A stretch of 64,000 nt of DNA from Halobacillus massiliensis (GTDB lineage Bacteria > Bacillota > Bacilli > Bacillales > Halobacillaceae), in the NCBI RefSeq assembly GCF_900166625.1, contig NZ_LT800499.1, forward strand, positions 124,001 to 188,000, given 5' to 3'. Below the pieces are notes generated by a model that worked only from the letters and a program-made list of their open reading frames with translations, searched no databases and was not told the DNA's origin. Below are positions 1-64,000 of the stretch, piece by piece; the stretch's first letter is position 1; the number at the start of each line of letters is the position of its first letter. The position numbers and the translations under genes were made by a program.

Positions 1-71
1 TCCTTCTGCGAAAGTACCGGCAAATACGCCTTCTTCGCAATATCACCGAGCCCAATAATCCCAACCCTCAT
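1..71 (-). CDS. Gfo/Idh/MocA-family oxidoreductase, N-terminal fragment
   Basis: Only the first 23 codons lie in the window; the gene continues beyond the left edge. The reverse strand reads MRVGIIGLGDIAKKAYLPVL, the first strand and glycine-rich turn (GxGxxA-type) of a Rossmann NAD(P)-binding domain, followed by the AYLPVL helix typical of Gfo/Idh/MocA sugar or inositol dehydrogenases. A GGGAGGG ribosome-binding site lies 6 bases before the ATG. Substrate cannot be inferred from this fragment. It is divergent from rlmH. Confidence 0.7.
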   Translation of the reverse strand, partial: MRVGIIGLGDIAKKAYLPVLSQK

Positions 72-194
72 GGTAAACCCTCCCATATTAAAAACTAGTA
101 CCCTTCTCATACCCCAAATCAAGAGGAGGGAATCTCTTAAATCCCACACTTCATGATAAAATGGAAACAGAATGACAATACGGAGGATTACTTT

Positions 195-674
195 ATGAAA
201 ATTACCATTATCTCGGTCGGAAAACTAAAAGAAAAATACTTAAAACAGGGCATTAACGAATACGTTAAGCGTCTTATCCCGTATGCGAAGGTTGATATCG
301 TTGAAGTCCCTGATGAAAAAGCACCCGAAAATTTAAGTGAAGCGCAAATGCTGGAAGTCAAGCAGAAGGAAGGCGAGCGGATCCTGGCAAAAATCCAGCA
401 AGACACTTATGTGATTACACTGGAGATAGAAGGCAAGCAGCTGACTTCAGAAAAACTCGCCAAGCAACTTGATGACCTGGCGACGTATGGCAAGAGCAAG
501 ATGGCGTTTGTGATTGGAGGATCACTGGGATTAAGTGATGAGGTGCTGCAGCGGAGTGATTTTGGTTTGTCTTTTTCAAAGATGACGTTTCCTCATCAGT
601 TGATGCGGTTGATGCTGGTAGAGCAGGTTTATCGGGCGTTTAAGATTAATCGGGGGGAACCGTATCACAAGTGA
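195..674 (+). CDS. rlmH: 23S rRNA (pseudouridine1915-N3)-methyltransferase RlmH
   Basis: A 159-residue SPOUT-family methyltransferase that methylates N3 of pseudouridine 1915 in helix 69 of 23S rRNA, using SAM in assembled 70S ribosomes. The start [17 protein letters not shown] follows GGAGG by 8 bases; an in-frame ATG 42 bases upstream has no Shine-Dalgarno. The trefoil-knot SAM site is seen as FVIGGSLG (about residues 105-112), with the conserved FPHQLMR segment and the family C-terminus EPYHK. Length is normal. Its 3' end is the well-known chromosomal insertion site of SCC elements in staphylococci (orfX), and here too a block of defence genes begins immediately downstream. Confidence 0.97.
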
Positions 675-778
675 AGAATTGACTTTTGGTCTATTTAGCT
701 AAAGGGGTATAATTGAATATACCAATATTTGTTATAATTAAGATAGTAGCAGAATAATAAATACAGGTGTGATAAAAA

Positions 779-2701
779 TTGATAGTTTACGAAGCAACAA
801 AAAAAGACTTCTGTAATGATGTCTTCCAAGACACTCTCGTATCAAATATTGTTACCAACTACACCAACAGAATTGGTCATATTAATCAAAGCGAAGTAAG
901 GTCTTGGAATAATTCTATGCAATATATGTATCGTGTCCTTATGGATAATGAAATCCCTGACGATGCAGGGATAGCTATAGAATTTCAAATTCCTCATACT
1001 TCTAAAAGAGTTGACTTGCTTATCTCTGGAAAGGATGGGGAAGGTGACTCTGTTGTTGTTGTGGAGTTAAAACAGTGGGAAAAAATTGAGAAGATAATAG
1101 GTAAAGAGGCCATAGTTAAGACATTTATAAATCGTGGGTTGCGAGAGACTACGCATCCTTCTTATCAAGCATGGTCTTATGCTGCCCTTATAAAAGATTA
1201 CAATGAGAATGCACAAAAGGAGAATATAAACCTCTATCCTTGTGCTTATCTTCATAATTACAATAAATTAGGCACTGAAGATCCTTTGACGGATAAAATT
1301 TATGATTACTATGTTGAGAGGTCACCTGTATTTGTAAAAGGTGGCGCAGCTGATCTACGCTCCTTTATTAAGCGGCATATAAAGTTTGGAGACAATAAAG
1401 AAAACTTATATAAAATAGAGAGTGGTCGCATTAGGCCTTCAAAGTCGTTACAAGACTCCTTAAACAGCATGCTTAAAGGTAACGAAGAATTTATAATGAT
1501 TGATGACCAAAAAGTAATCTTTGAAACCGCGTTGCAATTGGCTGAGAAAGCAACCAGAACGGGCACTAAACAGGTACTTATCGTACGTGGTGGACCAGGG
1601 ACTGGGAAGTCAGTTTTAGCAGTAAATCTCCTCGTTGAGTTAACGAACCGAAGTCTTGTTACTCAATATGTCACTAAAAATGCAGCGCCTCGAAAAGTAT
1701 ACGCCAATAAGTTAAAAAAAGATTTCCGTAAAGGCCATATCGATAATTTATTTAAAGGGTCAGGTAGTTATGTGGATGCTCCTGATAATGAATTTGATGT
1801 TCTAATAGTTGATGAAGCTCACCGATTAAATGAAAAGTCAGGAATGTTCCAACATCTGGGTGAGAACCAGATGAAAGAAATCATTAATGCTTCCAAACTA
1901 TCAATCTTTTTTATTGATGAGAGACAGAGAGTCACTTTAAAAGATAAAGGTAATGTTAAGACGATTGAGGAGTTTGCCCAAGCAGAGAAATCAGAAATTA
2001 CGCTAGGGTACTTGGAATCGCAGTTCCGGTGCAATGGGTCAGATGGTTTTCTAGCATGGGTAGATGATGTATTAGAAATTAGACAAACGGCAAATGCCGA
2101 CTTTATTGATAATAGTTATGATGTACAGATTTTTTCAGATCCAAATGAACTGTTTAATACCATTAATGATTTAAATAAGGGAAATAATAAATCTCGCCTG
2201 GTTGCCGGTTACTGTTGGGACTGGATTAAAGAGGGGAAAAACCAATCTGAAGTGCACGACATTCAAATAAAAGAGAAGAATTTCGCTAAAAGCTGGAACT
2301 TAGGTAATTCTGAAACATGGGCAATAGATGAGGAGTCTATCCATGAAGTAGGTTGCATTCACACCTGTCAGGGGCTGGAATTTGACTATGTGGGTGTAAT
2401 TATTGGTGATGATTTAACCTTTGAAAACGGTAAGATAAAAACTGATTATACTCAAAGAGCTAGTACTGATAGTTCTCTTAGAGGTATCAAGAAAATGGCA
2501 AAAAGCAACCCACAGAAAGCTGAGCGTGTGGCGGATGAAATTATTCGTAATACTTATAGAACTTTAATGACTAGAGGGCAAAAAGGTTGTTATATTTATT
2601 GTACTAACAAGGATCTGGAAGAGTATTTAAAGGATAGAGTAAATAATTTATCTATAACTTATAGCGATAAAGTTGCAGAAGAAATAGAAAAATACAAGTA
2701 A
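779..2701 (+). CDS. DUF2075 nuclease-helicase-like protein, probable defence protein
   Basis: A 640-residue protein with a TTG start, placed 9 bases after AGGTG. The N-terminal third has a PD-(D/E)xK-like pattern: D near residue 79, then a hydrophobic strand ending in E-L-K near 95-97. The C-terminal half is a superfamily 1-type ATPase of the DUF2075 family: Walker A GGPGTGKS (about 271-278), Walker B VDEAH (about 344-348), HTCQGLEFDYVG (about 528) and the LMTRGQKG arginine motif (about 595). The family occurs in phage-defence loci, and nuclease plus helicase domains in one chain suggest degradation of invading nucleic acid (inference). The gene is AT-rich compared with rlmH, which suggests acquisition by transfer. 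A separate transcript from the next gene is likely, because a hairpin follows the stop. Confidence 0.75.
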   Translation: MIVYEATKKDFCNDVFQDTLVSNIVTNYTNRIGHINQSEVRSWNNSMQYMYRVLMDNEIPDDAGIAIEFQIPHTSKRVDLLISGKDGEGDSVVVVELKQWEKIEKIIGKEAIVKTFINRGLRETTHPSYQAWSYAALIKDYNENAQKENINLYPCAYLHNYNKLGTEDPLTDKIYDYYVERSPVFVKGGAADLRSFIKRHIKFGDNKENLYKIESGRIRPSKSLQDSLNSMLKGNEEFIMIDDQKVIFETALQLAEKATRTGTKQVLIVRGGPGTGKSVLAVNLLVELTNRSLVTQYVTKNAAPRKVYANKLKKDFRKGHIDNLFKGSGSYVDAPDNEFDVLIVDEAHRLNEKSGMFQHLGENQMKEIINASKLSIFFIDERQRVTLKDKGNVKTIEEFAQAEKSEITLGYLESQFRCNGSDGFLAWVDDVLEIRQTANADFIDNSYDVQIFSDPNELFNTINDLNKGNNKSRLVAGYCWDWIKEGKNQSEVHDIQIKEKNFAKSWNLGNSETWAIDEESIHEVGCIHTCQGLEFDYVGVIIGDDLTFENGKIKTDYTQRASTDSSLRGIKKMAKSNPQKAERVADEIIRNTYRTLMTRGQKGCYIYCTNKDLEEYLKDRVNNLSITYSDKVAEEIEKYK

Positions 2702-2710
2702 TTTATAATA

Positions 2711-2740
2711 AAAAAATCCATTGTTTATGGGTTTTTTATA
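2711..2740 (+). terminator. Rho-independent terminator after the DUF2075 gene
   Basis: AAAAAATCCAT and ATGGGTTTTTT form an 11-bp stem with one G-T pair around the loop TGTTT; the 3' arm doubles as the T-tract. Confidence 0.6.
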
Positions 2741-2809
2741 TTTTAACATAGTAATTTATTGTAAATAATAGTAAAATATTCTTGCGACTTACATAGGAGG
2801 TGAGAATAT

Positions 2810-3550
2810 ATGACCTTATTCTTAATTGGATTCTTAGCATTAATAGTTGCCCTAATCTATTTAATATTCCATTTTGTTAGCAAGATAAAGTATAAAGAGA
2901 GAATTTTATCAAAAAAGTTATTTTTTCCTCTTTTATTCGGTGGACTCTTATTTATGATTTTTGGTATAGGGTTTTCGGAAGACACTTCTGCAGCAGAACT
3001 TCAAGAGGAACTCAAAAAGAATGAAGAATTGTCAAATGACCTCAAGCAGTTCAAAGAAGAAAATGAAGAGTTAAAACTCCAACTTGAAGAACTCGATACC
3101 GCAAAAAAAGACTTAGAAGATGAGTTAGTAAGTACACAGGAAACTTTAAATACAAATTCTGATAAATTGAATGAGTTTAAAGCTTCATCTAAAGAACGCG
3201 ATAAAGAGAAGAAGGAATTAACAGAAGATAAGAAGCAATTAAACGAAGAAGTAGATAAGCTTAATTCAAAGGTCGATGAGCAAAAAGACTTAATTAGCGA
3301 ACTAAAGGATGAGAAATCATCCCTTCAAGCAGAAGTAGACAACTTACAATCAACAACTACAGTTTCTTCCAGTGAATCTAGTAAAACTGTTTCTACAGGA
3401 AGTAGTACTTCAAGCAGTGGTAATAGCAATACGTATTTTGACAACTGTAGTGCAGCTAAAGCAGCTGGCGCTGCACCTGTTTATGAGGGAGATCCTGGTT
3501 ACGGCCGTCACTTAGATCGAGACGGTGACGGGGTAGGGTGTGAATGGTAA
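2810..3550 (+). CDS. Membrane-anchored coiled-coil protein with Excalibur calcium-binding domain
   Basis: A 246-residue protein behind a strong AGGAGGTGAG site. Two hydrophobic segments (about 1-20 and 37-58) anchor it. Residues 65-190 are an almost unbroken Glu/Lys/Leu coiled coil, then a Ser/Thr linker, and residues 205-246 form an Excalibur domain with cysteines framing DRDGDGVGCEW, an EF-hand-like calcium loop. The likely topology puts the coiled coil and calcium domain outside the cell. It lies between two defence genes, but Excalibur proteins are also common in ordinary surface biology, so a role in defence is unproven. Its own terminator follows. Confidence 0.8.
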   Translation: MTLFLIGFLALIVALIYLIFHFVSKIKYKERILSKKLFFPLLFGGLLFMIFGIGFSEDTSAAELQEELKKNEELSNDLKQFKEENEELKLQLEELDTAKKDLEDELVSTQETLNTNSDKLNEFKASSKERDKEKKELTEDKKQLNEEVDKLNSKVDEQKDLISELKDEKSSLQAEVDNLQSTTTVSSSESSKTVSTGSSTSSSGNSNTYFDNCSAAKAAGAAPVYEGDPGYGRHLDRDGDGVGCEW

Positions 3551-3566
3551 TAAATATAAAAACTTT

Positions 3567-3601
3567 AAAATAAGCATATCTTTGAGATATGCTTATTTTT
3601 T
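3567..3601 (+). terminator. Terminator after the Excalibur gene
   Basis: AAAATAAGCATATC pairs with GATATGCTTATTTT around TTTGA, followed by T residues. It also lies upstream of the convergent HNH gene and may act in both directions. Confidence 0.8.
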
Positions 3602-3648
3602 GATTGTTTCTTTATTACTAAAAGATGGTTGTTCTATTAGGGGAAGCT

Positions 3649-4515
3649 CTACCCTTTATAAACTTCTCTAATATGCCAGTCCGTGTAGTCCTGACTAGGC
3701 TGGTATAAAGAAGACACAGGGTTTCGTGCTTTATGCATATGGAAAGAAGTGACCAGATCTTCAAAAGTTCCAAATCCTGTAGCATGGGAAGAAACTAAAA
3801 TTAAATGTTCATTAGTAACCGTCATTATTCCCTGGTCAAATAGCTTATGGTGCAAGGAACATAAGGCTAAACCATTTTCTTCTACATCTGGACCATTGAA
3901 TTGGTGCCATTTAATATGGGCGGCTTCGATGCCCACTAATCGATTGTGAATTTTTGCGTTAAAACCACAAATAGCACACCTCTCTTCATAGGCTTCAAGT
4001 ATTCTTTTCCGAAACTCAGGATCTCTGCGCTTCCTGGACAGTTTATAGGCTTTGTTAAGTGAGACCGCTTCAAGAAGGTCATCATGAAGAGTAGTGGGAA
4101 AATGCTCCTCTAAAATCTGTTGTGCCGTATCAAATATTAGGTTTTTATCCTTTTCCAACAGAGCTTGAACTTCCGGTGTAAACCCTCCAGTGATTTGATT
4201 ATCTAATAACTCCCGCCTAACTTTTGAGTAATTAGTGCTTTTGTAATCTACAGAAGTGCTTAATGTCCAGATCCCATCGTTAGGTAATCGGACAAATGGT
4301 TGTTCAGGGTGTTGAGATTTCCGGGGAGGACCGAATTCAATTAAAAGGGCTTTAAGATCCGAATCTGCTTCGGAAAAAGGAATAGCTGTTTGCTTGTAAG
4401 TATGTAGCTTGCCCAGCGCGTATAAAATCAATAAAGGTTTATGAGGAGCTCGTTGGTCGTATTTTTTCCAAATGGTAATCTGTTCTACTCTTCTCCTGAA
4501 TTGATTTATATTCAA
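3649..4515 (-). CDS. HNH endonuclease with N-terminal sulfur-binding-type domain (type IV restriction)
   Basis: A 288-residue protein. The N-terminal half (Q-R-A-P-H-K-P-L-L-I-L-Y-A-L-G at about residues 21-35) matches the sulfur-binding domain of endonucleases that recognise phosphorothioated DNA. The C-terminal half is an HNH/ββα-metal nuclease: CAIC (about 180-183), EAAHIKW (198 on), NGLALCSLHHKLFDQG (about 214-229). Members cut DNA modified by foreign Dnd systems. I chose the TTG at 4515: GAGGGGAG lies 9 bases before it, while the longer reading from TTG 4539 has no ribosome-binding site. It is divergent from the McrB-like gene. PT-DNA specificity is an inference from family resemblance. 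Confidence 0.8.
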   Translation of the reverse strand: MNINQFRRRVEQITIWKKYDQRAPHKPLLILYALGKLHTYKQTAIPFSEADSDLKALLIEFGPPRKSQHPEQPFVRLPNDGIWTLSTSVDYKSTNYSKVRRELLDNQITGGFTPEVQALLEKDKNLIFDTAQQILEEHFPTTLHDDLLEAVSLNKAYKLSRKRRDPEFRKRILEAYEERCAICGFNAKIHNRLVGIEAAHIKWHQFNGPDVEENGLALCSLHHKLFDQGIMTVTNEHLILVSSHATGFGTFEDLVTSFHMHKARNPVSSLYQPSQDYTDWHIREVYKG

Positions 4516-4617
4516 AGGATTATACTCCCCTCGTAACAAATTTTTTTAATACTTATAACTCTATTAAACAATTCCGCTAGACTTAAACATACAAAGTAAC
4601 ATTTTTAAGAGCTAGTT

Positions 4618-4634
4618 ATGTTAATATTTAACAT
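4618..4634. promoter_or_regulatory. Inverted repeat between divergent restriction genes
   Basis: ATGTTAA-TAT-TTAACAT is a perfect 7-3-7 dyad in the 256-bp space between the HNH and McrB-like genes, followed by TATAAA. It is a candidate operator or overlapping promoter. No regulator gene is present in the island. Confidence 0.35.
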
Positions 4635-4771
4635 ATAAATTAGCAGAACTTATAAGAGGAGAGTTAACGTGGGGTGAGTCTTAACATTTTTTGTAAATCA
4701 TAAGCCTTTATAAAAACTTAAGGCTACCTATTAAGTAATAAGAGATTTAATCTTTAAGGAGAGTCTAACTT

Positions 4772-6511
4772 ATGGATAGTCAAGTTAATGAAAGTACTAA
4801 AGATAAACTTAATTCGGCATTAACCAAAATTACAAGTGAATATCTATCAGAAAAAAACACTCCGTTTAAATCTAATTTATTGGGGAAGTTTGTTCGTTCT
4901 GAGGTTCCAGCCATGATTAATTCCCTGGAATTTATCAGCCAATCCCGGTTTATTGTGAAAGGATCGGTGGGCCAAGGCAATTGGGCGCAGGTGCCTTGGA
5001 TATCTATTTTAGATAAACACGTAACGACAAGCACACAGCGAGGCTACTATTTAGGGTACTTGTTTAGTGAAGACATGGAGAGGGTTTATCTAACGTTCAC
5101 TCAAGGAATTACTGAATCTTCGAAGGAACAGATTAAGAACATTAGAGAAGATATTAGAAGAACGATTCAGACAGATCGTTATCCTACTTCGTTACCTATA
5201 CATAAAGATAATACAATTAACCTCGGGAGCAGCTCGAAGGGGAAGGGTTATGAAGAGTCTGCAGCACTATATATTCAATATGATCCAAAATCTCTGCCTT
5301 CTGAAGCTGACCTGCAACAAGATTTAAAGTCAATGATTGATATATATGATTTCTACGTTCAAGTTCAAAGTGATCGTGTAAAAGAAAATGATACAGAAGA
5401 TAACATAGAATGGTCTGATGAAAAAATTATAACTCACATTCACACTTATATAAGGAAGCAAGGCTTTTATTATGAGTTAGAAGATGTAAAAAATTTATTT
5501 CTCTCGCTTAAAACAAAGCCTTTTGTAATTTTATCTGGTATTTCTGGTACAGGAAAAACAAAAATCGTAGAGTTGTTTTCAGAAAGTTTAGGAGCAACAG
5601 AGGAAAATAAGCAATTTACCTTAATTCCTGTAAGGCCCGACTGGAGTGACGGTTCTGACCTTTTAGGCTACACAGATATCAAAGGGGAATTTCAGGAGGG
5701 TCCGTTAACCTCTGTTATTAAGGAAGCGACCTTAAACAAAGATCGTCCTTACTTTGTTGTGTTAGACGAAATGAACTTGGCACGTGTAGAGTATTACTTT
5801 AGTGATTTTTTAAGTGTAATGGAAAGCAGAAAATGGGTAGATGGAGAAGTTCAAACTTTCCCCATCATAAGTGAGAATCAAGTTGGGGAACGCTTAACGA
5901 TCCCTCCTAATTTATTTATTATTGGGACGGTGAACATGGATGAAACTACTCATCCGTTTAGTAAAAAGGTGTTAGATCGTGCCAATACGATTGAATGTAA
6001 TGACGTTCATTTAGATACCTTATCTTTTCTTGAAGAAGAGGGAGGGCGAGATGAACCGATATATCTTACAAATGAACGGTTGCAGTCTAAGTATCTTCGT
6101 TTGAAAGATGCTTATGTATCAAATAAAGAACTCGTTGGAAACGTAACAGAAGAACTAGTTAAGATCAACGAGCTTCTTAAGGCTATTCAAGCACAGGTTG
6201 GTTACCGCGTTCGTGATGAAATTTGCTTTTATACGATTTATAGTCGCTATATAATGTCTCAGGACGAAGCGTTAGACTTTCAATTTTATCAGAAGATTCT
6301 TCCGCGACTGACAGCTAGTCATGGCCAAGCCTTTCAGGTGTTGAAGAACTTATTTACTTATTTTACAAACTACACTTACGATGAGGATTTATCACAAGAT
6401 CAGATCGAGGACATGCTTGATAAGGCGCGTTTTCCGAGAAGTGGTCAAAAGGTTTATGAGATGATCTTGCGAGGTGAGTTGGATGGATTTACTTCCTTCT
6501 GGAACAGCTGA
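4772..6511 (+). CDS. McrB-like GTPase with MrcB N-terminal specificity domain
   Basis: A 579-residue AAA+ protein behind AAGGAGAG. Residues 1-190 contain the MrcB/DUF3578 domain (GQGNWAQVPWISILD), a presumed modified-DNA sensor. The AAA+ module has Walker A GISGTGKT (about 256-263), Walker B VVLDEMN (about 328-334) and the McrB-type sensor region TVNMDETTHPFSKKVLDRA (from about 386). McrB family motors hydrolyse GTP, translocate DNA and activate a McrC-type nuclease, restricting methylated or otherwise modified DNA. The following DUF2357 gene overlaps its end by 29 bases, as expected for motor and nuclease subunits made together. Close relatives include LlaJI-type two-gene systems. Confidence 0.85.
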   Translation: MDSQVNESTKDKLNSALTKITSEYLSEKNTPFKSNLLGKFVRSEVPAMINSLEFISQSRFIVKGSVGQGNWAQVPWISILDKHVTTSTQRGYYLGYLFSEDMERVYLTFTQGITESSKEQIKNIREDIRRTIQTDRYPTSLPIHKDNTINLGSSSKGKGYEESAALYIQYDPKSLPSEADLQQDLKSMIDIYDFYVQVQSDRVKENDTEDNIEWSDEKIITHIHTYIRKQGFYYELEDVKNLFLSLKTKPFVILSGISGTGKTKIVELFSESLGATEENKQFTLIPVRPDWSDGSDLLGYTDIKGEFQEGPLTSVIKEATLNKDRPYFVVLDEMNLARVEYYFSDFLSVMESRKWVDGEVQTFPIISENQVGERLTIPPNLFIIGTVNMDETTHPFSKKVLDRANTIECNDVHLDTLSFLEEEGGRDEPIYLTNERLQSKYLRLKDAYVSNKELVGNVTEELVKINELLKAIQAQVGYRVRDEICFYTIYSRYIMSQDEALDFQFYQKILPRLTASHGQAFQVLKNLFTYFTNYTYDEDLSQDQIEDMLDKARFPRSGQKVYEMILRGELDGFTSFWNS

Positions 6512-8960
6512 CGAGAGAGAATTAATAGAAATAGAGACGGATCTGTTTTCCCTATATATTAAGGGGAAACCTTATCACAGTCGTTATGAAAGTTTGAAAC
6601 AATATAAGGCTATTCAGCCAAATGAATCCATGTACTTTTCAGCAACTGGGGAAGCTGTCGAGTCCGTGAGAGTCTTTGATGTTAATGAAGAAAAGCTCGT
6701 GGATCATACTACTGTGCCGCCTTTATTTTTTGAAAATGGGGTTTATCAACTCGTTGTAACACCTAAAAGTCATGCTTCGTTAGAATTTGAACATGAACAT
6801 CCTGCCATAAGGAATGCGGTCAGTAGGGTGGGAAAGCATCCTCATCAACTCTTAATGGGTAATTTGTCCTTTACGAATGAAGTAGGTTACACCACCTTTT
6901 CTATTCTTAGAGAAGGGAAAAAGCAGTTGGAGGTTACCTTGGAGGTCTTTCCATCCAAGCTATCTTATAAGCAAGATTATCAGCAGCTGTTAGAAGAAGT
7001 GAATGAAGAAGTTTATAACCTAGCCTATCATTTCGTTAAGAAAACCTATTTAGGTGCTACCACCACGCATACAGCCGATTCCTCTTGGACAGAGTTTTAT
7101 CGTTTAGTAATGAAATACTTTCAACAATTTGCTAAGGCTGTCTCCCAAATCGAAAATCAGCCTCACCATCAACTAAAGAGAGAACATCGCTTAGTGCGAG
7201 GAGACCAGCTAAAAAGGCAAGACACGGCTGGTTTAAAATATCTACGTAAACGTCCCGGTCTATTTGTGGAATCTACAAATGGTATGCCAATTCATGAAAA
7301 GAAGATGTTGCCTACAAAAGGGATAAACGTCCAAAAAGATCAAACCTATGACACACTGGAAAATTGCTTCGTCAAATGGATGATGGTTAGACTTTCTCAT
7401 AAAATGAATTCATTGAGACGAAAGTTGGAAGAGGGTCGTACGCTTTATCAACAAAATCCTCACAACGATAAAATAAAACTAGTAAAAGATATAGAGTCTT
7501 CTTTACAAAGGAAGCTTGCTTCCTCCTTTTGGAGAGAAATAGGAAAGCTTGATCGATCTGTCATGACACTTGTGCTCCAAATGGCTCCAGGATATCGAGA
7601 GGCTTACCAAACCTATTTGACGCTATCTCGTGGCTTAGTTTTACATGGGGAGTTAGCGAGGATGTCAGTCAAAGATGTTTCTACACTCTATGAATATTGG
7701 ACGTTTTTAAAATTAGGGCAGATACTAGCTTCTAAGTACAAGATGATCAGTCAAGATATCATTAAGGTCAAACGTGATGGTCTTTTTGTAACTTTGAATC
7801 AGTCGAAGGCCGCCAAAAGGGTCTTTCGTCATCCTCATACGAATGAAAAGATCACCTTACACTTCCAAAAGCATTCAGGAAAATTGCCGACGGTAAGGCA
7901 AAAACCTGATTCCATGTTAAGCATAGAAAAAGTAGGAAAAGATCACACGTACGAGTATGTTTTTGATGCCAAGTACCGAGTCGACTTTGCTGCAGAAGGA
8001 AGTTATTATGGACGGACTTATGGTAGTCCGGGTCCACTTGAGGAAGACATTAATACGATGCACCGCTACAGGGATGCAATAGTAGAAAGTAAAGCTAGCA
8101 ACTATGAGCGTACTACTTTTGGTGCCTATGTGTTATTTCCGTGGGGTGGAGAACATGAATACGAAAAGCACTCCTTTTACAAAAGTATTCAAAAAGTAAA
8201 TATAGGTGGCTTTCCTTTCTTGCCTCAATCAACCGCACTAGTGGAACGTTTCTTAGACCGATTAATCGAATGCTCTCCTAAACAATTACAAGAAGAAGGA
8301 ATTCTGCCTAAAGGCACGCTTGAAGAATGGAGCTCTAGGATAGAAGAGAAAGTGTTGATCGTAAAGGTAGACAGTGAACAACAGTTACGAAACATTAACC
8401 AAACTGGTCACATGTTTATACCTGATTCATACTTTTGCAAGGGGTGGAAAGAAGCGAATTATATAGCCTTATATAAACCAAAAACTATCTTTGAAGATGA
8501 GGGGGGGATCTCTCAATACGCCAAAATAAGTGATTCAGTAGTAGATTATGAGCAAAGTGGAATCAGTCTTTACATGGATGCCTGGGAAAGGCTTAAACAT
8601 TCGATAAAGCCAGTGGGCTATGGAATTAGTACTTCCACTTTAACTACTTTATCCAATTTGAAAGCATCCAAAGAATTACCTCAGCTCTATATGAAGAACT
8701 CTAGAGAGAAACAGGTATGGCTAGTGTTAAGGAGGTTTTCTAGGGAGATTCGTGTGGAACTTGATCATAAGGATATGGATAGTGTAAGGAAAGTTAAATC
8801 TTTTCAGTCACTAACTAATGGATTAACGGTAGAGGTGCACGAATCGGTTGTTAAGGTACGTTCAGATAAAAGTGAGTTGTCTTTTTCGTATGAAGATGTG
8901 ATGCACAGCGTTAATAAAGTATTTAGGCAAATAGTGAATATTCTATCGATCCATGACTGA
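6483..8960 (+). CDS. DUF2357 McrC-like nuclease subunit
   Basis: An 825-residue partner of the McrB-like GTPase. The N-terminal DUF2357 region is probably an adapter that contacts the motor. A C-terminal PD-(D/E)xK nuclease is visible: TLYEYWTFLKL (about 401-411), then YVFDAKYRVDF near 491-501 with the metal-binding D and the catalytic D-A-K. The start is uncertain: a GTG at 6474 lies inside the GAGGTGAG Shine-Dalgarno, so ATG 6483 is preferred. It overlaps the end of the GTPase gene, indicating translational coupling. A terminator follows. Confidence 0.82.
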   Translation: MDLLPSGTADERELIEIETDLFSLYIKGKPYHSRYESLKQYKAIQPNESMYFSATGEAVESVRVFDVNEEKLVDHTTVPPLFFENGVYQLVVTPKSHASLEFEHEHPAIRNAVSRVGKHPHQLLMGNLSFTNEVGYTTFSILREGKKQLEVTLEVFPSKLSYKQDYQQLLEEVNEEVYNLAYHFVKKTYLGATTTHTADSSWTEFYRLVMKYFQQFAKAVSQIENQPHHQLKREHRLVRGDQLKRQDTAGLKYLRKRPGLFVESTNGMPIHEKKMLPTKGINVQKDQTYDTLENCFVKWMMVRLSHKMNSLRRKLEEGRTLYQQNPHNDKIKLVKDIESSLQRKLASSFWREIGKLDRSVMTLVLQMAPGYREAYQTYLTLSRGLVLHGELARMSVKDVSTLYEYWTFLKLGQILASKYKMISQDIIKVKRDGLFVTLNQSKAAKRVFRHPHTNEKITLHFQKHSGKLPTVRQKPDSMLSIEKVGKDHTYEYVFDAKYRVDFAAEGSYYGRTYGSPGPLEEDINTMHRYRDAIVESKASNYERTTFGAYVLFPWGGEHEYEKHSFYKSIQKVNIGGFPFLPQSTALVERFLDRLIECSPKQLQEEGILPKGTLEEWSSRIEEKVLIVKVDSEQQLRNINQTGHMFIPDSYFCKGWKEANYIALYKPKTIFEDEGGISQYAKISDSVVDYEQSGISLYMDAWERLKHSIKPVGYGISTSTLTTLSNLKASKELPQLYMKNSREKQVWLVLRRFSREIRVELDHKDMDSVRKVKSFQSLTNGLTVEVHESVVKVRSDKSELSFSYEDVMHSVNKVFRQIVNILSIHD

Positions 8961-8975
8961 AATATCAGAATTTAA

Positions 8976-9008
8976 GAAAGGGCCTTTCCACTACGGAAGG
9001 TCCTTTAT
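8976..9008 (+). terminator. Terminator after the McrBC-like operon
   Basis: AAAGGGCCTTTCC pairs with GGAAGGTCCTTT around a short ACTAC loop, with minor mismatches. Confidence 0.7.
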
Positions 9009-9049
9009 CTCTGAGTTAGATGATTAGGGATCTTTCCGATTTATTAGAT

Positions 9050-9276
9050 TTAACTATTATCATAACTCCAATCTATATACTGCTTTGCCTTCTCAAAAAC
9101 CTCATCTCTTGTTGTGGTAATCTCAAGATCCCCTGTACCATAGTGACCCTCTAACATCACGGCTAAATCCTGGCTCTAGGTCCACTTTTTTAAGCGTTAT
9201 TTGTATTTATGAAATCCGCTACATCCTGTAAAAGCTCTCGTGGCTCTTCAGCGGTTTTTCTTCTATAATTTTTCAT
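9050..9276 (-). pseudogene. Decayed DUF5655 protein gene
   Basis: Three reading frames must be joined to recover one protein. From ATG 9276 the reverse strand gives 28 codons ending at TAA (9190-9192). A second frame reads KKVDLEPGFSRDV. A third reads EGHYGTGDLEITTTRDEVFE and ends KQYIDWSYDNS before TAA 9050. The piece PGFSRDV...HYGTGDLEI...EKAKQYI is the hallmark C-terminus of DUF5655 (predicted transport/restriction-associated) domains. At least two frameshifts and a missing middle show it is dead. DUF5655 domains often accompany restriction loci, so this is probably debris of the same island. Confidence 0.6.
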
Positions 9277-9407
9277 ATCCTAGGCAAGGAAAATAATGAC
9301 GCTGATACTATTAATATAGCAGCGGTCCTTAATCTTTTAAAAATAATTAAAATTTTATTAAATATAACGTCACCTCCCATCACCCTTCTTTCGATTATAG
9401 AAGTGAG

Positions 9408-9423
9408 GGGCATTATTATGCCC
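9408..9423. promoter_or_regulatory. Inverted repeat upstream of the replication cassette
   Basis: GGGCAT-TATT-ATGCCC, a 6-bp dyad ending 23 bases before the first start codon of the three-gene replication cassette and just before its GAGGAGAG site. It could be an operator or a leader hairpin. Confidence 0.3.
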
Positions 9424-9446
9424 AAAAATAGTAGAGGAGAGATGAC

Positions 9447-10208
9447 ATGAATTACTTAAAAGAACTAAACGCGTTTTACGATCTTATCGAATTGGATTCC
9501 TTATCCGACGCTGCGATCAGCATGTGGCATACGCTCATGCTGATCAATAACAAACGGGGCTGGGAGAAGGAGTTTACGGTCCCTGCCTCAGCGATACTGA
9601 CAAAATCAGGACTGACGGAGTCTTCCTTTAAACGAGCCAGAAAGGAATTAAAAGAAAAGGGCTATATCAAACACCGCTCCGCCGGACGCAATAAAGCTCC
9701 TTTCTACCAAATGATCTCCCGAGTCAAAACCTACCAGGGTGAAGATCTTCAAAATGCCACGACAAACCTCCAGGCAGCCCCATCTGCGAACACCCACGTG
9801 ACCCCTCATGCGAACCACCCGACGGCCCCCGACACGGTCTCTTTATTTAAAAGAAAAGAAGCAAATGAAAATGAAAAAGTAGTATGCAGCGTGCCTGATT
9901 CCTGCCATGCCTTTTATGAACAGAATATCGGCATGCTGAGCCCGTTTATTGCGGAGCGGATCACGGTGTGGATCGAGGAAATGGGCGAAGAGCTTGTGAG
10001 TGAGTCGATGCGAATTGCAGTGGCTCAGGAGAAACGGCAGTTTCAGTATTGTGAAGGTGTCTTAAATCGCTGGCAGTCGCTGAAGGTTAAGACGCTTGAT
10101 GATGTGCGGCGGGAAGAGAGGCAGTACCGCAAGGCTTCCACTTCTAAAGCAAACTCAGCGGATACAGCTTCCATTTTTGATGAACTTAGAAAGGCGGTGC
10201 AAGCATGA
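9447..10208 (+). CDS. DnaD-like phage replication initiation protein
   Basis: A 253-residue protein of phage replication modules. Residues 15-85 form a winged-helix domain (ILTKSGLTESSFKRARKELK is the recognition region), followed by an unstructured Ala/Pro/Thr linker. Residues about 148-222 match the DnaD/DnaB_2 C-terminal domain (FYEQNIGMLSPFIAERITVW, then FQYCEGVLNRW), which remodels DNA and recruits the helicase loader. It follows GAGGAGAG, and its TGA overlaps the next ATG (ATGA), so the three genes form one operon. No integrase or structural phage genes are nearby. Confidence 0.8.
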   Translation: MNYLKELNAFYDLIELDSLSDAAISMWHTLMLINNKRGWEKEFTVPASAILTKSGLTESSFKRARKELKEKGYIKHRSAGRNKAPFYQMISRVKTYQGEDLQNATTNLQAAPSANTHVTPHANHPTAPDTVSLFKRKEANENEKVVCSVPDSCHAFYEQNIGMLSPFIAERITVWIEEMGEELVSESMRIAVAQEKRQFQYCEGVLNRWQSLKVKTLDDVRREERQYRKASTSKANSADTASIFDELRKAVQA

Positions 10209-10531
10209 CGTATGAAGAAGCGGTTGATGTATTGGAAGCGATGAGTCATTTGTATCCTGGCAGGTTTGAGGTCACGAAGCGCCGGGCCGAGATTTTCATT
10301 CCTCAACTGGAGAAGATGGTTTATGAGGGTGTGCTCGCAAAGCTGACGGATTATGCGCTCGATAATCCTTTTCCTCCAACGCTTTCTGACATTGCGGTCT
10401 ATCCTCCAAAGGAAAATGAGTATTTAGCGAGGATGAAGCAGTGGGAGGAAGAGGCGGCAAAGGTGCCGCAGGAGACGAAGGCTCTTTTTCAAAAAAAGTT
10501 CGATGAGCTCGTAAGGAGGCTTTCTCAATGA
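10205..10531 (+). CDS. G39P-like replicative helicase loader/inhibitor
   Basis: A 108-residue protein resembling the N-terminal domain of SPP1 gp39: MTYEEAVDVLEAMSHLYPGR at the start, then VYEGVLAKLTDYALDNPFPP. In SPP1, gp39 binds and holds the DnaB-type helicase (gp40) until it is delivered to the origin-bound initiator. The position between a DnaD-like initiator and a DnaB-like helicase, with ATGA overlaps on both sides, fits exactly. The C-terminus is charged and probably disordered. Confidence 0.8.
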   Translation: MTYEEAVDVLEAMSHLYPGRFEVTKRRAEIFIPQLEKMVYEGVLAKLTDYALDNPFPPTLSDIAVYPPKENEYLARMKQWEEEAAKVPQETKALFQKKFDELVRRLSQ

Positions 10532-11832
10532 TTCACAATCAGGAAGCAGAACAGGCGGTGCTTGGCACGATTTTACTGGAGGGGGAGGTGATGAAGGATG
10601 TGACGCTCTCTCCCGAGCATTTTTACATACCGAATCATCAAATGATCTACGTGGCGATGCAAAGCATTTACAAGCGGCAGGAGCCGATCAATCTTGTGAC
10701 CGTGACGACGGAGCTGAAGGAGAAGATTAACGTTGTGGGAGGCGTCAGCTACTTAAGCCAGCTCGTTGAGTCAATTCCAACCGTTGTGACTCTTAAACCT
10801 CACCAGCGCCTCGTCTATGATGCGTTTCGCAATCGCAAAACGAGAGAAGTGGCGGTTGACTACGTCAATAACCCGAGTGGGGTAGCTCTTGAAGATTTAA
10901 TGATCAAGCTGGAGGAGTACCGCGAACTTGGGGTATCAAAGAAAAATCCTTCGACGTATGAAGCGTTAATGGAAATTGCACGTGAGATCGCGCACCCTCC
11001 AGAAGGGAATATGACCGGCTTCTCTACAGGCTATCACGACCTCGATCAAATGACAGGCGGCACCCAGAGAGGCGACTTAATCGTACTTGCCGCTCGGCCG
11101 TCGATGGGGAAAACGGCATTTGCCTTAAATATTGCCGCCAATCATTGCAAAGCAGGAAACAGTGTTCATCTTTTCAGCCTGGAAATGGGAATGAAATCAC
11201 TTTTGCAGCGTCTCATTTCTTCAGAAGGCAAGATTAACGCGCAGAAGTGGCGGACTATGACCTTTTCGGAGAGAGATTACACCCGCACGATGGACGTGAT
11301 TGGCGGCATGGCGCAGTGGCCGATCCATGTACATGAAAGCGAGCGGACGGTGAGTGATATTAGAGCCGTCGTCAGAGATACAGTAAAGAATGAGGAGAGC
11401 GACAGCCGGCCACTGATCATCATTGATTACCTGCAGCTTATGTCAGCGACTGGCAGAGCGGAGAACCGCAATATTGAAGTCGGCATGATTACGAGAGACC
11501 TAAAAATGTTGGCCCGTGAGCTGAATGTCCCTATCATGGTCTTGTCCCAGCTGTCCCGGGCGGTCGAGCAGCGTAAGGACAAGCGGCCTGTACTTTCCGA
11601 TTTAAGAGAATCCGGCAATATCGAACAGGATGCCGACGTTATCGCCTTTTTGCACAGAGATGATTATTACAACTGGGATTCTGATGCAGGCGGCGAGGTC
11701 GAGCTGCTGTTAAGCAAGCAGCGGAATGGTCCGATTGGGACTGTTAGGCTGGAGTTTATGAAGGAGTATGGACGGTTTGAGGGAGTGGTTAGTCATCGCA
11801 AATCCTCTCCTGGCATTCTTTCTTTAGGTTAG
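10528..11832 (+). CDS. DnaB-like replicative helicase (phage type)
   Basis: A 434-residue hexameric DNA helicase. The N-terminal DnaB domain begins NQEAEQAVLGTILLEG; the RecA-like motor has Walker A ARPSMGKTAF (about 189-198), Walker B IIIDYLQLM (about 297-305), then LARELNVPIMVLSQLSR and a DLRESGNIEQDADV motif containing the arginine finger region. It is slightly shorter than the chromosomal Bacillus DnaC helicase (about 454), and the G39P-like loader just upstream argues for a phage or plasmid origin. The reading frame is intact and the codon use resembles the chromosome more than the AT-rich defence island. Confidence 0.9.
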   Translation: MIHNQEAEQAVLGTILLEGEVMKDVTLSPEHFYIPNHQMIYVAMQSIYKRQEPINLVTVTTELKEKINVVGGVSYLSQLVESIPTVVTLKPHQRLVYDAFRNRKTREVAVDYVNNPSGVALEDLMIKLEEYRELGVSKKNPSTYEALMEIAREIAHPPEGNMTGFSTGYHDLDQMTGGTQRGDLIVLAARPSMGKTAFALNIAANHCKAGNSVHLFSLEMGMKSLLQRLISSEGKINAQKWRTMTFSERDYTRTMDVIGGMAQWPIHVHESERTVSDIRAVVRDTVKNEESDSRPLIIIDYLQLMSATGRAENRNIEVGMITRDLKMLARELNVPIMVLSQLSRAVEQRKDKRPVLSDLRESGNIEQDADVIAFLHRDDYYNWDSDAGGEVELLLSKQRNGPIGTVRLEFMKEYGRFEGVVSHRKSSPGILSLG

Positions 11833-12176
11833 GAAATCCTTCTTTCTCCCCGAGGCTGTTTACGGTAAATTCTTCTGGATCGACACTGGCAGAAAGTCAG
11901 ATTCGCCATTTACTAGTCCCCCGGATCATCAAACCACTAATAGGCCCCCTGTAACCCGTTTGAATATTATAGTTGTTATGCAAAATTAAATTACATCCAC
12001 TTAATAGTATGATGGATGCACTTTTTAAATTTTCCACCTTTTAGAAAACGATGTATGTTAAATTCTATTGTATATGATCGCTGGTCTTATAGCTTACATA
12101 TATTAGGGTGAAAACAATCATCTCGGAAAGCTATATTGCTAAGGTCCTACTTAAAAGGTTTACAAGGAGGAATTTG
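11833..12176. other. Intergenic region with weak terminator
   Basis: No gene is seen. CATCCA (11994-11999) and TGGATG (12013-12018) form a stem followed by CACTTTTT, a plausible weak terminator for the replication operon. A CATATATTA box lies near 12098 but lacks the matching AC element, so it is not claimed as a sigma-K promoter. Confidence 0.4.
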
Positions 12177-12896
12177 ATGAAAAGAATACTTTTAATAGCT
12201 TTTACCTTAACATTAGCTATCCTACTGCCACAATCTGTTTTGGCCAATGAATTATTACCTAATGAGCATGAGAATCCAAAATTCAAGGAGAATCCTAAAG
12301 GTGTAGAGGTCAACAAAGCCGCTGACCACACATTTACTACGCCATCTAACACTGATGGGATGGTTACCCCTTTTATGGATGAATGTGTATGTTCAGGAGG
12401 CAGTTATAGTGATCCAGTAGACCTAGATCCTAATAAATTGAATGTAGAAGGGATCCCGCTTGAGTATTCAATAGCTGATGGGGAGTTAGTCATATTAGAA
12501 AGAGGGGAGTACCATTATTACGTTCAAAGTGCTGAACAAGGTTACTTTAATTATGTAACAGGAAATATAGCTAAAACTGTAGCCAATGGCTATGGTACTT
12601 TCGTTTTAAGTAAGGGAATCAATAAAACTCCATATATTAATAAGATTTTTAACACAACAAGTAAAGAAACACTTCACAATTATGGTGGTTATGCTAAAAC
12701 AGCTTCAAGTGCAATGATTCAGTATAAAACTCCCTTATGGGGAAGAATAGCCTCAGCTCCCGTGCCTGGTGTTGGTTCTAAAGAAGTCATCGTTTATATT
12801 AGTAAAACGGGAAATGATTACACATGGAATAACCGTGCTAGGTTTGTTGTAAATAGTGATAACTCTATTACTACATCAACATGGTACGTTGATTAA
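12177..12896 (+). CDS. Secreted protein of unknown function
   Basis: 239 residues with a Sec signal peptide (MKRILLIAFTLTLAILLP, cleavage likely after VLA near residue 24). The mature part is Asn/Gly/Thr-rich, with a CVCSGG motif and a C-terminal region predicted to be mostly beta (KEVIVYISKTGNDYTWNNRA). No known domain is recognised. The start is set by AAGGAGG 7 bases before ATG 12177; an upstream in-frame ATG at 12108 would bury the signal peptide. A small two-helix membrane protein follows after 41 bases and is probably co-transcribed. Confidence 0.75.
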   Translation: MKRILLIAFTLTLAILLPQSVLANELLPNEHENPKFKENPKGVEVNKAADHTFTTPSNTDGMVTPFMDECVCSGGSYSDPVDLDPNKLNVEGIPLEYSIADGELVILERGEYHYYVQSAEQGYFNYVTGNIAKTVANGYGTFVLSKGINKTPYINKIFNTTSKETLHNYGGYAKTASSAMIQYKTPLWGRIASAPVPGVGSKEVIVYISKTGNDYTWNNRARFVVNSDNSITTSTWYVD

Positions 12897-12937
12897 ATCA
12901 TTAAAGTTGGGTTACTCTGTTAAATGGAGGAATAGGG

Positions 12938-13120
12938 ATGATTAACAAACCGTCGGATATACTATTTGTTTTTCTTGTTATTATCGTTTATTACATAATT
13001 AAAAATGCTTTGGACAAAAATCGAAAGGATAGAAAAATACTAACGCTTAAGGATGTTGGCCAATCATTGATTGTTACTCTTATCATTAGCGTTGTCTTTC
13101 TATTTATTAATATTTTTTAA
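12938..13120 (+). CDS. Small membrane protein, two TM segments
   Basis: 60 residues with a GGAGG site 9 bases upstream of the ATG. Two hydrophobic stretches (about 8-23 and 43-60) are separated by a Lys/Arg/Asp-rich loop (DKNRKDRK). Function unknown. The position directly behind the secreted protein and before a shared terminator suggests a two-gene unit, perhaps export or immunity related (inference). Confidence 0.6.
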   Translation: MINKPSDILFVFLVIIVYYIIKNALDKNRKDRKILTLKDVGQSLIVTLIISVVFLFINIF

Positions 13121-13125
13121 GAAGG

Positions 13126-13170
13126 AATCCAAACAAGGACAATTCCAGAAGTCCTTGTTTGGATTTAAAT
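13126..13170. terminator. Bidirectional terminator
   Basis: A 15-bp perfect stem (AATCCAAACAAGGAC with GTCCTTGTTTGGATT) around a 10-base loop, between the small membrane gene and the convergent lipoprotein gene. Confidence 0.85.
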
Positions 13171-13174
13171 TTTA

Positions 13175-14359
13175 TCATTGCTTTATATATTCATGCGTTT
13201 CTCCTAAAGTATGGTTATAAAAAGTAAGTACATCTCCACTTACGGTTGCTGTGGCATTGATATCGCTCACAACAAACTCTATTTTATTCCCATTCACTGT
13301 ATAGTAGCCCTGTACGTCTGGAGTATACATCGTACCGTCTTCATTAAAAGTGATGGAAGAGTTAAGTTCACTGCTGGTCCAAATGGTACCCGCTATCGAT
13401 TCAGTCACTTCTGCTACATCTTGTTCTACACTAGGCTCGGGAGCAGGTTGGTCTTTAGAAAAAATCATACCTCCAACATCTAAAGTCTCCCCATCAACAT
13501 ACCCTTGAACTACACTACCGTCTGGGAGGGTTAGGTCTACTTGAGATTCAGTAACAGTGTATGAACCACCGTTAAATTCACTAGCATCGCTTATGTAGGC
13601 GAAAGAGCCGTCTTCAGCAAATTCATAGTAATCATTTGGCGAAGTAGGGTGGTACCATTGCCCTGCTATCGACACATTAGGAATCTCCTCAGTCTCTTGG
13701 ACTGCTGCTTCCTCTGTTTCTGCATTGTCACCAAAAACCTTATAATCAACCAAAAGGGTGAAGTTATCTTTATTTGTTCCGCTTAAAACAGGAATGCTGT
13801 ATCCACAAGAACCGGACCAATTCATTAAATCCTCGCTAGGAAGTGTTTCAGGATAAGGAGCAACGCAATTCTCTCCTACACTTAAGTCCCACGGCTGGTT
13901 AGTTTCAGCTGATAACTCATCAACAATTTCGTAGACTCCTTCTGCCCAGGCAACCAGTGAATCCATTTCTCCATTATCATACACGCCAAATATATCCCAG
14001 AGGTTTTCCTCTGATTGAGGGGCGGTTACGACAAGGGTATTATCTTCCAAGCCAATATTCCACTCTCCAGTGGCGATCCCTTGAGGCTCTATCTTCAGCT
14101 CGTTTAATTTACTTGTATAAAGAGCTAGTAGTTCTTCTTCAGATAACTCATCATCTTTTGTCTCTTCTTCTATTACTTCCTCTTCTTTTTTAGTTTCTTC
14201 TTCTTTCTCAACATCTTCTTTTGTTGAATCTTTTTCTGATTGATCCTTATTTTCCTCAGCAGCTTTTATTTCTACAGGTTTGCTTGATTCTGCTTGTCCG
14301 CCACACGCTGCTAAGAATAGAAGAACCAATAGTACGGTAATTCCTTTAATAACTTTCAA
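13175..14359 (-). CDS. Acidic lipoprotein of unknown function
   Basis: 394 residues with a lipoprotein signal (LLFLAAC, lipobox Cys about residue 19). Residues 25-75 are extremely rich in Glu/Lys/Asp, a typical spacer that lifts a domain off the membrane in halophilic Firmicutes. The C-terminal third has two repeated small beta domains starting SIAGQWYHPT and SIAGTIWTSS, each with a pattern like F..DG....G.Y.V, as in lipocalin-like or DUF5640-type domains. It probably sits on the outer face of the membrane. Substrate unknown. It converges on the preceding gene pair with a shared terminator. Confidence 0.75.
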   Translation of the reverse strand: MKVIKGITVLLVLLFLAACGGQAESSKPVEIKAAEENKDQSEKDSTKEDVEKEEETKKEEEVIEEETKDDELSEEELLALYTSKLNELKIEPQGIATGEWNIGLEDNTLVVTAPQSEENLWDIFGVYDNGEMDSLVAWAEGVYEIVDELSAETNQPWDLSVGENCVAPYPETLPSEDLMNWSGSCGYSIPVLSGTNKDNFTLLVDYKVFGDNAETEEAAVQETEEIPNVSIAGQWYHPTSPNDYYEFAEDGSFAYISDASEFNGGSYTVTESQVDLTLPDGSVVQGYVDGETLDVGGMIFSKDQPAPEPSVEQDVAEVTESIAGTIWTSSELNSSITFNEDGTMYTPDVQGYYTVNGNKIEFVVSDINATATVSGDVLTFYNHTLGETHEYIKQ

Positions 14360-14475
14360 TATAACCCCTCCTTTTTCCTTTTATATAAGCAATAAGTCCT
14401 TTATGAATTTAATTATAAGGTTAAAGATGCCTATATTTATGTCGAATAAGAAAGATTATGAAAATTAAATAATCG

Positions 14476-14533
14476 TTGCAAAACGACACCAATGTCGTTA
14501 TAATAAAACTAACAAAAAGACATTCGTGTCGTT
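14476..14533 (+). promoter_or_regulatory. Promoter and twin TetR operators of the MFS-tetR operon
   Basis: TTGCAA (14476-14481) and TATAAT (14499-14504) are separated by 17 bases. An 18-base dyad, AACGACA-CCAA-TGTCGTT (14482-14499), fills that spacer. A second copy, AAAGACA-TTCG-TGTCGTT (14516-14533), has its centre 34 bp downstream. Binding at the first would block RNA polymerase. The operon encodes a TetR-family protein, so autorepression is the natural reading. Confidence 0.8.
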
Positions 14534-14552
14534 TTAAAGAGAGGGCCAGCAT

Positions 14553-15815
14553 ATGAAGCGTTTATTAAGTAACAAAGGGTACCTGACGTTAATGTCCGCG
14601 CAGGCGATTTCAAGCATCGGCGACTGGCTGAGTATTGTGGCCATTATTACGCTTGTCGGCTTAAAGTGGGAGGCGTCACCGTTTGAAGTATCGTTCGTCT
14701 TTCTCTGCCTGGCGGTGCCTATGGCATTGTTTGGTCCTGTGGCCGGTATGGTCGCTGACCGTTTCAGCCGTAAAGCGCTGATGATCATTTCTGATGTTGT
14801 CCGGGCGGCTTTAATTCTCGTGCTGACAATCGCTTCTTCGCTTTGGATGGTGTATGCGACCCTGCTGACGATCGGTATTTTTTCTGCGGTGTTCATTCCG
14901 GCGAAAAACGGGAAGCTGAAGGAGATTGTGCCACAGGAGGATATGAAAGGGGCAATGTCGATCACCTCGATGATCGATTCCTCTACAAAAATTCTCGGGC
15001 CGCTCATCAGTGGACTGCTTGTAACGATGGTGGGTGCCCAGCAGGTATTCATCATCGACTCAGCAACATTTCTCATATCCGCAGTGATTCTGCTGTTTAT
15101 TCCGAATGCTATCTCCTTGGAATCTGAAGAAAGTGATGAGGGAGAGGGCTCATTTAAAAAGGAATTTGTGCTCGGGCTTTCTTTCCTGAAATCGAGCCGC
15201 TTCCTAATGACGGGCTTACTTCTCATGGGGCTCAGTCTTTTAATTCTCCAGTCCGCGGACTCGCAGCTGATCGTGCTGCTGCGTGAGCTGACAAATGCCT
15301 CGCCTGATTTGTTCGGTTATCTCGTTACAGGTTCTGGGATCGGCATGTTTTTAGCCGGGTTTCTTTTGGCGAAAAAGACGGACTATGTGCCATACCTGCT
15401 CATGCTGTTTGGCGTCTTTGGCATCGGGGCGAGCTTTGGTGTTATGGGGCTGCTGACACATTACGATCTCGGCTATTCGAGTCTATGGGCGCCGGGGCTT
15501 GGGTTTACTGCCGGTTTTTCAGCCAGTTTGATTCTCGTTCCGTTTCAGGCGACGGTTCAGGTGACCACACCTGTACATATGACAGGCCGGGTATTTGGAG
15601 TGATTAACAGCGTTCTGACGAGTGCTACGATTATCGGGCCGCTGCTTGGCGGATGGCTCGCTACAGTGATCGGTGTCATTCCTACCTTTACGATTACCGC
15701 TGGACTGCTTGTGCTTGTGGCCCTGATCGGCCGCTTAGCGAGACGAAAAGTAGAAGGAGGGGAAGCGCATGGCGCCAAGGGTAAGCGAGGAACACCTGAA
15801 GCAAAGACGAGCTGA
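14553..15815 (+). CDS. MFS efflux transporter
   Basis: 420 residues, about 12 membrane segments, of the MFS_3 / multidrug-macrolide efflux type (Mef/EntS-like). The first cytoplasmic loop has the MFS motif GMVADRFSRKALMI. It starts MKRLLSNKGYLTLMSAQAIS after an AGAGGG site. The hydrophilic C-terminus overlaps the start of the tetR gene by 47 bases in another frame, so pump and repressor are translationally linked. The inducing compound is unknown; export of a toxic amphiphile is the usual role. Confidence 0.88.
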   Translation: MKRLLSNKGYLTLMSAQAISSIGDWLSIVAIITLVGLKWEASPFEVSFVFLCLAVPMALFGPVAGMVADRFSRKALMIISDVVRAALILVLTIASSLWMVYATLLTIGIFSAVFIPAKNGKLKEIVPQEDMKGAMSITSMIDSSTKILGPLISGLLVTMVGAQQVFIIDSATFLISAVILLFIPNAISLESEESDEGEGSFKKEFVLGLSFLKSSRFLMTGLLLMGLSLLILQSADSQLIVLLRELTNASPDLFGYLVTGSGIGMFLAGFLLAKKTDYVPYLLMLFGVFGIGASFGVMGLLTHYDLGYSSLWAPGLGFTAGFSASLILVPFQATVQVTTPVHMTGRVFGVINSVLTSATIIGPLLGGWLATVIGVIPTFTITAGLLVLVALIGRLARRKVEGGEAHGAKGKRGTPEAKTS

Positions 15816-16383
15816 CATTATGGAAGCTGCGGTTCAAGTGTTTATACAACATGGCTATGAACATACGACGATGAAACATGTGATGGAGGCGGCAGGCGTG
15901 AGCCGAGGCGGTCTCTATCAGTACTTTTCCAATAAAGAGGATTTGTTTGAAGCGCTGCTTGAGGAGGATCTTACCGGGGAAGCGGGTGCCGCTCAGCGGC
16001 CTTTAGAGGAAGTGGATTCATACTGGAAATTGTTGATTCAGCTCATGTTTGGAGAAGATGGCCAGCCGGATAACAGAATGGATCCGCTGGCACCGTGTAA
16101 GCTGGAATTTTTCATTACCGGACGCCGGGATGAGCGCCGCAGGGCTTATGCAGAAAAGCGGTATCGCCTGGCGCTAAGCGTCTATATAGAAGTTCTAAAA
16201 GCCGGACAGAGATCCGGGGAATTCAGTGATCGTCATGACCCTGAGCTGATCGCCCGCTCCATCATCAGCTTCACGGATGGTCTTGGCCTCGATCACGCGA
16301 TATTGCCGGAAGAGACGGTCAAGCTGAAGGAACAGTCGGTTTTGTTTGTGGAATATTTGAAATTGGCGTTGTCCTCCTCTTAA
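15769..16383 (+). CDS. TetR-family repressor of the adjacent pump
   Basis: 204 residues. The N-terminal HTH domain is clear: RRADIMEAAVQVFIQHGYEH, then MKHVMEAAGVSRGGLYQYFS with the typical GLYxYF recognition helix, about residues 14-60. The C-terminal ligand/dimer domain is divergent. The start ATG follows GAAGGAGGGG inside the end of the pump gene. The twin dyads upstream of the operon are its probable operators. A terminator overlaps the stop codon. Confidence 0.92.
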   Translation: MAPRVSEEHLKQRRADIMEAAVQVFIQHGYEHTTMKHVMEAAGVSRGGLYQYFSNKEDLFEALLEEDLTGEAGAAQRPLEEVDSYWKLLIQLMFGEDGQPDNRMDPLAPCKLEFFITGRRDERRRAYAEKRYRLALSVYIEVLKAGQRSGEFSDRHDPELIARSIISFTDGLGLDHAILPEETVKLKEQSVLFVEYLKLALSSS

Positions 16384-16400
16384 ATGAGGGGGATTTTTTT
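16372..16400 (+). terminator. Terminator of the MFS-tetR operon
   Basis: TCCTCCTC pairs with GAGGGGGA (one G-T pair) followed by seven Ts; the loop contains the tetR stop codon. Confidence 0.75.
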
Positions 16401-16493
16401 ATGGTCTCTATGAAGTAACTATATCTCACCTTAATAGAAATAGGCGGCAGAAGAGCTGATAAAATTCCAAGAGATTATCCTACGCATGGAAAA

Positions 16494-16521
16494 GACCTTC
16501 TCTTACAAAATAGAGAAGGTC
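16494..16521. terminator. Hairpin downstream of the YciI gene
   Basis: GACCTTCTCT and AGAGAAGGTC form a perfect 10-bp stem; on the minus strand it is followed by TTTT, fitting a terminator for the YciI-like gene. Confidence 0.6.
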
Positions 16522-16531
16522 CTGGTTATAA

Positions 16532-16915
16532 TTACACTTCTTTGTTAAAAGATTTCCAGTAATGAATGGGGCGGATTTCAATTCCCCAGTCAAACTGTTC
16601 TCCTGCTTTTACTTGTATAGTTGGATGCAGGGCAGCTATTTGAATGGCCTCCTCCATGTCCTCTGCTTCTATAAGAAAGGCACTGCCGATTAACTCCTTC
16701 GTTTCTATAAAAGGTCCATCTGTAACATCCATCTTGCCATGCTTCCGTTGTAAATATTTGGACTCTTTATCTAGCCCGGAATCCAATTTTACTTGGCCAC
16801 TGTCATAAAACTCTTCAAGGTGAGGGGGACATTCACTTAAAATAGCCTCAATCTCCTCCTCAGGGCGATCATCCATTTTTTGAGCATTGAAATAGCCAAA
16901 ACAAAGAAATTGCAT
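16532..16915 (-). CDS. YciI/DGPF-family protein
   Basis: 127 residues of the YCII-related fold. The family signature TDGPFIETKELIG is near residues 64-76, followed by a ferredoxin-like segment FLIEAEDMEEAIQIAALHP. Some relatives are small stand-alone proteins encoded beside ECF sigma factors; none is adjacent here. The start is fixed by AAAGGAGATG before the ATG. Biochemical role unknown; a small-molecule lyase or stress role has been suggested for relatives. Confidence 0.85.
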   Translation of the reverse strand: MQFLCFGYFNAQKMDDRPEEEIEAILSECPPHLEEFYDSGQVKLDSGLDKESKYLQRKHGKMDVTDGPFIETKELIGSAFLIEAEDMEEAIQIAALHPTIQVKAGEQFDWGIEIRPIHYWKSFNKEV

Positions 16916-17300
16916 TCTATCATCTCCTTTATTATATGAATTTTGATTTTATTCTTTCTGCCAGGTTCTGTGTAAGTAAATACTTGAAACTCTTCATATG
17001 CTTTGCATAGGCGCCCAGCCGTTCTTAATGATTAATCATTCTTCAGTAATAATTCTTCTCTCCCCTCTATTTCTCCTTCTATTTAAACAACGAACTAAGC
17101 TTTATAATTTCGACATGTGAAACAGAATTTTTAAGATTTTTTATTTGTACTCCTCTAATATTTTTAATTATAAACCTAGGGCAGATAGTGATTTGTTTAG
17201 CCAAACGATTGTAAACTCTCTACCGTTATTGTTACTGATCGGCTGTTTACTGAGACGGAAGGGGGTTTTTTATGCCCTCTATGAATCAACGATTGTCCAA
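16916..17300. other. Intergenic region upstream of the propeller array
   Basis: No gene is supported. The last part (about 17245-17300) resembles the spacers between the downstream propeller genes, including a GACGG...GGTTTTTT stretch that matches the 3' arm of their terminators. It may be the remnant of a lost upstream copy. Confidence 0.4.
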
Positions 17301-17328
17301 ACGAATGAAGAAGCTTTTTCATACTATA
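17301..17328 (+). promoter_or_regulatory. Sigma-K-type promoter of propeller gene 1
   Basis: AC (17301-17302), 17 bases, then CATACTATA (17320-17328), an exact match to the sigma-K consensus AC-N16/17-CATANNNTA. AGGAGG follows closely, so the leader would be short. Confidence 0.7.
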
Positions 17329-17351
17329 AAAGGATAGGAGGTGAAAGTAAG

Positions 17352-18395
17352 ATGAAACATCATCACAACTACGATCGAGAGCATTCGTGCGGCTGCAATC
17401 ACTGCAGAAAACACAGGGGTATCCCTGTATGCCGGGAACTGGCTTATGTGACGAACACTGGGACGGAAGACTTGCCGGGAAATACAGTGACCGTTATCGA
17501 TACAAAAACAGATCAATTGATCGATACAATTACAGTAGGGAATAACCCTATAGGAATTGAAATCACTCCAAATGGCCGGAAAGTGTACGTGGCTAATCAG
17601 TTGGACGGCACTGTGTCTGTCATTGATACCGTAAACCATATAGTTATTGATACTATCCCATTAGGAAATAATCCAGTTTCAATGAGAATTACTCCTGATG
17701 GTACGAGAGCCTATGTGACGCTTTCTGGTTCAAATACGGTAGCTGTTATTGATACAGAAACCAATACGGTTACGGATGCTATTCCTGTAGGAAGAGGGCC
17801 TTTAGGACAAGCGATAGGCAATACCCCTTTTGGCACGAGGGATTATGTGGGGAATTTTGAAGATGATACCGTTTCGGTTATTAATGCCAACCCTGACTCG
17901 CCGGCTTATAATACCGTTATTTTTACCATTGCAGTAGGAGATGGACCTTTGAAAGCAGATATGACGCCTGACGGTACGACCGTTTATGTATTGAATTACA
18001 ATGGCAACAGTGTGTCAGCGATTGATACAGGAACCAACGCCGTAACATCCATACCGGTAGGAATTAGACCTATCGGTGTTGGCATCGGAAATACGCCTTT
18101 TGGGATGCGAGCCTATATTACGCACGAGACTTCACAGGACATTTACGTCATAGACGCTGATCCAACGTCTCCCTCTTTTAATTCAGTCGTCGATATCATT
18201 AAGAATGTAGGCAGCGAGCCTAGTGATGTCGACTTTACAGCTGACGGCCTGAAAGCCTATGTTCCAGATTACATGGGGAACAACGTGACGGTCATTGACA
18301 CATCGACAAATAAGGTGATTCGTAAGATCAAAGCAGGTGCCTATCCTAATATCATTACGATTGGGAGAGTGTGCGGCTTCCCACATCATTGCTAA
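17352..18395 (+). CDS. YVTN beta-propeller protein 1, Cys/His-tipped, probable spore-surface protein
   Basis: 347 residues with no signal peptide. The N-terminus is His/Cys-rich (CGCNHCRKH, then IPVCRELAYVTN), the body is about seven YVTN/YncE-type blades of roughly 42 residues (VSVIDT..N.V..TI.VG..P), and the C-terminus ends IGRVCGFPHHC. A long central blade carries GNTPFGTRDYVGNFEDDTVS. YVTN propellers are scaffolds or binding proteins. The ATG at 17352 follows AGGAGGTGA; the frame upstream has no signal. The sigma-K-type promoter implies late mother-cell expression, hence a coat or outer spore-layer role (inference). The terminal cysteines could form disulfides or bind metal. Confidence 0.82.
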   Translation: MKHHHNYDREHSCGCNHCRKHRGIPVCRELAYVTNTGTEDLPGNTVTVIDTKTDQLIDTITVGNNPIGIEITPNGRKVYVANQLDGTVSVIDTVNHIVIDTIPLGNNPVSMRITPDGTRAYVTLSGSNTVAVIDTETNTVTDAIPVGRGPLGQAIGNTPFGTRDYVGNFEDDTVSVINANPDSPAYNTVIFTIAVGDGPLKADMTPDGTTVYVLNYNGNSVSAIDTGTNAVTSIPVGIRPIGVGIGNTPFGMRAYITHETSQDIYVIDADPTSPSFNSVVDIIKNVGSEPSDVDFTADGLKAYVPDYMGNNVTVIDTSTNKVIRKIKAGAYPNIITIGRVCGFPHHC

Positions 18396-18403
18396 GTGTA
18401 GTC

Positions 18404-18443
18404 AGCTCCAGTTATCACAAAATGATGACGGGGGCTTTTTTTA
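18404..18443 (+). terminator. Terminator after propeller gene 1
   Basis: AGCTCCAGTTATCA pairs imperfectly with TGATGACGGGGGCT, followed by seven Ts. Confidence 0.75.
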
Positions 18444-18499
18444 TAGTAAAAAGGTTAAAACCAGCGTCCAACTTCCTCAATTCCTCTGCATTTGTCTAA

Positions 18500-18527
18500 A
18501 CCAGGTAGACTTCCTTTTCATAGACTA
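18500..18527 (+). promoter_or_regulatory. Sigma-K-type promoter of propeller gene 2
   Basis: AC (18500-18501), 17 bases, CATAGACTA (18519-18527). Same spacing as in the other three copies. Confidence 0.75.
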
Positions 18528-18560
18528 TAAGATAGACGAATGATAGGGGGTGAAAGAGAA

Positions 18561-19610
18561 ATGAGAATTGATCATAACAATGATCGGAAGCCTTCTTGCA
18601 GCTGTAATTACTGCAGAAAACACCGTCCAATCCCTGTGTGCCGGGAGCTCGCTTATATTACGAACACAGGTACGCAATCCTCGCCGGGAAATACAGTAAC
18701 CGTCATTGATACAGAAACAGACCAGGTGATCGATACGATTACGGTAGGAACTTTACCATTAGGCATCGGAATCACGCCAAATGGCCGGAGAGTGTATGTG
18801 GCCAATCAACTAGACCGCACCGTCTCTGTGATTAATACAGCAGAAAATGTAGTGATTAATACCATTCCCTTAGACAATTATCCGATTTCCTTAGTAATTA
18901 CGCCTGATGGCACGAGAGCGTATGTAACGCTTTCCAATGGGGAGGATACGGTGGCGGTTATTGATATAGAAACCAACACGGTTACAGAGACCATTCCTGT
19001 AGGAAGAGTGCCTTTAGGACAAGCGATAGGCAATACCCCTTTTGGTACAAGAGATTATGTAGCAAACTTTGAAGATGATACGGTTTCTGTTATTAACGTC
19101 AATCCTGACTCGCCGCCTTATAATACCGTTATTTTTACGATTCCAGTAGAAGACGGGCCGGAGGATGTAGTGATGACACCTGACGGGACGACCGTTTATG
19201 TTACGAATTACAATGCTAACAGTGTGTCTGCGATTGATACGGGAACCAATGCAGTGACAACCATACCGGTAGGCATCGGCCCTGTCGGCGCTGGTATCGG
19301 GAATACGCCTTTTGGGGTGAGAGCCTATATTACACACGAGACTTCACAGGACATTTACATCATAGACGCTGACCCGACTTCACCAGCCTTTAATACTGTC
19401 GTAGATATTATTAAAAAGGATGTAACAGGCCAGCCGAGTGATGCCGCTTTTACAGCGGACGGCTTAAAAGCCTATGTACCGACTTACAACGGAAACACCG
19501 TGCTGGTCATCGACACATCGAAGGATGAAGTGATCCGTACGATTAAAGCAGGTGATTTTCCTAATATTATTACGATTGGGAGAGTGTGCGGCTTCCCGCA
19601 TCACTGTTAA
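18561..19610 (+). CDS. YVTN beta-propeller protein 2
   Basis: 349 residues, close paralogue of gene 1 along its whole length. The N-terminus MRIDHNNDRKPSCSCNYCRK keeps the CxCxxC pattern, IPVCRELAYITN follows, and the C-terminus is again IGRVCGFPHHC. The blades show the NTVTVIDTETDQ pattern. The ATG at 18561 follows GGGGGTGA; an in-frame ATG at 18540 precedes that site and is not preferred. The terminator behind this copy has lost its 3' arm, so transcription may continue into gene 3. No membrane segment is present. Confidence 0.82.
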   Translation: MRIDHNNDRKPSCSCNYCRKHRPIPVCRELAYITNTGTQSSPGNTVTVIDTETDQVIDTITVGTLPLGIGITPNGRRVYVANQLDRTVSVINTAENVVINTIPLDNYPISLVITPDGTRAYVTLSNGEDTVAVIDIETNTVTETIPVGRVPLGQAIGNTPFGTRDYVANFEDDTVSVINVNPDSPPYNTVIFTIPVEDGPEDVVMTPDGTTVYVTNYNANSVSAIDTGTNAVTTIPVGIGPVGAGIGNTPFGVRAYITHETSQDIYIIDADPTSPAFNTVVDIIKKDVTGQPSDAAFTADGLKAYVPTYNGNTVLVIDTSKDEVIRTIKAGDFPNIITIGRVCGFPHHC

Positions 19611-19692
19611 TCGCAGGCCGAACTCCGGTTATTAAAATAGTAAAAAGTTAAGAGCAGCGTCCAACTTCTTTATTTCCTCTGCAAGTGTCTAA

Positions 19693-19720
19693 ACCAGGTA
19701 GACCTCCTTTTCATAGACTA
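19693..19720 (+). promoter_or_regulatory. Sigma-K-type promoter of propeller gene 3
   Basis: AC (19693-19694), 17 bases, CATAGACTA (19712-19720). The surrounding about 100 bp is nearly the same as upstream of gene 2. Confidence 0.75.
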
Positions 19721-19752
19721 TAAGATCGACAAATGCTAGGAGGTGAATAGAG

Positions 19753-20799
19753 ATGAGAAATCATGATAACCACGCTCAAGAGCCTTCGTGCAGCTGCCAT
19801 CATTGTCGTAAACACACACGTATTCCTGTATGCCGTGAGCTCGCTTATGTGACCAATTCGGGGAGTGAAAGTTCTCCTGGGAATACCGTGTCTGTCATTG
19901 ATACAGAAACAGACCGGGTGATTGATACAATTAAGGTAGGATCCCGCCCGACGGGAGTGGCGATTACGCCAAATGGCCGCAGAGTGTATGTTGTCAATCG
20001 CTTCGATAACAATGTCTCCGTCATTAATACAGCATCAGGCAAAGTGATTGATACAGTAGCTGTTGGGCTGGGTCCTTCAGCGGTTGTGATTACTCCTGAC
20101 GGAACGAGAGCCTACGTGACGAATACGAGGGAGAATACGGTCTCGGTGATTGATGTTCCTAGTAATATCGTTACAGATACCATTCCTGTAGGAAACAATC
20201 CGCTGGGAGAAGCGGTTGGCAATACGCCGTTTGGTACGAGAGATTATGTAGCAAACCTGAATGACGATACCGTTTCCGTCATTAATGCCAACCCTGACTC
20301 GCCAGCTTATAATACCGTCATTTTTACTGTTCCTGTAGGGGATGGTCCCGTCGATGTGGCGATGACGCCTGACGGTACTACCGTGTATGTGACGAATGAA
20401 AATGCCAACAGCGTATCTGCGATTGATACTGGGACAAATGCGGTCGTAACCATTCCAGTAGGAACCACACCTAGCGGAATTGGCATCGGCCATACACCTT
20501 TTGGGGTGAGAGCGTATGTTACGAATGAGAACTCCGATGACATTTACATCATCGATGCAGACCCGACTTCACCAGCCTTTAATACTGTCGTTGATGTAAT
20601 CACTAAGAATGTCGGAGACTCGCCAAGTGACGCAGCTTTTACCGCTGACGGCCTGAAAGCCTATGTGCCGAATAATCTGGATAACACCGTATCGGTCATC
20701 GATACATCGACAAATGAAGTAATCACCACGATTAAGGTCGGTGTGTATCCAAATATTATTGTGATAGGAAGAGTGTGCAGTGTCCCTCCTCACTGTTAA
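19753..20799 (+). CDS. YVTN beta-propeller protein 3
   Basis: 348 residues, full-length paralogue. N-terminus with CSCHHCRKH and IPVCRELAYVTN; C-terminus IGRVCSVPPHC, where one His of the usual HHC is replaced by Pro. Blades are regular and intact. It follows AGGAGGTGA by 6 bases. Compared with copies 1 and 2, the middle blades have drifted most (DNNVSVINTASGKVIDTVAV). No signal peptide. Expression is predicted from its own sigma-K-type promoter and possibly by read-through from gene 2. Confidence 0.82.
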   Translation: MRNHDNHAQEPSCSCHHCRKHTRIPVCRELAYVTNSGSESSPGNTVSVIDTETDRVIDTIKVGSRPTGVAITPNGRRVYVVNRFDNNVSVINTASGKVIDTVAVGLGPSAVVITPDGTRAYVTNTRENTVSVIDVPSNIVTDTIPVGNNPLGEAVGNTPFGTRDYVANLNDDTVSVINANPDSPAYNTVIFTVPVGDGPVDVAMTPDGTTVYVTNENANSVSAIDTGTNAVVTIPVGTTPSGIGIGHTPFGVRAYVTNENSDDIYIIDADPTSPAFNTVVDVITKNVGDSPSDAAFTADGLKAYVPNNLDNTVSVIDTSTNEVITTIKVGVYPNIIVIGRVCSVPPHC

Positions 20800-20810
20800 G
20801 CCTTCGGTGG

Positions 20811-20848
20811 AACTCCGGTTGTCCTCAAACGATGACGGGAGCTTTTTT
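20811..20848 (+). terminator. Terminator after propeller gene 3
   Basis: AACTCCGGTTGTC pairs with GATGACGGGAGCTT around CTCAAAC, followed by a T run; homologous to the one after gene 1. Confidence 0.75.
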
Positions 20849-20867
20849 ACAGTCTTCATGAGTCTAT

Positions 20868-20895
20868 ACCGGTTCGGTCTCTTTTTCATAGACTA
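20868..20895 (+). promoter_or_regulatory. Sigma-K-type promoter of propeller gene 4
   Basis: AC (20868-20869), 17 bases, CATAGACTA (20887-20895). The spacer sequence differs from copies 2 and 3 while the boxes and spacing are kept, which suggests selection. Confidence 0.75.
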
Positions 20896-20927
20896 TGAGG
20901 GAGATGAATAGTAGGAGGTGAATAGAG

Positions 20928-21983
20928 ATGAGAATTCATCATAACGATGAACACGAAAATGCATGTGAAAAACAATGCCAGAACGAATGCCATACACACC
21001 GGCGTATTCCTGTATGCCGGGAGCTGGCTTATGTGACCAACTCGGGGAGTGATGATGCTCCTGGGCATACCGTGTCTGTCATCGATACAAAAACAGATCG
21101 AGTAATAGATACCATTAGAGTAGGGGCAGGGCCGCTTGGTGTGGCGATTACACCAAATGGAAGAAGAGTCTATGTAACGAATACGGAGGAGGGAACGGTC
21201 TCTGTTATTGATACTGCCGCCGGAATGGTGATCGATACGATCCCTGTAGGAAATGCTCCCATTTATGCAGCGGTGACCCCGGATGGTACAAGAGTTTATG
21301 TGACAAACTATACGGATGGTACGGCTTCCGTGATTGATACCGAAACCAACACGGTCACGAATACCATTTCAGTTGGAAACACACCTTTAGGACAAGCGAT
21401 AGGCAATACCCCATTTGGCACGAGAAATTATGTAGCAAACCTGCAGGAAAATACGGTTACGGTGATTGACGCCAACCCTGACTCGCCCGCCTACAATACC
21501 ATTATCCTCACCATTTCAGTAGGCACTGGGCCGGTGGAGTTAGTGATGACCCCGGACGGTACCACGGTTTATGTGACGAATGTAAATGATAATACCGTGT
21601 CTGCAATTGATACCGGAACCAACTCAGTGACGACGATCCCGGTAGGTGTTAGTCCTTCCGGCGCTGGAGTGGGCAATACCCCATTTGGAGTTCGGGCTTA
21701 TATTACCAATGAAGGTTCTGATGAAATTTACGTCATAGACGCTGATCCCACGTCACCCGATTTTAATACTGTCGTTGATGTAATCGCAAAAAACGTAGGA
21801 GATTCGCCGAGTGATGTGGCTTTTACCGCTGACGGGCTCAAAGCCTATGTTCCGAATAACCTGGATAACACGGAGTCTGTCATTGATACATCGACGAATA
21901 AGGTGATCAGCACGATCAAAGTTGGTGTGTTTCCCAATTTAATAGCGATCGGGAGAGTGTGCGGTTTCACTCATCACTGTTAG
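20928..21983 (+). CDS. YVTN beta-propeller protein 4
   Basis: 351 residues, the most divergent paralogue. Its N-terminus has a different cysteine layout (CEKQCQNECHTHRR) but then returns to IPVCRELAYVTN; the C-terminus is IGRVCGFTHHC. Seven blades are intact, with the conserved GNTPFGTRNYVANLQENTVT in the middle. AGGAGGTGA precedes the ATG. A strong terminator ends the array and separates it from the convergent glycan operon. Confidence 0.82.
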   Translation: MRIHHNDEHENACEKQCQNECHTHRRIPVCRELAYVTNSGSDDAPGHTVSVIDTKTDRVIDTIRVGAGPLGVAITPNGRRVYVTNTEEGTVSVIDTAAGMVIDTIPVGNAPIYAAVTPDGTRVYVTNYTDGTASVIDTETNTVTNTISVGNTPLGQAIGNTPFGTRNYVANLQENTVTVIDANPDSPAYNTIILTISVGTGPVELVMTPDGTTVYVTNVNDNTVSAIDTGTNSVTTIPVGVSPSGAGVGNTPFGVRAYITNEGSDEIYVIDADPTSPDFNTVVDVIAKNVGDSPSDVAFTADGLKAYVPNNLDNTESVIDTSTNKVISTIKVGVFPNLIAIGRVCGFTHHC

Positions 21984-21992
21984 ATGAAAGCA

Positions 21993-22028
21993 AAAGCCCG
22001 GCTATTGTTAGAAACAGCCGGGTTTCTT
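21993..22028 (+). terminator. Terminator ending the propeller array
   Basis: AAAGCCCGGCT pairs with AGCCGGGTTTC around ATTGTTAGAAAC, with further Ts. Confidence 0.8.
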
Positions 22029-22035
22029 TCTATGT

Positions 22036-22067
22036 AAAAAAGCGGACAAGCTCCGGCTCATCCGCCT
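22036..22067 (-). terminator. Terminator of the glycan operon
   Basis: On the minus strand AGGCGGA and TCCGCTTTTTT form the stem around TGAGCCGGAGCTTG, directly behind the last gene. Confidence 0.7.
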
Positions 22068-22070
22068 GTG

Positions 22071-22928
22071 TCAGTCTTTTTTAAAATAATGGGGATACAG
22101 GCTTTGATGTGACTCCACCCATTGCTTCATCTCAACTATCATTTGTTCATAGCCTGGAACCTCAAAGGAAAAGTCCTTACGCTGGTTGATCAATGTTTTA
22201 TCGATTTGGACGCTATTGCAAGGCGTAATTTCCACAGTGCTGTCTTTAAACGTTTTGTTGAAGAGGTGAAGCAGGTCATATTTGCTGATGCTATCATTAT
22301 TTACGAGGTGATAAAGGCCTGTCAGGTTTTCTTCGGCTGCTTTTTCGATCGCTTTTGCCAGTGTTAATGTCGTCACACCGGTCCATATGGCACCGGTGTA
22401 ACCGCGGATCGGTCCGGTTTGTTTCATAAACCAGTTGAATAAACCAATGCCGTTACTGCTTGGATCGGGTCCGATGATCGAATTTCTAAAGGTTAAGTGG
22501 CGGGGATGCTGAATTTCTCCAAGCGCCTTCGTTCGATCATAAAAAGTTTCCCCGTCAGGAAAGCTTTTCTCTCCGTAAGGTGCTGATTTTCCCGAGAAGA
22601 CGCAGTCTGTACTCATATGGATCAGCTTCGTTTCGGAGTTTTCCAAAAGGTCTACGAGCATGTGGGGAAGGTAGCTGTTTACATAGACCGCACGGGCCCG
22701 ATCCTGATCACAGGCTTCGTTTAAAACGCCGACCGCGTTAATAATGACATCATAGTCATTTTGTAAGAGTGCTTCCAGCAGCGGCTGATCCATCACGTCA
22801 CCAATAATATTCTCTCCATAAGGCAAAGGTAGGCGGGAAAAGGTTGTGACATCATGCCCTTTATTCAGTAAGTACAATGAAATCGTGTGACCGGCCATGC
22901 CGGAAGCGCCAAGCACTAAAAATCTCAC
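22071..22928 (-). CDS. RmlD-like NAD(P)-dependent sugar reductase
   Basis: 285 residues, extended SDR of the RmlD substrate-binding type (dTDP-4-dehydrorhamnose reductase and CapF-like reductases). GASGMAG binds the dinucleotide (about residues 7-13); MSTDCVFSGK and YDRTKALGE supply the Ser/Thr and Tyr-xxx-Lys catalytic set. The preferred GTG start at 22928 shares GTGA with the stop of the upstream dehydratase gene and has AAAGGG 8 bases before it. With a CapE-like enzyme upstream, it probably reduces the 4-keto-6-deoxy-HexNAc intermediate. It lacks the cupin domain of full CapF. Confidence 0.82.
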   Translation of the reverse strand: MRFLVLGASGMAGHTISLYLLNKGHDVTTFSRLPLPYGENIIGDVMDQPLLEALLQNDYDVIINAVGVLNEACDQDRARAVYVNSYLPHMLVDLLENSETKLIHMSTDCVFSGKSAPYGEKSFPDGETFYDRTKALGEIQHPRHLTFRNSIIGPDPSSNGIGLFNWFMKQTGPIRGYTGAIWTGVTTLTLAKAIEKAAEENLTGLYHLVNNDSISKYDLLHLFNKTFKDSTVEITPCNSVQIDKTLINQRKDFSFEVPGYEQMIVEMKQWVESHQSLYPHYFKKD

Positions 22929-23953
22929 GTTCCTCGCCCTTTCCACTTGCGCAATTCTTCCTGAATATACGGAAGCTCCAGCAATTTTTCTTTAATTTCT
23001 TTTACGGAAAGAATTTGAGTGTTATTGGAATTGTATTCATTCGTTAACGTAATTTTCGGTGAGCCTTCCTCCAGGTATTTTCCGTAATTCAAATCACGGT
23101 TGTCGGCAGGTACTCGAAAGAAATTCCCTAAGTCAATGGCTTTGGCTGCTTCTTCTTTCGTCAGCAGCACCTCGAAAATTTTTTCCCCGTGGCGTGATCC
23201 GATAACTTCAATTTTGTTATCCGCATGAAATAGTTCTTTAACGGCCTGCGCTAAGTCTCCGATATATGAAGCGGGCGATTTCTGTACCATAATATCGCCG
23301 TTTTCCGCATGTTCGAAAGCGTACAGGACGAGATCGACCGCATCTTCAAGACTCATTAAGAAGCGTGTCATCTTAGGATCTGTAATGGTCAATGGTTTAC
23401 CCGCTTTGATTTGCTCAATGAACAGGGGAATGACAGAGCCGCGGGAGGCCATCACATTTCCGTAACGGGTGCCGCAGATTAATGTCCGTTCCGGTGAGGA
23501 AAATCTCGCCTTGGCGATGAACGTTTTTTCCATTAAGGCTTTGGAGATGCCCATAGCGTTGATCGGGTATGCGGCTTTATCGGTGGAAAGGCAGATGATT
23601 TTCTTAACACCTGCATTCATCGCTGCACTTAATACATTATCGGTGCCGAGCACATTGGTCCTGACCGCTTCAATCGGGAAAAATTCGCAAGAGGGAACCT
23701 GCTTCAGGGCGGCCGCATGAAAAATATAATCGACTCCATGCATCGCATTGTTTAAGCTGTCGATGTTTCGGACATCGCCGATAAAGAACTTAATTTTGTC
23801 ATTCTGATAGAGCATGCGCATATCATTTTGTTTCTTCTCATCTCTGGAAAAAATTCTAATTTCTTTTATATCGGTATTCAAAAATCGTTTGCAGACCATA
23901 TTTCCAAAAGAACCCGTTCCCCCTGTAATGAGGATGGTTTTATCTTTAAACAT
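22925..23953 (-). CDS. CapE/PseB-like UDP-GlcNAc 4,6-dehydratase (epimerising)
   Basis: 342 residues, SDR of the polysaccharide-biosynthesis (CapD/CapE) family. GGTGSFGN (about 11-18) is the NAD(P) loop; STDKAAYPINAMGISK (about 123-138) is the CapE/WbjB-type catalytic segment in which Met replaces the usual Tyr. It makes 4-keto-6-deoxy UDP-HexNAc, the first step to FucNAc-, QuiNAc- or pneumosamine-type sugars. Second gene of a three-gene operon (27 bases after the glycosyltransferase) and overlapping the reductase by 4 bases. The operon's sigma-K-type promoter suggests use on the spore surface. Confidence 0.88.
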   Translation of the reverse strand: MFKDKTILITGGTGSFGNMVCKRFLNTDIKEIRIFSRDEKKQNDMRMLYQNDKIKFFIGDVRNIDSLNNAMHGVDYIFHAAALKQVPSCEFFPIEAVRTNVLGTDNVLSAAMNAGVKKIICLSTDKAAYPINAMGISKALMEKTFIAKARFSSPERTLICGTRYGNVMASRGSVIPLFIEQIKAGKPLTITDPKMTRFLMSLEDAVDLVLYAFEHAENGDIMVQKSPASYIGDLAQAVKELFHADNKIEVIGSRHGEKIFEVLLTKEEAAKAIDLGNFFRVPADNRDLNYGKYLEEGSPKITLTNEYNSNNTQILSVKEIKEKLLELPYIQEELRKWKGRGT

Positions 23954-23980
23954 TCGCTTTTTCTTCTCCCTTTCCTCCAG

Positions 23981-24574
23981 TCACAATCCCCTTAGCCGTA
24001 AATTGCTTTCTGAATTAAAACGGGGATAATTGTACCAGTAGGCAAATATGTTCGTATATTTGCACTTGGGTTTTTTATCTACTAATGCTCTATTAAAAAA
24101 GTAGTCTCCGTTTCTCACACCCAGGGGAAATCTAGCATCTCCTATAAAGCTTCTTCTTATAATTTTAAAAGCTCCCGGGGAAGTGTATCCATCTGTTTCC
24201 TTCTTTAGAAGCTGCCTCCCGGTTTTATCAATCATATTATAATAATAGATATCATAATCTCCATTGACCTGCGCCAATACCTCTCGAATTTCCGGCAGAT
24301 ACTTGTCATCACTATCAATGATCGCAATGTAATCTCCGGAAGCTTCCTCAATACAGCGATTGTAGGAGTAACTGGCACCCATATTTTTTTCATTGGTTAG
24401 TACCTTTAACTGAGGGCACGTTTTTTTGTATTCCTCTAGTATCTCTAACGTACAATCGGTAGACTTATCGTCACATATAATAATTTCAAAAGCATAATCT
24501 TTAGGAATGCTGTCTAACATCGTTTGAATCCACTCTGCACTGTTAAAAGCAGGACTTAAAAAACTTATTTTCAA
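23981..24574 (-). CDS. Family 2 glycosyltransferase (short)
   Basis: 197 residues with a GT-A fold: LSPAFNSAEW, then FEIIICDDKSTDCT, NMGASYSYNRCIEEASGDY and the DxD-type metal site IDSDD. It covers the nucleotide-sugar-binding half and a short acceptor half, so it is at the small end for the family but not obviously truncated. The start is TTG 24574, 8 bases after AGGAGTGA; the in-frame GTG at 24586 lies inside that Shine-Dalgarno. First gene of the operon and directly behind a sigma-K-type promoter. Confidence 0.85.
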   Translation of the reverse strand: MKISFLSPAFNSAEWIQTMLDSIPKDYAFEIIICDDKSTDCTLEILEEYKKTCPQLKVLTNEKNMGASYSYNRCIEEASGDYIAIIDSDDKYLPEIREVLAQVNGDYDIYYYNMIDKTGRQLLKKETDGYTSPGAFKIIRRSFIGDARFPLGVRNGDYFFNRALVDKKPKCKYTNIFAYWYNYPRFNSESNLRLRGL

Positions 24575-24625
24575 TAGAATATTCACTCCTTTTTCTTCGA
24601 ATTTTTTTAGAACATAGATGTTAAG

Positions 24626-24653
24626 TAATATATGTCGTCTTTTCTTATAACGT
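24626..24653 (-). promoter_or_regulatory. Sigma-K-type promoter of the glycan operon
   Basis: On the minus strand AC (24653-24652), 17 bases, then CATATATTA (24634-24626). This matches the consensus found before all four propeller genes, on the opposite strand and with unrelated spacer sequence. Confidence 0.7.
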
Positions 24654-24824
24654 TACGGCGGGTTAAGCCGCTGGGATGTCTTTTGGAAGGGTTGATCAGG
24701 TTGTTCTCTACTTTTGTCTTTTGCATAGGAGTCCTTTCGTCATGTCACACTTTTAGAGGGGGATAATATTGTATAGCGTGTGTGTTATGCCATTCTGAGA
24801 ATGGGTGTGTAGAGGAAGAAAGGA

Positions 24825-25370
24825 TTGAAGAATGTGGCAAACGTAAACTGGCATGAAGATTTTATCATTCATCTGGTGAAGGTTATTCGCCCGAAGGTCT
24901 ATGTGGAACTGGGCATCCAGCGCTGTCTTCTGTTTAACCGGGTCATTGATCACGCAGAGAAACTTATAGGAGTGGACATCGACAAAATGGCCGGCAGCTA
25001 TATGAGTGAATCTCCAAAGGCTCAATTTTTTCACGGACCGACAACGGAGTTCGCGAAAAAGCTGGAAGCTGATCCACTGGAGATTGATCTGCTTTTCATC
25101 GATGCGGATCATTCAAAAGAGGCGGTACTCGAGGATTTTAAAAATTATTTCCCGTTCGTTGCCCCGCACGGCTTAATCTTATTGCACGATGGGCATCCGG
25201 GATCTTCCAGGATGATGGATCCGTTGTATTGCGGAACAGCCTACCAGGCGATTGAAGAATTATCCAAACAAACCGATGCTTATGAAATGATGACCATTCC
25301 CGTAAGTCCGGGATTAACGCTGTGCCGAAAGCGTAAAGAACAATTATCGTGGCATGAAAAAAAGGAATAG
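24825..25370 (+). CDS. Class I SAM-dependent methyltransferase
   Basis: 181 residues resembling CmcI/Methyltransf_24 O-methyltransferases. VYVELGIQRC is motif I, GVDIDKMAG holds the acidic residue for SAM ribose, LLFIDADHSKEAVLEDF is motif IV, and LILLHDGHPG follows. Starts at TTG 24825 (AGAGG 9 bases upstream); a GTG 9 bases further is an alternative. It is divergent from the glycan operon and could methylate its sugar product, but no sigma-K-type boxes were found before it. Confidence 0.8.
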   Translation: MKNVANVNWHEDFIIHLVKVIRPKVYVELGIQRCLLFNRVIDHAEKLIGVDIDKMAGSYMSESPKAQFFHGPTTEFAKKLEADPLEIDLLFIDADHSKEAVLEDFKNYFPFVAPHGLILLHDGHPGSSRMMDPLYCGTAYQAIEELSKQTDAYEMMTIPVSPGLTLCRKRKEQLSWHEKKE

Positions 25371-25417
25371 AAAAAGGAGCCTGAACGGATGGGTAAACCG
25401 GTTCAGGCTCCTTTTTT
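25371..25417. terminator. Bidirectional terminator
   Basis: AAAAAGGAGCCTGAAC and GTTCAGGCTCCTTTTT form a perfect 16-bp stem with T runs on both strands, between convergent genes. Confidence 0.9.
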
Positions 25418-26598
25418 TATCCTGCCGCATGCTTCGCTTCCAGCTCGTCTTTTCGTTCCAGCTTTTTGTAAATAATCGCAATCAATAAAGATGGAATCGT
25501 TGAGACGATCATGCCAAGAAAGGCATAGCCTGGCTGTATTTCATATAAATATCCACCGAAGATCGTAAAGACGGCGGTACTCCAGCTTAAGGCCAGTGCG
25601 GAGTAAATGCCCTGTGCTTTCGGGATTGCTTCTGGTGCAATATTTTTTATTAAGTATTGCATAAACGCGTAGTGTCCCATCGCAAACGAGCAGGCGTGCA
25701 GCACTTGCGAGATCGAGAAGACGGCCACATTTGGAAATGCAAAAACAAGAATCCAGCGTATCGTTGAACCAAGGGCTGCTAAAATCAGGAGTGCGCCTGG
25801 TGTAAAGTTGCGAAACGCTTTGTCCGCCATCATGAAAAAGATGATTTCTGCAGCCACAGCGATGTTAATGATAACACCGATTAAGTAGGTCGGTGCATTG
25901 ATTTCCTGCAAGTAAATATAGCCGTAGTTATAATAGGAAGCATGAGCGGCCTGAAGCAAAATAACGATGATCAGGACGATGCCAAAGTGCTTCACTTGAA
26001 AGACCTTCAGCATGCCGCCTTTTTCGCTCTCCTCAACCTGTGGCTTTTCTGACAGCACATTCGGTGCGCGCAGAAGACCAAGGACGATAAAGATAAATAA
26101 GCTGACTAACAAAGCCCAGAGAATGGCTTCATCCCCAAACTGCCCGGTAAACAGGGTAAGAATCATTCCGCCGGCGACAAACCCGATCGATCCCCAGGAA
26201 CGGCTCTTTCCATAATCACGCAGCTGCCTATGCTGTACGAGCACACCGGCTGCCGTATCTAATGCCGGCATTAACGTCGGATAGAAGAAGTGTAAAAATA
26301 AAACAACGACCATCAGGCTTATAAACGAATCCACTGGAATCGATAACAGCAGGGCAATAAACGTGCCGATCGCCATTACATTAATTAAGAGCTTGCTGCT
26401 GAATTTCTCAGAAAGCTGAGGGAAGGCAAATAAGGTGGACAAACCGCGAATCACAAGTCCTAAGCTCATAATTAAGCTTGCCTGTGCCACCGACATTCCC
26501 TTTGCATGGATCATCCATCCTGTAAAATAAGGGAGAAAAATCCCCCATGTTAAATAAAAACTAAAAAATTGTCTGCTCATCCAGCGGTGTGAATTCAT
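25417..26598 (-). CDS. MFS transporter (HcaT/nucleoside-symporter-like)
   Basis: 393 residues with about 12 membrane helices. The N-terminal TWGIFLPYFTGWMI and RSWGSIGFVAGG resemble the MFS_1_like family (3-phenylpropionate HcaT and YwbF/LacY-like symporters). Start at ATG 26598, 7 bases behind TTGGAGG; the in-frame ATG at 26640 has no ribosome-binding site. It is divergent from a Crp/Fnr regulator, with only 81 bp between the two starts, so shared control is likely. Substrate unknown. Confidence 0.85.
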   Translation of the reverse strand: MNSHRWMSRQFFSFYLTWGIFLPYFTGWMIHAKGMSVAQASLIMSLGLVIRGLSTLFAFPQLSEKFSSKLLINVMAIGTFIALLLSIPVDSFISLMVVVLFLHFFYPTLMPALDTAAGVLVQHRQLRDYGKSRSWGSIGFVAGGMILTLFTGQFGDEAILWALLVSLFIFIVLGLLRAPNVLSEKPQVEESEKGGMLKVFQVKHFGIVLIIVILLQAAHASYYNYGYIYLQEINAPTYLIGVIINIAVAAEIIFFMMADKAFRNFTPGALLILAALGSTIRWILVFAFPNVAVFSISQVLHACSFAMGHYAFMQYLIKNIAPEAIPKAQGIYSALALSWSTAVFTIFGGYLYEIQPGYAFLGMIVSTIPSLLIAIIYKKLERKDELEAKHAAG

Positions 26599-26649
26599 TC
26601 TGTATTCCTCCAATGATTGCATCATATCAGGAAGAGACATACAATAATA

Positions 26650-26661
26650 TGAGAAATCTCA
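26650..26661. promoter_or_regulatory. Small dyad between divergent MFS and Crp/Fnr genes
   Basis: TGAGA-AA-TCTCA, an inverted repeat in the 81-bp divergent space. Arms resemble a Crp/Fnr half-site, but the gap is too short for a classical TGTGA-N6-TCACA site. Confidence 0.25.
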
Positions 26662-26679
26662 CAGTTTGGATGGATAAAT

Positions 26680-27351
26680 ATGAAAAAAATAAACAATCAA
26701 AAGCGGAAACACTATGTAAAAGAGCGGCCGATTGACCATTTGTTTTCATTTGATATAGAAGAATCTCTGGAAATCCTTGAGTATGAGCGCGATGAATGGA
26801 TCATAAAGGAAGGCATGCGCCCCGACTATTTATTTTATGTGATCGAAGGCAGAGCGAAGATTTATGTCACCTATCAAAACGGAAAGAGCTCCCTGATTAA
26901 TTTTATCAATGCCGACGAATACATCGGGGAAATGGAGCTCGTGAACGAAATTTACTATACAAAAGGGATCCAGGCTTCTACGAAAACGGTATGCTATGCG
27001 ATTCCGCTCCAACGCTTTCGAGACACGCTGTTGGAGGATACAAAATTTTTGCGCGAGCTGACGAAGTTTTTAAGCATTAAAGCAAGCAGAATGGCTGAGA
27101 AGTATTCACAGAGCCTCTCCTTTCCACTCGAAAACCGGCTCGCTGACTTTATTCTGCAGACAGCGGATGGCCAAGTATATAAGGAAAAGCACGTCACCGT
27201 CTGTGATTTCCTCGGCGTTTCTTATCGCCACCTGCTGCACGTGTTGTCCCAGTTTTGTGAAAAGGGATATTTGCAGAAGGAAGGGCACGAGTATCGGATT
27301 AGGGAACGGGGGCGGCTGCTTGAACTGGCCGGGGTGTTGAAGAATGGGTAG
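26680..27351 (+). CDS. Crp/Fnr-family regulator (YeiL-like)
   Basis: 223 residues. A cyclic-nucleotide-binding-type beta barrel (about 25-140: EWIIKEGMRPDYLFYVIEGRA) leads through a dimerisation helix to a C-terminal winged helix (VTVCDFLGVSYRHLLHVLSQ, about 170-190). It fits the YeiL-like branch, whose ligand is mostly unknown. There is no N-terminal cysteine cluster for an iron-sulfur centre. It probably controls the divergent MFS gene. Confidence 0.88.
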   Translation: MKKINNQKRKHYVKERPIDHLFSFDIEESLEILEYERDEWIIKEGMRPDYLFYVIEGRAKIYVTYQNGKSSLINFINADEYIGEMELVNEIYYTKGIQASTKTVCYAIPLQRFRDTLLEDTKFLRELTKFLSIKASRMAEKYSQSLSFPLENRLADFILQTADGQVYKEKHVTVCDFLGVSYRHLLHVLSQFCEKGYLQKEGHEYRIRERGRLLELAGVLKNG

Positions 27352-27396
27352 TCGTCACTCTTCATTTTCTTTGTTTCATTTTTGGGGCAATATGGG

Positions 27397-27562
27397 TATA
27401 ATATAGATAGAAAGCACATAATAAAAAAGGCTGCTGGCGGTAACCAGTAACCTTTGATGGACAGCAAAACTGCATAAAGTGCAGCGGCCTTGAGTCGTCA
27501 AGCGAAGGAAAAGTAACCTACCTAAACAACATCGGGCGGATGGTATAGGGGGTTACTTTTTT
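27397..27562 (+). ncRNA. Structured RNA of unknown class with promoter and terminator
   Basis: TATAAT (27397-27402) precedes about 155 nt of structured, non-coding sequence. Helices visible: AAGGC...GCCTT closing a junction, CTGG-CGGTAA-CCAG, CTGCA-TAAAG-TGCAG, CTTGA-GTCG-TCAAG. A terminator ends it: AAGTAACC (27511-27518) with GGTTACTT (27551-27558) and TTTTTT. No gene follows on this strand, so it is a stand-alone small RNA rather than a leader. I tested it by eye against the main riboswitch, SRP, 6S and tmRNA patterns without a match. Confidence 0.5.
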
Positions 27563-27575
27563 TGTTATTTTAAAA

Positions 27576-28403
27576 TCACTTCAACAGCTTCTTCATCTGA
27601 AACTGAAACAACTCACTCTGCATCCCATATTCCCTTAAGAGCTCGCATTCCGGCTGGCTTGTGATTAAGTTGCTGAGCTGGATCCTCACACCAGTCCCCC
27701 TGGAACTTAAGCTATGTAAAATATTCTCGATGTGCTCCTTGCTTTCTTTATGGAGCACAAGCTGTCTAATGGAAACCATCTTCTGTCCGTTTTCTTTTTG
27801 AGACTCTGTGAAGAAAATATAGCCGATGTTTTCTCCCTCTGCGTACATATGATAAACGGTGCTGTTTTCATCCAGGCGATTCTGCCATGGCGTTAACTCA
27901 TGTTCCTGATTTTTTAATTCTAAAGGGTCTGCTTTCTCAAAGGTGATTAATTCACCTTCGGCGGGAGCCTGGTTCAACTCGCCGACGATTAACTCGTTCA
28001 TCATCGAAAAACCAAGGCCTTCGTAAAGCGCATAGGCACGGGCATTGCCTTTAATCACTTCAAGAAGGATATCATCACAGTTGTGATCAATGGCGGACTT
28101 TTGGGCGTGATCCATTAACGTTCGGGCGATGCTCTGCCTTCTAAATTCAGGGATGACGGCCATACCGCCTATCCATAACTGTTTGCGTTCTTTAAATGGC
28201 TGGATCCCGGCCAGCATTATGCCTGCATATCCTTCTTTTTCGGTCTTATAAACACAAGACAGCTCCCATGACAGGTGGAGGGATTCGATTCGGTCTTTGA
28301 TCATTTTTTCCGTCATGTACATAGGGACAAAATAGTCGGAAAAGCCGAGATTCCACGTTCTTGTAGCTAGTGCTGTATCTGCGGATAGTAAAGGTTGTAG
28401 CAT
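27576..28403 (-). CDS. GNAT N-acetyltransferase, two-domain
   Basis: 275 residues. The N-terminal half is a standard GNAT domain: IGGMAVIPEFRRQSIARTLM is the acetyl-CoA pyrophosphate loop (about 78-97) and ARAYALYEGLGF the C-terminal motif. The second half (about 145-275) looks like a degenerate GNAT-like domain. A GAGGTG site precedes the ATG. It is encoded 16 bp downstream of a serine hydrolase gene on the same strand and probably shares its transcript. Substrate unknown. Confidence 0.85.
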   Translation of the reverse strand: MLQPLLSADTALATRTWNLGFSDYFVPMYMTEKMIKDRIESLHLSWELSCVYKTEKEGYAGIMLAGIQPFKERKQLWIGGMAVIPEFRRQSIARTLMDHAQKSAIDHNCDDILLEVIKGNARAYALYEGLGFSMMNELIVGELNQAPAEGELITFEKADPLELKNQEHELTPWQNRLDENSTVYHMYAEGENIGYIFFTESQKENGQKMVSIRQLVLHKESKEHIENILHSLSSRGTGVRIQLSNLITSQPECELLREYGMQSELFQFQMKKLLK

Positions 28404-28419
28404 TTGAACACCTCGTCGA

Positions 28420-29442
28420 TTATTTTATTTGTTTAAGAATTTTATTCATCATCAAAGCGGCTGTGCGCTGGCCGTAAAACTGGTTGATTGTTCCTGAAAA
28501 ATAAAGGTCTGATGGTTCATGGTAAAAGGCAAACGCCCCGCTTTGGCCCCAGTGACCGATTAAACCGCCTCCCTTTAAATCCTTACTGGACATCGGCTGG
28601 CTCGTTAAGCCGACGCCGTAATAAAACACTCCCGGCCTAAAGAGAAGTTTCCAGTCCATTAGTTGTGAAAAATCCTCCTGTGGAAAGAAGCGGCCATTCA
28701 TAAAGGCTTTAAGAAACGTCATCGTCTCTTTTGCTGTCGATACAATGCCGCCTTCTGATCCTACTGATGCCATATATTTCGGCAAATGGAGCTCATTGTT
28801 CTTTACATATAATGGTGCTGGCCGCAGATCAGTGGGATCATCATATACGTACGTTTCCTTTAAGTGCAGCGGCTCAAAAATATATTCTTTAAAAACCGTG
28901 GAAATATTTTCATTTGTGATCGTTTCAATCATCCTGCCGAGGAGACGGTAATTTGTATCAGAGTATTGGGCTTTTTGGCCGGGAGGGAATTTAGCTCTTC
29001 TCTTTTTAGCAGCATTCATCACTCGGTCAAAGTCCCAGCACTGGTCCTTCCCCTTTATTAACTCAGCAACAGCCGCTCCTGTAAAGTAATCGGGGATCCC
29101 GGAAGTATTGGCCATTAACTGCTTCACTGTAATCTCCTTTGAGTAATCGACTCCTTTTCTAACGTGTAACCCATCTAAAATATCTTGTGAAATGTACTTG
29201 GAAATTTTATCATTTAAATGCAAGCGGTTTTCAGATTTCAATTTCATCAGGACAGCAGTTACATACAATTTAGTGACACTTGCGATAAAATAGGGAGTAT
29301 TCGCATTTAAATTCCCCGCTCCGCTTATCAACGATAAGGAATCATCGCCTTTTTCTATACATAGAACAGCTCCGAATATATTTTTCTTGGCAGCTGCCCT
29401 CGAAACCAGCTGATCCACATAGCTTTGATTGATTTCAGCCAC
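28420..29442 (-). CDS. Beta-lactamase-family serine hydrolase
   Basis: 340 residues of the class C beta-lactamase/DD-peptidase fold. The nucleophile motif S-V-T-K is at about 55-58, the second motif Y-S-D at 160-162, and the third as H-W-G-Q-S-G near 297-302. There is no signal peptide, so the protein is probably cytoplasmic, like many esterase or D-amino-acid-peptide relatives; it should not be read as antibiotic resistance. GTG start with GGGAGG 7 bases upstream. Likely operon with the GNAT gene. Confidence 0.87.
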   Translation of the reverse strand: MAEINQSYVDQLVSRAAAKKNIFGAVLCIEKGDDSLSLISGAGNLNANTPYFIASVTKLYVTAVLMKLKSENRLHLNDKISKYISQDILDGLHVRKGVDYSKEITVKQLMANTSGIPDYFTGAAVAELIKGKDQCWDFDRVMNAAKKRRAKFPPGQKAQYSDTNYRLLGRMIETITNENISTVFKEYIFEPLHLKETYVYDDPTDLRPAPLYVKNNELHLPKYMASVGSEGGIVSTAKETMTFLKAFMNGRFFPQEDFSQLMDWKLLFRPGVFYYGVGLTSQPMSSKDLKGGGLIGHWGQSGAFAFYHEPSDLYFSGTINQFYGQRTAALMMNKILKQIK

Positions 29443-29547
29443 TGCACGGCCTCCCGTTAAAAGAGATATACTTCTATTATAAAAAGGAATTGTGGGAATT
29501 CATAGATATATTAATCGAGAACCATTCACCAGAAGGAGGGAAAGGAT

Positions 29548-30606
29548 ATGGAACAGGACGTTGTATTAAAAATGGAAAATACAGGTAAAGTAGAAGGCGA
29601 TAAAGTATGGTTTCGTCCCTTTGATTTCCAGCTTAAGCATGGGGAAGCGGCAGCGATCCAGTGTGATCATGTGACAGGAAAGCTGCTATTTCAGCTGCTG
29701 ATCGGGCAGGAAGCGGCCTCCGGTACGATCGCTTACTTCAATGAAGCGAGCGCTCGCGAGCCAAAAAAATATCGTCATCGCATCGGTGTCGTTATGCATG
29801 AGGAAGGGCTATATGAGCGCTTAGCGCCTGCCGCTTACTTGAAGTTTTTTCAGACATTGTACGGAGCGGCTGGCGATATCGATGAGCTGTTACATAAAGT
29901 GAATCTCTACGGAGTGAGAGCAAAGCCGATTAAGCACCTCGACTATTCGCAGCGTAAGCGGCTGGCGTTTGCCAAAGCGCTCATTCATAATCCGGAGCTT
30001 GTTATTTTTGAAGAACCTGATCAGAATATCGACTTAGAAAGCAAGGTGATCCTGCGCGGGCTGGTGAGCGGCCTGAAGGAGCAGGGCAAAGCGGCGCTCA
30101 TTATTACTAGCAATATGGAGAGTGCGGTTATTTTAACAAGTAACGTGTATCGCCTGAATGAAGCGGGTTTAAAGCAGATAGCGGTAGTCGATCAGTCAGA
30201 AATTTTAACGGAAGATGCTCTCACAGAGAATGGAGAAGCTGACACAAAGGAAAATCAGTCCTTTCAAGTACAGCTTGAGCGGATACCCGCTAAGGTGGAA
30301 GAAAAGATTATCCTGTTTGATCCAACAGAGATTGATTTTATTGAAAGCATGGATGGTACCGTGCATCTGCATGTGAAAGAGAATTCGTTTCCTTGCACGA
30401 TTACTTTAAATCAGCTGACAGAAAGACTGGAGCCGTTTGGCTTTTTCCGTTGTCATCGTTCCTATATCGTAAACCTGCAAAAGGTGCGGGAAGTGATGAC
30501 ATGGACGCGAAACAGCTACAGCTTGATCCTCGATGATCATAATAAAAGTAATATTCCTTTATCGAAGGGTAAACTGCAGGATCTCAAAAAAGTGCTAAGA
30601 ATGTAA
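29548..30606 (+). CDS. Degenerate ABC ATPase fused to a LytTR DNA-binding domain
   Basis: 352 residues. Residues 1-215 follow an ABC ATPase fold, but the Walker A loop is ruined (CDHVTGKLLFQ, no GxGKS/T), while the signature region (LDYSQRKRLAFAKAL) and Walker B (LVIFEEPDQNID) remain. Residues about 250-350 are a LytTR domain (FIESMDGTVHLHV, then FFRCHRSYIVNLQKV and IPLSKGKLQDLK). It probably acts as a transcription factor whose ATPase-like half senses the partner ABC transporter encoded downstream (inference). GGAGGGAAAGG precedes the ATG. No terminator separates it from the transporter genes. Confidence 0.85.
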   Translation: MEQDVVLKMENTGKVEGDKVWFRPFDFQLKHGEAAAIQCDHVTGKLLFQLLIGQEAASGTIAYFNEASAREPKKYRHRIGVVMHEEGLYERLAPAAYLKFFQTLYGAAGDIDELLHKVNLYGVRAKPIKHLDYSQRKRLAFAKALIHNPELVIFEEPDQNIDLESKVILRGLVSGLKEQGKAALIITSNMESAVILTSNVYRLNEAGLKQIAVVDQSEILTEDALTENGEADTKENQSFQVQLERIPAKVEEKIILFDPTEIDFIESMDGTVHLHVKENSFPCTITLNQLTERLEPFGFFRCHRSYIVNLQKVREVMTWTRNSYSLILDDHNKSNIPLSKGKLQDLKKVLRM

Positions 30607-30645
30607 AAATATTTCCCGGGAAATGTCGGGACAAGTCGTTATTTA

Positions 30646-30716
30646 CTCCATTCAGCTTTTTCGCTGATCGCTCACCGATTAACCCGCTCCATTCACCACG
30701 AAAATTACTCCCTTCA
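30646..30716 (+). promoter_or_regulatory. Three phased direct repeats, putative LytTR sites
   Basis: CTCCATTCA (30646-30654), CTCCATTCA (30687-30695) and CTCCCTTCA (30708-30716) start 41 and 21 bp apart, close to four and two helical turns. LytTR regulators bind 9-bp direct repeats in this way. The last repeat lies 11 bp before a poor -35 (ATGATC) with TACACT as -10 (30751-30756), the layout of an activated promoter. A perfect ATTTCCCGGGAAAT palindrome (30611-30624) lies further upstream. Confidence 0.5.
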
Positions 30717-30794
30717 TCCTTTTTTTAATGATCGCCTGCCGCTGACGGCGTACACTTAAGGCAGTGATAAGCCAAAGAGAAAAGGGGAATGAAA

Positions 30795-31646
30795 GTGAGC
30801 GAGTTAATTGAAGTAAGCAATCTGCAGAAAGAGTTTGAGGGGAAGAAAGCGCTGGACGCTCTCTCTTTTACTATTAAAAAAGGAGAAACGTTTGGCTTCC
30901 TGGGGCCGAGCGGCTCAGGAAAAACGACGACAATTAAAATACTAACCGCCCAGCTGTCCTACAGCTTAGGAGAAGTGAGCGTGTTTGGTCAGTCTGTCAA
31001 GCAGTTAAAGAATCCCGCTCAAATGAAACGGTTGGGGGTATTGACTGATAATACGGGCTTGTATGAGCGCCTGACGATACACGATAATTTAAAGCTGTAC
31101 TGTGACCTTTACGGAGTTTCCTATAGCCGGATATCGGAGGTGCTCGAGGAGGTCGGACTGAGCGGAGAAGAGAAAAAGCAGGTTAGTAAGATGTCTAAAG
31201 GTATGAGGCAGCGGGCGACGCTCGCTCGCACGATTTTGCACAAGCCGGAACTGCTTTTTCTTGATGAACCGACGTCTTCCTTAGATCCGGTAAGCACGGA
31301 GCGCATTCACCGCGTTTTGCGAAAGCTGAATGAAGAAGGCACGACGATTTTCTTAACGACTCACGATATGCATGAAGCTGAGCGGATGTGTGATCGTGTC
31401 GCTTTCTTAAATAAAGGGCGCATTCAAATTCAAGGAACCCCAAAAGAGCTGCGCTTAAGCTATACCGATTCTTCGATTACAATCGTATTAAAAGACGGAC
31501 GTGAGCAGCTGCTCGGCAAGGATTCAGAAAGCGCTCAGCGGATTGCCGAAGCGATCACGAGCCAGCAGTTAGTATCCATTCACTCGAATGAACCAACTTT
31601 AGGAGAAATATTTGCCCGTGTCACAGGGAAGGAGCTATTGCAATGA
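30795..31646 (+). CDS. ABC exporter ATP-binding subunit
   Basis: 283 residues. Walker A GPSGSGKTTT, Q-loop region, signature SKGMRQRATLA, Walker B LLFLDEPTSSLD and the switch His in LTTHDMHEAE are all intact. It is of the NatA/CcmA/DrrA type. The start chosen is GTG 30795, 7 bases after AAAGGGG; ATG 30789 is only 1 base from that site. The permease gene overlaps its end by 4 bases. With the LytTR fusion upstream it resembles self-regulated peptide or antibiotic exporters. Confidence 0.9.
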   Translation: MSELIEVSNLQKEFEGKKALDALSFTIKKGETFGFLGPSGSGKTTTIKILTAQLSYSLGEVSVFGQSVKQLKNPAQMKRLGVLTDNTGLYERLTIHDNLKLYCDLYGVSYSRISEVLEEVGLSGEEKKQVSKMSKGMRQRATLARTILHKPELLFLDEPTSSLDPVSTERIHRVLRKLNEEGTTIFLTTHDMHEAERMCDRVAFLNKGRIQIQGTPKELRLSYTDSSITIVLKDGREQLLGKDSESAQRIAEAITSQQLVSIHSNEPTLGEIFARVTGKELLQ

Positions 31647-32344
31647 TCTCAGTTAAACGAATTCAGGCCGTTGTAACGAAAGACTACAAAGATCTTATGA
31701 AAAATTCCTATATGCTTTCCACCGCTCTCATGCCGCTGCTTTTTGCTTATTTATTCAGCAGAGAAGGAGGAGCAGAGATTTCTGCCATGATGGTGCTGTG
31801 TGTGACCCTCACGATGGTTATCGTCGGCTCGTTCATTCAGGCGGCTATGATTGCGGAAGAAAAGGAAAAGAACACATTACGAGGACTGCTGCTGTCCCCG
31901 CTGAACATTGGAGAACTTTTTATTGGTAAAAGTATCCTTTCAGCAGCGCTGACCGTCATAATGGTTGCTGTCGTTATCCTCGTTGGCGGCTTTACACTTC
32001 CTGAGCAAACCGGAATCTTCACAACCGCACTGGTCATTAATCTCATCATTTATATTGCTGTCGGTACAATCCTCGGTCTCGTTTCGCGTACCGTCATGGA
32101 AACATCTGTCGCCGGCTTACCGGTACTGCTTATCTTAGGAATGGGCTCACTGTTTCGCAGCCTTTTGGATGTGGAGTGGATCACTACCGTTTTTGAATAT
32201 CTGCCAGATTATCAGCTGACCCAGATCGTTGAGCATTTAAGTACAGGCGAGTCTGTAGCGAGCAGCTTCATCATTCTGTCCGTATGGGCTGTGGTTTCTG
32301 TTGTTGTGGCGGGTCTTACTTTTAAGAAACGGCGTTTTGATTAA
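31643..32344 (+). CDS. ABC exporter permease subunit
   Basis: 233 residues with six predicted membrane helices, of the ABC-2 (NatB-like) type: MIAEEKEKNTLRGLLLSPLN is the conserved cytoplasmic coupling segment after helix 2. It overlaps the ATPase gene (ATGA) and so is made together with it. Small for the ABC-2 family but complete. Export substrate unknown; sodium, peptides or antibiotics are options. Confidence 0.88.
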   Translation: MISVKRIQAVVTKDYKDLMKNSYMLSTALMPLLFAYLFSREGGAEISAMMVLCVTLTMVIVGSFIQAAMIAEEKEKNTLRGLLLSPLNIGELFIGKSILSAALTVIMVAVVILVGGFTLPEQTGIFTTALVINLIIYIAVGTILGLVSRTVMETSVAGLPVLLILGMGSLFRSLLDVEWITTVFEYLPDYQLTQIVEHLSTGESVASSFIILSVWAVVSVVVAGLTFKKRRFD

Positions 32345-32350
32345 TGGAAA

Positions 32351-32545
32351 GCGCTGAAAAGTAGTTTAGAAGCGTCGAAAGAAATTGAGGAAGTGCCAGA
32401 AGTGAGAGGGCGAACGTCGAAAGGGTTCAGAAGCGCTGAAAGGGAGTGCAGAACTGTCGAAAGCGATAGGCTGAGCATCGAAAGAGTCCAGAACCGCTGA
32501 AAGAGAGCGCCTAAGCGTCAAAAGCGGGAGGCGCTCCGTCGAAAG
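32351..32545. repeat. Degenerate ~21-bp tandem repeats
   Basis: About ten units centred on GAAA recur every 19-22 bases (near 32356, 32377, 32399, 32419, 32438, 32459, 32480, 32499, 32519, 32541). Most carry CGCTGAAA or CGTCGAAA, partly alternating. The run starts right behind the ABC permease stop codon. No convincing protein is encoded on either strand. Confidence 0.6.
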
Positions 32546-32578
32546 AATACCCCCTCCCGCCTCAAACCCAATAAAATA

Positions 32579-32622
32579 AATAAAGCGCTCATCTCCATAA
32601 GGAGATGAGCGCTTTATTAAAT
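32579..32622. terminator. Bidirectional terminator
   Basis: An 18-bp perfect stem (AATAAAGCGCTCATCTCC with its complement) around ATAA, between the repeat block and the convergent ald gene. Confidence 0.8.
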
Positions 32623-32630
32623 GCATTCAA

Positions 32631-33767
32631 TTAAATGAAAGTTACTGTACTTTTAGAAAGAGCTTCTTCAACCGTTGCTAATTCATATCCAAGGTCACGG
32701 GCAACTGCGCTGTAAGTAACAGCACCGTTTGCTGTGTTTAAACCTTTAGCGAGTGCAGGATTTTCTGCGATGGCTTGGACAACGCCTTTGTTGGCAATTT
32801 GCTGGGCGTAAGGAATCGTTACGTTCGTTAAGCCGATCGTCGACGTTCTTGGTACAGCACCAGGCATATTAGCTACGGCGTAATGAACGACTCCGTGCTT
32901 CGTATATGTCGGGTTATCGTGTGTCGTGATTTTATCGACTGTTTCGATAATGCCGCCTTGATCAATCGCTACGTCGACAACGACTGAACCGTCGGACATG
33001 GATTTGATCATATCTTCGGTTACGAGCTTAGGAGCTTTAGCACCCGGGATTAGTACGGCTCCGATCACAAGGTCGGATTCTTTCACAGCTTCAGCAATGT
33101 TCAGCGGATTGGACATCAGTGTCTGGATGTCACGGCCAAACAGGTCATCGAGCTGGCGCAGGCGATCTGCACTTAGATCGATGATCGTTACATCGGCACC
33201 TAGTCCAATGGCAAGCTTCGCTGCATTTGTTCCTACAACGCCGCCGCCGATGATCGTTACTTTTGCGCGTTTCACTCCTGGGATGCCTGAAAGCAGAATG
33301 CCTTTGCCGCCTTTTGACTTCTCAAGGAACTGTGCTCCAATTTGTGAGGCCATGCGTCCGGCTACTTCACTCATCGGTGTAAGAAGTGGAAGCGTGCGGT
33401 TCACTTCTACTGTTTCGTAGGCAATGGCTGTCACACCGGAATCTACGAGAGCTTTTGTAAGCTGAGGCTCAGCTGCTAAGTGCAAGTAAGTGAATAGGAT
33501 TAAGTCTTCGCGGAAGTATCCGTATTCAGAGCTTAGCGGCTCTTTTACTTTCATGACCATCTCTGCTTTTGCCCAAACGTCCTTCGCTTCAGGGATGATC
33601 GTCGCGCCTGCTGCGGTATAATCGACATCTTCAAAGCCGCTGCCGATGCCTGCGCCCTGTTCGATCAAAATTTCATGTCCGCTCTTCGTCAGGGCTACAA
33701 CACCAGCTGGAGTAATTGCTACTCGGTTTTCGTTATTCTTAATTTCCTTTGGAATGCCAATAATCAT
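32631..33767 (-). CDS. ald: Alanine dehydrogenase
   Basis: 378 residues; NAD-dependent oxidative deamination of L-alanine to pyruvate, used for alanine catabolism and in spore formation. It starts [20 protein letters not shown], the classic AlaDH N-terminus with substrate-binding Arg, and has the Rossmann loop [15 protein letters not shown] (about 174-188) and [17 protein letters not shown] lies 9 bases before ATG 33767; an earlier in-frame ATG (33785) is inside the leader. It is downstream of a PucR-type regulator on the same strand. Confidence 0.96.
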
Positions 33768-33888
33768 AAATGTCGTCCTCCTCAAAGGGATTTGTAGTGT
33801 ATACCTTCAGTATATCTCCCTTCAAGGAAAAGCACATTGTGTACTCTATTAAAAAATGTAAGCGTTCTTTTGTTGAATTTAACAAACG

Positions 33889-35121
33889 CTACTTTCTGCC
33901 GGACAGTTTAATATCTAAAAATAATCCCAGCTTTTGAGCTGGATCCTTCAGCTGAATGGATGTGAGCTCCTGAATTCGCTTCATCCTGTAATTTAATGTA
34001 TTCACATGGCAGTGCAGTATCTTTGCCGCTGCATTCATATTGCCGTCTTTTTCCAGTATGGCCTCGAGGGATTCTAGTAAATTTGTCCGGTTCTCTTTAT
34101 CGTAGGCTGCCAGCTTCTGGATCGCCGGGTTTGCAGGCATTTTCTGCACATCGTCATATTTTTTCAGTATGTTGATATAACGGAAGATACCGAGCTCGTG
34201 ATAAAGGTTCGCTTCCGCCAGCTCTTTAGGGTAGCTCTTTTTAAGAGAGGCAACCTGAACAGCTTCCTCATAGCTCCGTTTTATAAACCCGTAATCTTCA
34301 TATATATATCCACAGCCGGACTCGAGGTCGGAAATGGCGAAGCGTTCTTTTACCTGCTGTTTAAAGGTATGGATAAAGTCCTGCGCCTCCGAAAGGTTAT
34401 TTTCCTGAAAAAGCGGAGAGACAAGAAAGACTAGCCGGTTTTCATCAAGCGTCTGAATCAGGATATCCAACTTCTGAATCGTTTTGGCCGCGTAGACCAG
34501 CTTTTTGTATAAGTCGCGGTCCATTTCAGAAAAAGTAAAGACAATAATTCCTAACGCTTTGTTTGTATTGATGCCGATTTTAGACAGCTGCTCGGCGATC
34601 GGATCGTGTTCACGCAGGTCGCTTGTGAGAATCTGCCAAAGAAGCTCCTGATGGTTTTTCTCCTTCTTAGACCGTTGTTTTTTAAGCTGCAGCAGCAGGC
34701 TTCTCGCTTTTCCGGCGAAAAGCTTCAAGTCGCCAAGGTCCTGTTCACTTAAGTTACGGCCGACTTCAAGCACCCAAATATAGCCGAGCACTTCATTGTT
34801 CTGGCGGATTGAAATGGCCACACGGTTTCCGAGGCCGATTTCGCTGATCTGAGAAATGACAAGGGGTTCATCGCTTTGATTCAGTGTCGGAATGACACCT
34901 TCTTTCCAGAAACGGTTGATCACCTGTTCAGGCACGCGGCGGCCGATAATCGTTCGAACTCTCGCCGAATCTGTCTCATCATCGTGTGTGCTGTAAGCGA
35001 GAAGGCGGTGATTGGCGTCTTCAATCGTGACCGGGCACTGTAAATGCTCGCTGATGGCATCTACATAATCCTCAAGCGTTTCAAATGATTCATGAAAAAC
35101 GGGCTGGTGTTTATCATTCAT
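33889..35121 (-). CDS. adeR: PucR-family regulator of alanine genes (AdeR-like)
   Basis: 410 residues. A GAF-like or PucR N-terminal region, a central GGDEF-like dimerisation part, and a C-terminal PucR helix-turn-helix (NMNAAAKILHCHVNTLNYRM, about 360-380). In Bacillus subtilis AdeR (YukF) activates ald and is encoded next to it, which is the arrangement here. GAGGAG precedes the ATG. The dyads between this gene and the divergent alanine symporter are candidate operators. Gene name is assigned from synteny and should be held loosely. Confidence 0.85.
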   Translation of the reverse strand: MNDKHQPVFHESFETLEDYVDAISEHLQCPVTIEDANHRLLAYSTHDDETDSARVRTIIGRRVPEQVINRFWKEGVIPTLNQSDEPLVISQISEIGLGNRVAISIRQNNEVLGYIWVLEVGRNLSEQDLGDLKLFAGKARSLLLQLKKQRSKKEKNHQELLWQILTSDLREHDPIAEQLSKIGINTNKALGIIVFTFSEMDRDLYKKLVYAAKTIQKLDILIQTLDENRLVFLVSPLFQENNLSEAQDFIHTFKQQVKERFAISDLESGCGYIYEDYGFIKRSYEEAVQVASLKKSYPKELAEANLYHELGIFRYINILKKYDDVQKMPANPAIQKLAAYDKENRTNLLESLEAILEKDGNMNAAAKILHCHVNTLNYRMKRIQELTSIQLKDPAQKLGLFLDIKLSGRK

Positions 35122-35177
35122 TATAAAAACTCCTCATTATAGAAGAAATTGTAGTAAAATGTTGTATTGTGGGTTGG

Positions 35178-35205
35178 GCACAAGTGAAACGCTTTCAATT
35201 TGTGC
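35178..35205. promoter_or_regulatory. Dyad between adeR and the alanine symporter gene, with cre-like core
   Basis: GCACAA (35178-35183) and TTGTGC (35200-35205) form a 28-bp interrupted palindrome. Inside it TGAAACGCTTTCA (35185-35197) resembles a CcpA cre box with one base missing. It is a candidate AdeR operator, CcpA site, or both. Confidence 0.4.
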
Positions 35206-35238
35206 GGTTTTACATACCCAATAAGTTTATCATCATGC

Positions 35239-35285
35239 TAGAATAGCATAGGTAAACGAGAAAATATAGATGATAGCGCTATCAT
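35239..35285 (+). promoter_or_regulatory. Extended -10 and 16-bp palindrome before the symporter gene
   Basis: TGCTAGAAT gives an extended -10 (TAGAAT 35239-35244) with a weak -35. Downstream, ATGATAGCGCTATCAT (35270-35285) is a perfect 16-bp palindrome ending 2 bases before the ribosome-binding site; it may be an operator or a leader hairpin. Confidence 0.4.
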
Positions 35286-35299
35286 GTTGGAGGGATTTT

Positions 35300-36715
35300 A
35301 TGGACATCTTAGAGATACTGGGAAAGATCAATGATGTACTCTGGGGCCCGCCAAGCTTAATCTTATTATTTGGGACGGGCTTATTTTTAACCATAGCATT
35401 AAAAGGACTTCAGTTTAAACGGTTACTTTATGCATTTAAAATCGGTTTTGGTAAAGAAGACAAAGAAGATGCATCCGCCGAAGGGGATGTCAGCCACTTT
35501 AAGGCGCTAATGACGGCGCTTGCCGCAACCATTGGAAACGGAAATATAGCGGGTGTCGCTACAGCGATCACACTTGGCGGCCCGGGGGCGATCTTCTGGA
35601 TGTGGATTGTCGGTCTTCTCGGGATGGCAACGAAGTACGGGGAAGCTTTGCTTGCGGTGAAATACCGTGTAAAAAACAGCCAGGGCGAATATTCAAGCGG
35701 TCCGATGTACTATATCGAGCGCGGGCTTGGCCGTAAATTTAAATGGCTGGCGATCGCTTTTGCTTTGTTTGGCGCCTTTGCCGCTTTAGGTATCGGAAAC
35801 AGTGTGCAGTCAAATACGATTGCAGATGTTACGAGTTCAAGCTTTGGCATGTCCAACTGGCTGACAGGGGTCATTCTCATCGTGCTCGTCAGCTTTATCG
35901 TGTTTGGCGGGATTCAGCGGATCAGCACGGTAGCGAGCTTTTTTGTACCTATTATGGCTTTTCTTTATATAGGCGGTGCTCTTTTAATACTTATCTTAAA
36001 TTACGATCAGATCATCCCGGCTTTTGAATTGATTTTTTACTATGCGTTTAATCCTGTAGCAGCCGCCAGCGGTTTTCTTGGCATTGTTGTAGCAGAAGCG
36101 ATTCGTAACGGGGTTGCCCGCGGAATCTTTTCAAACGAAGCAGGGCTTGGTACGGCAGCTTTAATTGCTGGAAATGCGAGAGCCGATCACCCGGTAAAAC
36201 AGGCGCTTGTTGCGATGACCGGTACTTTTATCGTGACGATCGTTGTTTGTACGATGACAGGTTTAACATTGATCATTACAGGGTTCTGGGATCCATCCGG
36301 CGGAGAGCTGTCAGGTATTGCTCACAATGCGTCACTTGAAGGCGGAGCTCTGACAGGAGCTGCATTCGGCTCTGCACTTGGCATCATCGGTGAATACATC
36401 GTGTCCCTGTCTGTTATTTTCTTCGGTTTCTCTACCATTGTCGGCTGGTATGTCTATGGAGAGAAGTGCTTTGAATATATCGCCGGACCAAAAGGAATTG
36501 CGGGTTACCGCGTTGTTTATATTGCGGCCTGTGGGGTCGGTACGATTGCCAACCTGGCAACTGTTTGGGCGTTTGCAGATATGGCGAATGCATTAATGAT
36601 GATTCCGAACTTGATCGCCCTTCTTCTTCTATGGAAGGTGATCGTGGCGGAAACGAATGATTACTTTAACAATTTCTATCAAAATGCCAAAGCTGCTGAG
36701 CGAAAAGCAAGCTAA
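35300..36715 (+). CDS. Alanine/glycine:cation symporter (AGCS)
   Basis: 471 residues, about 10 membrane helices. Family hallmarks: SHFKALMTALAATIGNGNIA (about 61-80), GPGAIFWMWIVGL, and RGIFSNEAGLGTAALI. It imports alanine or glycine with Na+ or H+. ATG 35300 is preferred because GGAGGG lies 7 bases upstream. Divergent from adeR and near ald, it completes an alanine uptake and catabolism unit. Confidence 0.93.
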   Translation: MDILEILGKINDVLWGPPSLILLFGTGLFLTIALKGLQFKRLLYAFKIGFGKEDKEDASAEGDVSHFKALMTALAATIGNGNIAGVATAITLGGPGAIFWMWIVGLLGMATKYGEALLAVKYRVKNSQGEYSSGPMYYIERGLGRKFKWLAIAFALFGAFAALGIGNSVQSNTIADVTSSSFGMSNWLTGVILIVLVSFIVFGGIQRISTVASFFVPIMAFLYIGGALLILILNYDQIIPAFELIFYYAFNPVAAASGFLGIVVAEAIRNGVARGIFSNEAGLGTAALIAGNARADHPVKQALVAMTGTFIVTIVVCTMTGLTLIITGFWDPSGGELSGIAHNASLEGGALTGAAFGSALGIIGEYIVSLSVIFFGFSTIVGWYVYGEKCFEYIAGPKGIAGYRVVYIAACGVGTIANLATVWAFADMANALMMIPNLIALLLLWKVIVAETNDYFNNFYQNAKAAERKAS

Positions 36716-36746
36716 AAATCAGCCGCTATGGCCGTTGTTTATCCAG

Positions 36747-36790
36747 CCCCTCCGGTTTCTTGTGATGAAGAAAGGGAGGGGTGTTTTTTT
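36747..36790 (+). terminator. Terminator after the alanine symporter gene
   Basis: CCCCTCC and GGGAGGGG, with inner TTTCTT/AAGAAA pairs, then a T run. Confidence 0.85.
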
Positions 36791-36944
36791 CCTTTTTTTT
36801 GCAAGCAGTATGACTATAAAAATTTTAATTTTTGTGATAATAATGGTACACTTGCTTATAGGTTAAATAACTGGAAGGATGTGTAACCGTGCGGAACAGC
36901 CGGCGGCTACATCAACTCTGTATAACGTAGGGAGTTTGAAGGAA

Positions 36945-38447
36945 ATGAGCAAACAACACAGTAAAACAGACGTTATTTTAATAGGTGCAGGTATTATGAG
37001 TGCAACATTAGGGTCACTGTTGAAGGAACTGACCCCTGGCTGGAAGGTTCGCGTGTTTGAAAAGCTCGAAAGTGCAGGAGAAGAAAGCTCCAACGTATGG
37101 AATAATGCAGGAACGGGCCATGCGGCACTCTGTGAGCTGAACTATACAAAAGAAAAACCGGACGGCACGATCGATATGACGAAAGCCATTAAGGTTAACG
37201 AACAATTTCAAGAGTCCCAGCAGTTCTGGTCTTACCTTGTAAAGCGCAGACTGATCGAGAATCCTCGCGACTTTATTTTGGCCCTGCCTCATTTAAGCTT
37301 CGTTCGAGGCAAGGAAAATGTAGAGTTTTTACGTAAGCGTTTTACAACAATGTCAAGCAATCCTTTATTTAAAGATATGGAATTCACGGACAATCCGGAA
37401 AAATTGAAAGAATGGATTCCACTTATGATGGAAGAACGAAAAGTAACCGAACCGATCGCCGCTACGAAAATTGATGCGGGGACAGATGTGAACTTCGGTA
37501 TTCTTACACGTAAGATGTTCGAGCATTTGGAAAATGAAGACGTAGAAGTTAACTATAAACACAGTGTAAAAGACATTAAACGGGCAAGCGACGGTTCGTG
37601 GGAAGTCAAAGTCCATGACCTTGTGGAAGATAAAATTGAATACCACAGCGCTAATTTCGTCTTTATCGGAGGCGGAGGCGGAAGTCTTCATCTGCTGCAA
37701 AAAACCGGCATTCCTGAATCCAAGAAAGTTGGAGGATTCCCGGTAAGCGGCCAATTTATGGTGTGCAAAAACCCGGACGTAGTAAAAGCCCACCATGCCA
37801 AAGTTTACGGAAAAGCCGATGTAGGAGCACCGCCGATGTCTGTGCCGCACCTGGATACCCGCTTGATTGACGGGCAATCCTCGCTGTTGTTCGGACCATT
37901 TGCCGGCTTCTCACCGAAGTTTCTTGTAAAAGGTTCCCTCTTTGATTTGATGAGATCTGTTAATAAAGACAACCTTGTCACAATGGTAATGGCAGGCGTC
38001 AAAAATGCTTCCTTAACGAAATACTTGATTGAACAAGTGATTCAATCTAAAGATAAGCGGATGGAAGAACTCCGCAAATTTATTCCAAACGCGAAAAGCG
38101 AAGACTGGGATCTCGTCACAGCCGGTCAGCGTGTCCAGGTGATCAAAGATACGAAAGAAGGCGGCAAAGGCACCCTGCAATTCGGAACAGAAGTCGTTAC
38201 GTCAGCGGATGGTTCCATTGCAGCCCTGCTAGGAGCCTCACCAGGAGCCTCCACAGCCGTTTCAGTTATGTTCGAAGTTCTGGAAAGATGCTTCCCGCAG
38301 CATGTTAAAGAGTGGGAGCCGAAAATTAGAGAAATGGTCCCATCCTATGGCAAGAAGCTGTCAGAGCATCCGGAGTTGATCGAAGAGATTCGCAGCTCTG
38401 CAGCAAGAACGCTTGATTTAAGTAAAAAAAAACTAGTCTTTAGTTAA
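36945..38447 (+). CDS. mqo: Malate:quinone oxidoreductase
   Basis: 500 residues; FAD-dependent membrane-associated oxidation of malate to oxaloacetate with electrons going to quinone. The FAD loop [11 protein letters not shown] is at about residues 13-23, followed by ERVFEKL-type (RVFEKLE) and [16 protein letters not shown], all Mqo-specific. AGGGAG lies about 10 bases before ATG 36945; an in-frame ATG at 36879 would add 22 unconserved residues. Single gene with its own terminator. Confidence 0.95.
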
Positions 38448-38456
38448 TGTTAAAAA

Positions 38457-38508
38457 GAAGCACTTGTTCTTCACCTAAACATTTGGTGAGGAGCAGGTGC
38501 TTTTTTTG
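38457..38508 (+). terminator. Terminator after mqo
   Basis: AAGCACTTGTTCTTCACC pairs with GGTGAGGAGCAGGTGCTT, then seven Ts. Confidence 0.85.
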
Positions 38509-38685
38509 CACAAATATACAAAGTGTCATTAAATATTCAGAAAAATTATACAATTTGTCCAATGTATACTATAAATGACTATTATATAATTTAATGTAAA
38601 TTATGGTAAAATCTGTTGACCTGAAAACGAGGATGAGATTTTAAGGCTTTTAGAAAGGATCTTGAAAACATAAGGAGGTAGGAAT

Positions 38686-40053
38686 TTGAGGGAACAATCC
38701 GTTTCGTTGCTTCAACAATTAGAAAAGAATTTTGAAGAAGCTAGGCCGTCTTATAACTATGCAGAGGCTATGGATGAATCAAATCGCTGTCTATATTGTT
38801 ACGATGCTCCTTGTATTAAAGCTTGTCCAACGGGAATTGATATTCCTTCTTTTATTAAAAAAATCGCTTCAGGCAACTTAAAAGGATCGGCACAAAAAAT
38901 TATGGAGGCCAACCCTGTCGGTGCGAGCTGTGCGAGGGTTTGTCCAACAGAGGAATTATGTGAAGGGGCTTGTGTGTTAAATCATTCGACGAAGCCGATT
39001 ATGATTGGCGACCTTCAGCGCTACGCCACGGACTGGGCGATTAAGAACGAAGAGCTGCTTTTTAAAGCAGGAAAATCAAATGGAAAGAAAGTAGCTATCA
39101 TTGGAAGCGGCCCGGCTGGTTTAGCGTCAGCAAGGGAATTGGCCCGGCTCGGTTATCAAGTCACTATTTTTGAAGCCCAGAAAGAAGCTGGGGGGTTAGA
39201 TACATACGGAATCGTGCCTTTCCGGCTTCCGAAGTCTGTTTCTCTTTGGGAAGTACAGCAAGTGGAAGACCTGGGTGTTGAAATTAGGACAGATGTAACG
39301 GTTGGCAAGGATATTTCTTCTGAAAAGCTCGTGAAAGAATATGATGCGGTTATTGTAGCGGCCGGGATGGCCAAGGTTCCAATGCTCGGTATTCCGGGAG
39401 AGGATTTGGAAGGAGCTTATGACGCGATAGATCTCGTAGAGAAGACTAAAACAAATCAGTATCCTGAAAACTTCGTCGGTAAGCGTGTCGCTGTGATTGG
39501 GGCAGGTAATACCGCCATTGATGGAGCGACCAGTTCTGTACGGTTAGGAGCGGAAGAAGTAAAGATCGTCTATCGCCGAACAGCGAATGAAATGACCGCT
39601 TATGATTTTGAATATGAGTTTGCCAAGCAGGAGGGTGTTCAGTTTAAGTGGCTCACTTCTCCTAAGCGTTTGATCGGTGATGAAAACGGAAGAATTAAGC
39701 AGATGGAGTGTGTGCAAATGGAGCTTGGACCCGCCGCTCCTGATGGACGTAGAAGCTGTAAAGAGATCGAAGGTTCCTCTTTTATGATGGATGTCGATAT
39801 TGTCGTGAAAGCGATTGGCCAGGAACGTCATCACCAGCTGCTGGAAGAGCTGGGGCTCGTCAACGACCAGGGAGTCGTAACGATTAATCAAGAGACTTAC
39901 CAGACGTCTGAACCTAACGTATTCGCGGCGGGAGATGTGATTTTTGGAAAAGGCCAGGGAGAAGCGATGGTCGTTTCCGCTGCTCAGCAAGGTAAAGAAA
40001 CAGCGTATTCCATTCATCAATATTTGACCAGCAGTGTCACTGAATCGGTCTAA
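38686..40053 (+). CDS. preT: Dihydropyrimidine dehydrogenase, NAD-binding subunit PreT
   Basis: 455 residues. The N-terminal region has the cysteine clusters CLYCYDAPCIKACPTG and CARVCPTEELCEGAC of the GltD/PreT fold, then FAD binding (IGSGPAG, about 141-147) and NAD binding (VIGAGNTAIDGA, about 271-282). It passes electrons from NADH to PreA for reduction of uracil or thymine. TTG start with AAGGAGGTAGG 5 bases upstream. First gene of a six-gene operon. Confidence 0.93.
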   Translation: MREQSVSLLQQLEKNFEEARPSYNYAEAMDESNRCLYCYDAPCIKACPTGIDIPSFIKKIASGNLKGSAQKIMEANPVGASCARVCPTEELCEGACVLNHSTKPIMIGDLQRYATDWAIKNEELLFKAGKSNGKKVAIIGSGPAGLASARELARLGYQVTIFEAQKEAGGLDTYGIVPFRLPKSVSLWEVQQVEDLGVEIRTDVTVGKDISSEKLVKEYDAVIVAAGMAKVPMLGIPGEDLEGAYDAIDLVEKTKTNQYPENFVGKRVAVIGAGNTAIDGATSSVRLGAEEVKIVYRRTANEMTAYDFEYEFAKQEGVQFKWLTSPKRLIGDENGRIKQMECVQMELGPAAPDGRRSCKEIEGSSFMMDVDIVVKAIGQERHHQLLEELGLVNDQGVVTINQETYQTSEPNVFAAGDVIFGKGQGEAMVVSAAQQGKETAYSIHQYLTSSVTESV

Positions 40054-40088
40054 TGTAATCTATCAAATTACTTCTGAGGAGGAGTTGT

Positions 40089-41348
40089 ATGGCTGACTTA
40101 AGTATTAATCTTGGAGGAATTAAATCTCCAAATCCTTACTGGCTTGCTTCAGCACCACCGACGAATACAGGTTACCAGGTACAGAGAGCCTTTGAAGCAG
40201 GGTGGGGAGGCGCTGTCTGGAAAACCCTCGGAGAACCGGTCTTAAATGTAACCTCTCGTTTTGGAGCCCATCATTTTAATGGCCAGCGTGTCGCGGGGTT
40301 CAACAATATTGAGCTTATCTCCGACCGTCCGCTTGAACAAAATTTAAAAGAAATCTATGAAACGAAAAAGCTTTTTCCTGACAGGGCATTAATTGCGTCG
40401 ATTATGGTAGAGCCTGAGCGGGAGAAGTGGCATGAAATTGTGAAAAGAGTTCAGGATGTGGGTGTCGATGGGTTTGAATTAAATCTTGGCTGTCCTCATG
40501 GAATGTCTGAGCGGGGAATGGGCTCGGCGACCGGCCAGCACCCGGATATGGTAGAAAGAGTCACGATGTATACGAAAGAAGCGTCAGAGGTTCCCGTCAT
40601 TACTAAATTAACCCCTAACATTACAGACGTGACGGCCACTGCTCGAGCTGCTTACCAGGGCGGAGCTGACTCTGTTAGTTTAATAAATACGATCAATAGT
40701 CTCGTAGGCGTCGATTTAGATACATGGGATACAGTGCCAAACGTAAATGGCAAAGGGGCGCACGGCGGCTATTGCGGACCAGCTGTCAAACCAATTGCCT
40801 TAAATATGGTAGGAGAATGTGCACGTGACCCGGAAATTAACCTGCCTATTTCGGGAATTGGCGGTATCTCAAACTGGCGGGATACTGTTGAGTTTATGCT
40901 GATGGGCGCTTCTGGTGTTCAAGTATGTACGGCAGCTATGCACCATGGATTTAGAATTGTCGAGGATATGATTGAAGGTCTTGATAATTACCTGGATAGT
41001 AAAGGAATTTCCTCTGTCCAGCAAATCATCGGAAAATCGGTGGAAAGATATACAGATTGGAGCCACTTAGACCTCAACCATAAAATTGTCGCCCGTATCA
41101 ATAATGATGTATGTATTAATTGCAACAAGTGTCATATCTCATGCGAGGATACGTCACATCAGTGTATCGATATTTTGAAAAATGAAGATGGCAGTGAATA
41201 TTTAAAAGTTCAGGAAGAAGAGTGTGTAGGCTGTAATCTATGTTCCATCGTCTGTCCCGTAGAAGGAGCGATCAACATGGTTAATCTGCCACAGTCGGCA
41301 CCTCCAATGTCATGGCATGAGCGGCAGGCAGCGATTCAACTGCGGTAG
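40089..41348 (+). CDS. preA: Dihydropyrimidine dehydrogenase, catalytic subunit PreA
   Basis: 419 residues. FMN TIM barrel of the dihydroorotate-dehydrogenase type (ELNLGCPHGMSERGMG, then ISGIGGISNW), ending in a two-cluster ferredoxin domain: CINCNKCHISC (about 342-352) and CVGCNLCSIVCP (about 379-390). With PreT it reduces uracil/thymine to the dihydro form (the reaction is reversible). GAGGAGG precedes the ATG, 35 bp behind preT. Confidence 0.95.
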   Translation: MADLSINLGGIKSPNPYWLASAPPTNTGYQVQRAFEAGWGGAVWKTLGEPVLNVTSRFGAHHFNGQRVAGFNNIELISDRPLEQNLKEIYETKKLFPDRALIASIMVEPEREKWHEIVKRVQDVGVDGFELNLGCPHGMSERGMGSATGQHPDMVERVTMYTKEASEVPVITKLTPNITDVTATARAAYQGGADSVSLINTINSLVGVDLDTWDTVPNVNGKGAHGGYCGPAVKPIALNMVGECARDPEINLPISGIGGISNWRDTVEFMLMGASGVQVCTAAMHHGFRIVEDMIEGLDNYLDSKGISSVQQIIGKSVERYTDWSHLDLNHKIVARINNDVCINCNKCHISCEDTSHQCIDILKNEDGSEYLKVQEEECVGCNLCSIVCPVEGAINMVNLPQSAPPMSWHERQAAIQLR

Positions 41349-41377
41349 ATCATTTTAAAATCCTAGGAGGCAAATCT

Positions 41378-42799
41378 ATGAAAAAGATAGTAAAGAATGG
41401 AACGATCGTAACTGCAAGTGATAGTTATCAAGGAGACATTCTAATAGAAAACGGAAAAATTGCTGAAATTGGATTAAATCTAAATGAGCCGGAAGCGGAA
41501 GTGATCAATGCCGATGGGCTGTATGTGTTTCCGGGTGGAATCGACCCCCACACCCATATGGACATGCCGTTTGGAGGCACTGTGACGAAAGATAATTTTG
41601 AAACAGGCACAGTGGGAGCCGCTTATGGCGGAACAACGACCATTATTGACTTCTGTTTAACAGAGAAAAACAAACCACTGCGCCATGCGTTAAAAAAGTG
41701 GCATGAAAAATCAGAAGGACAGGCGGTGATTGATTACGGCTTTCACCTTCAAATTAGTGAAATCAACGAGGAAGTCCTTCGTGAAATCCCTGAAGTTATT
41801 GAAGAAGACGGTGTGACTTCCTTTAAGGTTTTTATGGCTTATAAAGGAGTCCTTCAGGCAGACGACGAAACACTTTTTCAAACATTAGTGAAAGCTAAAG
41901 AAAGCGGCGGCCTTGTTATGGTTCATGCCGAAAATGGCGATGTGATCAACCATTTAACACAGAGAGCATTGGCAGAAGGCAAAACAGATCCGATTTATCA
42001 CGCCTTAACCCGTCCGCCAGAATTAGAAGGTGAAGCGACAGGGAGAGCTGCTAAGCTGACAGCACTGGCTGATTCCCAGCTGTATGTCGTTCACGTTACG
42101 TGTAAAGAAGCGGTCGAGCAAATCGCGGAAGCCCGCAGCAAAGGATTCAGTGTGTATGGGGAAACATGCCCGCAATATTTAGTGCTTGACCAAAGTTATT
42201 TAGAAAAGCCCGATTTTGAAGGAGCTAAATATGTATGGTCTCCGCCGCTTCGCGAAAAGTTTAATCAGGAAGTGTTATGGAATGCGTTAAAAAGCGGGGA
42301 GCTGCAAACGATCGGCTCGGATCAATGTTCGTTTGACTTCCATGGCCAGAAAGACCTTGGAAAAGGAGACTTTACGAAGATTCCAAACGGCGGACCGTTT
42401 GTAGAAGATCGTTTCTCTGTTCTCTTTTCTGAAGGTGTTAAAAAAGGCAGAATTTCGCTGAATCAGTTTGTAGATATGGTCTCTACTCAGGCTGCTAAGC
42501 TTTTTGGTCTTTTTCCGCAAAAAGGAACGATCGCTCCAGGAAGTGACGCAGATCTTGTTTTATTCGATCCAAATAAAGAGCGGACGATTTCTGCAGAAAC
42601 CCATCACCTGGCCGTCGATTATAGTGCCTTAGAAGGCCTGAAAGTAACGGGTGAGCCTGTTTCCGTTCTGCTGCGTGGAGAATACGTCATTAAAGATAAA
42701 CAGTTAGTGGCAGAGCCGGGGACTGGGAAATTCATCAAACGGGCTCCTTTTTACAAAAATTCCCCGGAGAAAAAAGCAGCAAGCCTATTGAGAGGCTAA
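41378..42799 (+). CDS. hydA: Dihydropyrimidinase
   Basis: 473 residues, metal-dependent amidohydrolase. The DPHTHMDMPFGG motif (about 56-67) gives the two metal-binding His, FKVFMAYKG (about 149-157) contains the lysine that is carboxylated, and IGSDQCSFDF carries the catalytic Asp. It opens dihydrouracil or dihydrothymine to the N-carbamoyl-beta-amino acid. AGGAGG site; 29 bp after preA. Confidence 0.95.
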   Translation: MKKIVKNGTIVTASDSYQGDILIENGKIAEIGLNLNEPEAEVINADGLYVFPGGIDPHTHMDMPFGGTVTKDNFETGTVGAAYGGTTTIIDFCLTEKNKPLRHALKKWHEKSEGQAVIDYGFHLQISEINEEVLREIPEVIEEDGVTSFKVFMAYKGVLQADDETLFQTLVKAKESGGLVMVHAENGDVINHLTQRALAEGKTDPIYHALTRPPELEGEATGRAAKLTALADSQLYVVHVTCKEAVEQIAEARSKGFSVYGETCPQYLVLDQSYLEKPDFEGAKYVWSPPLREKFNQEVLWNALKSGELQTIGSDQCSFDFHGQKDLGKGDFTKIPNGGPFVEDRFSVLFSEGVKKGRISLNQFVDMVSTQAAKLFGLFPQKGTIAPGSDADLVLFDPNKERTISAETHHLAVDYSALEGLKVTGEPVSVLLRGEYVIKDKQLVAEPGTGKFIKRAPFYKNSPEKKAASLLRG

Positions 42800-42856
42800 T
42801 GCCTTATAGTCGTGCGGGACGTTGACAAATAAATGAGGGAGAGGAAAAGTTCATAC

Positions 42857-44338
42857 ATGAGCAAGGATGCGAATAGTACTTATTTAAAATCTCCAGATTT
42901 GCTGCCCGTCAGTCATGATCAAAGAAAAGTAAGTGTTCTCGGTTTTTGTGCGATGTGGGTCGGTATGGCTATTCTGCTGGCAACCTTTGATATTGGAGCA
43001 TCCGGCATCATGAACTTACCCCTTCCCTTGGTTGTAGGAGCTACGTTAATTGGTACTTTAGCAATCGGCGCAGTGATTACAATTATCGGGGATATTGGAG
43101 TGGAGCATGGTCTTTCTTTTCCCGTGTATATGAGGGCTCCATTTGGAACGGTGGGGACTCATATTCCATCCGTCACACGGGCGACGGCCGCTTCCTTCTG
43201 GTTTGGGATTAATACGTATTTTGGGGCGACAGCGATCAATGCAATTTTAAACACCTTCACAGGGTTTGATAACCAATTGTTGTGCTTTATCTTATTTGCG
43301 ATTGTGCAATTAATTAATTCAGCGTCCGGCATTAAATGGGTCGAACGGTTTGCGGATTTATCTGCACCGATTATCATCATTCTTTCCTTAATTATCTATA
43401 CAACATTGGTAAGCGATGCTGCGGCCCAGGGACAGAATGTATGGGCATGGGTGGACAGCCCGGTTACCGGAGGGGCTGCTTTTACAGCCTTTATGGTGGT
43501 AATCTTTGCGAATATGGGCTTTTGGGCAACACTTGGGACCGATATTCCAACGATCTCTCGCTTCTTTAAAGCTCCTAAATACGAAAGAAACTGGTTTAAG
43601 CGGAATCGGACGACATTAGTGGGAAGCCTTGTTGCCCTTCCTTTAACAGAAGCTTTTATGATTATGATCGGGGCGGCTTCCTTTGTTGTCGCCGGAACTT
43701 CCAATCCTGTGTTTGCTTTACAGGAAGCTGCTTCAGGCTGGATGCTTGCCATGCTTCTCCTTATGGTCATCCTCACCCAGTGGTCGACCAATATAAGTGC
43801 AAATATCCTGCCGGCGTCTGCTGTTTTTTCAAATGTGTTAGGCCCTAAAGTATCCAATGGAGTCGCCGTTTTTATTGTAGGAATTGTCGGTACTGTTATA
43901 CAGCCGTGGAATGTGTTCGAAGTGCTGACACAAGTTCTGCTGCTGATCGGTGCTATTCTCGCTTCCATTACCGGCATTCTTTTTACCGACTATTACGTAT
44001 TGCGAAAGCGGAGAGTGAACGTCCCTGAGCTGTATTCCAATCGTGGTCAATATAAATTTCACGGCGGGGTGAATCTGGCCGGATTTATTTCATGGATCAT
44101 TGGAGGTGCAGCCGCTACTTTCATGATGGAATATTCATTTGTCATCGGCTTTTTTGCCTCTGCCATCAGCTATTACTTCCTTGCGAAATATTGGTATTTC
44201 AAAAGATTTCCCCAGCACGAGATGGAAGATCCGAGTGATGAACAGTATTTGGGAATTACGGTAGGCCGTGATTGGATCACAGAAATCGACCGGCCGATTA
44301 AAAAGACGGCTTTAGACAGATCAAGGGAGGTTCAATAA
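42857..44338 (+). CDS. NCS1-family nucleobase permease
   Basis: 493 residues with about 12 membrane helices, of the cytosine/uracil/allantoin/hydantoin NCS1 class. The N-terminal LLPVSHDQRKVSVLGFCAMW and HGLSFPVYMRAPFGTVGTHI match the family, as does FATLGTDIPTISRFFK-like ATLGTDIPTISRFFKAP. ATG 42857 is preferred to 42833 because the GGGAGAGGAAAAG purine tract lies between them. The operon context suggests import of uracil, thymine or a hydantoin-like compound. Confidence 0.88.
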   Translation: MSKDANSTYLKSPDLLPVSHDQRKVSVLGFCAMWVGMAILLATFDIGASGIMNLPLPLVVGATLIGTLAIGAVITIIGDIGVEHGLSFPVYMRAPFGTVGTHIPSVTRATAASFWFGINTYFGATAINAILNTFTGFDNQLLCFILFAIVQLINSASGIKWVERFADLSAPIIIILSLIIYTTLVSDAAAQGQNVWAWVDSPVTGGAAFTAFMVVIFANMGFWATLGTDIPTISRFFKAPKYERNWFKRNRTTLVGSLVALPLTEAFMIMIGAASFVVAGTSNPVFALQEAASGWMLAMLLLMVILTQWSTNISANILPASAVFSNVLGPKVSNGVAVFIVGIVGTVIQPWNVFEVLTQVLLLIGAILASITGILFTDYYVLRKRRVNVPELYSNRGQYKFHGGVNLAGFISWIIGGAAATFMMEYSFVIGFFASAISYYFLAKYWYFKRFPQHEMEDPSDEQYLGITVGRDWITEIDRPIKKTALDRSREVQ

Positions 44339-44560
44339 ATGGGTGAATATGAAATCTTTGTTGAGGAAAAGCAGCAAATCGATCAGCTGATCGAAAAAGG
44401 CTTCCGCATTGTCAAAGTGACCGAAAACCTGGATGGAGCGCTCGTTGATTTTCAAAAAGGTGAGGAAAAAGAGCAGCTGGCTATAAAAAATGCAGAAACG
44501 AGAAAATATTTTACGACACTCATTTTAAAACAAGCGGATGTAAAGGACCCCGCTCGATAG
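44339..44560 (+). CDS. Small conserved-looking protein of the pyrimidine operon
   Basis: 73 residues, hydrophilic, pattern KQQIDQLIEKGFRIVKVTEN then GALVDFQKGEEKEQLAIKNA. The ATG follows the permease stop codon directly and has AGGGAGG 7 bases upstream, so it is clearly translated within the operon. No domain is recognised. Its length and position between permease and amidohydrolase suggest an accessory or assembly role (inference). Confidence 0.75.
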   Translation: MGEYEIFVEEKQQIDQLIEKGFRIVKVTENLDGALVDFQKGEEKEQLAIKNAETRKYFTTLILKQADVKDPAR

Positions 44561-44589
44561 AAACGTCTATTTCTTAGGAGGCAAAAAAC

Positions 44590-45819
44590 ATGGAAAAGCA
44601 GCAAGTGCTTATAAATGGGGAACGCCTGAAAGAAACGCTCGAGGAGTTCGCGAACTTTGGGAGAACGGATAACAACGGAGTAACGAGACTGTCTTTATCT
44701 GAAGTCGACCTGAAAGCCCGCCGCCATTTTCAAAAGTGTTGTGAAGAGCTGGGAATGTCCGTAGCCTATGACGATATGGGGAACATGTATGCTGTGTTAA
44801 GCGGTCAGGATGATTCCCTTTCTCCTGTAGTCATCGGCTCGCATCTGGATAGTGTGACAAAAGGCGGCCGCTTTGACGGGGTATTAGGAGTGGCGGCCGG
44901 GCTGGAAGCTGTAAGGAGTATCGTTGATCACGATGTGAAGCCTAAGCGTCCGATCGTTGTCGTTAACTTTACGAATGAAGAAGGCGCACGATTTGAACCA
45001 TCGATGATGAGCTCTGGTGTTTTATCAGGAAAATTCGATAAGGAAGCTATGCTGCAATCCACTGATTCAGAAGGTGTTCCATTTGAGAAGGCCCTGCATG
45101 AGAGCGGGTTTATGGGAAGTGAAGAGAATCGATTAAAGGAGGCCAAAGCTTTTTTAGAATTACACATTGAGCAAGGGCCTATCCTGGAAAATGAATCACT
45201 GAAAATCGGTGTCGTCGAATGTGTTGTTGGTATGGCTTGTTATGAAATAGAAGTAAGCGGCGAATCTGATCATGCAGGAACGACACCAATGAGCATGCGA
45301 AAAGACGCACTGTTTGCGGCGAACGATCTTATTATGGACATTCGCAGTAAGCTTAATGAACTGCCTGATGATTTAGTGTATACGATCGGCCGCATGGAGG
45401 TTTCCCCTAATATTCATACGGTCATCCCTAACAAAGCCGTCTTTACATTAGAAGCGCGACATCAGGATATGGATATCATTAAAGAGGTGGAGCATATCGC
45501 TCAAAGCCTGGAAAAATCAAGCGGTGAATGCCAGGTGAATGTCAGAAAACTATGGGGACGAGAAACTGTCTGGTTCGAAGAGAAAGTAGTGAATCAATTA
45601 GAGGCTTCTGCAGACACGCTCGGGTATTCTTATAAAAAGATGGTAAGCGGCGCAGGTCATGACGCACAGTTTATCGCCTCTTACCTGCCGGCAGCTATGG
45701 TATTCGTCCCTAGCATTAATGGAAAAAGTCACTCAGAGGATGAGTTGACCCCATGGGAAGATTGTGAAAAAGGGGTGAATGTTATTTTGGAGAGTGCCCT
45801 TTCGCTCGCCAATGATTAA
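44590..45819 (+). CDS. M20 amidohydrolase: beta-ureidopropionase / N-carbamoyl amino acid hydrolase
   Basis: 409 residues of the AllC/HyuC/AmaB group. Metal ligands appear in IGSHLDSVTKGGRFDG (about 80-95) and FTNEEGARF (about 127-135), with LHIEQGPILE and SGAGHDAQF further on. In this operon it should release ammonia, CO2 and beta-alanine (or beta-aminoisobutyrate) from the product of HydA, completing reductive pyrimidine degradation. AGGAGG precedes the ATG; the operon terminator follows. Confidence 0.93.
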   Translation: MEKQQVLINGERLKETLEEFANFGRTDNNGVTRLSLSEVDLKARRHFQKCCEELGMSVAYDDMGNMYAVLSGQDDSLSPVVIGSHLDSVTKGGRFDGVLGVAAGLEAVRSIVDHDVKPKRPIVVVNFTNEEGARFEPSMMSSGVLSGKFDKEAMLQSTDSEGVPFEKALHESGFMGSEENRLKEAKAFLELHIEQGPILENESLKIGVVECVVGMACYEIEVSGESDHAGTTPMSMRKDALFAANDLIMDIRSKLNELPDDLVYTIGRMEVSPNIHTVIPNKAVFTLEARHQDMDIIKEVEHIAQSLEKSSGECQVNVRKLWGRETVWFEEKVVNQLEASADTLGYSYKKMVSGAGHDAQFIASYLPAAMVFVPSINGKSHSEDELTPWEDCEKGVNVILESALSLAND

Positions 45820-45822
45820 AGC

Positions 45823-45862
45823 AAATCCCGAATGAGGGCTTAGCCCTGATTCGGGATTTTTT
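45823..45862 (+). terminator. Terminator of the pyrimidine operon
   Basis: AATCCCGAAT and ATTCGGGATT plus inner AGGGC/GCCCT pairs, then six Ts. Confidence 0.9.
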
Positions 45863-45870
45863 ACTTGCCT

Positions 45871-46575
45871 TTACCCGTAATAAAATACCTGCAGATGGTC
45901 CTTTCCATCTATCGTCGCCAGCAGCACATCTTTCAGCTCGGCCTGGAACTGTGTTTTCAGCTCCGATTTTACCCAGTCCTCACTTTTCCCTAACGCGAGC
46001 AGTTCTTCCTTTAAAAGCTTGCCTTCTTTAATGATAGTCCTCGGAAGGTTAAAGGCTTCGACTGAGATCCTTAGATCATCAGGTGTGACAGCATCATATT
46101 CCGGTTTAAGAAGAACAGATAGCTGGCCGCTGGCTTCCCATGTAGCCAGGCCGACATTCTCAATCGATTTCACCTGCAGCATCCGCAGTTCTTCTAAGAG
46201 AAGATCCATCGATAGCCGGGCTTTTTTCATTCCTTTGTATGAAATTTCCCCGTTACGAATGACAGGAATCGGTGAGTTGGTAACAAGCTTATTGAATAAG
46301 TTCCATTTTAGCGTGCCATAGGTGGTCACAATGTAAAAAAGGACAAGGGCGAGGGTGGTAATTAAAGATCCTTTCAAGCCGACTTCGTGGTCAGACAGCG
46401 GGTTGGCGATAATATTTCCTATGATTAACGCCAGAACAAAATCAATCAGCCTTAATTGCGAGATGGCGCGCTGGCCTAGCATGCGGGCAACGATTATCAA
46501 AAAAAGATAAGCGACAGCAGCTCTAAGTATCCATTCGCCGGCCGTCAGGTGTTGATGGGCTTGAAAGAAATCCAT
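45871..46575 (-). CDS. DUF421 membrane protein (YetF/YrbG-like)
   Basis: 234 residues. Three N-terminal membrane helices (about 18-95; LARMLGQRAISQL-type motif seen as ARMLGQRAISQLRLIDFVLA) and a cytoplasmic C-terminal domain (MDLLLEELRMLQVKSIENVG) are typical of DUF421. Homologues in Bacillus include spore-membrane-associated YetF and YhcQ-neighbour proteins. The start is ATG 46575; a GTG nine bases upstream lies in the AAGGAAGTGA site. Confidence 0.88.
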   Translation of the reverse strand: MDFFQAHQHLTAGEWILRAAVAYLFLIIVARMLGQRAISQLRLIDFVLALIIGNIIANPLSDHEVGLKGSLITTLALVLFYIVTTYGTLKWNLFNKLVTNSPIPVIRNGEISYKGMKKARLSMDLLLEELRMLQVKSIENVGLATWEASGQLSVLLKPEYDAVTPDDLRISVEAFNLPRTIIKEGKLLKEELLALGKSEDWVKSELKTQFQAELKDVLLATIDGKDHLQVFYYG

Positions 46576-47037
46576 AACACTCACTTCCTTTTGTATGTAA
46601 ACTCTTCTTAGTTTGTACGTCTCTTCTTTTCTTACTCCTTTTGGTAATTTATCTTGGCAGTAACAGATATATCTTGCGTTTTTTGACTCCTAAATGATGA
46701 AAAATTCTTAAGTGAGTTTCCAAAATGAATAATAGTAAGCAAATCTTTGAAGTACATGTATCTGAGTGAGTGATCTATCTTAAGATGCTGGGGAGGCCTG
46801 TTATATGAACACATACAATTGGGAATGGTGTGAAGTAAAAACGAGATTGCTTTTCAGGAATAAAAAAATGAATTGATAAAAACACTCTAAGCATTTTTTT
46901 GCAGCCAATGATGCAAACTTGCTGAATTCATTAAAGAGAATCTCCAGATCGAAAAAATATTAGTAACTGTGTCCTATTGAAGATTCCTCTTTTAAAAAAT
47001 ACAATTACGGGGTAATGGTATAAAAGGAGGCAGAGAA
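46576..47037. other. Intergenic region with gene debris
   Basis: No intact gene. An ATG near 46804, 8 bases behind GGGGAGG, opens a 23-codon frame (MNTYNWEWCEVKTRLLFRNK), and about 100 bases on another frame reads LAEFIKENLQIEKILVTVSY to a stop. These look like decayed coding fragments. Confidence 0.3.
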
Positions 47038-47607
47038 ATGAAAAAACTTTTACTAGCTATCACATTGCTGCTGTTGTCAGTGGTTTTCGCAGCATGTTCA
47101 GATAACGGCGAAAGTAATGAAGAAAGCTCTGATTCAGGTGAGGAGATGGAACAGGAGCAGGAGCATGCAGAGATGGACCATTCCAGCTCTGGTGACGTGC
47201 CGGAGGATTTAAAGGAGGCTGAAAACCCTAAGTTCGAAGTGGGCAGCACGGCCATTATTAATGCAGAACATATGCCGGGAATGAATGGAGCGGAAGCTGT
47301 TATTTCAGGTGCATACGATACCGTCGCATATGTGGTCTCATACGATCCGACGAACGGCGGTGAGCGGGTGACAGACCATAAATGGGTCATTCACGAAGAA
47401 ATAGAAGAAGCAGGTGAAGAACCGTTTAAGTCGGGGGATGAAGTGACGCTTAATGCCTCCCACATGGAAGGAATGGAGGGAGCAGCCGCGACGATTGAGT
47501 CGGCTGAAGAAACAACGGTTTACATGGTTGATTTTGTGAACACAGAGAGTGGAGAAAAAGTAGAAAATCATAAGTGGGTAACCGAAGATGAGCTGAGTGC
47601 TGAATAA
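47038..47607 (+). CDS. YdhK-like lipoprotein with two DUF1541 domains
   Basis: 189 residues with a lipoprotein signal (VVFAAC, Cys about residue 20) and an acidic Glu/Ser spacer. Two tandem DUF1541 repeats follow: FEVGSTAIINAEHMPGMNGA...DHKWVIHEEI and FKSGDEVTLNASHMEGMEGA...NHKWVTEDEL. The repeated H-M-x-G-M motifs suggest binding of copper or a similar metal. AAGGAGG precedes the ATG. Near czcD, but separately terminated. Confidence 0.88.
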   Translation: MKKLLLAITLLLLSVVFAACSDNGESNEESSDSGEEMEQEQEHAEMDHSSSGDVPEDLKEAENPKFEVGSTAIINAEHMPGMNGAEAVISGAYDTVAYVVSYDPTNGGERVTDHKWVIHEEIEEAGEEPFKSGDEVTLNASHMEGMEGAAATIESAEETTVYMVDFVNTESGEKVENHKWVTEDELSAE

Positions 47608-47618
47608 GATCGAAAGAG

Positions 47619-47643
47619 GAGGCAGGATATCCTGCCTTTTTTA
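47619..47643 (+). terminator. Terminator after the YdhK-like gene
   Basis: AGGCAGGATATCCTGCCT is a near-complete palindrome followed by six Ts. Confidence 0.8.
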
Positions 47644-47700
47644 ACGTTGTTTTCCTTGAGGTTTTATCACTGCTTCCTCATTTTTTTTACATATAAGATG

Positions 47701-47742
47701 TTGACTTTAGGTGTATTAACTTTTAGTATATGAACATATACT
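47701..47742 (+). promoter_or_regulatory. czcD promoter with ArsR/CzrA-type operator
   Basis: TTGACT (47701-47706), 17 bases, TAGTAT (47724-47729). A perfect 18-bp dyad AGTATATG-AA-CATATACT (47725-47742) overlaps the -10, and a weaker AATAT...ATATT dyad follows to 47756. This AT-rich TATGAACATATA type is used by ArsR-family metal sensors such as CzrA. No such regulator is encoded in the window. Confidence 0.6.
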
Positions 47743-47884
47743 AATATAAACATATTTAGAGAATATCTTCGTTTAAGCATGTTATGAAAGGGTTCGAACA
47801 AACTAAGTATCGAGCTGGAGATACAGGCCTGGGAACAGTATCTGAGGCAGGCATTTATTATTTCTTAGATTGGAGGATGTGATG

Positions 47885-48829
47885 ATGGGACATGGACATG
47901 ATCATACACATGGCGCTAATAAGAAGGCATTAATGATCAGCTTCTTTTTAACAACAGGCTTTATGGTGATCGAAGCTATTGGAGGTTTTCTGACTAATAG
48001 TCTGGCACTGCTATCGGATGCCGGTCATATGTTAAGTGATTCTATTTCACTGGGGGTCGGTGTGCTGGCTTTTACTATGGGAGAACGAGCCGCGAATTAC
48101 AGCAAGACCTATGGATATAAGCGATTTGAGATTTTAGCGGCTGTTTTTAATGGAGTTACTCTTGTACTGATTTCTATTTATATTTTTTATGAAGCTTATA
48201 AACGATTTACCAATCCTCCTGAAGTGGCTTCTACAGGAATGTTAGTCATTGCGGTTATTGGTTTGTTCGTAAATATTCTCGTGGCATGGATGCTTATGTC
48301 TAAAGGAGATACGAAGGAAAACTTAAATTTAAGAGCTGCTTTCCTTCACGTTCTCGGTGATTTGCTGGGATCCGTAGGGGCAATTGCAGCGGCGCTGCTG
48401 ATTCTCTTCTTTGGATGGGGCTGGGCTGACCCGCTTGCCAGTGTGATCGTGGCGGTTTTAATTTTGATAAGCGGTGCGAGAGTTACGAAAGACGCTGTCC
48501 ATGTTTTAATGGAAGGAACCCCTAAAAATGTAGATTTAGATAATATTATTCAAACAATAGAAGGGGTGCGCGGGATTTTTGGCATACATGATCTGCATAT
48601 ATGGAGCATTACAAGTGGACAGAACGCCCTTTCCTGTCATGCGGTAGTTGATGCTGATTTTACCATTCAGGAATGTCAGGAGATTTTAAGGGCTGTGGAG
48701 CATGAGCTCGAGCATATGGGCATAGGTCATGTCACGATACAGATGGAAAGTGACAGTCACCCCCATGAAGATGCTCTTCTGTGTAAGAACGAAAGCGATG
48801 ATTCCGCAAGTCATGGGCATTCCCACTAA
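47885..48829 (+). CDS. czcD: Cation diffusion facilitator, Zn/Co/Cd efflux
   Basis: 314 residues, six membrane helices and a C-terminal ferredoxin-like metal domain. The N- and C-termini are His-rich (MGHGHDHTHG and SASHGHSH). The transport site is given by SDAGHMLSDS in helix 2 and HVLGDLLGS in helix 5 (HxxxD pairs). It exports Zn2+ and similar ions in exchange for H+. GGAGG precedes two adjacent ATGs; the second (47885) has the better 8-base spacing and matches the family N-terminus. Confidence 0.93.
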   Translation: MGHGHDHTHGANKKALMISFFLTTGFMVIEAIGGFLTNSLALLSDAGHMLSDSISLGVGVLAFTMGERAANYSKTYGYKRFEILAAVFNGVTLVLISIYIFYEAYKRFTNPPEVASTGMLVIAVIGLFVNILVAWMLMSKGDTKENLNLRAAFLHVLGDLLGSVGAIAAALLILFFGWGWADPLASVIVAVLILISGARVTKDAVHVLMEGTPKNVDLDNIIQTIEGVRGIFGIHDLHIWSITSGQNALSCHAVVDADFTIQECQEILRAVEHELEHMGIGHVTIQMESDSHPHEDALLCKNESDDSASHGHSH

Positions 48830-48869
48830 GGTTTGATATCTTGATGTTACGAGAATTATAGGAGAGAAT

Positions 48870-48903
48870 GAAAGGACTTCCTGCTTGCAGGAGGTCCTTT
48901 TGA
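48870..48903 (+). terminator. Terminator after czcD
   Basis: AAAGGACTTCCTGC and GCAGGAGGTCCTTT with a short TT loop, then T. Confidence 0.75.
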
Positions 48904-48936
48904 AATAACTAAAGACGAAATAAAGGAGAGGCCGTT

Positions 48937-49902
48937 TTGACGAGAGATAACCTGGAAAGTCAGCAGGTGTGGATTTATATGGCTGCGCTTTTTCTAGCGG
49001 TCGCCTTTGGTTTTATTATGCCCGGCTATGCCGATCGTTTAGGAGCCCTCATTTCTATTATTATTGCATTCTTAATGTATAGCATGTTTTCACAAATTCC
49101 ATTTACGTCTTTAAAAAAAGCGTTTGGAAATCGTAAATTTATTAAAGCTTTACTAATGACTAATTTTATCATTGTGCCGATAGTGGTCTGGCTGTTATCT
49201 CAGTTTCTGCCTGATAATCCTGCACTGTTGATCGGATTTTATCTAGTATTATTAACGCCTTGCATTGATTATGTCATCGTTTTTACTTCTTTAGGAAAAG
49301 GGGATGAAAACCTCGTTCTCACCTCAACTCCTCTTCTGTTTGTGGCGCAAATGGTACTATTACCATTATATTTGTGGCTGTTTATGGGAAAAGACGCTTC
49401 GGGAATCGTAGAGGTAACTCCATTTTTAGAAGCATTTTTTGGATTGATTGTTTTACCTTTAGTGGTTGCCTTGTTATTTCAGCTTGCCGCAAAACGAGGG
49501 AATTTTGGGAAAAAGGTAGTGGAAGGTTCTGCCTGGATGCCTGTTCCTTTCATGGCTTTGACCCTTTTTATCGTTGTGGCTTCTCAAGTTATTAAGCTTC
49601 CTGACTATGGCAATCAGGTCATAAAAGTGATCCCATTATATATTGTGTTTATGGCCGTCATGCCAGTTATAGCTAGATATATAGCCGTATGGTTTCACTT
49701 AGGAACGGGACCAAGCAGGGCGCTTATTTTCAGCAGTACGACAAGAAATTCATTAGTTGTTCTGCCCCTTGCTTTATCTTTGCCGGAAATAGGGAATGTG
49801 GTGGCAGCTGTGATCATAACACAGACAATAATCGAACTCATCAGTGAGCTTGTTTATATACGGGTGGTTCCAGCTAAATTGCTGAAGGACGAAAAAACTT
49901 AA
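48937..49902 (+). CDS. ACR3/SBF-family transporter (arsenic-resistance-like)
   Basis: 321 residues with about 10 membrane helices in the bile-acid/arsenite (BART) fold. LLTPCIDYVIVFTSLGKGD resembles the ACR3 motif around the conserved membrane Cys, and STTRNSLVVLPLALSLP the second cross-over region. Commonly annotated as arsenic resistance protein, but the true substrate may be another oxyanion or organic acid. TTG start with AAAGGAGAGG 7 bases upstream. Follows czcD after a terminator. Confidence 0.8.
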   Translation: MTRDNLESQQVWIYMAALFLAVAFGFIMPGYADRLGALISIIIAFLMYSMFSQIPFTSLKKAFGNRKFIKALLMTNFIIVPIVVWLLSQFLPDNPALLIGFYLVLLTPCIDYVIVFTSLGKGDENLVLTSTPLLFVAQMVLLPLYLWLFMGKDASGIVEVTPFLEAFFGLIVLPLVVALLFQLAAKRGNFGKKVVEGSAWMPVPFMALTLFIVVASQVIKLPDYGNQVIKVIPLYIVFMAVMPVIARYIAVWFHLGTGPSRALIFSSTTRNSLVVLPLALSLPEIGNVVAAVIITQTIIELISELVYIRVVPAKLLKDEKT

Positions 49903-49941
49903 GGCTCAGAGCAGTGGAGAGACTGTTCTGAGCCTTTTTTG
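49902..49941. terminator. Bidirectional terminator
   Basis: AAGGCTCAGAGCAGT pairs with ACTGTTCTGAGCCTT, then Ts; sits between the convergent transporter and staygreen genes. Confidence 0.8.
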
Positions 49942-49947
49942 CTTATT

Positions 49948-50415
49948 TTAGCTTTTTGATTCCATATACTGATACTCGGCAAACGTTCCCCAGTACTCTT
50001 TTCTATTAAACCGTGGACTGACGGATACAAAATAAACAATAATCGGCACGTCGTCCAGCTCGGGATGGGCAGCGAAGAATTCACGGTCACCGTAGCGGAT
50101 GGCCTGCAGGGCAAGCGGCAGTTCGCGTCGGAAGACATAGTCTCTTAATGTGACAATATCCTTGTGAAAAGGACCTTCACCGTCTACAAATACATAGGCC
50201 CAGTAATTGTAGCTTCTTCCAGTGGGCGCCCACTCACCGAGTACTTCATCACGCATTCGGCTCAGCTTAGAGAAGTCATATTTGGGACCGATTGTTAAAA
50301 AGAGTTCAGCCGTATAATCGGAATGGGTTAACGTATAGCGCCTTGGCTTGATCGGAGCGGTTGGAGTCACTCCTTCTTTAAAATTGACGGACAGTTTCTG
50401 TGGATTAAAGTCCAT
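49948..50415 (-). CDS. Staygreen (SGR) family protein
   Basis: 155 residues clearly matching plant staygreen/Mg-dechelatase: FNPQKLSVNFKEGVTPTAPI, PRRYTLTHSDYTAELFLTIG, RDEVLGEWAP and ELPLALQAIRYGDREFF followed by HPELDDVPIIVYF. Plant SGR removes Mg2+ from chlorophyll a; bacterial homologues in non-photosynthetic species have been reported with the same activity, but their natural substrate is unknown. The start is ATG 50415, behind AAGGAAGTGA; a longer reading (50445) is not preferred. Downstream of a conserved unknown gene, probably in one operon. Confidence 0.88.
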   Translation of the reverse strand: MDFNPQKLSVNFKEGVTPTAPIKPRRYTLTHSDYTAELFLTIGPKYDFSKLSRMRDEVLGEWAPTGRSYNYWAYVFVDGEGPFHKDIVTLRDYVFRRELPLALQAIRYGDREFFAAHPELDDVPIIVYFVSVSPRFNRKEYWGTFAEYQYMESKS

Positions 50416-50432
50416 TATGGTCACTTCCTTTG

Positions 50433-50930
50433 TCAGCCCCTGCACCAGATGATGACTCGGTAAGGAGTCGTTTGGGCGGGAATGCTTTTCGTGCTGGGAC
50501 CGTAAATGACGATCAGGTTACGATTGGCCGGGTTACTAGTAAACGCCTGCCCATTGGTGAGGAGCAGCTGAGTTGAAGGTGACAGGTTCAGCTGTAATTG
50601 GCCGTCACGGCTAACGAGCTGGCTGTCAAAATAATCAACGGTTACATTTTGGTAAGGGCTGACTTTTGCCATAATTAAGGCTTGATATTGAGGCGGGTAA
50701 ATGAGAGGCACCGGTGCGTTTCCATCATAATACCCAGTCACCCTGTCTCCTGTAAGAATCATGGCATGGTCGATAAAATAAGTGGCAGGAGAGACGATAA
50801 AATGGACGATGGAGCCGAGGTGATTTTCTACGGTTATAACTTTATAACAGCCCTCTCCTTCACCGTCTGTTCCGAAATTGTAGTCGCTGATTGCTGTGAC
50901 TGTCCCTGTAAAGGATTGAAAATGAATCAT
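50433..50930 (-). CDS. Conserved hypothetical protein, probable beta-rich fold
   Basis: 165 residues. The sequence is beta-rich with motifs FTGTVTAISDY, GCYKVITVENHLGSIVHFIV and GDRVTGYYDGNAPVPLIYPP, reminiscent of a small OB-like barrel followed by a second domain (NLIVIYGPSTKSIPAQTTPY). No enzymatic motif and no signal peptide. It ends 17 bp before the staygreen start and is probably co-transcribed, so it may share a metal- or tetrapyrrole-related role (inference). Confidence 0.65.
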   Translation of the reverse strand: MIHFQSFTGTVTAISDYNFGTDGEGEGCYKVITVENHLGSIVHFIVSPATYFIDHAMILTGDRVTGYYDGNAPVPLIYPPQYQALIMAKVSPYQNVTVDYFDSQLVSRDGQLQLNLSPSTQLLLTNGQAFTSNPANRNLIVIYGPSTKSIPAQTTPYRVIIWCRG

Positions 50931-51007
50931 ACAGGCCCTTACCGTCCTTCCTGGAAGAGAAAATTTTATATAATTTATGTATCAAATGGAACAGGGGTGA
51001 GCGCCTA

Positions 51008-51404
51008 ATGGAAATTGCAGTGAGAAAAATACAGAATCGCCCATTAATAAAAGAATTTATTTTAAAACACTGGCATGCGTCTTATGTGGTAAGGCTTGAC
51101 GAAAAGGTATTGATAGATCAGCTGCAAGGGATTGCCGCTGGAAAGGTAGTGGGCATGCAGGTGAACGGAGAGTGTGACGGAGGGAAATGCCGGAATAGGG
51201 ACGGCTTTGATAAAAGCACTCATAAAGCTGAACAGCGGCTGGGAGAGAATCTGGCTGATCTCTACAAACGATAATATGAAGGCATTAAACTTTTATCAGA
51301 AAATCCATCAAAATGCTTTAGAGAAAGCACGAGCCATTAAGCCGGACGGGACAGACGGAATATTTCTGAGAGATGAAATCGAGCTTGAAATCTGTTTTAC
51401 ATAA
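51008..51404 (+). pseudogene. Broken GNAT acetyltransferase gene
   Basis: The N-terminal part (MEIAVRKIQNRPLIKEFILK, then HWHASYVVRLDEKVLIDQLQ) is in one frame and stops at 51274; the C-terminal part (GIGTALIKALI, WLISTNDNMKALNFYQK, GIFLRDEIELE) is in another frame. The junction around 51150-51190 lacks the middle strands of a normal ~150-residue GNAT, so a deletion plus frameshift destroyed the gene. Confidence 0.75.
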
Positions 51405-51432
51405 AAAAAAGCCAGCTGCAGCAGCCGGCTTT
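51404..51432 (-). terminator. Terminator after the formamidase gene
   Basis: On the minus strand AAGCCGGCTGCTGCAGCTGGCTT followed by six more Ts. Confidence 0.8.
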
Positions 51433-51435
51433 ACT

Positions 51436-52341
51436 CTAGGAGAAGACGTTAATATTGTAAGCTTCTAGTACATTTTTTGGAATGAAAAATCTTGCGGTTT
51501 TCAGCGGATCAACAACCTGGCTGACCTGTACTTGTCCGACAGCGCTCATTAGCATTGTAAGCTCGGACAACGTTAAGTCTGTCTGAGGATGAAGGTAGTC
51601 AATCATAAGTTCAACCGCTGTATCGACCGCTTCATCTAGCGTTTTTTTAGAGACTAAAACTGCCAGCCCTTCTTCATTTTGCAAAAACGGGTAGTCTATC
51701 GACTGTCCTTTTACGACTTCCACGGTTGCCGTTACTTTCGCTGGAATCTCAATACCTGAAACACTGATTTCTCCATCTCCCATGGCTGCGTGAAGGTCGC
51801 CTAAAGAGAACAGAGCACCCTTGTGAAAAACAGGAAAATACAGTGTGGCTCCAGTCGTTACGAGCTTCGTATCCATGTTGCCGCCATGAGCACCCGGAGT
51901 TCCGCAGTTGATCCCTTCACCTTCTGGAGCTACACCAATGACGCCGATCATCGGGTTTAGCGGCAGCTTGAGTTTTTCATTAAAAATCGCCTCATTGTCC
52001 TGGATGGGAATGATTTTCGCCTGAAATTCGGTCATCCGATGGCCCATCACACCGAGTTCTGGCCCTGTCAGCATAACGCCCCGCTCGCCAAGTTCAATAT
52101 TGTCTATGTGTACTTTTAATATATCCCCGGGCTCTGCCTCTTCTACGTATAAAGGTCCTGTTGCTGGATTGATCCGGTCCCAGTCCAGCTCATCAATCGG
52201 CATCGTTTCCGACTGGATCTGATTCTCAAAGCAGTCATATGTATCAATGACAACCTGGTCACCTGATTGAATGGTTACCGCCGGTTTATTCTCTTTGTCC
52301 ATAGCATAAACAAAGTGATCTGTGCTTACTTGGATAGACAT
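51436..52341 (-). CDS. Acetamidase/formamidase family protein
   Basis: 301 residues of the FmdA/AmdA family, which hydrolyses formamide or short amides to ammonia and the acid. Family features: GDQVVIDTYDCFENQI, NPATGPLYVEEAEPGDIL, HGGNMDTKLVTTGATLYFPV and GDLHAAMGDGEI with the presumed metal-binding residues. Start ATG 52341, behind AAAAGGAGTG; the GTG three codons upstream is inside that site. Stand-alone gene. Confidence 0.92.
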   Translation of the reverse strand: MSIQVSTDHFVYAMDKENKPAVTIQSGDQVVIDTYDCFENQIQSETMPIDELDWDRINPATGPLYVEEAEPGDILKVHIDNIELGERGVMLTGPELGVMGHRMTEFQAKIIPIQDNEAIFNEKLKLPLNPMIGVIGVAPEGEGINCGTPGAHGGNMDTKLVTTGATLYFPVFHKGALFSLGDLHAAMGDGEISVSGIEIPAKVTATVEVVKGQSIDYPFLQNEEGLAVLVSKKTLDEAVDTAVELMIDYLHPQTDLTLSELTMLMSAVGQVQVSQVVDPLKTARFFIPKNVLEAYNINVFS

Positions 52342-52419
52342 AGGATACACTCCTTTTTGTAAACATTATACAGGAATTGGGAGAAGGTCATGTAACAAAA
52401 AGCTCTGAAAAACAAAGGA

Positions 52420-52653
52420 TCAGCTGGATGTCAGCTGATCCTTTTTTCTCGTCTGGTAACGATTTCGCTTATCATACCGCTTCTTAAATTCCCAGAACGA
52501 AATCACTTCCATGTCATTCGCAGCTTGTACAAGGCGGAGGGAGATTTCCTGTTTCAGATCCTCACGCTCCTGGTAAGCGGTGTTCTGGAGGCCTCGTTTA
52601 ATACTCGGCTTCATTTGCTCTATGATTTCTACTACTAAATAGTTTCTAGTCAT
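52420..52653 (-). CDS. RsoA-like small sigma subunit (region 2-type)
   Basis: 77 residues. NTAYQEREDLKQEISLRLVQ resembles the region 2 core-binding helix of sigma factors and of RsoA in Bacillus subtilis, the 79-residue protein that works with SigO as a two-part sigma factor. It overlaps the preceding sigma gene by 8 bases, with AGGAGAGTG 7 bases before its ATG. Size, position and sequence type fit an RsoA equivalent, although no alignment could be run. Confidence 0.65.
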   Translation of the reverse strand: MTRNYLVVEIIEQMKPSIKRGLQNTAYQEREDLKQEISLRLVQAANDMEVISFWEFKKRYDKRNRYQTRKKDQLTSS

Positions 52654-53224
52654 ACGTATACACTCTCCTTAAATCATGAATGGCCTGAACCTTTAATTTG
52701 GATATATTCTGCGGACTGCACGCTAAGTAAGAGGCAATTTCTTTGTTCGTAAGCTGCTTCATAATGGATAGGTCGAGGACCGTTTTCTTCTGATCGCTGA
52801 GAGATTCGTAAGCTTCTTTAAGTTTTGGGTCTGTGATGAGATCCGGGATGCAGCGGGCGATCTCGTCTTCATGATCCTCTTCACCGGCAGGGATTTGGTC
52901 AACAAGCGATGTCTGCTTTTCTTCCTCTGACTGAACAGTTGTATCTAACGTAAGTTCTGAACGCTGCTGTCTTAACTTTTGATCATAGGTTTTTGAGTAA
53001 AAGCTGGCTATTTTATGGAGATAGCCCGTCATTCTTACCTTCAAATAAAATTCTTCAAAGCGCTGATCCAGTTTTCTTGAGGCGAAAGGGTTTCTGTCTT
53101 CAACAGCGGCTTTTAAGAGTGCGAGGTTTTCTTCTTCTTTTATAAATGATTGAATCAGGGGTTCGTTGAAAAAGTCGTAATTTTTCTGCTTGAAGGCTTC
53201 CAGGGAATCCTTTTTATTTATCAT
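52646..53224 (-). CDS. SigO-like sigma factor subunit
   Basis: 192 residues. The C-terminus is a region 4 helix-turn-helix (QLTNKEIASYLACSPQNISK, then LKVQAIHDLRRVY); the middle is a charged linker (about 95-135), and the N-terminus is not a normal region 2. This is the layout of SigO (YvrI) of Bacillus subtilis, which needs RsoA to bind core polymerase. ATG 53224 follows AAGGAGAGTGA. In B. subtilis the pair controls oxdC under acid stress; its target here is unknown. A LexA-like box lies about 72 bp upstream. Confidence 0.72.
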   Translation of the reverse strand: MINKKDSLEAFKQKNYDFFNEPLIQSFIKEEENLALLKAAVEDRNPFASRKLDQRFEEFYLKVRMTGYLHKIASFYSKTYDQKLRQQRSELTLDTTVQSEEEKQTSLVDQIPAGEEDHEDEIARCIPDLITDPKLKEAYESLSDQKKTVLDLSIMKQLTNKEIASYLACSPQNISKLKVQAIHDLRRVYTYD

Positions 53225-53296
53225 GTACTTCACTCTCCTTATTTCCCTCCTGTATTCCTTAAAGAAGAAATACGGGGAAATAAACAACTTAAAAGG

Positions 53297-53308
53297 GAAC
53301 ATATGTTC
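53297..53308. promoter_or_regulatory. LexA/DinR-like box upstream of the split sigma operon
   Basis: GAACATATGTTC matches 12 of the 14 bases of the Bacillus SOS box (CGAACATATGTTCG). On the minus strand it follows a possible TTGTTT-N17-CAAAAT promoter closely, a position suited to repression. Confidence 0.4.
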
Positions 53309-53330
53309 TATTTTGATCCATAAATACTAG

Positions 53331-53368
53331 AAAAACAACCACTTTTTTCATGGAATGGTTGTTTTTCT
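53331..53368. terminator. Hairpin with T tracts
   Basis: AAAAACAACCA pairs with TGGTTGTTTTT around a 14-base loop. It lies downstream of the small minus-strand frame at 53462 and could end its transcript. Confidence 0.6.
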
Positions 53369-53461
53369 ACGGTCTTTTCTTCTTTTTAAAAGGGAGACTA
53401 AGGAGGTGAATGAAGAAAATGGGATGAAAGTTTGTCATGGGCATTACATTTCACCATGGCT

Positions 53462-53704
53462 CTATCTCCCTGCAGGAGTCTCGCGATTTTCCAGACGCTT
53501 ACCTTTTAGTAGTTGAAACGGAACAATAAAATCTTTGCAGCTCAGAACAGCAATAAAAAGGTCACGTGGCAGAGGAGGAAAGACATCAGCAGTACGGCCT
53601 ATGACTAGAGGAATTTCTATATAAATACCGTCTATTTTCACGTATGAAGTTTTGGCTTTTCTATCTATAGGGCTATCTTTGGATAAATTTACCTTCACAG
53701 TCAC
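53462..53704 (-). CDS. Small hypothetical protein, doubtful
   Basis: 80 residues from a GTG without a clear ribosome-binding site. Residues 20-65 (KTSYVKIDGIYIEIPLVIG, FIAVLSCKDFIVPFQLLKG) look like real protein, but the last about 12 residues are encoded by a fragment of the dispersed palindromic element (53459-53487). The original C-terminus was probably replaced by that insertion. It may be a truncated gene. Confidence 0.3.
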   Translation of the reverse strand: MTVKVNLSKDSPIDRKAKTSYVKIDGIYIEIPLVIGRTADVFPPLPRDLFIAVLSCKDFIVPFQLLKGKRLENRETPAGR

Positions 53705-53752
53705 AATTTTCTGTATAATTACAAATAGATTACATAATAAAGGAGAGGTTAT

Positions 53753-55390
53753 ATGATTAAACGGAAAATTTCTTTGCTTTCCCTTATTGGAATCATGTTT
53801 TTGAGCAGCTGGTCGTTTGGACCGGTACAGGCTGCAGCTGCAGATACTCCTTACTACGGCAAGGATTATTCTCAGCCTGAGCAGGTTCTTGAACTATTTG
53901 ACGAGCCGGATGTTGAGTTTAACACCCCTGCTTTCCAAAAAGAAACGCAGTTTACGACACAGGAAGAAATGCTGGAGTTTATCGATAGCCTGGATAAGAA
54001 GAGTAAAAACTTAGAAGTTCAATCGATAGGAAAATCGATTGAGGGACGCGACATACCGGCTCTTTTCTTTTCCAAAGATAAGAAACGGAAGCATTTCTCA
54101 AAAAAACCGATCGTTTGGCTGCAGGGGCAAATTCACGGGAATGAGCCTGCCGCAGGGGAAGGCGTACTTGTCATGGCAGAGAAGCTGACCGGCGATTTTG
54201 GTGATGAGGTCCTTAATGATGTCAATATCATCGTTGTGCCCCGAGTAAACCCTGATGGATCATATGCTTTCGATCGCCGAATGGCTAATGATCTTGATGG
54301 TAACAGGGATCATATTAAATTTGATAACCCGGAAACCCAGGCGCTGCATGATTTGTTTAATAAGTACCAGCCAGAAGTTACGATTGATGCCCATGAATAC
54401 AGTGTAGGAAGTGGAGTACTCGAAGAGCGGGGAAATGAAGGGTACTTAAAGTATCACGATTTATTGATCCTCAGCGGTAAAAACTTAAATATTCCAGAGA
54501 AGATTCGTACAACTTCTGATGAGTTATTTATAGACACGGTACATGACGAATTGAATGAGGAAGGCTATACAAGCGCTGATTACTATACAATGGGCCGGGA
54601 TGGCGATGACATTGAAATCCGTGAAGGCGGGACGGATCCGAGAATCGGAAGAAATGCTTTCGGATTGACACCATCGTTTTCCTTCCTTGTAGAAACCCGC
54701 GGCATCGGCATCGGAAGAGAAAACTTTAAGCGTCGTGTAGCCGTACAGGTAGAAACACATACGTCCTTGATTGAAACAGCGGCTGACAATGCTAAGTCTA
54801 TCCAAAGACTCGTATCTAAAGAAAAAGCACAGATTATTAAAAAGGGTGCCTTTGCCCATGATAAAGACCAGATTGTTATTGAAGATGAACAAAAAGAAAT
54901 TCCTGATCAGACCCTCACATTAATTGATATTGAAACAGGAAGTCTTGTCGATGAACCGGTAAACTATTATAGTGCGACAGAAGCCCAGCCTACCTTGACT
55001 CGCGACCGTCCAACCGCCTATCTTCTTGATCGTGATCAGGGAGAAGTGGTAGATAAGCTGAAGAACAGCGGCGTAAAAGTCTTCCAGCTGCCGCATAATA
55101 TGAAACTGCCGGCGGAAGCTTATACCGTGACGAATAAAGAAGCAGACGGGATATATGAAGGACATCAATTGGTTGATGTAGATACTCAGTTGACGAATGA
55201 GTGGGTTGCTTTTGAAAAAGGAACCTATGTGGTATCAATGGCTCAGCCGAATGCGAACCTTGCAGCCGTTGCTTTAGAGCCTGAATCTAATGATAGCTTC
55301 GTTACATTTAATTTTGTGGATTCTGTGGAAGGAGAACAGCTACCTATTTATCGTTTTACCAGGGGTCTTAACGGAAGTACTTTTAAATAA
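53753..55390 (+). CDS. Secreted M14 zinc carboxypeptidase-family peptidase
   Basis: 545 residues with a signal peptide (about 1-28, cleavage near VQAAAA). The M14 metal site is seen as WLQGQIHGNEPAAGEG (H128, E131), with NPDGSYAFDRRMANDLDGNR for substrate binding and TIDAHE (about 211-216) for the third ligand; the catalytic Glu lies in FLVETRG (about 308-314). The C-terminal about 200 residues form an extra beta-rich domain. It probably degrades peptides or peptidoglycan stems outside the cell. AGGAGAGG precedes the ATG. Confidence 0.9.
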   Translation: MIKRKISLLSLIGIMFLSSWSFGPVQAAAADTPYYGKDYSQPEQVLELFDEPDVEFNTPAFQKETQFTTQEEMLEFIDSLDKKSKNLEVQSIGKSIEGRDIPALFFSKDKKRKHFSKKPIVWLQGQIHGNEPAAGEGVLVMAEKLTGDFGDEVLNDVNIIVVPRVNPDGSYAFDRRMANDLDGNRDHIKFDNPETQALHDLFNKYQPEVTIDAHEYSVGSGVLEERGNEGYLKYHDLLILSGKNLNIPEKIRTTSDELFIDTVHDELNEEGYTSADYYTMGRDGDDIEIREGGTDPRIGRNAFGLTPSFSFLVETRGIGIGRENFKRRVAVQVETHTSLIETAADNAKSIQRLVSKEKAQIIKKGAFAHDKDQIVIEDEQKEIPDQTLTLIDIETGSLVDEPVNYYSATEAQPTLTRDRPTAYLLDRDQGEVVDKLKNSGVKVFQLPHNMKLPAEAYTVTNKEADGIYEGHQLVDVDTQLTNEWVAFEKGTYVVSMAQPNANLAAVALEPESNDSFVTFNFVDSVEGEQLPIYRFTRGLNGSTFK

Positions 55391-55401
55391 AGGTAAAAAA
55401 G

Positions 55402-55441
55402 GAAACGCGTGAAATCAGGTAACTGGTTTCACGCGTTTTTG
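55402..55441 (+). terminator. Terminator after the M14 peptidase gene
   Basis: AAACGCGTGAAA pairs with TTTCACGCGTTT around TCAGGTAACTGG, followed by Ts. Confidence 0.88.
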
Positions 55442-55444
55442 TGT

Positions 55445-55826
55445 GTTCCGTTTACCTTGCTTTAAAAAAACGAGCCTGGGGAAAGACTCGCTTTCCATGG
55501 GCGAACGGTGAGCTTCCTCGGGCTTTAGCCCTCCGGGATCTCACCTTGTTCTATCCTCCCATAGGAGTCTCGTCGTTTCCCCTGTCCCTTTATGTTTTTT
55601 AGAGTAACGGAACATTGAGTAAGAGAAAACTATTTTCTGTAAAGTAGTTACTGAAACTACAGCGTTCCGTTTATACCACCAACGGTAAAGAGGATGGGAA
55701 ATGGTGAGACTCCTGCAGGGAGATGAGCCAAGGTGAGATCCGCGAGTGCAGCGAGCTAGCTCACCGGCTCCCCGCGGAAAGCGAGCTATTTCCAAGCCGA
55801 TTCTCTCTTATTCCAGTAAACGGAAC
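55445..55826. repeat. ~385-bp palindromic dispersed element, copy A
   Basis: Bounded by inverted GTTCCGTTTAC (55445-55455) and GTAAACGGAAC (55816-55826). The left arm (CTCGCTTTCC, CTCCCATAGGAGTCTCG) is largely the inverse of the right arm (GAGACTCCTGCAGGGAG, CGCGGAAAGCGAG), with a central AACGGAACATT...GCGTTCCGTT pair. Copy B lies at 62574. No protein is encoded. The structure fits a MITE or a large structured-RNA repeat common in Bacillaceae. Confidence 0.7.
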
Positions 55827-55897
55827 CGTCTTATTTCCCTTTTCAAATGAAGAGAAAAAAGGAGCTCTTTCCCTTATGAAAAACGAGCCCTTTCTCT

Positions 55898-55935
55898 AAA
55901 ACAAGAGGACTCCTAAGCAGGAGCCCCTCTTTACA
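55898..55935 (-). terminator. Terminator of the glycerate kinase/gluconate permease operon
   Basis: On the minus strand AGAGGGGCTCCT and AGGAGTCCTCT form the stem around GCTT, followed by TGTTTT. Confidence 0.65.
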
Positions 55936-55941
55936 TTATAC

Positions 55942-57300
55942 TTATACAAAAATAAACCAAAGAACAGAGGTTACAACAATCGCCGTCAGCCCTTGAAGCA
56001 ATGTAGCCATCGTCTGCGCTTTATAGGCCTGAGTAATCGTCATCCCGCTAAATTCTTTAACCACCCAGAAGTAGCTGTCGTTCACATGAGAGACTACCAT
56101 CGCACCTGCACCGACAGACATGACAATTAGAGCAAGCGGGACAGCTCCTTCAATACCCACCTGCGGAAGCAGTGGAGCGACAAGTGTTGATGTAATAACA
56201 ATCGCTGCCGTGGAGGACCCTTGTGCACTTTTTAGTGCAGCGGCTATGATAAACGGAATAAAGATGAACAGAGCACCGGCCGCCGTATCATTTCCAGCGA
56301 TCCCTTTAATTAGATCAGCAATGCTGGTAGAGCTGATCACAGAACCAAACGCCCCGCCGGCTCCAGTAATTAATAAAATCGGTGCCGCCTCTTTAATGGC
56401 GATGCCTATCCAGTCTGTTAATGTTTCCTGATCGAATTTCGGAAGCAGTGTAAAGGCGATCAGCACACCGACGAGCAGGGCGACGACAGGGGCTCCTAAG
56501 AATAGGAAAAAGTCGAAAACACCGCCCGACCAGCCGGCAAACGTAATGACAGAGCTGAAGCCAATCAGAAGAATCGGAACGACGATCGGCGCGAAGGCTT
56601 TTACGGCAGAAGGCATCTCACCGAAGCTTTTGATAACTTCATCGTAATCATAATTTTTGCCGTCTTCATCGCTTTCAATGTGGATGTTAGTACCTGCCTT
56701 GATGGCCCATAAGTAGCCGACAATGATGGCAGGAATCGCCACAACAAGCCCGATTAAAATGACTGTGCCCAGAAAGTTTTCCGCACCGATATTTCCAGCC
56801 GCTGCAATCGGACCTGGAGTAGGCGGGACGAGTGTATGGGTAGCAAATAAGCCTGTTGATAGAGCAATGGCCATCGAAGCGACGGTCACGCTGGTTTTAT
56901 TCGCAAGCGCTTTCTTTAAAGAGGATAAAATAACATATCCCGAATCACAGAATACTGGGATACTGACAATCCCGCCGATCGCACTCATCGCAAGCTGTGG
57001 GCGTTTTTCACCGACAAGCCGCAGCACAACTTCTGCCATTCGCAAAGCTCCGCCTGATTTTTCTAAAATCACTCCGATAATTGTACCGAACACGATGACA
57101 AGGCCGATACCTCCCATTAGGCCGCCAAAGCCTTCATTAACTACAGTGACAACATCCGGCAGCGGCATCCCTGAGAAGATCCCGATACCAAACGCCGCAA
57201 TGAGCAATGACAGGAACGGGTGCAGGTTAAACTTGGCGGTAGCCACGATCACAAAGAGAACACCTAACAGAATAATTAAAATAAGTCCAAAACCGTCCAT
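55942..57300 (-). CDS. GntP-family gluconate/organic acid permease
   Basis: 452 residues, about 12 membrane segments. GntP hallmarks include GGLMGGIGLVIVFGTIIGVI, CDSGYVILSSLKKALA, and VSHVNDSYFWVVKEFSGM near the C-terminus. It imports gluconate, glycerate or a related sugar acid. The gene starts 14 bp behind glycerate kinase on the same strand, which points to glycerate or a precursor as substrate. GGAGGAATGG precedes the ATG. Confidence 0.92.
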   Translation of the reverse strand: MDGFGLILIILLGVLFVIVATAKFNLHPFLSLLIAAFGIGIFSGMPLPDVVTVVNEGFGGLMGGIGLVIVFGTIIGVILEKSGGALRMAEVVLRLVGEKRPQLAMSAIGGIVSIPVFCDSGYVILSSLKKALANKTSVTVASMAIALSTGLFATHTLVPPTPGPIAAAGNIGAENFLGTVILIGLVVAIPAIIVGYLWAIKAGTNIHIESDEDGKNYDYDEVIKSFGEMPSAVKAFAPIVVPILLIGFSSVITFAGWSGGVFDFFLFLGAPVVALLVGVLIAFTLLPKFDQETLTDWIGIAIKEAAPILLITGAGGAFGSVISSTSIADLIKGIAGNDTAAGALFIFIPFIIAAALKSAQGSSTAAIVITSTLVAPLLPQVGIEGAVPLALIVMSVGAGAMVVSHVNDSYFWVVKEFSGMTITQAYKAQTMATLLQGLTAIVVTSVLWFIFV

Positions 57301-57314
57301 TTTCCATTCCTCCT

Positions 57315-58433
57315 TTATTTTATAAGTAGGCGGGCGACTTGCTGTGCCGCCTGATACAAGTTATGCTCGGCATTTTCTATACATTCCTCAAGCGAGCATG
57401 GTCCGGGAACTATAGACAGGCAGCTCGTAAATAGCTCATTCAATTTTTCATAATCTCCGCTGATACTTCCTGACATGAGAATGACAGGGGTTTTATTTTC
57501 CCTGGCCAATTCTGCGACATACCCCGGGGCTTTCCCGTAAAGTGTCTGTTCATCACTTTGTCCTTCTCCTGTCAGAACAAAATCAGCCTCAGCAATAGCT
57601 TCTTTAAGATCAATGGCTTCAGCCACAAGTTTCGCTCCCGAAGCTAATTCTGCTCCAAGGGCCAGAAAAGCAAAGCCAAGACCTCCGGCTGCGCCAGCTC
57701 CAGGCACGTCCATTAATTCCCGGCCAAGTGCTTCCTCGATTAGACGGCCATACTTCCCAAGTGCATGATCGTAAGCTTTCACCTGTTGTTCATCTGCTCC
57801 TTTCTGCGGGCCGTAAATGTGACTGGCTCCTTTAGGGCCGGTCAATGGATTATCGACATCACACGCAATTCGTATGGTCGCTTCCTTAAGACGCGGGTCA
57901 AGAGAAGAGAGATCGATCTGTTCCATTTGAAAAAGATCTTTTCCAAGGATACCCGTCTGCTTGCCATTTTTGTCATAAGCTTTCATGCCAAGCGCCAGAA
58001 GCATTCCGTGTCCGCCGTCATTTGTGGAGCTGCCGCCGATGGCGATGATTAAGTTGCGCTGGCCAGCATCTAACGCGTGGCGAATCGCTTCACCGATTCC
58101 ATAAGTGGTCGTGTGGTCAGGATTTTGTTTCTCCTTCGGCACAAGCGGCAGACCAGAGATATTTGCTCCTTCAATGACAGCACGATCGTCATCGAGACGA
58201 ATATACCAGCTTTCTGATGCATCCCCAAGCGGACCAGTGCATGTAAAGGAAACTTTCTCATGACTCGTTGCTTTTGCCAAAGCTTCAAGCGTTCCTTCAC
58301 CACCGTCGGCCATTGGTTTAGTTATTGTCGTAATGCCCTTATCTACCGATTGAAAAGCACGAGCCATTCCTTCTGCCACTTCAATGGATGAGAGGCTTCC
58401 TTTAAACGAATCCGGTGCACATACGATGTTCAT
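57315..58433 (-). CDS. Glycerate kinase, GarK/GlxK type
   Basis: 372 residues; ATP-dependent phosphorylation of D-glycerate. Family features: CAPDSFKGSLSSIEVAEGMA at the N-terminus, KPMADGGEGTLEAL, IIAIGGSSTNDGGHGMLLAL, and VLTGEGQSDEQTLYGKAPG. ATG 58433 follows GGAGGG; the TTG just before it would add one residue. Forms an operon with the GntP permease; a TTGTGCA dyad about 95 bp upstream may be the CdaR operator. Confidence 0.94.
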   Translation of the reverse strand: MNIVCAPDSFKGSLSSIEVAEGMARAFQSVDKGITTITKPMADGGEGTLEALAKATSHEKVSFTCTGPLGDASESWYIRLDDDRAVIEGANISGLPLVPKEKQNPDHTTTYGIGEAIRHALDAGQRNLIIAIGGSSTNDGGHGMLLALGMKAYDKNGKQTGILGKDLFQMEQIDLSSLDPRLKEATIRIACDVDNPLTGPKGASHIYGPQKGADEQQVKAYDHALGKYGRLIEEALGRELMDVPGAGAAGGLGFAFLALGAELASGAKLVAEAIDLKEAIAEADFVLTGEGQSDEQTLYGKAPGYVAELARENKTPVILMSGSISGDYEKLNELFTSCLSIVPGPCSLEECIENAEHNLYQAAQQVARLLIK

Positions 58434-58528
58434 CAACCAATTCCCTCCTAAAGTAAATACTTACTTTTATTCAAAAGCAAAAAAACGATAAGGACAATTG
58501 ATAAAAACACCAAATATGTAAGCGTATT

Positions 58529-58546
58529 CTTGTGCATTTGCACAAG
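58529..58546. promoter_or_regulatory. Palindrome upstream of glycerate kinase, putative CdaR site
   Basis: CTTGTGCA-TT-TGCACAAG, perfect 8-2-8 dyad, between the glycerate kinase start and the divergent small RNA promoter. A CdaR-type regulator is encoded 3 kb away. Confidence 0.45.
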
Positions 58547-58601
58547 CGCTGGTAGGAAGACGAAAACTGCCATGTAACCCTGTTTCATTCCAGTGGGCAT
58601 G

Positions 58602-58757
58602 TGGTATAATGAGTATTGAAAAAGTATATATTAAAAAAGACCGCAGATGCTCGTAACATCTACGGTCGTGTAATAGAACGGTCCCTTCAAGGGGGGCGAC
58701 ACTGATGGTATAATAATCCACCTGAGCCGGTTAACTCAAGGGTGGATTATTTTTTAT
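58602..58757 (+). ncRNA. Small structured RNA, antitoxin-like
   Basis: Extended -10 TGGTATAAT (58602-58610) predicts a start near 58617. The RNA then forms GACCGCAGATG...CATCTACGGTC, a segment CGGTCCCTTCAAGGGGGGCG, and a strong terminator: AATAATCCACC with GGTGGATTATT (58722-58751) and six Ts. No open frame with a ribosome-binding site lies within it. The tail resembles, from memory, RNAs of the RatA/type I antitoxin group in Bacillaceae, but no toxin peptide is evident nearby. Confidence 0.5.
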
Positions 58758-58769
58758 GGTTAATAGGTT

Positions 58770-59483
58770 TTAGTCCTCTAAAATCTTTTTCAAAAACTTC
58801 TCCCGATGCTTCAGGAAGTAACTTGTAATCTGATAGTGATCTGTGTCCTCATAATCAATCTCCTGAATATCTCCATCATCAAAACTTAAAATCGATGCCC
58901 CGGGATATCCTAGCAGGATCGGCGAGTGTGTCGCGATAATAAACTGACATTCACCTGAAGCTGAAAGATCATGAAGAATTCTTAGAAAAGACAGCTGGCG
59001 CTGCGGGGAGAGGGCGGCTTCGGGTTCATCAAGCAGATAGATTGCTTTTTTATGAAATCGGTTTAAAAACAGAGATAAAAACGACTCACCATGGGACTGA
59101 TTGTGCAGGGACTGGCCTCCATATGAATCTGCGGCCCCAACGGCATCAATATGTGAAGCAAAGTTATAAAAGGACTCGGCTCTTAAGAAAAAGCCGCTCG
59201 TCACTTTTGGCAGCCAGGAAAGCCGGATATAGTCACCGAGCGCCGATTCGGAAGCCTCGACGTCATAGGTGTTGTTGCGTCCACCGCCGGCTGTATGAAA
59301 GCCGCATTTATCAGCGACCGCTTCCATAAGGGTGGATTTACCGGAGCCGTTTTCTCCGACGAAAAAGGTGACACTACTTTTAAGCTCAAGCTTTTGTAAG
59401 CTCTGGATCGCAGGAATGGTAAAAGGATATGTATCATGAGAGGTTATTTTATCTTCTTGAAGTTCGATTCGTTTTAAAAAAAT
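58770..59483 (-). CDS. AAA family ATPase with probable ATT start
   Basis: 237 residues when read from ATT 59483, which has AAGGAAGG 7 bases upstream. That reading gives FLKRIELQEDKI, PFTIPAIQSL and the Walker A FFVGENGSGKST; the first in-frame ATG (59327) is after Walker A and would make a useless protein. The signature (LHNQSHGESFLSLF), Walker B (AIYLLDEPEAALSP) and H-loop (IIATHSP) are intact. Single-domain ABC/OLD-like ATPases of this length occur alone or with nucleases. Either ATT is used or the ATG was lost by mutation. Confidence 0.75.
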   Translation of the reverse strand: MFLKRIELQEDKITSHDTYPFTIPAIQSLQKLELKSSVTFFVGENGSGKSTLMEAVADKCGFHTAGGGRNNTYDVEASESALGDYIRLSWLPKVTSGFFLRAESFYNFASHIDAVGAADSYGGQSLHNQSHGESFLSLFLNRFHKKAIYLLDEPEAALSPQRQLSFLRILHDLSASGECQFIIATHSPILLGYPGASILSFDDGDIQEIDYEDTDHYQITSYFLKHREKFLKKILED

Positions 59484-59507
59484 GTGACCACCTTCCTTAG
59501 CTAAAAG

Positions 59508-59711
59508 TTATTTCACGCTGCAGGAAAAGGACTCTATAGTAAAGGTCGTGCGTTCAATGCTGACTAAGCCGCCCCTGTCATAGCAGTCACTCGTCAGCCC
59601 TTTCACTTCAAGGTGAGTGAAGTACATTTTTGAAAAAACGAGCAGGAATCCGACTATAAGTACTGTGCTGATCAGCAAGCCGACAGCCAAATGTCGTTTA
59701 TTACTGTTCAT
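59508..59711 (-). CDS. Small membrane protein
   Basis: 67 residues: a membrane helix (about 8-27, LAVGLLISTVLIVGFLLVF), then an extracellular tail with two cysteines (SDCYDRGGLVSIE, FSCSVK) that could form a disulfide. GAAGGTGA precedes the ATG. Function unknown. It lies between the ATPase and another small membrane protein in one direction, so the three may be co-transcribed. Confidence 0.65.
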   Translation of the reverse strand: MNSNKRHLAVGLLISTVLIVGFLLVFSKMYFTHLEVKGLTSDCYDRGGLVSIERTTFTIESFSCSVK

Positions 59712-59727
59712 AAAGAGTCACCTTCTT

Positions 59728-59958
59728 TTACATAGTATAAATTGTAGCCATGACAGCAAATACAAAGCCAGCCGAACCGAAGGAAATAGCGGCATATCCT
59801 ATCTTTTGCCGGCGTAATTGATAGATCCCCGTCATTAATACGAGCAGTCCCACGGAAAGAAGGGCAGCATGCAGAAAATATGTACTGTCAAAAAGCAGAC
59901 TTAGCACTGCCAAACTCACAGTAATAATAGATAAAATAATTCTAAGTTTTTTTAGCAA
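59728..59958 (-). CDS. DUF3953-like small membrane protein
   Basis: 76 residues with three hydrophobic segments; LRIILSIITVSLAVLSLLF and LLVLMTGIYQLRRQK followed by IGYAAISFGSAGFVFAV resemble DUF3953 (YczI-type) proteins. TTG 59958 is preferred, since GTG 59967 lies in the AGAGGTGA site. Role unknown. Confidence 0.6.
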   Translation of the reverse strand: MLKKLRIILSIITVSLAVLSLLFDSTYFLHAALLSVGLLVLMTGIYQLRRQKIGYAAISFGSAGFVFAVMATIYTM

Positions 59959-59967
59959 TAGATTCAC

Positions 59968-60277
59968 CTCTTAATATTTAAGTAAGAATAGAGGGCAGCT
60001 TCCAGCAGATTAACTAGCAGGAGATAAACGAAGATAGCACCCGGCATCCCGATCTCATTCGGACAGCTTCGGCTGTTCTCTCAGCTTTTAGGAAATAATC
60101 TCACTCTTTACTTTAACATACCTGATTATTCCAGCGTATCTCTTGGAACTAAATAAGCCGAGGGGATGGTGATAGCTTCCTATAAAGCCGGATTTAGAGA
60201 CTATATGAAATTGCTTGTTGGAATATTTTTCATTATACTGAATTTAATAAAAAATCAGTATAAAGGGGAGAAGAACC
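59968..60277. other. Intergenic region
   Basis: No gene. A GGACAGC-TTCG-GCTGTTC hairpin lies near 60061-60077 without a T tract. Nothing else is recognised. Confidence 0.3.
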
Positions 60278-60474
60278 ATAAAAGACTTAGATTCCAGCCA
60301 ATTACATAGTGGCATTGATCACACATTAAGTGATTTTGATGATTCCTTTGAGGGTGCGGCGCTAAGACAGGAGAAATTTATCGTTGCATTCAAGAATTAG
60401 AAAAAAAGACGGAAAATCTTGGGCAAGAGTACAATTCTAAAATGAAAGAACCAGAAAATAAATTCAATAACTAA
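60278..60474 (+). pseudogene. Frameshifted small gene with ATA in place of a start codon
   Basis: AAGGGGAG lies 7 bases before ATA 60278. The frame reads KDLDSSQLHSGIDHTLSDFD and stops early; a shift near 60370 restores a second frame, IYRCIQELEKKTENLGQEYN, ending at TAA 60474. Together about 65 residues, helical and acidic, perhaps like small LXG/YwqI-type proteins. Loss of both start and frame marks it as dead. Confidence 0.5.
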
Positions 60475-60548
60475 TAATGATAATGAAACCATGTAATAAG
60501 CTAAATTCATAAAAATACACCAGCGACTAAAATCAGGAGAATGGTAAT

Positions 60549-61070
60549 ATGAAACGATGGATCATATTTTTAGCGGCCTTCCTCGTTTTAGCCGTAGCAG
60601 CAGGATGCAGCAGCGCTGACGCTGCCGAAGAGGAATTCGAGAAATATAACAATGAAGACCGTATAGAGCTTTTCGAAAAATCCGAGAAGATTACGGAAAT
60701 GGAACCAGAGCTCATTAATCTCTATTCTGAACCCGAAAAAGCAAAAGATTACGTAGATCAGGAGATTCTTCCTCTTTTAGATGATGTGAAAAGTCAGGCA
60801 GAGGAAGTGGATGAGCAGTTGGAAACCGATGAAGTGAAAGAGCTTCATGCTCTTTTTCTGAATCAAGTATCAAAGCTGACAGAACTGTTTGAGCTTCAAG
60901 CGGAATTGCTGGAGCTGCAAGCCCCTCCGGTAAGTGAAGAAGAGCAGCAGCAGACAGAGGAGAAGTATCCGGAAATGCAGCAGCTGTCTGAAGAAGTAGA
61001 TGAAATCGGGCAGGAATACGGCGACCAGCGTAAAGAACTTGAAGAAAAATATAACAGCTCAGCCTCATAA
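60549..61070 (+). CDS. YkyA-like cell-wall-binding lipoprotein
   Basis: 173 residues with lipobox VAAGC (Cys about residue 20). The rest is a long acidic helix bundle or coiled coil rich in Glu, Leu and Gln, with EEFEKYNNEDRIELFEKSEK and SQAEEVDEQLETDEVKELHA, as in YkyA (putative cell-wall binding lipoprotein). CAGGAGA precedes the ATG. Shares a bidirectional terminator with the convergent small gene. Confidence 0.78.
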   Translation: MKRWIIFLAAFLVLAVAAGCSSADAAEEEFEKYNNEDRIELFEKSEKITEMEPELINLYSEPEKAKDYVDQEILPLLDDVKSQAEEVDEQLETDEVKELHALFLNQVSKLTELFELQAELLELQAPPVSEEEQQQTEEKYPEMQQLSEEVDEIGQEYGDQRKELEEKYNSSAS

Positions 61071-61082
61071 TTTTATACATGG

Positions 61083-61113
61083 AAAAGCCCCGGTTTTACG
61101 TCCGGGGCTTTTT
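61083..61113. terminator. Bidirectional terminator
   Basis: AAAAGCCCCGG and CCGGGGCTTTT with loop TTTTACGT, then T. Confidence 0.88.
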
Positions 61114-61323
61114 ATTATTCATAGTTTTCTCCATATGTTCTTTGAATTCTCTCATCTTCTCGTCAGGCTGTAAATTCAATTCCTTTTCTTTTCCTTCAAA
61201 AGCACGCTTCGTATCTGTTGTGACGCCCATCTGGGCACCCTTAGCATCATTGATGACAGATTCTCTTTTGCCATCAGGGTGAGGGGAAACCTCAGAATGA
61301 GTGTTTTGCGAATCATTCGGCAT
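61096..61323 (-). CDS. Small hydrophilic protein of unknown function
   Basis: 75 residues, very hydrophilic (MPNDSQNTHSEVSPHPDGKR, then NDAKGAQMGVTTDTKRAFEG), with no hydrophobic core, so probably disordered. AAGGAGG lies 8 bases before the ATG, which supports real translation. Downstream of cdaR on the same strand but 45 bp beyond its stop. It resembles small stress or spore-type proteins only in composition. Confidence 0.6.
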   Translation of the reverse strand: MPNDSQNTHSEVSPHPDGKRESVINDAKGAQMGVTTDTKRAFEGKEKELNLQPDEKMREFKEHMEKTMNNKKPRT

Positions 61324-61367
61324 AATCTCATCCTCCTTTTTCTTAAAATGAGTGAGTGGAGGGGAAA

Positions 61368-62429
61368 TTATGCAAAATTCTTCTTCGTTAAAATACTCTT
61401 CAACAAAATGGCGTCATTAAAAATGCGAGGATCGAGTCCAACTTTTTTACTGAGCTGGTCGAGACGGTAGATCAGCGTATTTCGGTGTATATGAAGGGCT
61501 TCAGCCGTCTGATTCATCTTTAAGTCATTTGCGAAAAAGTGTCGTAATGTTTCGGTATAGGAATAATCCAGCTGCCGCAGTATTGTGTAATAACTCTCTG
61601 TGACTTCCTGAAAAACTTCTGGATCGATATGGTGAAACAGCCGCTCTGTTTTTAGCGATTCACTGTATATCATTTTTCCCTTCTCCCCGGCAAGCTCAAT
61701 CGCTTCACGTGCCTGTCTGTAGGATTGGCGAATGCCTTCCATCGAAAAGCCGGGCTCACCTACGCCGATCAGTGCGTCCTTAAGCGCGGGAATAGGGAGT
61801 TTTTTTCCGTCAAAAGGGAGAGGAGCCGCCACTGTATTTTCCTCATAGGGGAGAATGAACAGCGGGTCTAACGCTTCAAGCTGAGGCCGGACTTTTTCGG
61901 ACAGCTCAAAAGCATTTTTTGACTGAAAGACGACAACCTGCCATTGTTTATGAACATCTACGTGCAGCGTGTACTTCGCTTCTCTTTCCAATTCTTCTAT
62001 ATTGGGTTCGGAAGGGTGAAGCAGCTGCTGCATCCACTGATTCCACTGACGTTCCTGGAAAAAGGCCTGCTTTTGTATGTGCATCTGCTCTAAAGTAATC
62101 TCGACAGATCCTTGTGTCATCCGCGCAGCCTGCATGACCTCTTCCGGATGGCCTGTCAGTCCGACAACACCCGCCAGCTCTCCGCGATGAAAAATGGGCA
62201 GGTTCACTCCTGGTTTGGCATTGGAAAAGGAATCGGCGTCTTGATGTGTGATCATTTGCGGTTCGCCGGATTCAATTACGGCACGTGCTCCGCCATGAAG
62301 CTGTCCGACTCTGTTTTTATCTGTGCTTGCAACGATCTGACCGTGCGCGTTCATGAGGTTGATGGGGACATCAATGTACTTGGATAAGCGTGAGATAATT
62401 TCCCGGCCCAGCTGCTCTGTCAATTCCAT
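61368..62429 (-). CDS. cdaR: CdaR-family sugar-diacid regulator
   Basis: 353 residues. An N-terminal sugar-diacid recognition domain (ELTEQLGREIISRLSKYIDV, then NLPIFHRGELAGVVGLTGHP, about 1-130), a central linker, and a C-terminal PucR-like helix-turn-helix (NQTAEALHIHRNTLIYRLDQ, about 312-331). Such regulators activate glucarate, galactarate or glycerate genes; the GntP/glycerate kinase operon nearby is the obvious target. Start ATG 62429 with GGAGG 7 bases upstream; the site GGAGGCGCCTCC is itself a 12-bp palindrome. Confidence 0.88.
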   Translation of the reverse strand: MELTEQLGREIISRLSKYIDVPINLMNAHGQIVASTDKNRVGQLHGGARAVIESGEPQMITHQDADSFSNAKPGVNLPIFHRGELAGVVGLTGHPEEVMQAARMTQGSVEITLEQMHIQKQAFFQERQWNQWMQQLLHPSEPNIEELEREAKYTLHVDVHKQWQVVVFQSKNAFELSEKVRPQLEALDPLFILPYEENTVAAPLPFDGKKLPIPALKDALIGVGEPGFSMEGIRQSYRQAREAIELAGEKGKMIYSESLKTERLFHHIDPEVFQEVTESYYTILRQLDYSYTETLRHFFANDLKMNQTAEALHIHRNTLIYRLDQLSKKVGLDPRIFNDAILLKSILTKKNFA

Positions 62430-62573
62430 GGAGGCGCCTCCTTTTGTCCTATCATACCAGAAGCTGAACACCTTCATCTATAAGGCGGGCTGAAGGGGAT
62501 CGGGCCTGGGGGGACTCACCCTGTTCTATTTTCTGAAGGAGGCTACTTTGATTCTCACTTAAAGGAGAAGAGA

Positions 62574-62958
62574 GTTTCCGTTTACCTTGATATAGAAAGC
62601 CGGGCATGGGGAAACAGCTCGCTTTCCATGGGCGAACGCTGAGCTTCCTCTGGCTAAAGCCTTCCGGGATCTCACCCTGTTCTATCCTCCCATAGGAGTC
62701 TCGCCGTTTCCCCCGGCCCTTTATTTTTTTGGGAGTAACGGAACATTGTGTAATAGGAAGCTGTTTTCATTAGAACGGCTACTGAAACTACAGCGTTCCG
62801 TTTATACCATCGCCCGTAAAGAGGCTGGGAAATGGCGAGACTCCTGCAGGGAGATAGAGCCATGGGGAGATCCGCGAGTGCAACGAGCTAGCTCACCGGC
62901 TCCCCGCGGAAAGCGAGCTATTTCCAAGCCTCAATCCACTTTATATAGTAAACGGAAC
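62574..62958. repeat. ~385-bp palindromic dispersed element, copy B
   Basis: Same layout as copy A: left end GTTTCCGTTTAC, right end GTAAACGGAAC (62948-62958), central AACGGAACATT/GCGTTCCGTT, and arms with GGAGTCTCGC versus GCGAGACTCC. A partial, scrambled fragment (GGGCCTGGGGGGACTC, CACCCTGTTCTAT) sits just before it at about 62503-62530. Confidence 0.7.
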
Positions 62959-62986
62959 AGCTCTCTCGGAAAGAGAACTTCTCCAT

Positions 62987-63020
62987 AAAAAAGCCTGACC
63001 CTTTAAGGATCAGGCTTTTT
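62987..63020 (-). terminator. Terminator of the azoreductase gene
   Basis: AAAAAGCCTGACC and GGATCAGGCTTTTT form the stem around CTTTAA; T runs exist on both strands. Confidence 0.85.
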
Positions 63021-63022
63021 GC

Positions 63023-63655
63023 TTATGCGTTTTGGTAGACGAGGTTTTTGGCAGCTTCTGCTACTTTTTCAAGACCCTGCTGTACGATTTCATCCGCTTT
63101 GTCAGGCTGGGCATTGTGGCCTTCGATAATGACTTCATCTTTCACCTGCATGCCGAACAGGCCGCCAAACATATTGCGCATATAATTTAAGGACATTTCC
63201 ATTGGTGCCATGGACGGATCTGAATACACTCCGCCGCGCGCGTTTAAGAAGATAACACGTTTATCATTCATCAACGGCTGAGGGCCTTCTTCTGTATATT
63301 TAAAGCTGAATCCAGCTTCTGCAAGGTAGTCGACAAATGTCTGCAGCTTCGCAGGGATCGTGAAGTTCCACAGCGGGAAGGCAAACACGATAACATCAGC
63401 GGCGCTTACCACATCTTTAGCTTTTTGCTTTGCATCAAGCAGACGCTGTTCTAATTCAGTAAGTGCAACACCTTCGTGCTGTTTGCCAAGGCCGCTGAAC
63501 AACTCCTGCCCGAAATATGGCGTGTCTTCTTCAAACACATCATAGGTTGTTACGTTGGTGCCTTCACTGTCTTTAATATTTTCCAGGAATGTGTCGTGCA
63601 TTTTTGTAGAAATACCGTCTGGACGGTTATTTGCTTTTACTACTAATACGTTCAT
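63023..63655 (-). CDS. azoR: FMN-dependent NADH-azoreductase
   Basis: 210 residues, flavodoxin-like NAD(P)H:quinone/azo reductase. FMN-binding VIVFAFPLWNFTIPAKLQTF (about 88-107) is the AzoR signature, and LNARGGVYS (about 137-145) the second loop. It reduces quinones and azo compounds with two electrons, usually a thiol/quinone stress enzyme. GGAGGG precedes the ATG by 8 bases. Single gene with its own terminator. Confidence 0.93.
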   Translation of the reverse strand: MNVLVVKANNRPDGISTKMHDTFLENIKDSEGTNVTTYDVFEEDTPYFGQELFSGLGKQHEGVALTELEQRLLDAKQKAKDVVSAADVIVFAFPLWNFTIPAKLQTFVDYLAEAGFSFKYTEEGPQPLMNDKRVIFLNARGGVYSDPSMAPMEMSLNYMRNMFGGLFGMQVKDEVIIEGHNAQPDKADEIVQQGLEKVAEAAKNLVYQNA

Positions 63656-63904
63656 TTATTGGTCCCTCCATATTGGATAGTTTTATTCCTAATTAGTCAA
63701 CAGCAGTTATTATAAAACCTTGAAGGTGAGATTTCAATATATCTGCTTTCAGCTTTTTCATATTAATGGCTACTTGATTCATACTATAAAGAAATCCGAC
63801 TAAAGGTCTGTTTTATTGATAAATGACAGAATATTACTAAAATTCCAGCTGTGTTTTGGTATTGTTAAAGTATTACTACTATTCAAGGGGGAACCTACAT
63901 ATTT

Positions 63905-64000
63905 ATGCTGACGAAATGGAAATCTCTTATGATCCTGATGTTTACTGTGCTTTTGCTTGTGACTCCTTACCAGTCTTATGTAGATCAGCCGGTGAACGCT
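63905..64000 (+). CDS. Secreted or membrane protein, N-terminal fragment
   Basis: Only 32 codons lie in the window: a lysine then a hydrophobic core (MLTKWKSLMILMFTVLLLVT) typical of a Sec signal peptide. AAGGGGG is 13 bases upstream of the ATG, a little far. The rest lies beyond the right edge, so the product cannot be named. Confidence 0.55.
   Translation, partial: MLTKWKSLMILMFTVLLLVTPYQSYVDQPVNA

Follow-up and report, generated by a model that had tools for sequence, protein, structure and literature searches.

Four tandem YVTN beta-propeller genes behind sigma-K-type promoters, part of a probable spore-surface cluster in Halobacillus massiliensis

Genes of the propeller array

Four full-length open reading frames for YVTN propellers of 347-351 amino acids were found in tandem in the window, the whole stretch of 64,000 nt of Halobacillus massiliensis DNA that was analysed. 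Each is preceded by a putative promoter, and hairpins with a U-run lie 3' of copies 1, 3 and 4.

17301..17328, + strand: sigma-K-type promoter of copy 1 (AC-N17-CATACTATA), ends 23 nt 5' of the start codon
17352..18395, + strand: propeller copy 1, 347 aa, Cys at 13, 15, 18, 27, 341 and 347
18396..18450, + strand: hairpin and U-run 3' of copy 1, -17 kcal/mol, z -3.92
18500..18527, + strand: sigma-K-type promoter of copy 2 (AC-N17-CATANNNTA), ends 33 nt 5' of the start codon
18561..19610, + strand: propeller copy 2, 349 aa, used for the structure model
19693..19720, + strand: sigma-K-type promoter of copy 3 (AC-N17-CATANNNTA), ends 32 nt 5' of the start codon
19753..20799, + strand: propeller copy 3, 348 aa
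20797..20851, + strand: hairpin and U-run 3' of copy 3, -14.9 kcal/mol, z -1.29
20868..20895, + strand: sigma-K-type promoter of copy 4 (AC-N17-CATANNNTA), ends 32 nt 5' of the start codon
20928..21983, + strand: propeller copy 4, 351 aa
21984..22038, + strand: hairpin and U-run 3' of copy 4, -20.7 kcal/mol, z -4.45

Relative to copy 2, identity is 78% for copy 1, 73% for copy 3 and 68% for copy 4. The pairwise dN/dS between array copies is 0.15-0.20, so all four look maintained. Every copy contains six stretches of the YVTN repeat TIGR02276 (NCBIfam, 173.5-224.5 bits against a cut-off of 27.85) and passes the Pfam gathering scores of Lactonase (PF10282) and YNCE (PF21783). The Pfam and NCBIfam tables show neither a coat or exosporium family domain nor an NTTRR-F1 domain in any of the four, and Pfam gives no Collagen match. 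No signal peptide was detected by hydropathy alone (within the first 45 residues, even the most hydrophobic 15-residue stretch has a mean of only 0.26-0.29), which bears out the first-pass annotation of this DNA. By the same measure, the proteins lack the export signal of a classical exported S-layer protein.

The hairpins after copies 1 and 4 are likely terminators, the last one closing the array, while that after copy 3 is a possible one, with 18/200 shuffles folding equally well. Downstream of copy 2 no notable hairpin was present (z -0.35).

Promoter boxes of the array

The first-pass annotation had placed AC-N17 motifs at 17301, 18500, 19693 and 20868, ahead of four full-length paralogues, and exact matches were found at all four positions. 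The spacing, described there as identical, is 32-33 nt in copies 2-4, but about 10 nt shorter in copy 1. That the boxes are kept while the spacer differs was confirmed: 8/8 box positions are invariant across the four promoters against 5/20 in the remainder (Fisher p = 4e-4), the four not being independent because copies 2 and 3 have nearly the same DNA. The TTTT before CATA is kept in 4/4 array promoters.

Across the window, AC-N17-CATANNNTA had seven matches with 1.27 expected, and 0/100 shuffles gave seven. The three matches outside the array are at 24626-24653 (- strand, before a glycosyltransferase gene), 48007 and 50971. The one at 48007 sits within a cation-efflux-like open reading frame. 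Genome-wide there was no enrichment (108 sites against 154 for the reversed control). The motif count alone was rejected as evidence on this ground, in favour of where the motifs lie with respect to starts and of independent lineages. In the positional test on the same genome, 20/98 distinct motif sites were located 20-52 nt before a Shine-Dalgarno sequence plus start, with about 2.7 expected; AC-N17-CATANNNTA is informative through position only. Genes so marked include CotD (PF11122), SpoVIF (PF14069) and GerPA/PF (PF10676). The motif stands 32-35 nt before the starts of spoVIF, a cotD and a gerP gene, which we take from B. subtilis to be sigma-K targets, and 56 nt before that of a GerE-like HTH gene.

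Propeller genes in other lineages

A set of 17 propeller genes was chosen by protein similarity alone. The -10 box was found 20-52 nt before the start in 15/17, against 7/132 other open reading frames; the 15 include the four array copies and four genes (L128-L131) of one genus. The two genes lacking the box are L002 and one on plasmid pBM600. Four genes were kept outside this count: a second stalk gene, L138:14506 (box present), pBM600 RS26610 (box ending 56 nt before the start), L123 (hydrophobic N-terminal anchor, start without a nearby box) and L122 (a relative in a short frame, for which no start was assigned). Counting the first three as well, 16/20 propeller genes have the box. A scan for AC-N17 at homologous loci had been proposed in the first-pass annotation; AC-N17 accompanied the -10 box in only 9/15: the four array copies, L128-L131 from four genomes of one other genus, and L132, a differently built propeller from that genus. 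In L007, L133, L121, L113, L114 and L120 the -10 box is present and AC at N16/17 is missing.

The array propellers had no match in 10/10 congeners, and propellers are read here as accessory and patchy in distribution. L008-type relatives carry an N-terminal domain of about 70 residues. Its CxC start raised the question of membership in CotY/CotZ, but no near-cut-off match was found in Pfam (L121, L008, L120) or NCBIfam (L128, L121); the domain may be LSm-like.

Sigma-K or sigma-E

Late mother-cell control of the array is well supported: a sigK gene is present in the genome (357.6 bits, above the cut-off of 298.65), the motif stands before spoVIF, cotD and gerP, and a -10 box of mother-cell type recurs ahead of propeller genes in other lineages. 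The -10 boxes of copies 2-4, however, fit the sigma-E consensus, taken from a published source, at 7/7 positions and that of sigma-K at 6/7, and the -35 region of the array matches KCACM at 2-3/5 positions where the cotD and gerE-like sites match at 5/5. It is conceivable, if rather improbable, that sigma-E, acting earlier, or both mother-cell sigma factors transcribe the array, the CATA -10 element being common to both. The absence of AC from 6/15 relatives and copies that have the -10 box would agree with this. Against it, the best match of the array to the sigma-E -35 element TYATATTT is 3-4/8, no better than the background mean of 3.7, and AC was kept in 4/4 array promoters despite much divergence of the spacer. 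Sigma-K rather than sigma-E is likely for the array, an assignment that rests on the short AC box.

The convergent sugar operon

Three genes converge on the array, preceded by a promoter like those of the propeller copies, the fifth in the series.

22071..22946, - strand: RmlD-like sugar-nucleotide reductase (PF04321, 73.3 bits), sharing 47% identity with an SDR protein of pBM600
22925..23953, - strand: FnlA-like UDP-GlcNAc 4,6-dehydratase/5-epimerase (PF02719, 351 bits)
23981..24574, - strand: family 2 glycosyltransferase (PF00535)
24626..24653, - strand: sigma-K-type promoter of the sugar operon (AC-N17-CATATATTA), ends 51 nt before TTG 24574

The FnlA-like protein scores 535.7 bits with TIGR04130 FnlA, below the cut-off of 730, and is 43% identical to a pBM600 protein. 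The glycosyltransferase start was set at TTG 24574, downstream of a ribosome-binding site, where the open reading frame list has GTG 24586. A search with the glycosyltransferase and RmlD-like genes gave no match in 10/10 congeners at E 1e-30.

Collagen-stalk propellers and CotZ genes in the same genome

Elsewhere in the genome, three YVTN genes have collagen-like repeats, two of them confirmed by PF01391. Proteins combining NTTRR-F1, collagen and YVTN repeats are encoded behind a GCATAAAATA box, and the -10 box of the stalk YVTN gene is of mother-cell type. This order of NTTRR-F1, collagen stalk and head is a BclA-like layout. Identity between the stalk propellers and copy 2 is only 37%, and just four repeats are present in one of the three. 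In a sister protein of 366 aa with NTTRR-F1 and collagen, no head domain was named by Pfam at E 0.01. The genome also has three CotZ-family genes.

Plasmid pBM600 of Priestia megaterium

Two YVTN genes, BMQ_RS26610 and BMQ_RS26675, are located on pBM600 of Priestia megaterium QM B1551, together with CotX-type, C1q-type, glycosyltransferase and wecB/FnlA-like/RmlD-like genes and a BclA_C-like match of 37.5 bits, just below the cut-off of 38. Strains without an exosporium have the loss of pBM600 in common, although the authors could not exclude a need for pBM500 in addition (PMC4674009). That study concerns the loss of pBM600 as a whole and not propeller function, and the words 'propeller', 'YVTN' and 'lactonase' have 0 occurrences in its main text (PMC4674009).

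Fold, cysteine pair and enzyme families

The AlphaFold2 model of copy 2 (pLDDT 89.2, pTM 0.86) has a predicted beta-propeller fold. Its top structural match by Foldseek and VIA-align was 1L0Q (Z 44.6, rmsd 2.2 over 300 residues, 39% identity), also the top PDB sequence match with 259.1 bits. Cysteines C27 and C343 are invariant in nine aligned sequences, of which four form the array. C27 is located just ahead of the first strand and C343 just past the last, at the ring closure, and the conserved pair may latch the ring. Neither L002 nor L132 has the pair, and it is likewise missing from the collagen-stalk propellers and from the two of pBM600.

The four proteins could also be lactonase- or YncE-like enzymes of the mother cell, spore-associated or cytosolic, with no structural role. 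The PF10282 and PF21783 scores of all four copies point that way, as do the 6-phosphogluconolactonases and nitrous-oxide reductases among many structural matches. The 6-phosphogluconolactonase equivalog NF008258, however, whose cut-off is 370, scores only 31.4 with copy 3 and 32.9 with copy 4 and does not appear among the matches of copies 1 and 2, whereas the YVTN repeat model is far over its cut-off in all four. The tandem four-copy array and the YVTN heads on collagen stalks also better suit a structural or binding role. An enzymatic function was considered unlikely, and a structural role was ranked above the generic Lactonase and YNCE reading.

That the promoters are incidental, a single chance motif duplicated along with the gene, and the proteins vegetative, is very improbable: the near-identical upstream DNA of copies 2 and 3 and a genome-wide motif frequency no higher than the control would fit, but the boxes were conserved while the remainder diverged, the -10 box recurs in propeller genes collected independently of the motif (15/17), a fifth motif precedes the adjacent sugar operon, the array proteins lack a signal peptide, and L123, the only propeller in which a hydrophobic N-terminal anchor was seen, lacks such a box near its start.

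A spore-surface model

The array with its sugar operon is quite probably a spore-surface cluster of sigma-K-driven propellers expressed in late sporulation. A location of the array proteins on the spore surface, as claimed in the first-pass annotation, is supported by the stalk fusions in the same genome, the similarly promoted sugar operon and the exosporium-linked pBM600, but none of the four proteins has a recognised coat domain. The propellers may further be abundant and act as building blocks. That annotation considered them not described as such, and the titles and abstract openings of the open-licence papers listed contained no description of YVTN propellers as bacterial spore-surface proteins.

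In this model, the mother cell would transcribe each propeller gene late in sporulation from its own promoter by means of sigma-K (AC-N17-CATANNNTA), and the fifth promoter would drive the convergent operon, making and transferring a modified amino sugar. The propellers would be made in the mother-cell cytoplasm and deposited on the forespore surface, in which case no signal peptide is expected. In each protein a short disordered tail rich in Cys and His would precede the YVTN propeller. A C27-C343 disulfide could close the ring after mother-cell lysis, and cross-links between proteins, or anchoring to Cys-rich layers of the CotZ/CotY type, could come from the tail and terminal Cys. The propellers themselves might be glycosylated.

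More tentatively, YVTN propellers could be a module in general use on the spore surfaces of Bacilli and open to exchange, present as free Cys-latched lattice rings and as heads of BclA-like filaments, and swapped between species together with sugar-pathway genes. Free rings might then assemble through varied N-termini, either the Cys/His tail or, in relatives, the small LSm-like domain, forming a lattice that resembles the S-layer of archaea, and swapping would give every lineage its own spore surface. The spore surface is viewed as made of CotX/CotZ-type coat proteins and BclA-type filaments. If they are under late mother-cell control, the propellers, with their conserved Cys pair, collagen-stalk sister proteins and linked sugar operon, would be an added structural class, genes annotated 'lactonase' and 'YncE family' on Priestia plasmids would gain a meaning, and a stable display scaffold would be at hand. 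A vague annotation is in this way turned into a directly testable prediction.

Comparison with known systems

The archaeal surface-layer protein 1L0Q has the same repeat and fold as the array proteins. Its entry title describes a tandem of YVTN propeller and PKD domains from an archaeal surface layer, whereas the array is bacterial and no PKD domain was seen in it. Unlike 1L0Q, the array combines the lack of a signal peptide with a sporulation-type promoter and a Cys-rich tail. The spoVIF, cotD and gerP genes of the same genome resemble the array in the placement of AC-N17-CATANNNTA, and their proteins are unrelated.

The stalk proteins of this genome are built like the BclA-type exosporium nap proteins, with YVTN as the C-terminal head behind NTTRR-F1 and collagen, and differ from them in that the head is a propeller; the array proteins have neither the collagen stalk nor NTTRR-F1. 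The propellers of pBM600 are single and without the Cys pair, and one of their genes, unlike the array, adjoins an IS256 transposase. Both pBM600 and the array, however, join YVTN genes with sugar-pathway genes.

The propeller array and its promoters

Four tandem genes in the window encode YVTN propellers that, on sequence comparison, are probably made late in the mother cell under sigma-K and belong to the spore surface. Each is preceded by the motif AC-N17-CATANNNTA, with AC as −35 element and CATANNNTA as −10 box, which was recovered at the four positions of the first-pass annotation (17301, 18500, 19693 and 20868).

Open reading frames of the propeller array (window coordinates)
17352-18395, + strand, propeller copy 1, YVTN repeat protein
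18561-19610, + strand, propeller copy 2, YVTN repeat protein
19753-20799, + strand, propeller copy 3, YVTN repeat protein
20928-21983, + strand, propeller copy 4, YVTN repeat protein

The proteins are 347–351 aa long with six YVTN stretches each (TIGR02276, 173.5–224.5 bits), and identity to copy 2 is 78% for copy 1, 73% for copy 3 and 68% for copy 4. Pairwise dN/dS between the copies is 0.15–0.20, which suggests that selection maintains all four. The motif ends 23 nt before the start codon of copy 1, 33 nt before that of copy 2 and 32 nt before those of copies 3 and 4, with a ribosome-binding site downstream of it in all four promoters. Hairpins with a U-run were found 3′ of copies 1 and 4 (z −3.92 and −4.45, respectively) and a weaker one 3′ of copy 3 (z −1.29); folding showed nothing notable 3′ of copy 2 (z −0.35). 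Copy 1, at least, therefore looks like a separate transcription unit.

Sigma factor assignment

The B. subtilis consensus sequences listed in PMC3416734 are KCACM (−35) and GCATANNNTA (−10) for sigma-K, and TYATATTT (−35) and KCATANANTN (−10) for sigma-E. The −10 boxes of copies 2–4 fit sigma-E at 7/7 and sigma-K at 6/7 positions, that of copy 1 fits both at 6/7. This −10 match speaks for sigma-E instead of sigma-K driving the array, but such a scheme is rather unlikely: the sigma-E −35 element is matched at 3–4 of eight positions, a background level (3.7), while AC is present in all four promoters. KCACM is matched at 2–3 of five positions in the array, and at 5/5 (cotD, gerE-like), 4/5 (spoVIF) and 3/5 (gerP, glycosyltransferase) in comparison sites. 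The late mother-cell, spore-surface role originally proposed is well supported by genomic evidence, with sigma-K favoured over sigma-E from the promoter elements, though not proven.

Protein anatomy

Two cysteines are invariant in nine aligned sequences (the four array proteins and their relatives L007, L008–L010 and L120): C27, in C-x-x-LAYVTN immediately ahead of the first strand, and C343, in IxIGxxC immediately behind the last. Both equivalents were seen by eye in L121 and L133; the pair is absent from L002, L132, the collagen-stalk propellers elsewhere in the genome and the propellers of Priestia plasmid pBM600. The N-terminal part varies, being a short Cys/His-rich tail in the array and a domain of ~70 residues in L008–L010 and L120. 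The YVTN propellers of L008–L010, L121, L133 and L002 carry an N-terminal domain of ~70 residues that often begins with CxC and gave no Pfam or NCBIfam match over cut-off where tested.

An AlphaFold2 model of copy 2, with the four window proteins as input alignment, reached a pLDDT of 89.2 (below 50 for residues 1–20) and a pTM of 0.86. Its first strand spans residues 26–35 and its last 334–344, which places C27 and C343 on the strands expected to close the ring, and we infer that a disulfide may join them. Both aligners ranked 1L0Q highest among the structural matches (Z 44.6); this entry is a YVTN propeller from the surface-layer protein of an archaeon. That the array proteins are enzymes is as doubtful as control by sigma-E; the readings weighed here are not mutually exclusive, and both of these would be compatible with a spore location.

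Relatives and recurrence of the promoter

Relatives were gathered through protein similarity, without use of the motif. Array-like proteins are rare, with matches in 0/10 congeners and 1/50 further relatives (E 1e-30), in 4/396 other genomes of the order (E 1e-40; one close, G073, 549 bits) and, with a broader profile, in 3/397 other genomes of the class (E 1e-50), where one match (L123) belongs to a different kind of propeller with an anchor and another (L122) matches in a short frame only. A search of 18 genomes from one other genus gave six with a match (E 1e-30), four scoring above 450 bits.

The promoter comparison covered 17 propeller genes whose start could be identified (array copies 1–4, L007 and 12 further). 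In 15 of them CATANNNTA ends 20–52 nt before the start, the exceptions being L002 and pBM600 gene L124:42955. The same placement was found in 7/132 control ORFs of at least 150 aa (window and 16 fetched loci). The exosporium plasmid pBM600 accounts for six of these and the window's glycosyltransferase gene for the remaining one, therefore the background may itself contain spore genes. The full AC-N17 motif precedes nine of the 15 boxed genes (four in the array, five in L128–L132 of the other genus) and is absent in L007, L133, L121, L113, L114 and L120. In contrast to the boxed propellers, that of L123 carries a hydrophobic anchor at its N-terminus, and no box lies close to the start of its gene.

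The motif across the genome

The genome carries sigK, scoring above the curated cut-off. The motif is not enriched genome-wide (108 sites versus 154 for the reversed pattern); what is informative is position relative to starts. Of 98 distinct sites, from 100 listed among the 108, 20 lie 20–52 nt before a Shine-Dalgarno-plus-start of an ORF of at least 50 aa, where about 2.7 are expected (2.8% of window positions qualify). They comprise the four propellers, the adjacent glycosyltransferase and 15 others, including, by Pfam, CotD, SpoVIF and GerPA/PF. Sporulation genes of these types are sigma-K targets in B. subtilis. Several remaining sites precede transport or metabolic proteins (by eye) and the site at 48007 precedes a start internal to a cation-efflux-like ORF, therefore part of the 20 is due to chance. 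That the array promoters are incidental too is very improbable; all eight box positions are invariant across the four, versus five of 20 others.

Beyond this range, the motif lies 56 nt before a 74-aa LuxR-type HTH protein, GerE-like in look, and 70 nt before an Hsp20 gene. The genome has three CotZ-family genes, and CATANNNTA lies 43 nt before the start of the one whose upstream region was inspected. The gene of an 81-aa His/Lys-rich protein without Pfam match (L091; L139:2902-3147), divergent from a CotZ-family gene, is preceded by the motif at a distance of 30 nt. A 111-aa candidate coat protein (L026; motif G000:C2:582789-582816, 26 nt before the start) combines a stretch of weak LSm-like similarity (12.2 bits, below cut-off) with a tail rich in Gly/Phe/Tyr.

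Neighbouring genes in the window

A convergent operon on the opposite strand encodes a glycosyltransferase of family 2, an FnlA-like dehydratase/epimerase that scores 535.7 bits against a cut-off of 730 for FnlA, and an RmlD-like reductase, with genes overlapping or 27 nt apart. An AC-N17-CATATATTA box stands 51 nt before the TTG start of the glycosyltransferase, the first gene, and neither this protein nor the reductase has a match in 10 congeners at E 1e-30; the two gene groups thus have the appearance of a single accessory block, possibly co-regulated. Divergent from the glycosyltransferase, a Methyltransf_24 gene (24825-25370), with no CATANNNTA box upstream by eye, may contribute to the operon's function.

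Elsewhere, 153-11832 is likely a defence or mobile region. An rlmH-like gene (153-674) is adjoined by Schlafen-type helicase, HNH nuclease, MrcB_N/AAA and DUF2357/PD-(D/E)XK genes, the last two possibly McrBC-type restriction, followed by DnaB_2 and DnaB helicase genes.

Collagen-stalk propellers and Priestia plasmids

This genome has three other YVTN genes whose products combine an NTTRR-F1 domain with collagen and YVTN repeats; two of the three appear to be duplicates. NTTRR-F1 with collagen is the layout of BclA-kind exosporium filament proteins. L138:5582 and L140:8782 score 177 and 175.7 bits for NF033675, both with PF01391 Collagen, and have seven and four YVTN stretches. GCATAAAATA lies 38, 38 and 27 nt before the three starts, with no AC at N16/17 where tested. 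Between the twin copies lie two sister genes that share front part and promoter and differ in the head.

Duplicated NTTRR-F1/collagen block in L138 (G000:C2:2850000-2869999), all with GCATAAAATA promoter
5582-7135, YVTN-headed gene, outside
9523-10623, other-headed gene, inside
12008-13108, other-headed gene, inside
14506-16059, YVTN-headed gene, outside

Propeller matches are common on Priestia plasmids (40/497 plasmid records). According to PMC4674009, whose main text does not name the propellers, exosporium-less strains have the loss of pBM600 in common, a requirement for pBM500 being left open there. In strain QM B1551, pBM600 carries two YVTN genes alongside CotX-type, C1q-type and BclA_C-like genes, together with glycosyltransferase and wecB/FnlA-like/RmlD-like genes. 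Compared with their counterparts in the window, the FnlA-like protein of the plasmid shows 43% identity and the RmlD-like one 47%.
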